In this document: positions 1 to 32,205 of the stretch, one piece after another
Layout of the letters: every line of letters starts with the position of its first letter
Numbering within the stretch: the first letter of the stretch is position 1
Origin: Ruminococcus sp.
Lineage (GTDB): Bacteria > Bacillota > Clostridia > Oscillospirales > Ruminococcaceae
Assembly: GCA_017620025.1 (NCBI GenBank)
Contig: JAFZRF010000035.1
Span: 1-32,205 of the forward strand
Length of the DNA stretch: 32,205 nt
Reading direction: 5' to 3'
The notes under the pieces: generated by a model
The model's database searches: none
Told to the model about the DNA's origin: nothing
Seen by the model: only the letters and a program-made list of their open reading frames with translations
Translations under genes and position numbers: made by a program

Positions 1-139
1 CCAGAGGCAGCGCCTCTGGTGGGGTGTGGGGCAACGCCCCGCATTTTTCCGCAGGGCGCTTCGCAAGGGGTGAATTCCAAAACAGTCCGGGGGACTGTTT
101 TGGAAGAGGGGACGCCTTGCAAGTGAAGGCGTCCCCTGA
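1..139. repeat. Multi-hairpin dispersed repeat, copy 1 (5' end cut by window)
   Basis: A compact run of hairpins: arms 1-8/12-19 (CCAGAGGC/GCCTCTGG), 25-32/36-43, 76-88/92-104 (13-bp arms) and 107-118/126-137 (12-bp arms, AGGGGACGCCTT). The same order of hairpins recurs at 21380-21543, where several arms carry compensatory changes. The window starts inside the element, so the first hairpin of the family is missing here. No coding frame is plausible. It lies just beyond the terminator of the minus-strand gene ending at 198. Confidence 0.85.
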
Positions 140-159
140 TAAAACTGTGTTAATTGAAA

Positions 160-193
160 AATACCCGCATACGATTGTATGTATGCGGGTATT
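160..193 (-). terminator. Rho-independent terminator of the greA operon
   Basis: Perfect 13-bp stem (160-172 AATACCCGCATAC with 181-193) and an 8-nt loop. Read on the minus strand it is followed by TTTTC. It sits 4 nt past the stop codon of the minus-strand gene ending at 198. Confidence 0.85.
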
Positions 194-197
194 GTAT

Positions 198-1106
198 TTA
201 TTCACCTGAAAGATCCTTCACAACTGCATCGAACACAGGGAGATCCCTGTCGTAGGTCTTCTGCATCTCATCTTTCGTGGTATACAGCAGTCTCTTGGGT
301 GTCCTGACAGCCATGAACCAGCCGTCCGGCAGTCCTTCAAAACCGAGCCCCACCCTTGCAGAGAAGTCGGTGCCCGAGAGCATGAAGGCGTATTTTCTTA
401 CATTGACATTATCGGGATAGCGTTCGCTGAGATCATCGAAAACATCCGTAGTCTTCATAAGCTCGGGGATATCCGGTCCGCAGATGAGTATTACGGATTC
501 CGATGACTGCATATGCGTCGTCAGCTTCGTGTCGATGCCGTTGGCATAGTTTTTCTGCTCGTCTGAGGTATACGGGATGTAGTGTATATCCACCTCCACC
601 TTTCCGTTGCCGTTGAAATCATCGGCAAACGAGGCGAAGTAGTCAGCGACCTTTGATTCCTCACCGAGAGCGTAGTTCTCGCCCACGATCGTAACGATCA
701 TGTCCGGATGCGGACGTGAAAGCATACTGACAGCGAACCATACTACGGTTATCGCACCGATAACGCCCAGACCGAGCCACCATTTGTTATGGTAGAAGAA
801 ATTGGATATCTTCTTCGGAAAGGAGAGCTTTATCTCCTCCTCCTTCTCCTCGTGTATGGTCTCGCTCTCCTGAATGAGCCCCTGCTTGAGGCGCATCAGT
901 TCAATCTTGTCTTCATTGAGCCGGCGTTCGTGCTCTTCACGGCTTCTGCGTTCGAGCTCCTCCTGCTTTTTCAGCAGCTCTGCCTGCTTCTGCTCCTCCT
1001 CAAGCTCAGCAGCTTCCCGCTTTTCACGGATAGTCTGCAAGACATTCGCACCGTGGAGCTTTTCGTCATCGGATCGGTCGTCCGGTTTCTTTTTCTCTTC
1101 CTTCAT
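198..1106 (-). CDS. Membrane-anchored protein with cytoplasmic coiled coil (unknown function)
   Basis: I do not recognise this family. The 302-residue product starts with a very charged Lys/Glu/Arg-rich coiled coil (about residues 25-90), followed by one transmembrane helix (about 109-129, starting at a WWLGLG stretch) and an exported domain of about 170 residues with alternating beta/alpha character, which loosely recalls half of an extracellular solute-binding fold (inference). The positive-inside rule puts the coiled coil in the cytoplasm. It is the second gene of the greA transcript: the ATG at 1106 lies 10 nt after the greA stop, with no clear Shine-Dalgarno site, so translational coupling is likely. 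An upstream in-frame ATG at 1169 would overlap greA by about 50 nt and is less likely. A terminator follows at once. Confidence 0.75.
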   Translation of the reverse strand: MKEEKKKPDDRSDDEKLHGANVLQTIREKREAAELEEEQKQAELLKKQEELERRSREEHERRLNEDKIELMRLKQGLIQESETIHEEKEEEIKLSFPKKISNFFYHNKWWLGLGVIGAITVVWFAVSMLSRPHPDMIVTIVGENYALGEESKVADYFASFADDFNGNGKVEVDIHYIPYTSDEQKNYANGIDTKLTTHMQSSESVILICGPDIPELMKTTDVFDDLSERYPDNVNVRKYAFMLSGTDFSARVGLGFEGLPDGWFMAVRTPKRLLYTTKDEMQKTYDRDLPVFDAVVKDLSGE

Positions 1107-1116
1107 CAGGCCGGGA

Positions 1117-1584
1117 TCACTTGGAGATCTCAAGTACCTCGAAGCGGCGCTCGCCTGAAGGAGCCTCAACGATGAACTCGTCGCCGACCTTCTTCTTCAT
1201 TGCAGCCTTGCCGATAGGAGACTCGTCTGAGATATTGCCGCTCATAACATCGACATGGTTAGTGTCAACGATGCAGTATGAAGCGGCCTTGCCTGTAGCC
1301 TTGTCCTTGATCTTGAACTTTGAGCCGACGCCTATCTCGTCAACAGAGATATCGTCCTCCTCAACGATCTCGGCATTGTCTATATCGTACTGGAGGGCTG
1401 CGATCTGAGCCTCGAGGATAGCCTGTTCGTTCTTGGCTTCATCGTACTCAGCGTTCTCGGAGAGGTCTCCGTAGGAACGGGCTACCTTCAGTCTTTCAGC
1501 AACTTCCTTACGTTTATTGATCTTCAGATCATCGAGCTCAGCGACCAGCTTGTCGTAGCTCACTCTTGACATCTGCTTACCCAT
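1117..1584 (-). CDS. greA: Transcription elongation factor GreA
   Basis: GreA binds the secondary channel of RNA polymerase and stimulates cleavage of the 3' end of backtracked RNA, rescuing stalled complexes. The 155-residue product matches the usual length of about 158. The N-terminal antiparallel coiled coil carries the tip signature GDLSENAEY (residues 39-47), whose acidic residues D40 and E43 hold the catalytic metal. The C-terminal FKBP-like domain contains the typical ISDESPIGKAAM segment. The ATG at 1584 is chosen because AAAGGAG lies 9 nt upstream; a TTG three codons earlier abuts the Shine-Dalgarno site and is too close. A consensus promoter lies at 1648-1676. An unknown membrane protein follows in the same operon. 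Confidence 0.97.
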   Translation of the reverse strand: MGKQMSRVSYDKLVAELDDLKINKRKEVAERLKVARSYGDLSENAEYDEAKNEQAILEAQIAALQYDIDNAEIVEEDDISVDEIGVGSKFKIKDKATGKAASYCIVDTNHVDVMSGNISDESPIGKAAMKKKVGDEFIVEAPSGERRFEVLEISK

Positions 1585-1647
1585 ATGATACAACTCCTTT
1601 AATATTTATCCGTTGTAGCCCCCGGCGGGAGCATTCACATAAATAAT

Positions 1648-1676
1648 ATTATAGTATATTTTGGAGCGCTTGTCAA
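1648..1676 (-). promoter_or_regulatory. Sigma-A promoter of greA
   Basis: On the minus strand: TTGACA, a 17-nt spacer, TATAAT. Both hexamers match consensus exactly, about 65 nt upstream of the greA start. Confidence 0.9.
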
Positions 1677-1778
1677 TATGCGCAGGCTAATAATAAGGTA
1701 AAAACGTAAGCTGCCGGTGGTGGGAACAGATCAGGTGGTTATAGTCTCGGTCTATAACCGACAATAAAGATCATGTAT
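1677..1778. other. Intergenic stretch between the greA and metY promoters
   Basis: The gap between greA and metY (1585-1937) holds two promoters and a leader. This middle part has one clear hairpin (GGTTATAG at 1737-1744 with CTATAACC at 1752-1759) lying upstream of the metY promoter. I see no SAM riboswitch or T-box signature and no ORF worth calling. Confidence 0.5.
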
Positions 1779-1807
1779 TTTACAAACCTGATCCTATATG
1801 CTATAAT
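1779..1807 (+). promoter_or_regulatory. Sigma-A promoter of metY
   Basis: TTTACA (1779-1784), 17-nt spacer, TATAAT (1802-1807). It leaves a leader of about 125 nt before metY, containing a GC-rich hairpin with arms CGCATCC (1844-1850) and GGATGCG (1855-1861). Confidence 0.8.
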
Positions 1808-1937
1808 ACAGATATGAAAGGGAGGCAAACACCTCACCAAAGGCGCATCCGCAGGGATGCGTATTATAACACAGATAAAGCCTACCAAACTAATATAAAA
1901 AGTAAGAATTAAAAATGACTGAAAGGAAGTTATCATT

Positions 1938-3221
1938 ATGAGCAATTACAGATTCGAGACCTTACAGGTACACGCAGGACAGGAGCAGCCCGATCCCGCA
2001 ACAGATTCCAGAGCAGTACCGATCTACGCTACCACATCCTATGTATTCAAGGATTCAGATACGGCAGCCGGCCGTTTCGGACTCACAGTCCCCGGCAACA
2101 TCTACACAAGACTGATGAACCCCACCTCCACTGTATTCGAGGAGAGAATAGCAGCACTTGAGGGCGGAAAGGGCGCTCTTGCTGTAGCATCAGGCTCAGC
2201 AGCCATCACCTATGCTATCCAGAACATTGCCCGTGCAGGCGATCACATCGTAGCATCACAGAACCTCTACGGCGGTTCCTTCAACCTCATCGAGCATACA
2301 CTCAAGGATCAGGGCGTTGATTCCACATTCGTTGATCCCTCAGATCCCGAGAACTTCGAGAAGGCTATCAGGGAGAACACAAAGCTCCTCTACGCTGAAA
2401 CACTCGGCAACCCGAACTCAAATGTTATCGATATAGAGACTATATCCGCCATCGCACACAAGCACGGCATTCCGCTTATAGTTGACAATACATTTGCAAC
2501 ACCCTTCCTTCTGCGTCCTATCGAGCACGGCGCTGACATCGTAGTACACTCCGCAACAAAGTTCATCGGCGGCCACGGTACAGTAATGGGCGGTGTCATC
2601 ATCGACGGCGGCAACTTCGACTGGGCACAGAACGACAAGTTCCCCGGACTCTCACAGCCCAATCCCTCCTACCACGGAGTAGTATTCACAGAGGCCTGCG
2701 GAAACCTTGCCTACATCCTCAAGATACGCACAACTCTCCTGAGAGATCAGGGTGCAGCAATATCTCCGTTCAACTCCTTCCTTCTGCTCCAGGGCCTGGA
2801 GACTCTCTCCCTCCGTCTTGAGCGTCATACTGAAAATGCACTCAAGGTTGTGGAATACCTTAACAGCCACCCCGATGTAGAGAGAGTAAACCACCCCTCA
2901 CTCGCAGAAGGAAGAGCGAAGGAGCTCTACGACAGCTACTTCCCGGACGGCGCAGCTTCAATCTTTACCTTTGAGATCAAGGGCGACGCTGCAAAGGCAA
3001 GAAAGTTCACAGAGAGCCTTGAGCTGTTCTCACTTCTTGCAAACGTAGCTGACGTCAAGTCACTCGTTATACATCCCGCTTCGACAACACACTCCCAGCT
3101 AACTGAGGAGGAGCTGCTTGCGGCAGGTATTAAACCGAATACCATAAGACTGTCCATAGGCACAGAGCACATTGACGATATCATCGCAGACCTCGAGCAC
3201 GGCTTTGAAGCTGTACGCTGA
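1938..3221 (+). CDS. metY: O-acetylhomoserine sulfhydrylase (PLP-dependent)
   Basis: A Cys/Met-metabolism PLP enzyme that joins O-acetyl-L-homoserine with sulfide to give homocysteine and acetate (direct sulfhydrylation route to methionine). The 427 residues are typical of the MetY branch, which is longer than cystathionine gamma-synthases (about 380). The N-terminus FETLQVHAGQ, the GNIYTRLMNPT phosphate-site segment, the SGSAAITYA loop and the PLP-lysine motif HSATKFIGGHGT are all visible. The start has GAAAGGAAG upstream. It is transcribed alone from the promoter at 1779 and ends at a hairpin terminator. The leader shows no recognisable SAM riboswitch, so any methionine control is by another route. 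OAH rather than O-succinylhomoserine or O-phosphohomoserine as substrate is inferred from family resemblance. Confidence 0.95.
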   Translation: MSNYRFETLQVHAGQEQPDPATDSRAVPIYATTSYVFKDSDTAAGRFGLTVPGNIYTRLMNPTSTVFEERIAALEGGKGALAVASGSAAITYAIQNIARAGDHIVASQNLYGGSFNLIEHTLKDQGVDSTFVDPSDPENFEKAIRENTKLLYAETLGNPNSNVIDIETISAIAHKHGIPLIVDNTFATPFLLRPIEHGADIVVHSATKFIGGHGTVMGGVIIDGGNFDWAQNDKFPGLSQPNPSYHGVVFTEACGNLAYILKIRTTLLRDQGAAISPFNSFLLLQGLETLSLRLERHTENALKVVEYLNSHPDVERVNHPSLAEGRAKELYDSYFPDGAASIFTFEIKGDAAKARKFTESLELFSLLANVADVKSLVIHPASTTHSQLTEEELLAAGIKPNTIRLSIGTEHIDDIIADLEHGFEAVR

Positions 3222-3255
3222 GGAATGCCTTAATAGCACCAGTAGTATTTGTAAG

Positions 3256-3280
3256 ATCCCTGCTGCACGGCGGGGATTTT
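3256..3280 (+). terminator. Terminator after metY
   Basis: Stem ATCCCTGC (3256-3263) with GCGGGGAT (3270-3277), one G-T wobble, followed by TTT. It lies 35 nt past the metY stop. Confidence 0.65.
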
Positions 3281-3318
3281 GCGTATAAACCGATAAAAGC
3301 CGCTCCCCGATGAAAGTC

Positions 3319-3347
3319 TTGACAAAAGCATCTGAGAGTGGTATTAT
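3319..3347 (+). promoter_or_regulatory. Sigma-A promoter of the ECF S-component gene
   Basis: TTGACA (3319-3324), 17-nt spacer, TATTAT (3342-3347). The gene starts only 20 nt downstream of the -10 box, so the leader is just long enough for the GGAGGAG ribosome binding site. Confidence 0.8.
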
Positions 3348-3367
3348 AATACCCGGAGGAGATAAAT

Positions 3368-3898
3368 ATGGAAAACAACAGGAACACCAACGTAAGGAAG
3401 CTCACCCTCGCAGCTCTGTTCGCAGCATTCACCTGTGTAGCTACGCTGCTCATACAGGTACCCACCCCCACAAAGGGATATGTGAACCTCGGTGACTGCC
3501 TTGTAAATATATCAGCCTGGCTGCTCGGCCCGTTCTACGGTGCGGCGGCTGCCGGCATCGGCTCTTCGATGGCCGATGTAATAAGCGGCTATACAGTCTA
3601 TGCACCTGCAACACTTGTGATAAAGGCACTTATGGCTGTCGTATCATGGGCTATATACAGCACAGCCTCACGCAGGCTCCATACAGTATCCGCCCGTATC
3701 GTTGCCGCAGCCTTTGCCGAGGTAGTAATGGCGACAGGATACGTGCTGTTCGAGGCAGTTATATATCATTCCTTCGCAGCAGCAGCGGTCGGTATCCCTG
3801 CTAACCTTGTACAGGGCGCAATGGGCGCAGCAACAGCCGTTGCAGTATACGAACTGGTCATCAAGCGCATACCCAGGATCACAAAGATCACAAAGTAA
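3368..3898 (+). CDS. ECF transporter S component (substrate-specific membrane subunit)
   Basis: A 176-residue integral membrane protein with about five or six hydrophobic helices. Its N-terminus (KLTLAALFAAFTCVAT) and the GYVNLGD motif at the start of helix 2 are typical of energy-coupling-factor S components of the PF07155 type. Such proteins bind a vitamin or cofactor precursor and pass it inward when docked on the shared EcfT/EcfA1/EcfA2 module. None of these partner genes is in the window, so it probably uses a module encoded elsewhere (group II arrangement). The substrate cannot be read from the sequence, and the neighbouring metY gene is on a separate transcript. A strong GGAGGAG site lies 6 nt from the ATG. 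The gene has its own promoter and terminator. Confidence 0.85.
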   Translation: MENNRNTNVRKLTLAALFAAFTCVATLLIQVPTPTKGYVNLGDCLVNISAWLLGPFYGAAAAGIGSSMADVISGYTVYAPATLVIKALMAVVSWAIYSTASRRLHTVSARIVAAAFAEVVMATGYVLFEAVIYHSFAAAAVGIPANLVQGAMGAATAVAVYELVIKRIPRITKITK

Positions 3899-3939
3899 TA
3901 AAAGTAGAACCGAAAGCACTGCGCTCATACAGAAGCTTT

Positions 3940-3985
3940 AAGCCATAGTATCTCTGATATACAGTCAGAAGTACTATGGCTTTTC
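3940..3985 (+). terminator. Terminator after the ECF S-component gene
   Basis: Arms AAGCCATAGTA (3940-3950) and TACTATGGCTT (3972-3982) with a 21-nt loop, then TTCTGTT. The promoter of the next gene starts inside this tail at 3988. Confidence 0.75.
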
Positions 3986-3987
3986 TG

Positions 3988-4016
3988 TTGACAGAACGTC
4001 AATGCAGTGCTATAAT
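3988..4016 (+). promoter_or_regulatory. Sigma-A promoter of the GNAT gene
   Basis: TTGACA (3988-3993), 17-nt spacer, TATAAT (4011-4016): a perfect consensus immediately after the previous terminator. Confidence 0.9.
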
Positions 4017-4026
4017 TGTTACTAAC

Positions 4027-4500
4027 ATAAATCAGAATTTGTGAGGGTATTAATGAACGTAATGTTATATGATGATAAAGACTGGATTCTTTCAAAAGAG
4101 GCATTCTTGATTTATGCTTCGTGTATGTATCATCCGACATATGAGGACTTCAAAAAACAAATGGAAGATTTGTTAAACGATCCATTTGTGAGTGTATATG
4201 TATGCGAGAATCAAGGTGTGAAAACAGGAATGATTATTCTGAAACTATCAGATGCTGTAGCGGAAATCATTGGAATTGCTGTATCTGAAAAAGAACGTCG
4301 TAAAGGAATCGGAAGTAATATGCTCCAATATATAATGGAATCAGAGGATTTGGAAAGGATAGAAGCACAAACGGACGATGATTCAATAGGATTCTACCGT
4401 AAGTGTGGCTTTGCCGAGGAAAGAATCGTAGTTGAATATCCTGATGGAGTTGCTGTCAGATACAATTGTGTACTAAGCAAATAGATAAATTCTGATTTAT
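4027..4500. repeat. Perfect 14-nt inverted repeat framing the GNAT gene
   Basis: ATAAATCAGAATTT at 4027-4040 recurs as its exact reverse complement at 4487-4500, so the arms bracket the ribosome binding site and the stop codon of one gene. The right arm also forms a local hairpin (AGATAAAT 4483-4490 with ATTTATCT 4495-4502). A match of this length within such short flanks is very unlikely by chance. Confidence 0.85.
4053..4484 (+). CDS. GNAT-family N-acetyltransferase
   Basis: Transfers an acetyl group from acetyl-CoA to an amine; the substrate is unknown. The 143-residue product has the acetyl-CoA pyrophosphate-binding motif A (ERRKGIGSNML) after the strand EIIGIAVSE, and the motif B segment SIGFYRKCGFAEE near the C-terminus, which together define a single complete GNAT domain. 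The ATG at 4053 is preferred over a GTG at 4041 because GAGGG lies at a normal distance before it. Codon choice is visibly more A/T-rich than in the neighbouring genes. The gene has its own perfect promoter and is framed by a 14-nt inverted repeat, so recent acquisition as a single-gene unit is likely. A standalone antibiotic or toxin acetylase is possible but not shown. Confidence 0.88.
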   Translation: MNVMLYDDKDWILSKEAFLIYASCMYHPTYEDFKKQMEDLLNDPFVSVYVCENQGVKTGMIILKLSDAVAEIIGIAVSEKERRKGIGSNMLQYIMESEDLERIEAQTDDDSIGFYRKCGFAEERIVVEYPDGVAVRYNCVLSK

Positions 4501-4528
4501 CTCAGCAGCATAAAAAAGCACAATGCCT

Positions 4529-4560
4529 CTGAGCACTTCGCAAGTGAAGGCGTCCTCTTG
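4529..4560. repeat. Fragment of the multi-hairpin repeat family
   Basis: The stretch CTTCGCAAGTGAAGGCGTCC (about 4534-4553) reads as two pieces of the full element joined: CTTCGCAA from the part before hairpin 3 and GTGAAGGCGTCC from the last hairpin. This suggests an internally deleted copy. Confidence 0.6.
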
Positions 4561-4585
4561 GGGCATAGTTTTTTACATAATGAAA

Positions 4586-4610
4586 GGAGACCCGCCCGGG
4601 TCTCCTTTTT
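4586..4610. terminator. Bidirectional terminator between convergent genes
   Basis: Perfect stem GGAGACCC (4586-4593) and GGGTCTCC (4598-4605), 4-nt loop, TTTTT on the plus strand and TTTC on the minus strand. It ends the GNAT side and the minus-strand operon whose last stop codon is at 4619. Confidence 0.85.
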
Positions 4611-4618
4611 CATGCCTG

Positions 4619-6145
4619 TTACTGAGCATTCTTGTCTGTGTTGATATTGTAGTGGAATACAACACGTCTGCTTGCATTGTCATTGACTGAGCCGTCCTCG
4701 TTGTAGATCGGGTTATCATAAGACAAGCCTTCTGAAGTGAGGAGGGGAGTGAGCTTTTCGATTATCTCGGGTGAGAGACCTGACTCAGGGCTTAAGCAGT
4801 AGCTGAGAACGGAAGCTGCACGGTTCTCGGAGAGAGTCTTGTTATAGCCGTAGCTTCCCTTGGTATCGGTATGACCCTGGATCTTGATCTCGGAGATGAA
4901 TCCGTCGTACTTATCGCTGCAGATTACCGAGGTATATGCTGCAAGGAAGCGGTTGACGTATTCACGTCCCTCTGCGGTCAGATCGGAATGAGCAAAGTCG
5001 AAAAGTGATACGGAATTCAGAGTTATCTCGCCCTTTTCATCGTCTATCTGAGCGTTTACACCGGCGTCTGCAAATGCCTGGTTGAGATCTGCAAGAAGCT
5101 GTTCACTGCGTGATACGAGCTCGTTGATCTCCTCCTGAGAGAATCCGCTCAGATCCTCGGGATTTGCAAGGTTGCCGGCTATGGAAGGAGCATAGAGGTC
5201 ATATGAACGTGCGGTATACAGATAATTCTTCTTGCCGTCGCTGAATACAAGGCCGTCAGCGCCGCCGTAGAAGTAGATAAGCTTGCTCTTCTTGTTGTTC
5301 CATTCAAGCTCACAGAAGCCGTCCTCACCGAACTTTACAGTTGCGGGATAAGCTTCCTCGTTTTCAAGGATAGCACCCGAATCGTTCTTGAGGCTGAAGG
5401 AAGTGATGCCCTGTATATCGTTTGAGCCGGGCACAAGGTTGCTGTCGGTAACTGAAATTCCCGTCATGGTGCCTGTAGTGCTGTCCTTCGATACGCCCTC
5501 GGCATGAAGCTCGACCGTTTCGCCGAGACCGTGTGATAACGTAAGGTCTGTACCGTGGAATTTAAAATTTAGTACTATCGGATCCTGAGTTAGTCTATAA
5601 TTGACCTTGCCGGTATCAGGATCTACAGTTTTCTCAGAAATCTGGCGAATCATCAGGTTGTGTCCCTTTATGCTGTAGGAAGCCTCGACCGGACGCTGTT
5701 CACCGTCCTTGGATACAACATACATCGTCATCCAGGCGCTGTCGTTAATATCGATGTCATTGAGCTCGGTCTGATTTGTATGCGGGCCTGCCTCTATACG
5801 GTAAGGAAGTGCTGTTAAATGAGCACCGTCGTTGTTTGGCGACCATAGCGTTGACTTGCCTTTTCTGAATGCATCAGGATCAACGAGTGTTTTAGGATCT
5901 GATTCGTATACGCCGTCAACGACGTAAGTTCCGTAGAACATCTCGGGGGTGTATTCGATCTCCGCGTAGATATCCTCGGCATCGTTGGAAATGATGCTGT
6001 CTACCGGCTCTGTCGGCTCCGGCGGTACGTATTCGTAATTGTATTCCTCGTTCCAGAGCAACCTTTTCAGCGAACAGCCGGAAAGCGGCAGTATAGTAAC
6101 TGCTGCTGCAAGAGAAGCGGCAAGAATTGATTTGTATACTTTCAT
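4619..6145 (-). CDS. Lipoprotein with C-terminal OmpA-like (peptidoglycan-binding) domain
   Basis: The 508-residue product has a lipoprotein signal peptide ending in the lipobox LSGC, so it should be anchored to the outer face of the membrane. A long central region of beta character (about residues 40-330) has no family I recognise. The C-terminal 140 residues are an OmpA-like domain: SLFDFAHSDLTAEG, then GHTDTKGSYGYNKTLSENRA (from about residue 424), and the late NASRRVVF. In this family these residues bind diaminopimelate of peptidoglycan. Such domains are common in Gram-negatives and sparser in Firmicutes. The ATG at 6145 is chosen because the signal peptide begins there and AAAGGA lies 9 nt upstream. 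It is the last gene of a three-gene operon with a sugar-binding-type lipoprotein and a membrane GGDEF-like protein; 54 nt separate it from the latter. Confidence 0.85.
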   Translation of the reverse strand: MKVYKSILAASLAAAVTILPLSGCSLKRLLWNEEYNYEYVPPEPTEPVDSIISNDAEDIYAEIEYTPEMFYGTYVVDGVYESDPKTLVDPDAFRKGKSTLWSPNNDGAHLTALPYRIEAGPHTNQTELNDIDINDSAWMTMYVVSKDGEQRPVEASYSIKGHNLMIRQISEKTVDPDTGKVNYRLTQDPIVLNFKFHGTDLTLSHGLGETVELHAEGVSKDSTTGTMTGISVTDSNLVPGSNDIQGITSFSLKNDSGAILENEEAYPATVKFGEDGFCELEWNNKKSKLIYFYGGADGLVFSDGKKNYLYTARSYDLYAPSIAGNLANPEDLSGFSQEEINELVSRSEQLLADLNQAFADAGVNAQIDDEKGEITLNSVSLFDFAHSDLTAEGREYVNRFLAAYTSVICSDKYDGFISEIKIQGHTDTKGSYGYNKTLSENRAASVLSYCLSPESGLSPEIIEKLTPLLTSEGLSYDNPIYNEDGSVNDNASRRVVFHYNINTDKNAQ

Positions 6146-6199
6146 GGTTCTATTCCTTTCATCCTTTTGGAAGGTGACTTTTCTATCTTCTGTCACTTG

Positions 6200-7411
6200 T
6201 CATGGTTCCGTCACTATGCAGAGACTTCCGCCTCCGTTTTTCTTGATCTGTCTCATCGAAGTATCGAGCTTGATGAGCAGTGCGCTGACATCCGGGCATT
6301 CGTCAGGCCTGTAATGGAGTATGCTGCCTGATGCGTTCATATGGATACTGATGCCGGAGACACTGTAGTTCTCAGACATTGCCGATCTGATCGCTTCTGC
6401 GAGCTCTTCCGCCTGGGGCTCGGGGATGTCCTTGTTGAATATGATGCAGAACTCACTTCCTGTGATGTTGTAGAGAGTGCCGTAATCTCCGAAATCTGAT
6501 ATCAGTCTGTCTGATACGGCTGCAAGGTATTCGTCACCGAAGCTGTAGCCGTATGCGTCGTTGATACGGTGGAATTTATCGGTATCGAATACAGCGATGC
6601 TGAACACGTCTGTCTCGAGGCTGTCAGCAAGGTCGGATTCAAGAGCATAACGGTTCTTCATTCGTGTGAGGATGTTCCTCATTGCGATGTCGTGTACCTT
6701 CTGCTTGGAGTGCTCGAGCTTTCTGTCGGCTGCTGCGAGCTTGTACTTGTTCTGTTTGATCTCCTGTGAGCTGTCCTGAGCCCTTCTGTAGGCGTAGAGG
6801 ATGGCGAGCTCACCGAGTACGAAAAATGCAAGGAGTATCAGCAGTCCGAGACCGTGCGCCACAGCGTTCTGGTGTACGCTCTCTTCCGCATTCCGTGAAC
6901 GTATCTCCATAGCTGCCGTGAGCATCTCGGAGGCGCTGTTCTTGAGCGGTATGATCTCCTGTACATATATCAGCCTTGCCGTTGAGAAATCGCCCTTCTC
7001 AAACAGCGGCACCTGATCCTTAAGTATGCTGTTGTAGGACTGTATTGCCAGCTTTGCCTGGTGGTATCTTCGCTGTTCTGTCTCTGAGCGTCCCTTGATC
7101 TTCTCGTAGGCCTCTTCCTCTTCAGCTATGACATTGAAGGCATTCTTGATCTCGTTGAGGGGATCGGAGCCTGTGTCAAGGAAGAGAGTGGATACTACGC
7201 TCAGTACATTTTCGTTTACTTCAGAGAGCTCATCGTTGATGTTGCTCATGTGCTGGATCGACTCAAGGTCACGGCTGTATATACGCTTGCTGTTTGCGTA
7301 GATGATACTCAGCAGCGCCAGATTCGCAGCACATATCACAAGCAGGAATATTGCGGCGAACTGATATATCCTTCCGGGCTTCTGTTCGTAGCCGTAGCTG
7401 TAGTAGTTCAT
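6200..7411 (-). CDS. Membrane sensor with four-helix-bundle domain and degenerate GGDEF domain
   Basis: A 403-residue protein with two transmembrane helices (about 14-38 and 185-207). They flank an exported helical domain of about 145 residues resembling the 4HB-MCP ligand-sensing bundle. A short coiled coil (about 212-245) leads to a GGDEF-type domain (about 246-400). The substrate-side segment (VFDTDKFHRINDAYGYSFGDEYL) is well kept, but the signature GGDEF reads TGSEF (317-321). That removes the second Gly and the metal-binding Asp, so cyclase activity is doubtful; it may act as a GTP or c-di-GMP-responsive regulator. The start overlaps the upstream gene's stop (ATGA), so the protein is co-translated with the sugar-binding lipoprotein, which is a plausible ligand-loaded partner outside the cell. 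This partnership is inference. Confidence 0.85.
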   Translation of the reverse strand: MNYYSYGYEQKPGRIYQFAAIFLLVICAANLALLSIIYANSKRIYSRDLESIQHMSNINDELSEVNENVLSVVSTLFLDTGSDPLNEIKNAFNVIAEEEEAYEKIKGRSETEQRRYHQAKLAIQSYNSILKDQVPLFEKGDFSTARLIYVQEIIPLKNSASEMLTAAMEIRSRNAEESVHQNAVAHGLGLLILLAFFVLGELAILYAYRRAQDSSQEIKQNKYKLAAADRKLEHSKQKVHDIAMRNILTRMKNRYALESDLADSLETDVFSIAVFDTDKFHRINDAYGYSFGDEYLAAVSDRLISDFGDYGTLYNITGSEFCIIFNKDIPEPQAEELAEAIRSAMSENYSVSGISIHMNASGSILHYRPDECPDVSALLIKLDTSMRQIKKNGGGSLCIVTEP

Positions 7412-8400
7412 TTCTCCGCACCTCCCTGACCTGCAGGATCGAGCAGGAGCTGAATGTAGTCCTCGCCGATATTGTCCTTATCGACATAGTTGAAACCTGT
7501 ATCTATGAACTGCGGCACTGCCTGTCCGCTGAGGAGCTTCATGCAGTTCCTTACGCCGAGATAACCGATGTTGTAGGGGCTCTGCACCATGACTCCGGCG
7601 AGGATCCCGTCCTTGACGAAGCCTATCTCCTCATCCGATATGCCGAAGCCTATGACGCTTATCTTGCTGGTAAGTCCCTTCTCCTTGACTGCACGGCATA
7701 TACCGCCCGCAGCACCCTCGCTTGCGCCGAGAATCAGCGTAAGGTCGGGCTCCTGATCTATCAGCTCAAGAGCGAGCTCCTTTGCCTTGTCAGCATCGCC
7801 CTCGCAGTATTTTGACGCCGAGAATTTGAACGAAGCCTTCGTTGAGGATTCAAGATATCTTATGAATCCGGCAGCTCTCTCCTGGCATTCGGTGTCAGAT
7901 TCGGTGCTGCCTATAACAGCGAACCTTCCGCCCTCCGGAACGACCTCCTCAGCCCTTCTTCCGGCAATAGCGCCTGCCGAGCCGTTCTGCGGCCCCACGA
8001 CCGTACTAATTCCGCCGTAGGATACTTCAGAGCCGACAGCCACGACCGGTATCCCGGCATCCTCTGCGGCCTTCAGCTCATCATTGAGCTGATCCCTGTC
8101 GGAGGGGGCAATGATTATGGCACCGGTCTTCTTCTCAACGGCTTCCTTTATCAGAGCAGCCTGAGCCTCAGGTGAGGGATCATCAGGGACTGCAAATGTT
8201 ATATTACAGAGCATCTCCTCGCCGCCGTCAGCAGCGCCCTTCTTCAGGTCCTCCGAGTATTCGGAGCTGTCAGACAGGCATATCACGGTAATGTTCCTTG
8301 CCGAGCCGCTGCTGTTCTTTCCGCAGCCGGCAGTGCCGAGCATCAGAGCGGCAGAAGCAGACACAGCAATCATCCTGCTGAGTGTTTTCCCGAGATTCAT
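7408..8400 (-). CDS. Sugar-binding-type (RbsB-like) lipoprotein
   Basis: A 330-residue lipoprotein: signal peptide with a cysteine after TAG, then a two-lobed periplasmic-binding-protein domain of the Peripla_BP_4/RbsB kind. Visible family landmarks are the first strand NITVICLSDSSEYSEDLKKG, GAIIIAPSDRDQL, the hinge region GIPVVAVGSEV, the late GFGISDEEIGFVKDGILAGVMVQ and YLGVRNCMKLL. These proteins bind sugars or autoinducer-2. No permease or ATPase gene is nearby; instead the gene overlaps by 4 nt a membrane signalling protein, so a sensory rather than a transport role is likely. The ATG at 8400 has a strong AAGGAGGT 6 nt away, and the longer ORF upstream lacks this and would bury the signal peptide. 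The promoter is at 8460-8488. Confidence 0.88.
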   Translation of the reverse strand: MNLGKTLSRMIAVSASAALMLGTAGCGKNSSGSARNITVICLSDSSEYSEDLKKGAADGGEEMLCNITFAVPDDPSPEAQAALIKEAVEKKTGAIIIAPSDRDQLNDELKAAEDAGIPVVAVGSEVSYGGISTVVGPQNGSAGAIAGRRAEEVVPEGGRFAVIGSTESDTECQERAAGFIRYLESSTKASFKFSASKYCEGDADKAKELALELIDQEPDLTLILGASEGAAGGICRAVKEKGLTSKISVIGFGISDEEIGFVKDGILAGVMVQSPYNIGYLGVRNCMKLLSGQAVPQFIDTGFNYVDKDNIGEDYIQLLLDPAGQGGAEK

Positions 8401-8459
8401 TTTCAGACCTCCTTCGTACCGTCGGAGACGGTCTGTATACGATCTTTCCATACAGTTAT

Positions 8460-8488
8460 ATTTTAGCACAAACAGATATAAATTTCAA
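8460..8488 (-). promoter_or_regulatory. Sigma-A promoter of the sensory lipoprotein operon
   Basis: Minus strand: TTGAAA (8488-8483), 17-nt spacer, TAAAAT (8465-8460). It drives the three minus-strand genes 8400 to 4619. Confidence 0.8.
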
Positions 8489-8647
8489 GTGATTTACATT
8501 CTTTTTTATATTTTTTTATTACAATTCGGAAAAAATAGTTGCAATTCTACGAACTAATATACAAAGGGGGATTGGTGATATACTTAATTCACAATAAATT
8601 CAAGTGATGTTTGTGCCATCTTCTATAAGAATTTAAAGTTGTTTTGC
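8489..8647. other. AT-rich divergent intergenic region
   Basis: Between the divergent promoters of the sensory operon and the kinase/phosphatase operon. It is strongly A/T-rich with no gene that I can support, and no palindromic operator stands out. Confidence 0.5.
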
Positions 8648-8676
8648 TTGACTTTTATTGATATTGGTGTTATACT
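8648..8676 (+). promoter_or_regulatory. Sigma-A promoter of the kinase/vWA/PP2C operon
   Basis: TTGACT (8648-8653), 17-nt spacer, TATACT (8671-8676). The following leader is about 200 nt long, carries a second TATAAT-like box near 8735, and shows no c-di-GMP riboswitch signature. I see no other promoter of this quality before any later gene of the run. Confidence 0.75.
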
Positions 8677-8876
8677 ATATGTAAGTGAGTTTCCGTTTTT
8701 TCTGTAATTTCCTCCCGGAGTTATACTATTATTAATATAATACGACACAGTGATCCGGGATGCAAGGGAATGCAGACAGTGACATTTCGGAAACAGCAGC
8801 GGCATCAAGACAAAACTTTATTGCACATATTCCGGATGCCGGCTTGTTATTTCTTTTACGACAGGAGAGGTGATTT

Positions 8877-9920
8877 ATGCGTTGTGAGAATTGTAACGCA
8901 GAACTTGCGGATACTAATGTAGTATGTCCGGAATGCGGGACGCCTGTTTCACGTAACGTAGAGGGATTTGAGAATACCGTCATCATCAAGAAAGAACTGA
9001 AGAATATCCTTGAGCAGCACGGTCAGGATATCATTACCCAGACGGACAGATTCGTCGGCCTTCTGAATGACTATATACCTGAGTACGACAAGGAGCGCAG
9101 GCTCCTCCGCAATATGCTGGAAGCCGGAGTGCTCAAGAGAATGATAAAGGACGGCAATGACAAGACAGCTATCATGTCAGCAAAGAGCTACATGATCGGT
9201 GAGCTTTTCATTTCCGAGAATGCAGCTGAGTTTGTAATAGTGTGCTTTGCGCATATTCTCGGCTGGAAGTATGAGACACAGATCGTAAAGAAGGAACCTG
9301 TTGAAGATCCCGATGAGGAGAAGAAGGAAGAGAAGCAGAAGGGCCCGATCAATATCAACGCAAAGATATTCCGGCCCATCGATGCGGCAAAATCCCGCTT
9401 CAAGGCAAATATCGTTATTCCCGAGGGTATAACACGTATCGACAGCTTCTGCTTTGACGGCTTCGGTTTCCTCCGCACGATAGAGCTTCCCTCTACCCTT
9501 GCGGCGATCAGTGAATACGCTTTCTCAGAGTGCAAGAGACTCAGAGGCGTAGAGCTTCCCGAATCACTGAAGATCATAAGACAGGGCGCATTCAGCCAGT
9601 GTGCAAAGCTGGCAATAGTAAAGCTCCCCAAGGGTATTCTTGAGATAGAGGACAATACCTTCCAGTTCTGCCGCAGTCTTGAGGTCGTAGATGTACCTCC
9701 GACTGTCAGCAGCATCGGCAGCCTCGCATTCAGCGGCTGTGACAGCCTGAGAAAGCTGTTCCTTCCCGACAGTATCAAGTTCATCGACGAGAACGCATTT
9801 GCGTACTGCCCGGCGCTGACGATACGCTGCTATGAGAATTCATATGTACACAAGTACTGCCTTACCAACGGCATAAAGACAGAGCTTGTGGTAAAGGGCG
9901 CAGCATTCAGCAAGAGATAA
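8877..9920 (+). CDS. Zinc-ribbon protein with BspA-type leucine-rich repeats
   Basis: The 347-residue product starts with a zinc ribbon (C3-x2-C6 and C17-x2-C20). A helical domain (about 30-135) and a Lys/Glu-rich linker (about 140-160) follow. About six leucine-rich repeats of the LRR_5/BspA type (about 175-320) carry the pattern IELPSTLAAISEYAFSECKRL repeated with variation. There is no signal peptide, so it is cytoplasmic, unlike most BspA-type LRR proteins, which are surface proteins. LRR domains bind proteins, and the zinc ribbon may dock on the partner zinc ribbon of the next gene's kinase (inference). It is the first gene of a six-gene run; AGGAGAGGTG precedes the ATG. It could be a scaffold or substrate of the kinase/phosphatase pair. 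Confidence 0.85.
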   Translation: MRCENCNAELADTNVVCPECGTPVSRNVEGFENTVIIKKELKNILEQHGQDIITQTDRFVGLLNDYIPEYDKERRLLRNMLEAGVLKRMIKDGNDKTAIMSAKSYMIGELFISENAAEFVIVCFAHILGWKYETQIVKKEPVEDPDEEKKEEKQKGPININAKIFRPIDAAKSRFKANIVIPEGITRIDSFCFDGFGFLRTIELPSTLAAISEYAFSECKRLRGVELPESLKIIRQGAFSQCAKLAIVKLPKGILEIEDNTFQFCRSLEVVDVPPTVSSIGSLAFSGCDSLRKLFLPDSIKFIDENAFAYCPALTIRCYENSYVHKYCLTNGIKTELVVKGAAFSKR

Positions 9921-9976
9921 CACCGCTGCCGCACGGCGGGATTCATACTAAAGCTACTGTGAAAGGATGAAAGACA

Positions 9977-11326
9977 ATGATAGAGCTGAAGATCGGCCAG
10001 GAGGTCGAAATGGAATTCGGCGGAAATGCCAAGGTTCTCAGTATCATAGGAAGCGGCGGACAGGGTATCGTATACCTTGTGGAATTCAACGGCATCAAAT
10101 GGGCGCTCAAGTGGTACGACATTGACAAGATCCGCAATCCACAGGCGTTCAGAAAGAATATACAGCAGAACATCAACGACGGCCCGCCGAGCGAGAAGTT
10201 CCTCTGGCCAAAGTACCTCACCAAGGAGAAATCCGACGGTACCTTCGGATATGTCATGGATCTCCGTCCCGAGGGCTTTGATTCCTTCGTTGATATCCTC
10301 AATACATACAGGCTCGAGATAGACGACCTCACAGGCCATGCAGTAAAGAAGCCCGTAAGGTTCACAAGCCTCTTTGCAATGGTGACAGCAGTCATCAATA
10401 TAGTAAATGCCTTCAGACAGCTCCACCGTGCAGGTAAGAGCTATCAGGACCTTAACGACGGAGGCTTCTTCATCAACGTAAATACCGGTGATATCCTCGT
10501 CTGCGACTGTGACAACATCGCACCTGACGGAAGCAACTTCGGTATCGGCGGTAAGCCTGGATATATGGCTCCCGAGGTCGTAAGAGGCATAGCAAAGCCT
10601 AATGTTCAGACTGATAAGTATTCACTTGCAGTCGTTCTCTTCAAGCTCCTTTTCCGCGGAGACCCCATGGAGGGCGAGAAGGTGGTAAAGGATATCTGTC
10701 TTACAGAATCCTCAGAGCTCAGACATTACGGCCAGAACGCTGTGTTCGTATACGATCCCGATGACAAGTCCAACCGCCCTGTAAGAGGCATCCACGACAA
10801 CGTCATCAAGTTCTGGAGCATCTATCCTGATTACATAAGAGACGCTTTCATTACCTCCTTTACGGTAGGTATAAGAGAGCCTAACAAGCGTATGATCGAG
10901 AACGAGTGGCAGAAGCTGTTCATAAGACTCCGTACAGAGATCATCATGTGCGGAAGCTGCGGAAGAACAAACTTCACCTCGATGTTCGAGAAAGTGGATG
11001 ACAGGACATACAAATGTCCCAAGTGCGGAAGCGAGTTCGCAACGCTCGGATTCAGCAACCGTGATTACCGTATGCCGCTGTACCTGGGATGCAGATTCTT
11101 CGAGTGCGAGATAAGCCCCGAATCTGACGATTTCCAGACAGTTGCCGGACAGCTTGTTGAAAACAAGCTCAAGCCCGGAGTACTCGGCATTAAGAACACC
11201 TCCAACAAGACCTGGAAGACCAAGATGCCGGACGGCCAGTTCTATGATATCGCTCCCGGAAAGGGATTCCCGATATGGAACGGTCTCGAGATCGATTTCG
11301 GAGAAATCAAGGCATTCATTAAATGA
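9977..11326 (+). CDS. Protein kinase-like protein with C-terminal zinc ribbon (TerY-P-type kinase)
   Basis: A 449-residue cytoplasmic protein. The kinase domain (about 15-310) has the glycine loop GSGGQGIVY (25-33), the ATP lysine K45 in ALKWY, the catalytic-loop aspartate D158 in YQDLNDGGFF, a metal-loop segment CDCDN (176-180) in place of DFG, and MAPE (197-200). The usual catalytic-loop Asn (five residues after the Asp) is Gly163 here, so activity may be altered. A zinc ribbon follows (C325-x2-C328, C347-x2-C350), then a beta-rich C-terminal domain of about 85 residues, vaguely FHA-like. The next two genes encode a TerY-like vWA protein and a PP2C phosphatase, the combination known as the TerY-P triad. 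It probably phosphorylates Ser/Thr on a partner that PP2C resets. AAAGGA lies about 10 nt before the ATG. Confidence 0.88.
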   Translation: MIELKIGQEVEMEFGGNAKVLSIIGSGGQGIVYLVEFNGIKWALKWYDIDKIRNPQAFRKNIQQNINDGPPSEKFLWPKYLTKEKSDGTFGYVMDLRPEGFDSFVDILNTYRLEIDDLTGHAVKKPVRFTSLFAMVTAVINIVNAFRQLHRAGKSYQDLNDGGFFINVNTGDILVCDCDNIAPDGSNFGIGGKPGYMAPEVVRGIAKPNVQTDKYSLAVVLFKLLFRGDPMEGEKVVKDICLTESSELRHYGQNAVFVYDPDDKSNRPVRGIHDNVIKFWSIYPDYIRDAFITSFTVGIREPNKRMIENEWQKLFIRLRTEIIMCGSCGRTNFTSMFEKVDDRTYKCPKCGSEFATLGFSNRDYRMPLYLGCRFFECEISPESDDFQTVAGQLVENKLKPGVLGIKNTSNKTWKTKMPDGQFYDIAPGKGFPIWNGLEIDFGEIKAFIK

Positions 11327-11368
11327 TTACAATATATCTTCAAATAAAAAAAGAAACAGAAAGGGCGT

Positions 11369-12289
11369 ATGCAGCTTATGAGTACAGAAAGCACTGAAAA
11401 GAAGCAGGAGCAGATGACCCCCGGCACAGAATCGCTTTTAGCAGCAGCCGAGGCAGCAACAGAAGCTCTCGCTCCTCAGCAGGGAAATGAGCCGGCTGCG
11501 GAAATACCCAAGGCCAAAAAACCCGTTCTGGACTTCGATGACGATGATCCCCTCAGCGCTACCGGAGTATCCAGAAAAAGTCTTGTTATATTCTTCCTGA
11601 TCGACACATCCGGAAGTATGAAGGGCAAGAAGATGGGAGAGCTCAATACAGTCATGGAAGAGCTTATCCCTGAGATCAGACGTGTCGGCGAGGCTGATAC
11701 CGATGTCAAGGTAGCGGTTCTCACCTTCTCAACAAGTGTTAGATGGATGTATTCAACACCTATTTCCATTGAGGAGTTCGAGTGGGCAAGACTGCGTGCA
11801 GACGGTGTTACCAGCATGGGTGAGGCTTTCAGAGAGCTCTCCGTGAGAATGTCACGCAACAGCTTCCTCAATTCTCCTTCACTTTCATTCGCACCTGTTA
11901 TATTCCTTATGACAGACGGATATCCTTCGGATGATTATAAGAGCGGACTGAAGGCGCTGCAGAGCAACAGCTGGTACAAGTTCGGCCTGAAGGCTGCACT
12001 CGGTATCGGAAGCGAAGCAAACGATGATATGCTTGCTGAATTCACAGGAAGCAAGGATACCGTTGTACACGCTTACTCCGGAAGCCAGCTCGCACAGATG
12101 ATCAAGATCATCGCCGTAACATCATCTCAGATCGGAAGCAAGAGTATGACACTCTCCGACGAGACCAACCACGAGCTCAGTGAGACAGATGTTTATGCAG
12201 CAAAGCAGAAGCTTCTCGGACAGCAGATCCAGGAGCTCATCAAGGAGCAGGATGAATCAGACCCGGTTCCCTTCGACACCGGCTGGTAA
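11369..12289 (+). CDS. TerY-like von Willebrand factor A (vWA) domain protein
   Basis: A 306-residue cytoplasmic protein. A disordered Ala/Glu/Pro-rich N-terminus ends in an acidic DFDDDD patch (55-60). The vWA domain (about 70-265) has a full metal-ion-dependent adhesion site: DTSGS (79-83), T148 in DGVTSMGEAF and D183 in MTDGYPSDD, so it should bind a divalent metal and a partner's acidic side chain. A helical tail ends in an aromatic motif. TerY-type proteins belong to tellurite/stress-response systems and occur with kinase and PP2C genes exactly as here. It probably brings the kinase and phosphatase to a common target. Start choice: the ATG at 11369 has AAAGGG only 3 nt away; the ATG at 11378 is a fair alternative. 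It lies 42 nt after the kinase gene. Confidence 0.9.
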   Translation: MQLMSTESTEKKQEQMTPGTESLLAAAEAATEALAPQQGNEPAAEIPKAKKPVLDFDDDDPLSATGVSRKSLVIFFLIDTSGSMKGKKMGELNTVMEELIPEIRRVGEADTDVKVAVLTFSTSVRWMYSTPISIEEFEWARLRADGVTSMGEAFRELSVRMSRNSFLNSPSLSFAPVIFLMTDGYPSDDYKSGLKALQSNSWYKFGLKAALGIGSEANDDMLAEFTGSKDTVVHAYSGSQLAQMIKIIAVTSSQIGSKSMTLSDETNHELSETDVYAAKQKLLGQQIQELIKEQDESDPVPFDTGW

Positions 12290-12334
12290 TAACCGGACGG
12301 CAAGAGACATACCGATCGAAAGGAGTTCACATCT

Positions 12335-13288
12335 ATGTACAGGGGCTTTTCCTACTCTGTAATGGGCGCAAGTCATGAGAAGCGCGGTATCGTATGCCAG
12401 GACAGCTCGGCTTTCCGTGTGTATGACAGCTGGTGTATTGCAGTAGCTGCCGACGGACACGGAAGCAAGAAGCATTTCCGCAGCGATCTCGGTTCAAAGT
12501 TTGCGGTCAAGGCGGTCCTTGAGACAGTCGAGGACTTCTTCGGGGCATCGGAAGATTTTGAAAAACTGTTCATGGAACGTCATGACAGTATAATAAAGCG
12601 TATCGAGAAACAGATAATAGCACGTTGGGACGGGGCAGTAAACAGACATATAAGCGAGAACCCCGTAACAGACAAGGAACGTGAACCGTTCACAGAAGAG
12701 GAATTCGAGAAAATAGCTATCGAGTCGTATTACGGCACTACACTTATGGCAGCAGTGACCTGCGACAGCTTTACATTCGGTCTCCAGATCGGTGACGGTA
12801 CCCTTGTAGCGGTATACAATGACGGAAGCACGGTCACCCCTATGGAATATGAGGAATCCGCACCTGCTAATATCACGGCCTCGATGTGCAACACGAATGC
12901 CTATGATATGTTCAATAGCTTCTATACAGAGGAAAAGCCGATCGCGCTATTCGCTTCGACAGACGGGCTCTATACCTCCTTCGGAAGCGAATACGATTTC
13001 CTCGACTATCATACGATCATTTCAAGCCAGCTGCCCGAATTCAGCGAGCTTGAGGACAATATCCTGAAGAATCTGACTAAGCGTTCCCATTTCGGAACAG
13101 AAGACGACATTACCCTCTCCTGCGTTTATGACAGTGAGCTTGCCTCACAGAAGCAGGGGCTTTTGACAGAAAAGGTTGACGAAAATAAGGTAAAAGCTGC
13201 ATCTCGCAAAGCAGAGCAGATCGCAACCCTTGAAAAGCAGCGTCTCAAGAATCAGATCAAACGCCGCAGCGAAAGCGGTAAAAAATGA
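12335..13288 (+). CDS. PP2C-family protein phosphatase
   Basis: A metal-dependent Ser/Thr phosphatase of 317 residues, cytoplasmic. Landmarks: GIVCQDSSAF with D23, AADGHGSKKH with D40 (metal ligands), YYGTTLMAAV (132-141), IGDGTLVAVY (152-161), ASTDGLYTSF with D210, and EDDITLSCVY with D257/D258 for the second metal. The catalytic set appears complete. The last 45 residues are a Lys/Arg-rich helix that may bind nucleic acid or an acidic partner. It forms the phosphatase arm of the triad with the kinase and vWA genes, with intergenic gaps of only 30-56 nt through the run, which supports one transcript. AAAGGAG lies 9 nt before the ATG. Confidence 0.92.
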   Translation: MYRGFSYSVMGASHEKRGIVCQDSSAFRVYDSWCIAVAADGHGSKKHFRSDLGSKFAVKAVLETVEDFFGASEDFEKLFMERHDSIIKRIEKQIIARWDGAVNRHISENPVTDKEREPFTEEEFEKIAIESYYGTTLMAAVTCDSFTFGLQIGDGTLVAVYNDGSTVTPMEYEESAPANITASMCNTNAYDMFNSFYTEEKPIALFASTDGLYTSFGSEYDFLDYHTIISSQLPEFSELEDNILKNLTKRSHFGTEDDITLSCVYDSELASQKQGLLTEKVDENKVKAASRKAEQIATLEKQRLKNQIKRRSESGKK

Positions 13289-13318
13289 TCGCACTAATTT
13301 ATTAAGGAGTTAATTGAT

Positions 13319-14362
13319 ATGGAAAACAAAACCAAATTCAAAAATAATAATACGAACATACCGGTGCTGCTGGTGTGCATTGTATTGTTCATTTTATTAT
13401 GGGTCATACAGGGAAGGCTGACGACCAAGGATAATCCCGCCGTATTGCAGATCATCAACACACTGGTTGATCTTTGTGACCGCAATAATATCGGCGAAGA
13501 AAGAATGTCCGTAATCGGACCGCTCAACGGCCTTCTCCATCAGGGCAATTCTTCCGTACAGGGCATCATTGCACAGGTACAGGTTCTTCTGTCCGTGATC
13601 ATGGTGCTTACAAACCGTAAGAAGGGTCTCATCGCAGCAGCTGCACTCAATCTCGCAAACACAGTTTACCTTATAATATTCGTAACACTCTTCAGAAAGG
13701 GCACACTGCCTCCGGGTGCTATCGTTTCTCTTGTTACAGTAGCCATTGCAGCTATCCTCTACGCCTTCCTTGCGAAGAACGAGAAGATGCATGAAGATCT
13801 TGCAAAGAGCTACCAGGAGGCTATCGAAACAAACCGTATCATCCAGGAAAAGGATGAGGTTCTCCAGTACCTTGCATATTATGACCGTCTTACACAGATG
13901 CCTAACAGACAGCTCTTCATGGAGACACTCGAAGAGCATATCGCGTCAGGCGACGAGTGCAGCGTAATCTACGTTGACCTCGATGACTTCAGAAGAATCA
14001 ACGATAACTACGGCCACAGCACCGGTGATGAGCTGCTTGTATCTTATGCAAAGAAGATCGAGTCACTCTGCGGCGAGGATGCTTTCGCAGCAAGAATCGG
14101 CGGAGACGAGTATGGCATCATCCTCGGCTCAGGTCTTACAGCTGATGACGTATATGTATTCGTTACAAGAATGAGCGAGATATTTGATACTCCTCTTGAT
14201 ATAAGAGGCGAAGTATTCACAACTACAGCGAGCTTCGGTGCTTCAACATTCCCCCAGGATGCAAGAAGCGCAGAGGATCTCTTCAGATGCGCAGAGACTG
14301 CTATGTTCACAGCTAAAACAGGCGGCAAGAACCAGCTCTGCTTCTTCAGAAGAGCACGCTAA
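13319..14362 (+). CDS. Membrane diguanylate cyclase (GGDEF)
   Basis: Makes cyclic di-GMP from two GTP. The 347-residue protein has about four hydrophobic helices (about 14-32, 84-98, 103-124, 133-152) with no large exported domain, then a short helical linker (to about 185) and a GGDEF domain (about 186-345). The domain is intact: YYDRLTQMPNRQLF, VDLDDFRRINDNYGHSTGDELL and the signature GGDEY (261-265). No RxxD inhibitory site precedes the signature, so product inhibition at that site is not expected. AAGGAG lies 9 nt upstream of the ATG. It lies 30 nt after the PP2C gene and 35 nt before the deaminase-like gene, which places c-di-GMP synthesis in the same transcript as the kinase/phosphatase triad. 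Confidence 0.92.
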   Translation: MENKTKFKNNNTNIPVLLVCIVLFILLWVIQGRLTTKDNPAVLQIINTLVDLCDRNNIGEERMSVIGPLNGLLHQGNSSVQGIIAQVQVLLSVIMVLTNRKKGLIAAAALNLANTVYLIIFVTLFRKGTLPPGAIVSLVTVAIAAILYAFLAKNEKMHEDLAKSYQEAIETNRIIQEKDEVLQYLAYYDRLTQMPNRQLFMETLEEHIASGDECSVIYVDLDDFRRINDNYGHSTGDELLVSYAKKIESLCGEDAFAARIGGDEYGIILGSGLTADDVYVFVTRMSEIFDTPLDIRGEVFTTTASFGASTFPQDARSAEDLFRCAETAMFTAKTGGKNQLCFFRRAR

Positions 14363-14397
14363 ACTGCTTACAGCATGAAAGGAAAGCGTGAGATCAA

Positions 14398-15735
14398 ATG
14401 GAGATAAACGTATTATATAACGCTTCGAAAATGCTTGCAGACAAGGTGAAAAAGGAAAGACCGAATTATGTGGTCGATCCCGCATCTTCACTCTGTCTGA
14501 TCATTACAGATAAGGATGAAATCTTTTCAGGTGTTACAGGCGTAAGAGTAAACGGAGAATCAGTAGTGACTGTATGCTCCGAGACAAATGCTATCATGTC
14601 GATGATAGTAGCCAACCAGGTAAACGCCAAGCAGATGATCACTATCTCTTTCACCGATTATCAGGTATTAGAGCCCTGTGACAGCTGCATAAGCCTGCTC
14701 TACAGAGCAAGCGCAACAAATAACGAATGTGAGATCATCACATCACCCACGACTTCTGTAAAGGCAGAAGAGCTGAAGGCAGGCAGACGCACAGAGGCTC
14801 CGGCAGCAGAACCCGCACCGGCAGCTGCTCCTGTACCGCCTCCGGATGTACCTGATTTCCTTGCAGATTTCGATGATTCATACAGTGAGCTCAGCACAAC
14901 ACCGACATTTGAAGCAACAGCCGAATTTGCCGCAAGTGCCGAACCTGACGAATCAAATCCCTTCTATGCACCTCCCGCCGACAGCAAGCCCAATGATTTC
15001 CAGGCATACAGCGGCGCTCCCGAGCCTCCCAAGGCTCTCTACGATCAGCCTATCGATGCACAGATGCAGGGTATGAGCGGATTTGTAAATCCCTTTGAAG
15101 CTCCCCAGCAGCAGCCTGTTCAGAGCGGCTACCCGCAGCAGGGTTATCCTCAGCAGGGCTATCCTCAGCAGGGTTACCCGCAGCAGGGCTATCCTCAGCA
15201 GGGTTACCCGCAGCAGGGCTATCCTCAGCAGGGTTACCCGCAGCAGGGCTATCCTCAGCAGGGTTACCCGCAGCAGGGCTATCCTCAGCAGGGCTACCCG
15301 CAGCAGGGTTATCCCCAGCAGGGCTATCCGCAGCAGGGTTATCCCCAGCAGGGCGGTTATCCTCAGCAGGGCGGTTATCCGCAGCAGGGCGGCTACTTCG
15401 ATGCAGCTCCCTATCAGCAGGCAGGCGGCCGCAGCATCCACGTAACGGAGGGTGCAACACCTATTCCGCCTCCGAAGAGAAGCATGAGCCAGTACACACA
15501 GAGCAGACAGCTTTCAAGCCAGTTTACTCAGAATGTACCTACAGGCGGGGATTCAGCCTTCAAGAAGCGTCTTAACAGCTTCATGGCTGACAGCACAGTT
15601 TCTACTCCGGCACCCGTTAACGACACTCCCGATCCGCCGTCCATGAATGAACTCATGAAGCAGGCAAAGGATAAGAAGAAGGTCGCAAAGGTTAATTCGG
15701 ATTTCAAGAAGCGCATGAAGGATATGGGTTATTGA
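14398..15735 (+). CDS. Cytidine-deaminase-like domain fused to GYPQQ-repeat low-complexity tail
   Basis: A 445-residue protein in three parts. Residues 1-110 have the cytidine-deaminase fold pattern: [16 protein letters not shown], then C60-S-E62 (matching the family C-A-E, with the proton-shuttle Glu kept) and P93-C94-x2-C97, giving three Cys zinc ligands. The Arg that usually follows CAE is Thr, so the substrate may differ or the domain may only bind. Residues 120-240 are Ala/Pro/Asp-rich and disordered. Residues 244-330 are 17 units of (G)GYPQQ, a Tyr/Gln-rich prion-like tract. The C-terminus holds two related basic motifs, FKKRLNSFM and [10 protein letters not shown] (the very end). No signal peptide or membrane helix is visible. 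It is the last gene of the kinase/vWA/PP2C run, before a strong terminator. The function is unknown; a stress-condensing sensor or effector is one possibility. Confidence 0.82.
15127..15387 (+). repeat. In-frame tandem repeat encoding 17 (G)GYPQQ units, with a 30-bp higher-order period
   Basis: Fifteen 15-bp units (GGY TAY CCN CAG CAG) and two 18-bp units with an extra Gly codon. In the middle the codons alternate strictly (GGC-TAT-CCT, then GGT-TAC-CCG), so the true duplicated unit is 30 bp and is perfectly repeated about four times (from 15157 on). This points to recent expansion and likely length variation between strains. Confidence 0.95.
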
Positions 15736-15746
15736 TATCATAAAAC

Positions 15747-15773
15747 AAGGGACTGCTCCGGCAGTCCCTTTTT
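15747..15773 (+). terminator. Terminator of the kinase/vWA/PP2C operon
   Basis: Perfect 10-bp stem AAGGGACTGC (15747-15756) and GCAGTCCCTT (15761-15770), TCCG loop, T-run after it. It lies 12 nt past the stop codon at 15735. Confidence 0.9.
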
Positions 15774-15808
15774 GTATCCATGCGCCTGTATACAGGCATA
15801 TAAAGCAA

Positions 15809-15877
15809 AAAGGACAGCCGCCTGAGCTGTCCTTTGGTATCCGTATACGGCAAAAGCCGCAGGGTGCTGCCTGCGGC
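15809..15877 (-). terminator. Two tandem terminators for the minus-strand gene at 15884
   Basis: Nearest the gene: GCCGCAGG (15856-15863) with CCTGCGGC (15870-15877), followed on the minus strand by TTTT. Further on: AAAGGACAGC (15809-15818) with GCTGTCCTTT (15826-15835), extended on the minus strand to a run of five T. They back up the convergent operon's own terminator. Confidence 0.8.
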
Positions 15878-15883
15878 AATTTG

Positions 15884-16408
15884 TCAGTTAATGGAGATTC
15901 CTCCGCCGGCCCATCCGGATCCGATCTTGCTGTATAGCTTCGTAAGCATTTTCATCCTTCTGTTGTGGACGAATCTGAATATAGCAAAGCTGACGAGTAT
16001 CGACATACAAATCGCGATGATCACACCAACGACCTTGCTGGGGATCAGTACGAGGCAGATGATCCAGAGTATGAGCAGTGCAACTCCGAGAAAAGGCAGC
16101 ATTGTTGTGATAGAAGCATTGCTGACCTTGATATACTGCTGGATATCGAATTTGTCGAGCTTGTCGTAGTGACGGGCGATAAAGTTATCAGGTCTCGCCC
16201 ACTTGGAGAAATCCTTGAGTGTAGCGAATTTTATAGTATAGTCCTGATAAGTACTGGCGACACGGTAATCAACAGATACTCCGCTGCCGTCCTGAGAGCC
16301 ACCCATGATGTGTACAAGGGTACCGGCCTCCACCTGTCCGGCAACGCTCTTAGTGACGAGGAATTTTCTGTCGATAGCGTCATCAATACTGCTGAGCAAA
16401 TACGTCAT
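15884..16408 (-). CDS. Small membrane protein of unknown function (two C-terminal TM helices)
   Basis: I do not recognise this 174-residue protein. The first 100 residues are soluble, with a small beta-rich part (FLVTKSVAGQVEAGTLVHIMGG looks like an SH3- or KOW-like barrel start; weak inference) and a segment rich in Lys/Asp/Phe. Two transmembrane helices follow (about 102-122 and 126-146), and the C-terminus is basic then Gly-rich. A strong AAGGAG site lies 6 nt before the ATG, with its own consensus promoter and two terminators, so it is a single-gene unit. It faces the kinase/vWA/PP2C operon convergently, and nothing shows it belongs to that system. Confidence 0.8.
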   Translation of the reverse strand: MTYLLSSIDDAIDRKFLVTKSVAGQVEAGTLVHIMGGSQDGSGVSVDYRVASTYQDYTIKFATLKDFSKWARPDNFIARHYDKLDKFDIQQYIKVSNASITTMLPFLGVALLILWIICLVLIPSKVVGVIIAICMSILVSFAIFRFVHNRRMKMLTKLYSKIGSGWAGGGISIN

Positions 16409-16480
16409 AAAAAACTCCTTCCCGAAATGTTATTAAGGGACAAATTTTCATTTGTAAATTACAATAAATCTTCATCTAAC

Positions 16481-16509
16481 ATTATAACACATATTTGCTA
16501 TTTATGCAA
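16481..16509 (-). promoter_or_regulatory. Sigma-A promoter of the small membrane protein gene
   Basis: Minus strand: TTGCAT (16509-16504), 17-nt spacer, TATAAT (16486-16481), about 70 nt before the start at 16408. Confidence 0.8.
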
Positions 16510-16667
16510 GAATCTTTTGAAAATCCAACTGTCACACAGATGTAAAAAATTCTCTGTTAAAACCCATTGAAAATCGGTATTTTGTACAATCCTGACATAA
16601 GTTTGTCAGTTTTAAGGCTTTATAACATAGTTAATTGAAAAAAATTTTACAGCAGGAGCGGCAGGCG
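16510..16667. other. Divergent intergenic region
   Basis: AT-rich DNA between the promoters of the 15884-16408 gene and the transglutaminase-like gene. No gene or strong palindrome is apparent. Confidence 0.5.
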
Positions 16668-16696
16668 TTGAAAAAACTATACTGTTATGTTATAAT
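16668..16696 (+). promoter_or_regulatory. Sigma-A promoter of the transglutaminase-like/tcdA operon
   Basis: TTGAAA (16668-16673), 17-nt spacer, TATAAT (16691-16696). Confidence 0.85.
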
Positions 16697-16748
16697 AGTA
16701 TAAGCGGCATTTACCGCATTAAAACAGAAGGAGAATCCACAGAACAGA

Positions 16749-17864
16749 ATGAGAGAAAAAATGATCATTATTGCTGCAGCCCTTTCGCTCATGCTGACCG
16801 GCTGTGACATAGATCTTGCAAAGATACCTGATATGATAATACCTGCGGAGGATATCTCAACCACATCGGTGCCTGACGAGGAGGAGATAACTCCTGAACT
16901 GCTTTATGATATGTTCGCAGGAGAGCTGCGCAAGTTCAAGACAAAGGTCACAATAAACAGGAACGTTGATGCGTCACTGGTGACCTCGGTAATTGATTCG
17001 ATACAGCGCAATTCTCCTGATATATTCTGGATAAACGCCTATACGATCACTACCGGCACAAAGAGCACGGAGGTCGAGTTTGAAGCGATCGATTCGCTGA
17101 CACCGATGCAGCTCAGGGAAATGTCCGCAAGGCTTGAGGAAAAAGCGCAGGAACTCATAGATTCGATACCAGAGGGCCTTATGGATTACGATAAGATCCT
17201 TTACATACATGATACCATTATCCGCTCCACTTCCTACGACAAGAACGGCTCGACTGCCGGAAAGAACGGTCTCTGGGGAACAGCCTACGGCTGCCTCGTG
17301 AACGGAGATGCCGTCTGTCAGGGCTATTCCGAGGCCTTCGTCTATATAATGGGCAAGCTCGGTATAGAAGCGGGTATGTGCTCCGGCAGCGCCGGAGACG
17401 AGCGCCATGCCTGGAACTACGTAAAGCTCGGCAACGATTACTACTGGCTCGATCTCACATGGGATGATCCGGAAAGCACCGATGAGAGCGGCGAAAGTAT
17501 GCAGGCAGATAATCTCAGGCATACCTATTTCCTTATCGATGACGAGATGCTGATGCGTACACGTATCATCGACGATGATCAGGACTTTGTGCCGGAATGC
17601 AATTCGGTTGCCAACAACTATTTCGTCCGCAGCGGCTGCTTCTTTGATGACTACAGCATTGAAGCACTCGGCTGGGTGATGCTCCAGAACGAGGAAACCC
17701 GCAGCGTTGAGTTCATGTTCTCCGACAGGGAGACCTTTGACACCGCCGTTGAAAAGCTCTTCGATGAAGGCGAGATATGGGATGCCGGAGAATATGTATG
17801 GCTTTCAGATCAGGTGCATTACTCCAAGGACGATGTAATGTACGTAATCACCATCAACTACTGA
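16749..17864 (+). CDS. Transglutaminase-like lipoprotein
   Basis: A 371-residue surface lipoprotein: a short signal peptide with lipobox LTGC (Cys at residue 19), a linker, then a helical N-domain. A transglutaminase-like (papain-fold) domain follows with the catalytic Cys in GDAVCQGYSEAF, the His in ERHAWNYVKLGNDYYWLDLTW, and the Asp in the same strand (WLDLTWDDP). Bacterial members are mostly peptidases or wall-associated enzymes rather than true cross-linkers; the substrate is unknown. The C-terminal 100 residues are an additional domain that I do not recognise. AGAAGGAG lies an unusually long 15 nt before the ATG, yet this start is kept because the next Met would lose the positive charges of the signal peptide. 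It is followed by tcdA after 13 nt. Confidence 0.88.
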   Translation: MREKMIIIAAALSLMLTGCDIDLAKIPDMIIPAEDISTTSVPDEEEITPELLYDMFAGELRKFKTKVTINRNVDASLVTSVIDSIQRNSPDIFWINAYTITTGTKSTEVEFEAIDSLTPMQLREMSARLEEKAQELIDSIPEGLMDYDKILYIHDTIIRSTSYDKNGSTAGKNGLWGTAYGCLVNGDAVCQGYSEAFVYIMGKLGIEAGMCSGSAGDERHAWNYVKLGNDYYWLDLTWDDPESTDESGESMQADNLRHTYFLIDDEMLMRTRIIDDDQDFVPECNSVANNYFVRSGCFFDDYSIEALGWVMLQNEETRSVEFMFSDRETFDTAVEKLFDEGEIWDAGEYVWLSDQVHYSKDDVMYVITINY

Positions 17865-17877
17865 ACGGAGGAAGGAT

Positions 17878-18594
17878 ATGCCGGAATGGCTTTCAAGGAC
17901 GGAGATGATGTTCGGCGCAGATGCTGTTGACAAGCTTGCTTCTGCACGGGTAGCGGTATTCGGAGTCGGGGGAGTCGGCGGATATGCCGTTGAAGCTCTT
18001 GCACGCTCCGGTATCGGGGCACTTGACCTTATCGACAATGATACGGTTGCCGAGAGCAACATCAACCGTCAGATCATTGCTCTCCGCAGCACGATCGGCC
18101 GCTTCAAGACTGATGTTGCCGCAGAGCGCATAGCTGATATCAACCCGGACTGCCGTGTCAGGGCTTACAGGACATTCTTCATGCCGGAGACAGCAGGGAA
18201 GTTCGACTTCACGCAGTACGACTACGTAATCGACGCAATAGACACCGTGACAGGCAAGATCGAGCTCGTCATGAAGGCAGAGGAGGCCGGAGTGCCTGTC
18301 ATATGCGCCATGGGTGCCGGCAACAAGACCGACCCGACAAGATTCGAGGTAGCCGATATCTATTCTACCTCTGTGTGTCCCCTTGCAAGGGTGATGCGCC
18401 GTGAACTGAAAAAGCGGGGCATAAAGCGGCTCAAAGTCGTATACTCCCGTGAGGAGGCGATAAAGCCTGCCGGCAGCACGGAAGATGCCCAACGCCGTTC
18501 CGTACCCGGCTCCAACGCCTTTGTACCGTCTGTTGCAGGGCTTATTATAGCCGGAGAGGTCATAAAGGATATCATCGCCGGAAAAAACACCTGA
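17878..18594 (+). CDS. tcdA: tRNA threonylcarbamoyladenosine dehydratase (ThiF/E1-like)
   Basis: An ATP-dependent enzyme that cyclises t6A37 in ANN-decoding tRNAs to ct6A. The 238-residue protein starts with SRTEMMFGADAVDKLA and has the nucleotide-binding VFGVGGVGGYAVEALARSG, the E1-like DNDTVAESNINRQ, and the family-typical AMGAGNKTDPTRFEVADIYST followed by CPLARVMRRELKKRG. Its length fits TcdA/CsdL (about 240-270) rather than ThiF or MoeB, and it lacks their CxxC zinc pairs. GGAGG lies 6 nt upstream of the ATG. It shares the transcript of the transglutaminase-like gene, with no obvious functional link. Confidence 0.93.
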   Translation: MPEWLSRTEMMFGADAVDKLASARVAVFGVGGVGGYAVEALARSGIGALDLIDNDTVAESNINRQIIALRSTIGRFKTDVAAERIADINPDCRVRAYRTFFMPETAGKFDFTQYDYVIDAIDTVTGKIELVMKAEEAGVPVICAMGAGNKTDPTRFEVADIYSTSVCPLARVMRRELKKRGIKRLKVVYSREEAIKPAGSTEDAQRRSVPGSNAFVPSVAGLIIAGEVIKDIIAGKNT

Positions 18595-18630
18595 GTTCCG
18601 GAGATATGACAGAAAAATATCAGTGATATA

Positions 18631-18659
18631 TTGAAATCCTCAGGAAAATATGTTATAAT
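18631..18659 (+). promoter_or_regulatory. Sigma-A promoter of the small membrane protein/hydroxyacid dehydrogenase/proB run
   Basis: TTGAAA (18631-18636), 17-nt spacer, TATAAT (18654-18659). The leader holds two mutually exclusive small hairpins: ACGGC (about 18677) with GCCGT (ending 18696), or GACTGT (18684-18689) with ACAGTC (18703-18708). Confidence 0.8.
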
Positions 18660-18736
18660 AAAGAGTAACTATCAATACGGCATGACTGTACGCCGTTCAA
18701 GGACAGTCTCCGCACTGAGCGGAATGGAGAAATAAT

Positions 18737-19075
18737 ATGATAACAACACTTGCAGTTTTTATGTCACAGGTTGCAGATGCTGAGAGACCTTCTCTCTTCC
18801 CCTTCCCGTACTGGATGCACTATCCGTTCGTAGCAGTTGCAACACTGTTTTTCCTTATCAGCTTCTTAAAGCAGAGAAAGCCGTATCAGCTCATCTTTGC
18901 CATTGCAATACCGCTCACGCTCTGCATGAGATTCGTCACCGAGAAGGACAGGACTCTCTTCTACATATTGGGTGCGATCGAGCTTGCGCTCATACTTATC
19001 GCTGCGATCACAGCAATAGTATGCAAGCCGAAGAAGAAAGAGGAGAACACTTCAGCAGACGCAAAGAAGGAGTAA
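18737..19075 (+). CDS. Small three-helix membrane protein (unknown function)
   Basis: The 112-residue product has three hydrophobic helices (about 29-46, 51-67, 76-97) and a short Lys/Glu-rich cytoplasmic tail. I do not recognise a family. GGAGAAATAAT precedes the ATG. It is the first gene after the promoter at 18631. The ribosome binding site of the next gene (AAGGAG) overlaps its last codons and stop, so the two are translationally coupled. Confidence 0.78.
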   Translation: MITTLAVFMSQVADAERPSLFPFPYWMHYPFVAVATLFFLISFLKQRKPYQLIFAIAIPLTLCMRFVTEKDRTLFYILGAIELALILIAAITAIVCKPKKKEENTSADAKKE

Positions 19076-19078
19076 GCC

Positions 19079-20029
19079 GTGAAGATAGCTGTTCTTGACT
19101 GGCAGACCGTGAGCTGCTCCGGTGATATATCACCCGAAGCGCTCAGCGAGTTCGGCGACGTGAGGATATATCCTCTCACATCTCCTGAGGAGACCGCTGC
19201 ACATATCGCAGATGCGGAGATAGTGCTCTGCAACAAGGTACTCATAACACCGGAGGTAATGGATGCCTGCCCGTCAGTAAAGTATGTCGGTCTTTTTGCT
19301 ACCGGCTACAACAACGTTGACGTGAAGGCAGCCGCAGAGAGAGGCATAGCAGTATGCAACGCAGGGGAGTACTCCACGAATGCCGTTGCACAGCTGACCT
19401 TCTCCTATATCCTTGACCGCTTCAGCCGTGTCAGGGATTATGACAGCGCAGTAAGGAAGGGCGAGTGGGAAAGCTCACCCACCTTTTCATATTTCCCCAT
19501 ACCAACAGACGAGATAGCCGGAAAGACTCTTGCAGTAGTCGGCTACGGTTCTATCGGCCGTACCGTTGCACGCATCGGCGCAGCCTTCGGCATGAGGGTA
19601 ATCATCAATACACGCACAGTACCGGCAGAATGTCCCTATGAGGTCACAGACCTCCGGACAGCAGCATCACAAGCGGATGTGATCACCTTCCACTGCCCAC
19701 TTACGGAGCAGACAAAGGGCATGGTGAACAGTGAGTTGCTCGGCCTTATGAAGCCTTCTGCCGTGCTTATAAATACCTCCCGGGGAGGCGTTGTGCGCGA
19801 GGCAGACCTTGCCGCCGCACTGAAGAACGGCACGATAAGCGCCGCCTACCTCGATGTACTTGACCGGGAGCCGATGTCTCCGGACACCCCTCTCAAGGGC
19901 ATACCGGAGTGTACCATCACCCCGCATATAGCCTGGGCGCCGCTTGAGACAAGAAGACGCCTTATGGATATAGTATGCGGGAATATACGGGCATGGATAA
20001 GCGGAGCCCCCGTAAACAAAGTAAACTGA
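19079..20029 (+). CDS. D-2-hydroxyacid dehydrogenase (glycerate dehydrogenase-like)
   Basis: An NAD-dependent dehydrogenase that reduces 2-oxoacids such as hydroxypyruvate. The 316 residues match the family. Landmarks: the N-terminal substrate domain with FATGYNNVDVKAA, the NAD-binding loop VGYGSIGRTVARIGAAFGM, the catalytic Arg in NTSRGGVV, the Glu in LDREP and the His in TPHIAWAP. The HIAWAPxETR ending favours the glycerate dehydrogenase (HprA) subgroup over D-lactate or phosphoglycerate dehydrogenases. The start codon is GTG (19079), set by AAGGAG 6 nt upstream. It lies 13 nt before proB in the same run, possibly linking serine/glycerate metabolism with proline. Confidence 0.9.
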   Translation: MKIAVLDWQTVSCSGDISPEALSEFGDVRIYPLTSPEETAAHIADAEIVLCNKVLITPEVMDACPSVKYVGLFATGYNNVDVKAAAERGIAVCNAGEYSTNAVAQLTFSYILDRFSRVRDYDSAVRKGEWESSPTFSYFPIPTDEIAGKTLAVVGYGSIGRTVARIGAAFGMRVIINTRTVPAECPYEVTDLRTAASQADVITFHCPLTEQTKGMVNSELLGLMKPSAVLINTSRGGVVREADLAAALKNGTISAAYLDVLDREPMSPDTPLKGIPECTITPHIAWAPLETRRRLMDIVCGNIRAWISGAPVNKVN

Positions 20030-20042
20030 AAGAAGAATAGAT

Positions 20043-20834
20043 ATGCGTAATATATCCGAAAAGAAGCGTATCGTCATAAAGCTGGGCACATCCACCCTCG
20101 CTCATAAGACCGGTAAGCTGAATATCCGCCGAATGACGAACCTCGTCAGGGTCATCTCAGACCTCCACAACTCCGGCAGGGAGATAATCATGGTCTCCTC
20201 CGGTGCAGTGGGACTGGGTGCCGGCAAGCTCGGACTCCCCGAGAAGCCGAAGGATACCAAGACCAAGCAGGCAGTAGCAGCTATCGGACAGTGCGAGCTG
20301 ATGCACGTCTACGATGATATGTTTGCAAAGTACAGCGTCACGGTGGCACAGATACTGCTCACCAAGACGATAATCAACAACGCCAACCACTGCGAGAACT
20401 TCATGAACACCGTGGAGAAGCTCGTGGATATGGGCGTTATCCCGATAGTAAACGAGAATGATACTATCGCCATCGATGAGCTCGAACTCGAGATAGGCGA
20501 GAACGATTCGCTCTCCGCACTTGTTGCGGAGCTCTCCCGTGCGGATCTGCTGCTGATACTCTCCGATATCGATGCTCTCTACGATGACGATCCGCGTATC
20601 AACCCCGATGCCAAGCCGATACCGCTTGTTGAGAAGATAACTCCGGAGATAGAGGCAGTTGCGGGAGGTGCCGGAACGAGCCTCGGAACTGGCGGTATGT
20701 CCACCAAGATAAACGCTGCCAAGATAGCAACGAATGCAGGCATCGATATGATAATCATGAACGGCAGAGACCCCGAGAAGCTCTACGATCTCTTTGAGGA
20801 CAAGGAGATAGGAACGCTCTTCAGGGCGAATTAA
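20043..20834 (+). CDS. proB: Glutamate 5-kinase, short form without PUA domain
   Basis: The first step of proline synthesis: phosphorylates L-glutamate to gamma-glutamyl phosphate, which ProA reduces. The 263-residue protein has the amino-acid-kinase fold: VIKLGTSTLA (ATP site), MVSSGAVGLGAGKLG, PIVNENDTIAIDELE and LSDIDALYDDDPR, then GTGGMSTKINAA. It ends right after the kinase domain and lacks the C-terminal PUA domain (about 100 residues) of E. coli ProB; short forms of this kind are known. proA lies 0.8 kb downstream, separated by a dCMP deaminase gene and a structured repeat. The stop is followed by the next ATG after 2 nt. Confidence 0.95.
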   Translation: MRNISEKKRIVIKLGTSTLAHKTGKLNIRRMTNLVRVISDLHNSGREIIMVSSGAVGLGAGKLGLPEKPKDTKTKQAVAAIGQCELMHVYDDMFAKYSVTVAQILLTKTIINNANHCENFMNTVEKLVDMGVIPIVNENDTIAIDELELEIGENDSLSALVAELSRADLLLILSDIDALYDDDPRINPDAKPIPLVEKITPEIEAVAGGAGTSLGTGGMSTKINAAKIATNAGIDMIIMNGRDPEKLYDLFEDKEIGTLFRAN

Positions 20835-20836
20835 CA

Positions 20837-21331
20837 ATGGTCATATCAAAGGGAAAAGACAGAGTAACCAAGGCGGATACCTACCTCAACTGTGCGGAGG
20901 TCTTCGCCTACAGGAGTACCTGTCTCAAAAGGAAATACGGCGCAGTCATCGTGAAGAACGATGTGGTTATCTCGACCGGCTACAACGGCTCGCCGAGAGG
21001 TACTGAGAACTGCTGCGACAGGGGAGAATGCCCGAGGATCGCACTTGGTATGCATCAGGGAGACGGCTACGGAATGTGCAGAGCAGTACACGCCGAGGCC
21101 AACGCTCTTCTGAACTGTTCAAGAGATCAGACAGTCGGCGCAGATCTCTATCTTGCGGGAGTAAATCCTGCGGACGGCTCTGTCCATAAAGCAAAGCCCT
21201 GTCCGCTGTGTGCAAGGCATATCATACAGGCAGGCATCAGGAACGTCTACCTTCGTCAGAGCGACAAGGCGGACGATTATACGGTGATCCCAGCAGAAGA
21301 ACTGGAATGGTTCAAGGAGAGCGGCGTATAA
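20837..21331 (+). CDS. dCMP deaminase (ComEB-like)
   Basis: Deaminates dCMP to dUMP, feeding thymidylate synthesis. The 164-residue zinc enzyme has the motif VHAEANALLNCSRD (His ligand and catalytic Glu) and KPCPLCARHIIQAGI (two Cys ligands), plus the GYNGSPRGTENC segment typical of dCMP deaminases/ComEB. The ATG lies 2 nt after the proB stop, with AGGG about 11 nt upstream, so it is coupled to proB. Its placement in the middle of the proline genes has no metabolic explanation that I can see. Confidence 0.92.
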   Translation: MVISKGKDRVTKADTYLNCAEVFAYRSTCLKRKYGAVIVKNDVVISTGYNGSPRGTENCCDRGECPRIALGMHQGDGYGMCRAVHAEANALLNCSRDQTVGADLYLAGVNPADGSVHKAKPCPLCARHIIQAGIRNVYLRQSDKADDYTVIPAEELEWFKESGV

Positions 21332-21379
21332 AAGTCCGTCAGCTTGCCGGAAAAACTATTTCGATCAGTATGGGATTCT

Positions 21380-21543
21380 AAAGGGGCTTCGCCCCTTTAG
21401 CGGAGTCCAGAGGCAGAGCCTCTGGCAGGGTGCGGGACAGAGTCCCGCATATTTCCGCAGGGCGCTTCGCAAGGGGTGAATTCCCAAACAGTCCGGGGGA
21501 CTGTTTGGGAAGAGGGGACGCCTTGCAAGTGAAGGCGTCCCCT
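21380..21543. repeat. Multi-hairpin dispersed repeat, copy 2 (complete)
   Basis: Five hairpins in order: 21380-21387/21391-21398 (AAAGGGGC/GCCCCTTT), 21407-21414/21418-21425, 21431-21438/21442-21449, 21482-21494/21498-21510, and 21513-21524/21532-21543. Compared with copy 1 at 1-139, hairpins 2-5 keep their positions and loops, while paired bases change together (GGGGC/GCCCC to GGGAC/GTCCC; CCAAAA/TTTTGG to CCCAAA/TTTGGG). It fills most of the 312-nt gap between the dCMP deaminase gene and proA. Confidence 0.9.
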
Positions 21544-21643
21544 TGATAATACTGAGTATTTTGACAGATTGCGGCGTGAGATCACGCCCGTCTGACCTTT
21601 ATAAACGATCTATCCGTCATATACAAACAAGAGAGGTGTAAAC
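21544..21643 (+). other. proA leader
   Basis: Contains a TTGACA (21561-21566) without a matching -10 box and a hairpin GGCGTG (21573-21578) with CACGCC (21583-21588). No clear promoter is visible, so proA may depend on read-through from the proB run or on a weak promoter. Confidence 0.45.
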
Positions 21644-22891
21644 ATGAGTTATACAGAAGATCTCGGTAAGAGAGCAAAGGCAGCGGAAGCAGCGATCTCA
21701 ACAGCCTCAGCAGGCACGAAGAACGCAGCGCTTGGCGCTATAGCAAAGGCTCTGAGAGAGAATATGGAGCTTATCATCACAGAGAACGACAAGGATATCG
21801 CTGCAGCCAGGGAGAACGGCATGACAGAGGCAAAGCAGGACAGACTGCGTCTCAACGAGAGCCGTATCGAGGGCATGGCAAAGGGCGTTGAGGAGCTTAT
21901 CGCCATGAACGATCCTGTAGGACAGGTCGTTGACGGCTTCACACGTCCCAACGGACTCCGTATCCTCAAGACAAGAGTACCGCTCGGCGTTATCGGCATC
22001 ATCTTCGAGTCACGCCCCAATGTTACAGTCGATGCAGCAGCCCTCTGTCTCAAGGCAGGCAATGTTGTCATCCTCAAGGGCGGCAAGGAGGCTATCAACT
22101 CCAACAAGTGCCTCGGCGGCATCATGCGTGCAGCCGTAGAGCAGGAAGGCCTTCCCGCTGACGTGATACAGGTCGTAGAGAACACCTCCCGCGAGACAAC
22201 TACAGAGCTTATGCGTCTCAACGGCTATGTTGACGTGCTCATTCCGAGAGGAAGCGCAAACCTGATACAGGCTGTAGTGCAGAACGCCACTGTACCTGTA
22301 ATAGAGACCGGCGCAGGCAACTGCCACGTATACGTTGATTCCTCAGCAGACCTTGATATGGCTGTTGAGATAACCGACAACGCAAAGACACAGCGTCCCT
22401 CAGTATGCAACGCTATCGAGAGCCTCCTTGTACACAAGGACGTTGCCGATAAGTTCCTTCCCATGATCGCAGAGCGCTTCAAGTCTCACAGCGTGAAGAT
22501 CTACGGCTGCGACAGGACAAGAGCCATACTTGGCAGCGATATCGAGCCTGCAACAGAGACCGAGTACGCAACTGAGTTCAACGATTTCATAATAGCCGTA
22601 AAGGTAGTAGATACCATAGATGAGGCTATTGCTCATATCAGAAAGTACAGCACCCGCCATTCCGAGTGCATAGTTACATCATCCCTTGCAAGCGCAGAGA
22701 AGTTCCAGAAGGAAGTCGATGCAGCGGCAGTATATGTCAATGCCTCTACCCGCTTCACAGACGGCGGAGAATTCGGCTTCGGCGCAGAGATAGGCATCTC
22801 CACCCAGAAGCTCCACGCAAGAGGCCCCATGGGACTTACCGAGCTCACTACCTTTAAGTACCTGATCAACGGCGCCGGCCAGATCAGATAG
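21644..22891 (+). CDS. proA: Gamma-glutamyl phosphate reductase
   Basis: The second step of proline synthesis: NADPH-dependent reduction of gamma-glutamyl phosphate to glutamate semialdehyde. The 415 residues match the family. Landmarks: VPLGVIGIIFESRPNVTVDAAALCLKAGN at the dinucleotide site, LIPRGSANLI, the catalytic Cys in QRPSVCNAIE, and the C-terminal FGFGAEIGISTQKLHARGPMGLTEL. GAGAGGTG lies 6 nt before the ATG. It is separated from proB and the dCMP deaminase gene by the structured repeat, and followed after 13 nt by a membrane protein gene with a strong GGAGG site, so those two form one transcript. Confidence 0.96.
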   Translation: MSYTEDLGKRAKAAEAAISTASAGTKNAALGAIAKALRENMELIITENDKDIAAARENGMTEAKQDRLRLNESRIEGMAKGVEELIAMNDPVGQVVDGFTRPNGLRILKTRVPLGVIGIIFESRPNVTVDAAALCLKAGNVVILKGGKEAINSNKCLGGIMRAAVEQEGLPADVIQVVENTSRETTTELMRLNGYVDVLIPRGSANLIQAVVQNATVPVIETGAGNCHVYVDSSADLDMAVEITDNAKTQRPSVCNAIESLLVHKDVADKFLPMIAERFKSHSVKIYGCDRTRAILGSDIEPATETEYATEFNDFIIAVKVVDTIDEAIAHIRKYSTRHSECIVTSSLASAEKFQKEVDAAAVYVNASTRFTDGGEFGFGAEIGISTQKLHARGPMGLTELTTFKYLINGAGQIR

Positions 22892-22904
22892 TACGGAGGA
22901 AATA

Positions 22905-24149
22905 ATGGATAATAAAGACCAGTTTGATTCATACGGCAAAGCCGGAGACAGCTCGTCAAAGAAGGACTATTCGGATATGTCTGTTGATGACCTTCTCAAC
23001 GTACTGAGCGGCGGTACTCCCTCCGCAGAGAGTGCTCCTCCGGCAGAAGAAACATCCGCTTATGAGCCGTCCTACGACAGCTACGATCCGGACGAGGATC
23101 TCTCAGCCTACAGCAGCTACGACCCCGACGAGGATCTGTCAGCCTACAGCAGTTACGATCCGGATGAGGATCTCTCAGCCTACAGCAGCTATGATCCCGA
23201 CGAGGACGTAACGGTGTACGAGCCGTCGGGCTTTGCTCCGGCAGAGAACGAGCCCGTACCGCCTCCGGCAGCAGCATTATACAGCGATCCCACACCTGCC
23301 GCCCCCGCCCCCGAGCCTGAAAAGCCTAAGCCTAAGAAGCTGAAAAAGGCTGAAAAGAAGGCTCCGGCAGAGGAAAAGAAGCAGGAAGCAAAGCCTGCCG
23401 AAGAGGACAAGAAGAGCCTTCTGAGGCGCATACTCGACGAGGATCCTGACGAGCTCCTCAATACCCGCAGGGAGGATCCGGAGAAAGGCAGTACACAGTC
23501 AGGCGGCAATATACGCCGCACGATCTACGCAGCAGCCGGACTTATCTTCTCATTGCTCGCCTGCGTGGGTCTTGTTTCGCTCATCATACTCGGCAGCAGG
23601 TTCTTCGGCACCTACAGCTCGGGAGATACAGGCAAGAAGGCTATGCGAAAGGTGATATATCCGGCAGTTATCATGGATATCCCGTCCTTTAACAAGCCCT
23701 CGGAGCTGTCCTCCAACCAGATCATCACGGCAGCGATATGGTCGCTTGTAATGGACAAGGACGCAGTGAACAAGTATCAGCGCACCTTTGACGTTATAAC
23801 CGTACCCGCCGTAGACGTAGAGAGCTACGCCGCAAAGCTGTTCGGCAGTGATCTTCCGGCATTCGAGCACGGCAACGCAGGCCCCTCCGAGGCAAGGTTC
23901 TACTACAGCGAGGAGAACAAGTCGTACAATATCCCTGTCCGCCCCGTGACCTTTACTTATTCCCCGAGGATAAAGTCGGTATCACGCAGCGGCAGCGAGT
24001 ACACCCTTGAGGTGGAATATCTTGAAGAGCTTCCCGAGTGGGTAGACGAGAGCGTCGCCAAAACGGTGCGCTATATACTCGCCGATACCAACGACGGCTA
24101 TCAGATAAAGTCGATGCAGGTGCTTTCACAGCAGAATTCGATGGTCTGA
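22905..24149 (+). CDS. Single-pass membrane protein with acidic 12-residue repeats
   Basis: A 414-residue protein of no family I recognise. The cytoplasmic N-terminus is disordered and very acidic, with four tandem 12-residue units SYDPDEDLSAYS (residues 59-106; the last unit diverges). A Pro/Lys/Ala-rich stretch (about 110-175) and a conserved-looking motif LLRRILDEDPDELL follow. One transmembrane helix (about 206-230) leads to an exported domain of about 180 residues with alternating strands. The N-terminal segment MSVDDLLNVLSG looks like a short binding helix. It follows proA in the same transcript without a metabolic link. The topology resembles anti-sigma or wall-associated membrane proteins, but this is only an analogy. 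Confidence 0.82.
   Translation: MDNKDQFDSYGKAGDSSSKKDYSDMSVDDLLNVLSGGTPSAESAPPAEETSAYEPSYDSYDPDEDLSAYSSYDPDEDLSAYSSYDPDEDLSAYSSYDPDEDVTVYEPSGFAPAENEPVPPPAAALYSDPTPAAPAPEPEKPKPKKLKKAEKKAPAEEKKQEAKPAEEDKKSLLRRILDEDPDELLNTRREDPEKGSTQSGGNIRRTIYAAAGLIFSLLACVGLVSLIILGSRFFGTYSSGDTGKKAMRKVIYPAVIMDIPSFNKPSELSSNQIITAAIWSLVMDKDAVNKYQRTFDVITVPAVDVESYAAKLFGSDLPAFEHGNAGPSEARFYYSEENKSYNIPVRPVTFTYSPRIKSVSRSGSEYTLEVEYLEELPEWVDESVAKTVRYILADTNDGYQIKSMQVLSQQNSMV
23079..23222 (+). repeat. Four 36-bp tandem units encoding SYDPDEDLSAYS
   Basis: Four 36-bp in-frame units. Three encode the same 12 residues with synonymous differences (CCG/CCC/GAT/GAC), the fourth diverges at its end. Synonymous drift suggests older duplication with selection on the peptide. 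Confidence 0.9.
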
Positions 24150-24155
24150 TATCAC

Positions 24156-24180
24156 AGGGCGCACAGTTGTGCGCCCTTTA
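24156..24180 (+). terminator. Terminator after the acidic-repeat membrane protein gene
   Basis: Perfect 9-bp stem AGGGCGCAC (24156-24164) and GTGCGCCCT (24169-24177), then TTATAATT. The same stem recurs at 24447-24467. Confidence 0.8.
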
Positions 24181-24443
24181 TAATTCGGAATTAGAAATGC
24201 GGAATTCGGAATTATCGGTATCGCCTGCGACGATGAATTAAAATGTAGGGACGCCCATTGGGCGTCCGCATGGTAACGAATCGTTGTAAGGGGGCGGGCT
24301 GCCAAAGGCAGCCCCTACAGTACGTATGAATCCAGAGTTCTGTGTAGAATCCGGTGTCCGTAGCAGCTCGTTCTGCGGCGGCGGACGGCCATTGGTCGTC
24401 CCTACAATTAATTCCGCATTCCGAAATCCGAATTCATAATTAT

Positions 24444-24470
24444 AAAAGGGCGCACATCGTGCGCCCTTTT
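24444..24470 (-). terminator. Terminator of the GH130 gene
   Basis: Perfect 12-bp stem AAAAGGGCGCAC (24444-24455) with GTGCGCCCTTTT (24459-24470), 3-nt loop. It lies 5 nt past the stop of the minus-strand GH130 gene and works in both directions. Confidence 0.85.
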
Positions 24471-24474
24471 AAAA

Positions 24475-25494
24475 TCATCTTCGCCCGTCTGAGCCGTCCT
24501 CAGGCTGCAGACAGTCATGCTCGAGTATGTAATCATATATCTCCTGCACCGTAGTGAACACCACGCCCACATAGCTGTCCGCACAGCCGTAATACAGCGC
24601 TATCCTGCCGGTATCCGAGTCAGTCAGCGCAGCACACGGGAAGCATACGTTCGGGACAAAGCCCCTCTCCTCATACCACATCTCCGGCGCAAGCACGTAG
24701 TTTTTACACCTGTGCAGCACTCTTGACGGTTCATTGATATCAAGTATCGCAGCACCTATGCTGTATACGTATCCGTTGCAGGTATTCACAACTCCGTGAT
24801 AGAAGAGCAGCCAGCCCTTGTCTGTCTCGATGGGTGCAGGGCCTGCGCCTATTTTGAGACCTTCCCACCAGTTGCAGGTGCGCCCCATAACGTGACGGTG
24901 CTTGCCCCAGTACATCAGGTCAGGGCTCTCGCTGAGGAATATGTCGCCGAAAGCGGTATGTCCGTTGTCACAGGGGCGTGAGAGCATGACGTAATTTCCG
25001 CCTATCTTTCTCGGGAAGAGTACGGCGTTGCGGTTATACGGAAGAAAGGGATTCTCAAGGCGTGTGAACGACCTGAAGTCCTTTGTCTCTGCCATGCCGA
25101 TAGCGGCGCCGTACATATCCTGACACCAGATAGCGTAGTATGTATCCTCCACCTTTACAAGCCTCGGATCATAGGCGTATACAGGCTGCAGGTCCCTGCC
25201 TTCGCTGTCCCTGAAGCGTATCTTCTCCTCCTCAAAGCTCCAGTGTATCGCATCGCTGCTCCTGCCGAAGTAGATATGCGGCACTCCGTCACGCTGTTCG
25301 CCGCGGAAAACACCGACATAGCCGTCCTCGTAGGGGACTACGGCGCTGTTGAAGATACGTGCCACATCGGGCAGCGGATTGCGGTCGATGATAGGATTCT
25401 CGCTGTACCGCCACATCGGTGCAGTGCAGCCCTCGGGCTTGTCCTGCCACGGGATAGAGGGGAGAGAGGGTGTCAGCATTTTGATTCTGTCCAT
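24475..25494 (-). CDS. GH130 beta-1,4-mannoside phosphorylase
   Basis: A 339-residue cytoplasmic enzyme (no signal peptide) of glycoside hydrolase family 130, which cleaves beta-mannosides with phosphate to release alpha-mannose 1-phosphate. Five-bladed beta-propeller landmarks: NPIIDRNPLPDVARIFNSAVV, the EDGYVGVFRGE strand, YAYDPRLVKVEDTYY, FPRKIGGNYVMLSRP, and KIGAGPAPIETDKGWLLFYHG. Length and motifs favour the mannooligosaccharide phosphorylase subgroup (like R. albus RaMP2) over the longer mannosyl-glucose phosphorylases (about 390), but the subgroup is not certain. It is divergent from galK across a shared 358-nt gap, which fits intracellular use of galactomannan fragments. Its promoter overlaps a palindrome that could be an operator. 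GGAG lies upstream of the ATG. Confidence 0.9.
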   Translation of the reverse strand: MDRIKMLTPSLPSIPWQDKPEGCTAPMWRYSENPIIDRNPLPDVARIFNSAVVPYEDGYVGVFRGEQRDGVPHIYFGRSSDAIHWSFEEEKIRFRDSEGRDLQPVYAYDPRLVKVEDTYYAIWCQDMYGAAIGMAETKDFRSFTRLENPFLPYNRNAVLFPRKIGGNYVMLSRPCDNGHTAFGDIFLSESPDLMYWGKHRHVMGRTCNWWEGLKIGAGPAPIETDKGWLLFYHGVVNTCNGYVYSIGAAILDINEPSRVLHRCKNYVLAPEMWYEERGFVPNVCFPCAALTDSDTGRIALYYGCADSYVGVVFTTVQEIYDYILEHDCLQPEDGSDGRR

Positions 25495-25505
25495 ATAGTC
25501 AGCTC

Positions 25506-25549
25506 CTTAAATTAAGCATAGCACTAATCACTTTACTTTAATTTAAGTA
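25506..25549. promoter_or_regulatory. Two AT-rich palindromes at the GH130 promoter (putative operators)
   Basis: CTTAAATTAAG (25506-25516) is a perfect odd palindrome downstream of the transcription start, and a second one has arms TACTT (25534-25538) and AAGTA (25545-25549) overlapping the -10 box. A related TACTTAAA lies in the -35 region near 25575. Together they could be sites of a repressor; no regulator gene is nearby. Confidence 0.45.
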
Positions 25550-25574
25550 TAACATAAAACCTGACGTTTGTCAA
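25546..25574 (-). promoter_or_regulatory. Sigma-A promoter of the GH130 gene
   Basis: Minus strand: TTGACA (25574-25569), 17-nt spacer, TATACT (25551-25546), about 50 nt before the start at 25494. Confidence 0.88.
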
Positions 25575-25766
25575 TACTTAAATCCTCAAGATAGTTTTTT
25601 GCAATTGCATATGTACGGCAGTCAGATCGGCTTTCCTCATAAGATGTACAGACATCGCACCGGCAGCCGGCTCCTGCCTTACTGAAATCAGTCGATTCAT
25701 TCATTTTTGTGCTGGATTCGCTTAACTGCCTTAAACCATTGAACTGATATTTTTTTCAATTTGGTA
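25575..25766. other. Intergenic region between GH130 and galK promoters
   Basis: About 190 nt upstream of both divergent promoters. I see no gene and no strong hairpin; it may hold shared control sites. Confidence 0.45.
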
Positions 25767-25795
25767 TGGACAATTACATAAAAAAGGTATATAAT
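25767..25795 (+). promoter_or_regulatory. Sigma-A promoter of galK
   Basis: TGGACA (25767-25772), 17-nt spacer, TATAAT (25790-25795), about 57 nt before the galK start. Confidence 0.78.
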
Positions 25796-25852
25796 ATATC
25801 TGTTGTACATTATAGGTACATAAAGGATGAAAAATGATTGGAGTTTTGAAAA

Positions 25853-27178
25853 ATGAACATTCAGGAGTTTGTAAACGGCATCACCGAAGGCAGATTCGAT
25901 TCCGTACTCACGGAGCTTTACGGCGGAGGCAGGGAGCTTCTCAGACAGCGTGCAAGGTATATCAGCGCAGTTGAGATTTTTTCGCGCCAGTATCCGGATC
26001 ACAGCGAGATCCGTGTATTCTCCGCGCCCGGACGCACCGAGATCGGCGGAAACCATACCGACCACCAGCACGGCTGCGTGCTTGCGGCTGCAGTAGGTGA
26101 TGATATCATAGCCATCGCCGCAGAGACAGACGAGGACGTTATCCGCATCAAGTCCGAGGGCTACGGCGAAGACGTCATAGAGCTCTGCTCTCTCGAGCGC
26201 AGAGCAGGCGAGGAGGGTACATCCGCCGCACTCATTCGCGGCATAGCTGCCCAGTTCGCAGCAGCCGGAGCTGAGCTTTCAGGCCTCTGTGCGTATACCG
26301 TATCCGATGTGAGAGCAGGCTGCGGCCTCTCTTCATCAGCAGCCTTCGAGAACCTTGTATCCGTAATGCTCGATACCGTCTTCAACGGCGGAGAGGCCGG
26401 AGCAGTAAGGAAGGCAGCTATCGGACAGTCGGCCGAGAATCTTTATTTCGGCAAGGCAAGCGGCCTTATGGATCAGATGGTAAGCTCACTCGGCGGATTC
26501 GTATTCATCGACTTCGAAAATCCGGATGCACCTGCCGTGCAGCAGCTCAACTACGACTTCACCGGCGCAGGCTATATACTCTGCATCACTGATACCAAGG
26601 GCAGCCACGCAGACCTTACAGCGGAGTATTCCGCCGTATCAGAGGAGATGTGCGCCGTTGCGAGAGCTATGGGAGCCGAGTACCTTCGTCAGGTAGACGA
26701 GGAGGAGTTCTACAGCCGTATCCCCGAGCTCAGAAAGACCTGCTCAGACCGTGCAGTAATGCGTGCCGCCCACTTCTTTGACGAGAGCCGCCGTGCAATG
26801 CTTGAAGCCGAGGCGCTGAGGTACTATGACCTTGATACCTTCTTCCAGCTTGTACGTGATTCCGGTCAGTCCTCATCGGAGCTGCTCCAGAATATATGTC
26901 CGGCGGGAGAGACAGTGCATCAGGAGATTCCCCTTGCGCTCATGCTCAGCCGCAGATACCTCGGCGAGACCGGAGCCTGCCGTGTACACGGCGGAGGCTT
27001 TGCCGGAACGATACAGGCCTTCGTACCTGAGTATCTTGCCTCAGACTACGCAGAGGAAATGGACAGGGTATTCGGCGAGGGAAGCTGCCGTGTGCTGCGT
27101 ATAAGAACAGCAGGCGCCTCCGAGCTGACTCTTGATGAAGTGGAAGCAGGAGTATGGCAGAACGCCGCTGCAATATAA
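25853..27178 (+). CDS. galK: Galactokinase (GHMP kinase)
   Basis: Phosphorylates galactose to galactose 1-phosphate, the entry to the Leloir pathway. The 441 residues have the three GHMP motifs: the galactokinase signature in a clostridial variant (APGRTEIGGNHTDHQHG), the ATP loop DVRAGCGLSSSAAFE, and the C-terminal CRVHGGGFAGTIQAF. The N-terminal extension of about 50 residues before the signature is also usual for the clostridial branch and makes it longer than E. coli GalK (382). GGAG lies 9 nt before the ATG. It is a single-gene transcript with its own promoter and a strong terminator, divergent from the GH130 gene. No galT or galE is in the window. Confidence 0.92.
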   Translation: MNIQEFVNGITEGRFDSVLTELYGGGRELLRQRARYISAVEIFSRQYPDHSEIRVFSAPGRTEIGGNHTDHQHGCVLAAAVGDDIIAIAAETDEDVIRIKSEGYGEDVIELCSLERRAGEEGTSAALIRGIAAQFAAAGAELSGLCAYTVSDVRAGCGLSSSAAFENLVSVMLDTVFNGGEAGAVRKAAIGQSAENLYFGKASGLMDQMVSSLGGFVFIDFENPDAPAVQQLNYDFTGAGYILCITDTKGSHADLTAEYSAVSEEMCAVARAMGAEYLRQVDEEEFYSRIPELRKTCSDRAVMRAAHFFDESRRAMLEAEALRYYDLDTFFQLVRDSGQSSSELLQNICPAGETVHQEIPLALMLSRRYLGETGACRVHGGGFAGTIQAFVPEYLASDYAEEMDRVFGEGSCRVLRIRTAGASELTLDEVEAGVWQNAAAI

Positions 27179-27192
27179 TAAATGTAAACAGA

Positions 27193-27230
27193 ACGAGCCT
27201 GAGAGCATTGACAACTCTCAGGCTCGTTTT
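27193..27230 (+). terminator. Terminator after galK
   Basis: Perfect 13-bp stem ACGAGCCTGAGAG (27193-27205) with CTCTCAGGCTCGT (27215-27227), 9-nt loop, TTTT tail. It also separates galK from the convergent small gene ending at 27242. Confidence 0.92.
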
Positions 27231-27241
27231 TGTTCATGTAC

Positions 27242-27634
27242 TCAGTACAGCCTGAATCCTCCGCCGAGGATAGCGCGTATAATGATGCTTATTACTGCTG
27301 CGATGATGACCCTTAATCCTGCGCCCTTCCATTCCGGCGAGCATTTTTTTGAAAAGCCGGCAATTATCATTGCTAAGCCGTTTATCGCTCCCGATACCGG
27401 GAATACAAGGCTTATGACGCAGAATATGGTCACGAATAAGTAGTAGTCGGCAGTCAGTGTCCTGTCATCGGTCTGTTTCCTTTCAACGACGTCCTTGACC
27501 AGCTTCTTTTTTTCGATGGTATCCCTGATGATCTCCATCTCCTCTTCCGAGTAAAGCTCCTGCTGCGTGCGGTAGATGTATTCGAGATCTGAGATGGTGT
27601 ATCTCTCGATCTCGGAAATGAAATCCTTTTCCAT
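27242..27634 (-). CDS. Small membrane protein of unknown function
   Basis: The 130-residue product has a charged helical N-terminus (FISEIERYTISDLEYIYRTQ, then a Glu/Lys-rich stretch) and two hydrophobic segments (about 62-94 and 105-123), with a Gly-rich end. I do not recognise a family. The ATG at 27634 is chosen because GGAGG lies 7 nt upstream; an ATG seven codons earlier has no ribosome binding site. A TATAAT-like box lies upstream on the minus strand near 27696, but with a poor -35. It is a single gene, convergent with galK. Confidence 0.75.
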   Translation of the reverse strand: MEKDFISEIERYTISDLEYIYRTQQELYSEEEMEIIRDTIEKKKLVKDVVERKQTDDRTLTADYYLFVTIFCVISLVFPVSGAINGLAMIIAGFSKKCSPEWKGAGLRVIIAAVISIIIRAILGGGFRLY

Positions 27635-27710
27635 GTCTTTTCCTCCGTATATCATGATAATAATTTGTGTACGGTGCCCCTCCGTACGAATAAATTATAT
27701 CATAAACAAA

Positions 27711-27846
27711 GCTAAAAATGTTTAACAATATGTGAATAAACAGATGAAAGTACCTGAATGATATCAGCACGATCATTCTATGACGCATCGTGCGTAATGG
27801 TAAACTGCAAAAGCACAATACATCAGTATACAAGTATTATCTGTCA
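27711..27846. other. Intergenic region before the pectinase promoter
   Basis: AT-rich start, then mixed sequence. No gene or repeat that I can support. It lies between the divergent small membrane protein gene and the pectinase gene. Confidence 0.4.
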
Positions 27847-27875
27847 TTGTAAACCCCGCCGCTATGGGATATAAT
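27847..27875 (+). promoter_or_regulatory. Sigma-A promoter of the pectinase gene
   Basis: TTGTAA (27847-27852), 17-nt spacer, TATAAT (27870-27875). The leader holds a stable hairpin CGGAGCG (27903-27909) with CGCTCCG (27917-27923), which may stabilise the mRNA, before the GGAGGG site. Confidence 0.75.
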
Positions 27876-27961
27876 GTAATCAGTAAGGGAAATCAGGAGA
27901 CCCGGAGCGCATCGGACGCTCCGCATGATAACATTATCATATTTAACGGAGGGTAAAAAGA

Positions 27962-30900
27962 ATGAGTGATAAGACAATGAAGAAGCGTATCGCAGCAGCA
28001 GTGTTTGCGGCAGTTATGTCCGCCTCCTGTGCTGCCGGTACCTTCGCAGGAACAGCGCCCGTATATCAGGGCAGCATTTTAAGCGCACAGGCAGCTGCGG
28101 CAAGCGTATCTGTAGCCGCAACAGCAGGCTACGGCGAGGGTATGTATGCCACATGGTCGCCGGTAACAGGCGCTTCCGGCTACAACGTGTATGTTGACGG
28201 CGTGCAGCTTGACTCCATGCTGATAAGACAGTATCCCGGATACTTCAGAGCCGACGCAGTAGGCCTCAAAGCCGGCAGCCATACCATGAAGATAGTCCCC
28301 GTCATCAGCGGCAGGGAGGACACCTCCAAGGCAGCCGAGACAAAAGCCACAGCCTACGCCCACGACAGAAGCGGCTACGGCTTTATAGGCGGTTCTTCAT
28401 CAGGCGCCTACAACGACGACGGCACCCTTAAATCCGGCGCAGCTGTAATATATGTAACCAACGCCACCAAGGACAGCGTGACGGTAACTCTCCCCGACAA
28501 GAAGGGCACGGCCACCTCGCTCACAGGCATACAGAACATTATCACCAACCTCAAGAGCAATACAAAGGTGCAGGCAGTATGTATCAGAGTCATCGGCAAC
28601 ATCACCGATCCTTCTGTTCTTAACAAGGGCGACCTCTACATAGATACAGCAACCTGCGGCCTTACCATAGAGGGTATTGGCAATGACGCCACCTTCAACG
28701 GCTTCGGTCTCGTCATGAAGAACAGCTCCAATGTAGAGGTAAGGAATATCGGCTTCATGAACTGCAACAGCTCCGAGGGCGACGACTGCGGCCTCCAGCA
28801 GGGCAACGACCATATCTGGGTGCATAACTGCGATTTCTTCTACGGCGATGCCGGAAGCGACGCTGACCAGGCAAAGGGCGACGGCGCGCTTGATACCAAG
28901 ACCTCGACCTATGTTACTCACTCCTACAACCACTTCTGGGACAACGGCAAGTGCAACCTCCAGGGCATGAAGTCCGAGACAGCGGAGAATTATATCACCT
29001 ACCACCACAACTGGTACGACCACTCCGATTCCCGTCACCCGAGAATACGCACCTGCACAGTACATATCTACAACAACTACTACGACGGCAACGCCAAGTA
29101 CGGCGTAGGCGTGACTATGGGCGCCTCTGCCTTCGTCGAGAATAACTATTTCCGCAACTGCAAGTACCCCATGCTCATATCCGGTCAGGGCAGCGATGTA
29201 GCTACAGGCGGCACCTTTTCCGGCGAGCCTGGCGGAGTGATAAAGTCCTTCGGCAACTACATCGAAGGCGCCAAGGCCTATATCACACAGAAGGACAGCT
29301 CCTCCGACTTCGATGCCTACGAGGCCTCCTCACGCACCGAGCAGGTACCAGGCAGCGTAAAGGCTAAGGACGGCGGCACCTCATACAGCAACTTCGACAC
29401 ATCCTCTGGCTTCTATAAGTACACCCCCGATGCAGCTTCAGACGTACCTGCCATAGTTAAGGCAAAGGCAGGCCGTGTTGACGGCGGCGACTTCAAGTGG
29501 CAGTTTGACAATGCAGCTGACGATGAGAGCTATGCAGTCAATGCGGCTCTCAAATCAGCTCTGACTTCATACAAGGACTCCATAACCGCGATCGGAAGCG
29601 GCTTCAAGGAGGATAATACGCCCTCTCCCGTTGTGACCACAACTACACCCGTGGCCGTAACTACTGTACCCGTAACAGCTGCGCCTGTGACAACGCAGGC
29701 GCCCGTTACGGAAGCTGCTCCCGTAACCGGCTCGGATGTTATCTACGCATCACCGGACGGCGGCGGCGACGGCAGAACTATGCAGTCCCCGACAGATGTG
29801 GTATCAGCTATAAAGGCAGTCCCCGCAGGCGGTACGGTATACCTCCTCGACGGCACCTACAGGCTCAGCCAGACCATACTCATCGAGCAGAGCAACTCCG
29901 GCACAGACGGCAGATACAAGACACTCTCCGCATATCCCGGCGCAAAGCCCGTGCTTGACTTCTCCGCAATGGAGTTCGGCGCCTCCAACAGAGGCTTCGT
30001 CCTTGACGGTTCATACTGGCATTTCTACAACTTCGCCGTAACAGGCGCAGGTGACAACGGCATCCTTCTCTCCGGCAATCACAACAAGATAGAGCTGATG
30101 AAGCTCTACGGCAACAGGGATACCGGCTTGCAGATATCACGCTACAGGACTGACGCCGGAAGTATTTCCGACTGGCCTTCATACAACCTTGTACTCAACT
30201 GCACCTCCTTCAACAACCTTGATACCGACAACGAGGAGGACGCCGACGGTTTCGCAGCCAAGCTGACCTGCGGCGAGGGCAACGTATTCGACGGCTGTAT
30301 GGCCTACAACAACAGCGACGACGGCTGGGACCTCTTCGCTAAAACCGAGACAGGCCCCATCGGCACAGTCACCATAAAGAACTGCATCGCCTTCCGCAAC
30401 GGCAGAACGGAGACCTCACAGCTCCACCCCCAGAATGACGGAAACGGCTTCAAGCTGGGCGGTTCCGGCGTAGGCTCACCTCATCAGGTGATAAACTGTC
30501 TCGCCTTCGAGAACCTGCACTGCGGCTTCACCGACAACAATAACCCCAAGCTTGCAAAGCTGATAAACTGTACCGCAGTAAACAACGGCGAGGACTCCAA
30601 GCCCAACTTCTCAGCCTACCGCTGCTCAAGTCCCGGAGCGACCTTCCAGAACCTTATATCCGCATACGTAGGCGGCAGGTCACTGGGCGAGAGCGATAAG
30701 TTCTACGGCACTATCTCCGACAGCGTAGTAATAGACAGCGGCAAGACCTATCAGATAGGCTCAGCCTACACCACAGCCAACAACGGCGTAAAGGGCGGCG
30801 GCACGGTGATTAACAACCTCTCCGCCTCCGATTTCACAAGCATCACCGTACCGAAGGTCGGCACAGACTTCCATACCGCATGGAGAGATGCGAACGGCAA

Positions 30901-31672
30901 TATCTCCAACGGCCATGTATTCGAGACCGTCAGCGGCACTTACTACAAAATGGGCTACCGTCTTGACAGCTCATCCGCACCTGTATCAACGACTCCCGTA
31001 CAGACACAGGCACCCACACAGCCCTCACAGCCCACTGTAACGACTGCTGCACCGTCTGTCCCCGTATCCGACGGATATGTACACAACTTCACCGCAAGCG
31101 GCACTTCAAGCAGCTTCTACACCATTTCAGGCAACCTCTCCACATCAAAGGGCACAGCATCCTACAACGGCCTGACGCTCACACAGTGCCTCAAGATGGA
31201 GACAGCCACGAGCATAACCTTCAACGCTCCCGCAGCCGGAAAGCTGACACTCGTATTCGGTGAAGCCGCAGGCAACGCAAAGATAGACGGCACCAAGCTC
31301 ACAGCAGAAAACGGCGTGCTGACAGCAGATCTTTCAGCCGGCTCACATACCATAACAAAGGCGGATTCCTGCAACCTGTTCTATATGGTATTCACTCCCT
31401 CGGGCGCATCAGCATCCGAAGAGACCACTGTACAGCAGCCCACCGCAGCACCGGCAACGACAACAGCGGCAGCACAGCGGAGGCCGGGCGATGCCAACGA
31501 TGACGGAACAGTCAACGTAGCGGACGCAGTAGCAGTGCTCCAGTTCGTGGCAAACCAGACGAAGTATCCGCTCACAGCAACCGGAGCAGCCAACGCAGAC
31601 TGCGACGGCACAGCAGGCATAACCGGTTCCGATGCGATAATGATACAGAAAATGGACGCCGGCATAATCTGA
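27962..31672 (+). CDS. Cellulosomal pectate lyase: PL1 + PL9 + CBM77-like + dockerin
   Basis: A 1236-residue secreted enzyme that cleaves polygalacturonate by beta-elimination. Order: signal peptide (1 to about 44); an FN3-like domain (about 48-115); a PL1 pectate lyase domain (about 125-430) with DGALDTKTSTYVTHSYNHFW, TYHHNWYDHSDSRHPRIR (catalytic Arg region) and VHIYNNYYDG; a Thr/Pro/Val linker (about 556-590); a PL9 domain (about 591-1003) with the calcium-site Asp clusters in DADGFAAKLTCGEGNVFDG and SDDGWDLFAK, and GNGFKLGG with the likely catalytic Lys; a second linker; a beta-rich domain (about 1039-1150) resembling CBM77, a pectin-binding family first described from an R. flavefaciens PL1/PL9 enzyme; and a type I dockerin (about 1172-1236) with two calcium loops (GDANDDGTVNVADAVAVLQF and ADCDGTAGITGSDAIMIQKM). 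The dockerin means incorporation into a cellulosome through a cohesin on a scaffoldin not in this window. GGAGGG precedes the ATG. Confidence 0.93.
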   Translation: MSDKTMKKRIAAAVFAAVMSASCAAGTFAGTAPVYQGSILSAQAAAASVSVAATAGYGEGMYATWSPVTGASGYNVYVDGVQLDSMLIRQYPGYFRADAVGLKAGSHTMKIVPVISGREDTSKAAETKATAYAHDRSGYGFIGGSSSGAYNDDGTLKSGAAVIYVTNATKDSVTVTLPDKKGTATSLTGIQNIITNLKSNTKVQAVCIRVIGNITDPSVLNKGDLYIDTATCGLTIEGIGNDATFNGFGLVMKNSSNVEVRNIGFMNCNSSEGDDCGLQQGNDHIWVHNCDFFYGDAGSDADQAKGDGALDTKTSTYVTHSYNHFWDNGKCNLQGMKSETAENYITYHHNWYDHSDSRHPRIRTCTVHIYNNYYDGNAKYGVGVTMGASAFVENNYFRNCKYPMLISGQGSDVATGGTFSGEPGGVIKSFGNYIEGAKAYITQKDSSSDFDAYEASSRTEQVPGSVKAKDGGTSYSNFDTSSGFYKYTPDAASDVPAIVKAKAGRVDGGDFKWQFDNAADDESYAVNAALKSALTSYKDSITAIGSGFKEDNTPSPVVTTTTPVAVTTVPVTAAPVTTQAPVTEAAPVTGSDVIYASPDGGGDGRTMQSPTDVVSAIKAVPAGGTVYLLDGTYRLSQTILIEQSNSGTDGRYKTLSAYPGAKPVLDFSAMEFGASNRGFVLDGSYWHFYNFAVTGAGDNGILLSGNHNKIELMKLYGNRDTGLQISRYRTDAGSISDWPSYNLVLNCTSFNNLDTDNEEDADGFAAKLTCGEGNVFDGCMAYNNSDDGWDLFAKTETGPIGTVTIKNCIAFRNGRTETSQLHPQNDGNGFKLGGSGVGSPHQVINCLAFENLHCGFTDNNNPKLAKLINCTAVNNGEDSKPNFSAYRCSSPGATFQNLISAYVGGRSLGESDKFYGTISDSVVIDSGKTYQIGSAYTTANNGVKGGGTVINNLSASDFTSITVPKVGTDFHTAWRDANGNISNGHVFETVSGTYYKMGYRLDSSSAPVSTTPVQTQAPTQPSQPTVTTAAPSVPVSDGYVHNFTASGTSSSFYTISGNLSTSKGTASYNGLTLTQCLKMETATSITFNAPAAGKLTLVFGEAAGNAKIDGTKLTAENGVLTADLSAGSHTITKADSCNLFYMVFTPSGASASEETTVQQPTAAPATTTAAAQRRPGDANDDGTVNVADAVAVLQFVANQTKYPLTATGAANADCDGTAGITGSDAIMIQKMDAGII

Positions 31673-31704
31673 GCCTACCTCTTTGATTTGATGATATAAT
31701 GGAA

Positions 31705-31729
31705 AAGGAGACCTTCGGGTCTCCTTTTT
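31705..31729 (+). terminator. Terminator of the pectinase gene
   Basis: Stem AAGGAGACC (31705-31713) and GGTCTCCTT (31718-31726), TTCG tetraloop, T-run. Its core (GGAGACC/GGTCTCC) is the same as in the terminator at 4586. Confidence 0.92.
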
Positions 31730-31765
31730 CGCACCCTGACCATCCGTGAAGATCAGAGGTATCGG

Positions 31766-32098
31766 CGTTGGATTAATTCGGAATGCGGAATTAATGGTAT
31801 CGCCTTCGCGATGGGCTGAAATGCAGGGGCGCATAGTGTGTGCCCGCATCAGTAAGGATACGACTGTAGGGACGGCCTCTGGCGGTCCGCTTTGCCGTGT
31901 CACAAGTATGCCGCTGTTGGGACACCCATTGGGCATCCGCAGGGAAACGAATCGATGTAAGTGGGCGGGCTGCCGAAGGCAGCCCCTACAATGGGTATAT
32001 GATCCGTTATCCATTACAACACAGGGCGAAACGGGAATGTGTCGGCGGACGGGTGACGTATACAGGCAGGCGGGGCGATGTAGGCATCGCCCCCTACA
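31766..32098. repeat. Hairpin-rich dispersed repeat related to 24156-24470
   Basis: Starts with AATTCGGAATGCGGAATTAA and GGTATCGCC, as in the element at 24156-24470, then an array of hairpin units spaced by TGTAGGG/CCCTACA. The clearest are GGGCTGCC (31967-31974) with GGCAGCCC (31978-31985), and GGGGCGATG (32072-32080) with CATCGCCCC (32085-32093). The segment 31915-31990 is a near-copy of 24244-24318. The internal order differs from the other copy (extra units on both sides), and the terminator-bearing inverted ends are absent, so this looks like a mosaic or partial copy. No protein gene is supported here. Confidence 0.75.
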
Positions 32099-32205
32099 CA
32101 TTACACCATCACCAAAAGTAACAGCTCAGTACAAGTCACCAGTGCGATAGCCTGACAAGGCCTGCTGTCTCCGATAAAAAGCAAAAGCTGACAGGAGGGG
32201 GTGGA
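32099..32205. other. Window end, no feature supported
   Basis: About 100 nt of unremarkable sequence. The last bases (AGGAGGGGGTGGA) look like a ribosome binding site for a gene starting beyond the window; this cannot be confirmed. Confidence 0.3.

Follow-up and report, generated by a model that had tools for sequence, protein, structure and literature searches.

A run of six genes between positions 8648 and 15773 of contig JAFZRF010000035.1 (Ruminococcus sp., assembly GCA_017620025.1; positions 1–32,205, forward strand) joins a known kinase–phosphatase trio, TerY-P, to a dedicated, putative recognition protein and a deaminase-like protein, and raises the question of whether these genes form one system and, if they do, what that system acts through. 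Here, the window refers to the whole stretch of 32,205 nucleotides that was analysed. The six ORFs all lie on the plus strand (8877–9920, 9977–11326, 11369–12289, 12335–13288, 13319–14362 and 14398–15735) with intergenic gaps of 56, 42, 45, 30 and 35 nt, and these coordinates confirm the order, common direction and 30–56 nt spacing given in an earlier note on this DNA. The same note had placed the genes between one promoter and one strong terminator. Both sites are present, namely a promoter-like site with an extended −10 (TTGACT-17-TATACT; 8648–8676, plus strand) and a terminator-like hairpin of 10 pairs with a T-run (15747–15770, plus strand), but they are consensus matches only, and the scan also found some weak promoter-like sites in the operon interior. 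Between 7500 and 17000 there were 18 promoter-like and 18 terminator-like sites, compared to 10.6 and 8.9, respectively, in shuffled sequence. Riboswitch control of the cluster was considered and rejected, as no Rfam family reached its gathering score anywhere in the window.

The three central genes are practically certain to be a TerY-P triad, as the earlier note had proposed. In the definition quoted from PMC11090510, such a triad consists of a vWA protein, a PP2C phosphatase and a kinase with a C-terminal zinc ribbon, encoded by adjacent genes, and the window includes a vWA protein with a MIDAS, a PP2C-like phosphatase and a Ser/Thr kinase with a C-terminal zinc ribbon, again in adjacent genes. 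The kinase (449 aa; 9977–11326, plus strand; Pfam Pkinase, 6.3e-10) has K45, D158, D177 and D179 invariant in 15/15 rows, and the cysteines of its zinc ribbon (C325, C328, C347 and C350; 10949–11026, plus strand) are invariant in the same number and conserved in at least 90 % of 27 more varied rows. The TerY-like vWA protein (306 aa; 11369–12289, plus strand; Pfam VWA, 6.8e-10) includes a complete MIDAS (D79, S81, S83, T148 and D183, invariant in 16/16 rows), and the PP2C phosphatase (317 aa; 12335–13288, plus strand; Pfam PP2C_2, 1.2e-34) a metal site (D40-G41-H42-G43, D154, D210, D257 and D258) that is invariant in 14/14. The clade of this kinase has Gly in the DLNDGGFF motif (12/12 rows) at a position where three other triads (L070–L072) have Asn. 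Asn at this position binds metal in most kinases and, if that is its role, full kinase activity is an assumption. The fold of the β-rich C-terminal part of the kinase was barely probed by the structure search, and we do not call it new.

TerY-P triads are known chiefly through genome comparison, and loci related to this one were picked by kinase similarity from Ruminococcus and its relatives (80 kept out of 260 confirmed, of which 59 had enough flank). The order LRR–kinase–vWA–(PP2C)–(GGDEF)–CDA, where CDA is the deaminase-like gene, was kept in all 59, each of which included the LRR, kinase, vWA and CDA genes, while the PP2C gene was present in 56 (missing in three) and the GGDEF gene, which is thus facultative, in 15. 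Median gaps within the cluster were 18–69 nt. Judged by this shared order, the six genes are not a chance neighbourhood, and the LRR and deaminase-like genes, which the earlier note took to be added parts, are constant partners of this clade of triads. The kinase and vWA protein evolve slowly (median identity 0.82 and 0.81) and the LRR and CDA proteins fast (0.54 and 0.43), as expected of a core with adapting partners. The cluster, carried by gut Ruminococcus bacteria, is almost certainly one conserved genetic system, and the locus is chromosomal and lineage-conserved. The earlier note had tied its single-system idea to whether relatives carry the triad without the added genes, and here the outcome was divided: among 19 more distant loci CDA was found in none and GGDEF in one, but the close relatives with sufficient flank never lack LRR or CDA. 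That a triad simply sits beside unrelated LRR, GGDEF and CDA genes in a stretch that is slow to rearrange is disfavoured and very improbable. The GGDEF gene and the genes downstream do vary among relatives, and in one (L065) CDA and two GGDEF genes are on the opposite strand, but LRR and CDA stay with the triad at short spacing in 59/59 loci despite the low identity of the CDA proteins. A frequent downstream neighbour, found in either orientation, is a 174-aa protein (15884–16408, minus strand in the window), the relatives of which have two predicted TM segments.

The LRR protein (347 aa; 8877–9920, plus strand) is made up of a zinc ribbon with a Pfam score slightly under the cut-off, a helical domain, and a BspA-type LRR region (Pfam LRR_5, 2.8e-34). 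The helical domain, which covers approximately 100 residues (residues 28–128; 8958–9260, plus strand), has no match in Pfam and is common to partners in other TerY-P loci, where in other lineages it is found on unrelated proteins (Sel1, DUF6273 and a UvrD helicase) encoded beside the TerY-P genes. A profile built from LRR proteins alone matched partner proteins in 8/17 other kinase-bearing loci and a wider profile in 13/17, though eight of these 13 had contributed rows to it. At E 0.001 the domain was found in 13 of 394 genomes of the order; 11 of the 13 fall among the 15 genomes with a TerY-P kinase (E 1e-30) and two among the other 379, but the 11/15 is partly circular because seven of the 13 supplied profile rows. 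Four of the six held-out genomes have the kinase, and at least one of these four (G019) is closely related to a training row. When the profile was compared with solved structures, no match was convincing (best E 0.076), and in a structure search with the whole LRR protein the matches were taken up by the LRR part, so that the fold of the helical domain was barely probed and is not called new. Taken together, a role for this domain as an adaptor is somewhat favoured.

In one locus (L071), the domain is on DUF6273 proteins whose neighbouring genes encode a reverse transcriptase and a bAvd-like protein, a layout of diversity-generating retroelements, and this could point to an anti-phage or conflict system in which the LRR protein senses the invader and the CDA-tail protein is the effector. 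PMC11090510 likewise has TerY-P triads accompanying CoCoNuT systems, and TerY-P-like modules with an OB-fold as stand-alone defence. PADLOC models (PD-T4-6, mad6 and C3a189) matched the kinase domain, but partially and short of the full-length set match, and none matched the other five operon proteins. Three of the ten other window proteins scanned also had PADLOC matches (ZorB on an OmpA protein, 8.1e-41; E1-E2 on a ThiF protein, 9.9e-19; SspA/DndA on a PLP enzyme, 6.3e-6), which look like matches to domains common among ordinary enzymes and to an OmpA domain, and a Pfam scan of ten neighbours found mostly metabolic or carbohydrate genes. Gene order within the kinase clade is also constant, and the loci are probably not patchy islands; a defence role appears unlikely.

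The last gene encodes a protein of 445 aa with a CDA fold and a low-complexity tail (14398–15735, plus strand), in agreement with the cytidine-deaminase-like domain and tail described in the earlier note. The score for dCMP_cyt_deam_1 in Pfam, 24.9 bits, lies just below the cut-off of 25, and the tail includes an in-frame 15-nt repeat, (PQQGY)n, of about 16.7 copies (15127–15392, plus strand). That this protein is a working deaminase, producing or clearing a nucleotide signal, and that copies without zinc ligands have decayed, would be consistent with the zinc ligands and catalytic Glu (C/H-x-E and PCxxC) kept in the window copy and with PDB profile matches that were all to cytidine or blasticidin-S deaminases (10/10, E 0.011–0.26). 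However, over 82 rows the zinc and catalytic set is intact in 22, partial in six, and without any zinc ligand in 54, so the orthologous group as a whole does not keep the residues of a cytidine deaminase, and the zinc-less copies still have the gene order, the tail and a helical motif near the C-terminus. This motif, FKKRLNSFM (residues 388–396; 15559–15585, plus strand), was counted in 66/72 full-length rows, compared to at most 2/72 in 300 shuffles, and is absent in its strict form from the other six. Judged by sequence, the constant parts of the protein are the tail and this motif. The zinc site changed at least eight times on the tree. In raw counts an intact site tracks GGDEF (16 intact and 10 not with GGDEF, six intact and 50 not without), but the kinase plus vWA tree of 80 rows includes only three (starred branches) to six independent pairs, the sign test was not significant, and the link was rejected as shared ancestry. 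Loss of the metal site in most relatives suggests a scaffold over an enzyme, and we consider a scaffold the likely role. Deaminase activity as the general function is improbable, and the deaminase effector of the earlier note is not upheld for the family, though the window protein may itself be a deaminase since its zinc set is intact. CDA matches in 49/394 genomes of the order were not counted as members, being mostly short frames of approximately 125–190 aa, like true cytidine deaminases.

The fifth gene (13319–14362, plus strand) encodes a GGDEF protein with four TM segments by hydropathy (Pfam GGDEF, 2.3e-35), and the earlier note had proposed an intact cyclase, with c-di-GMP synthesis as the output under control. 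By analogy with SiaABCD of Pseudomonas aeruginosa, in which the PP2C SiaA and the kinase SiaB work on the cyclase SiaD by way of SiaC (PMC7647112), the triad might control c-di-GMP synthesis via this protein. The likeness is one of principle, in that a PP2C and a kinase set the phosphorylation of a partner with a cyclase in the pathway; the abstract of PMC7647112 names no vWA, LRR or CDA partner. The window copy does read RIGGDEY, which fits GG[DE]E[FY], lacks an RxxD I-site, and is a predicted cyclase. However, with GGDEF in 15/59 loci, at 0 to 7 copies, a cyclase cannot be the general output, and only 15 of 33 aligned operon copies (two loci counted twice) read GGDEF or GGDEY, the remainder reading SGDEF, TGDEF, SGDDF, GGDQY and similar. 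Hence, the intact motif stands but the cyclase is an optional part, and c-di-GMP as the regulated output is improbable.

A GGDEF fold is also found in a divergent receptor, and this too could be set in favour of c-di-GMP. Upstream on the minus strand lie a lipoprotein of the sugar-binding type (7408–8469; Peripla_BP_4, lipobox identified by eye) and a membrane 4HB_MCP protein with a degenerate GGDEF domain (6200–7411; motif TGSEF). In the family of the latter, 47/59 rows read TGNEF and none of the 59 reads GG[DE]E[FY]. The pair is near the cluster in 48/61 loci and not near in 13/61. Neither this pair nor the LRR protein's helical domain nor the CDA protein's C-terminal motif was noticed in the earlier note. 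The FKKRLNSFM-type motif also marks a second family, whose genes lie next to those of membrane receptors with a degenerate GGDEF. At six family-level places ≥80 % of the dCache-GSDEF protein of L075 is matched, and all six adjoin a motif protein, and in one of these (L200) the CDA domain is gone altogether, a further point against an enzyme, leaving a motif protein of 63 aa. The stand-alone receptors read RTGSDEF (12/12 read), and where stand-alone proteins next to GSDEF receptors have the CDA domain, they keep the zinc set (11/11 read), which favours a deaminase and would fit an enzyme or a metal sensor in that branch. In 7/12 family genomes with an LRR-type locus there was no pair of GSDEF receptor and motif protein at the 80 % level.

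The closest known systems share parts of this locus. The TerY-P triad as quoted lacks the constant LRR and CDA-tail partners and the divergent sugar-binding and degenerate-GGDEF receptor genes added here. TerD and TerC were not found in the window genome's assembly, which is 76 % complete (the models had matches in 2/14 and 9/14 control genomes, respectively), the earlier note having likewise stated that no TerC or TerD genes are present, and this sets the locus apart from the quoted triad. The GAP1-N2 GTPase conflict systems include the same triad as kinase-zinc ribbon/β-domain, PP2C and vWA modules, which PMC7159879 describes as confined to actinobacteria, together with an EAD-type adaptor logic that joins a common core to varied partners, but there is no GTPase among the six window genes and Pfam gives no match for the helical domain. 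Unlike the MoxR-vWA ternary conflict system, the window vWA protein is not paired with a MoxR AAA+ ATPase, no AAA domain being found by Pfam among the six proteins or the four nearest neighbours scanned. Tetrameric cytidine deaminases share the fold by profile and the zinc and catalytic residues of the window copy, but the window copy falls below the Pfam cut-off, most of its relatives have lost the zinc ligands, and the protein carries the long low-complexity tail and C-terminal motif. Searches of the available literature on TerY-P, Ruminococcus, and deaminase-like proteins, GGDEF or disorder listed no account of this gene set, though the founding TerY-P paper, reportedly Anantharaman et al. 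2012, may mention parts of it.

Our main reading, to which we give a probability of roughly 0.4, is that the locus encodes a phospho-switch of the TerY-P type in which an LRR protein is the dedicated client and a pseudoenzyme the scaffold, a mechanism that we infer from sequence. The helical domain would dock the LRR protein, with its LRR as the recognition surface, onto a complex of kinase and vWA protein, and the kinase and PP2C would set the phosphorylation of the LRR protein, the CDA protein or both. The CDA-tail protein would be the output scaffold, with the tail driving assembly, and the operon GGDEF protein an optional extra output. Docking of the C-terminal motif onto a membrane receptor, at the receptor's degenerate GGDEF domain, is a tentative addition and rather doubtful; here the receptor would be the 6200–7411 protein, with input from the 7408–8469 lipoprotein. 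A wider and still more doubtful proposal is that TerY-P phospho-switches use the helical domain as a general client tag, through which one kinase/vWA/PP2C core could read any attached module (LRR, Sel1, hypervariable DUF6273 or helicase), the tagged LRR protein of Ruminococcus working with a condensate scaffold, a pseudo-deaminase, whose C-terminal helix would plug into degenerate GGDEF receptors.

If this is true, two folds, one once that of an enzyme and the other once that of a cyclase, would signal via protein contact and not via c-di-GMP. A helical domain shared by otherwise unrelated partners makes it directly testable how TerY-P triads choose their targets. The CDA-tail protein offers a natural series from enzyme-like to zinc-less forms and is a good model for pseudoenzyme scaffolds, and the presence of the locus in several cultured R. 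flavefaciens strains opens it to bench study.

Six ORFs read in one direction between 8877 and 15735 with intergenic gaps of 30–56 nt, so the earlier observation of a six-gene cluster holds. They lie on contig 41 of a 2.7 Mb assembly that is 76 % complete. Five of the products were named by Pfam as, in order, LRR_5 (also with a near-threshold zinc ribbon), Pkinase, VWA, PP2C_2 and GGDEF, and the sixth, a deaminase-like (CDA-fold) protein, matches dCMP_cyt_deam_1 at 24.9 bits (Pfam cut-off 25). A promoter-like site (8648–8676) and a terminator-like hairpin (15747–15770) are consensus matches only; 18 promoter-like and 18 terminator-like sites were observed, against 10.6 and 8.9 in shuffles. The kinase of a same-genus genome (G019) shares 89 % identity. 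The earlier note had interpreted the cluster as a TerY-P system with c-di-GMP synthesis and a condensing, deaminase-like effector as outputs; the triad core of kinase, vWA and PP2C stands, and both outputs fall away on comparison of related loci.

A scan of named genomes with the kinase alignment confirmed 260 stretches, of which the best 80 were kept, and 59 of these 80 include at least 5.5 kb to the right and at least 1.3 kb to the left of the kinase. In all 59, LRR, kinase and vWA genes are followed by a CDA-fold gene, a constancy that applies to this kinase clade and not to all TerY-P systems, as loci were picked by kinase similarity, and the counts likewise say nothing on the share of strains without the locus. 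With the genes coded L (LRR), K (kinase), V (vWA), P (PP2C), G (GGDEF), C (CDA-fold), m (a 174-aa neighbour), B (sugar-binding protein) and M (receptor), the architectures are LKVPCm (31), LKVPC (12), LKVPGC (11), LKVGC (3), LKVPGCm (1) and BMLKVPC (1), PP2C being present in 56/59 and GGDEF in 15/59. A tblastn search of the stretch around each locus found no PP2C in L123, L125 or L128; these three carry kinase and a diverged vWA (approximately 65 % identity to that of the window). One locus, L065, is an exception, with a CDA-like gene and two GGDEF genes on the opposite strand. A divergent sugar-binding lipoprotein and four-helix receptor (7408–8469 and 6200–7411, both on the reverse strand, in the window) lie within 6 kb in 48 of the 61 loci having at least 5 kb on the left. 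Cultured Ruminococcus flavefaciens strains, e.g. 007c and ATCC 19208, are among the loci, and in the family sample the vWA found matches in 27 of 148 genomes, 12 at ≥70 % identity. Median pairwise identity over the 67 loci with all five proteins was 0.82 for the kinase, 0.81 for vWA, 0.62 for PP2C, 0.54 for LRR and 0.43 for CDA, and judged from these sequences the core evolves slowly and the partners fast.

Control of c-di-GMP is one rival reading. The window copy of the GGDEF gene has a GGDEY motif, without an RxxD I-site. The alignment of 35 rows comprises 33 operon copies and two stand-alone GSDEF proteins; GGDEF was found in 12 of the operon copies and GGDEY in three (two loci being counted twice), and the remainder are altered (SGDEF, TGDEF, SGDDF and others). 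Operon copies number 0, 1 or, in L062, seven in tandem per locus. The seven membrane GGDEF genes of L062 (7978–14736) lie between PP2C and CDA, and none has a complete motif. None of the 59 rows of the divergent receptor type keeps the motif (TGNEF in 47, TGSEF in the window). Together, the variable copy number, the altered operon motifs and the loss in the receptor rule out c-di-GMP synthesis as a shared output.

The second proposed output, a true deaminase, draws on the fold: when a profile of the CDA N-terminal domain was compared to solved structures, 10/10 matches were cytidine or blasticidin-S deaminases (E 0.011–0.26), and the window copy retains C/H-x-E and PCxxC. Over 82 rows, the zinc/catalytic set is intact in 22 and partial in six, and every zinc ligand is gone in 54, with at least eight changes of state on the tree, which argues against deamination as the output. 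Two other features persist. One is the tail, low-complexity by composition, with Q, N, G, Y, P and M making up at least half of it in 67/72 rows; in the window it is encoded by a 15-nt unit in approximately 16.7 copies. The other is a helical motif at the C-terminus, hydrophobic-[KR]-x-[KR]-[LVIF]-x-x-hydrophobic-hydrophobic, found in 66/72 full-length rows and in no more than 2/72 in each of 300 shuffles, a comparison that indicates non-randomness and not independent discovery, as the pattern was written after viewing the sequences. A 452-aa CDA-like protein in L204 (2128–3486) has a tail in which Q, G, M and N are abundant, and by eye it lacks the zinc residues; no GGDEF gene was recognised in the stretch read around it. 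A separate window protein outside the cluster (20837–21331) matches PF00383 at 61.4 bits, above the deaminase cut-off.

The same motif occurs away from the triad. On contig 54 of the window's own genome (L075, 4367–6655), a motif-bearing CDA protein of 235 aa adjoins a dCache_1-GGDEF protein in which GGDEF is replaced by GSDEF. A search of 148 family genomes with this receptor found 14 places in 10 genomes; six of these, in five genomes, reach a coverage of at least 80 % of the receptor, and all six adjoin a motif protein. HAE, PCxxC and the C-terminal motif were found in 8/8 stand-alone CDA proteins, and RTGSDEF in 12/12 of the stand-alone receptors read. At one of the six places, L200 (2998–3189), the 63-aa protein beside the GSDEF receptor consists of the motif region only (profile match E 8.2e-8, outside the strict pattern). 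As motif proteins, including this motif-only one, lie beside GSDEF receptors, we think that the functional element is the motif rather than the deaminase fold; degenerate GGDEF domains may be its docking partners, though docking itself is a guess. All five genomes with ≥80 % receptor places also have the LRR-type triad locus; it occurs in 12 of the family genomes, and seven of these lack a CDA/GSDEF pair at the ≥80 % level.

Residues 28–128 of the LRR protein are predicted to be helical, and neither they nor the corresponding region of the scanned partner proteins have a Pfam match. A profile built from LRR proteins alone matches proteins in other TerY-P loci. The comparison set consisted of 19 further loci that contain parts of the triad, including the kinase in 17 (for L103 and L104 the stretch covers the kinase only, without vWA or PP2C); CDA was found in 0/19 and GGDEF in 1/19. 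The LRR-only profile found the domain in 8/17 kinase-bearing loci and a wider profile (A9) in 13/17, eight of these 13 having supplied rows to A9. Apart from the domain, the proteins that carry it are unrelated: Sel1 repeats (L098, L103–L106), LRR_5 (L100), a UvrD helicase (L107), hydrophobic proteins with no Pfam match or outside the scan (L101, L102), and, in L071, a vWA protein as well as DUF6273 proteins that neighbour a reverse transcriptase and a bAvd-like protein. Across the order (394 genomes), the domain occurs in 13 (E 0.001): 11 of the 15 with a TerY-P kinase (E 1e-30) versus two of the 379 others; seven of the 13 supplied training rows, and 4/6 of the remainder have the kinase. From this distribution the domain is adaptor-like, with a logic comparable to that of the effector-associated domains of PMC7159879, and with no sequence evidence of kinship. 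In L071 (3345–16677; genome G136, same family), the reverse transcriptase and the bAvd-like protein (37.8 bits against a cut-off of 40) neighbour the TerY-P triad. Several proteins there begin with the helical domain, and at least two of them contain DUF6273. The arrangement resembles a diversity-generating retroelement that feeds into a TerY-P system (compare PMC10907252).

For a third rival, phage defence, there are PADLOC matches of the kinase domain and of three of 10 other window proteins; these were read as shared domains. The C-terminal part of an OmpA-family protein (4619–6196) matches PADLOC ZorB models (8.1e-41), probably through an OmpA-like domain in common only. Elsewhere in the window (27962–31672), a pectate lyase carries CBM77 and a sub-threshold dockerin match, which fits a plant-fibre degrader.

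We infer every protein-to-protein link in the mechanism proposed here. Input would come from the sugar-binding lipoprotein and receptor, and the kinase and PP2C would set the phosphorylation state. The LRR protein would recognise a target while its helical domain holds it on the kinase/vWA core, and the CDA-tail protein would assemble and engage a degenerate GGDEF receptor.
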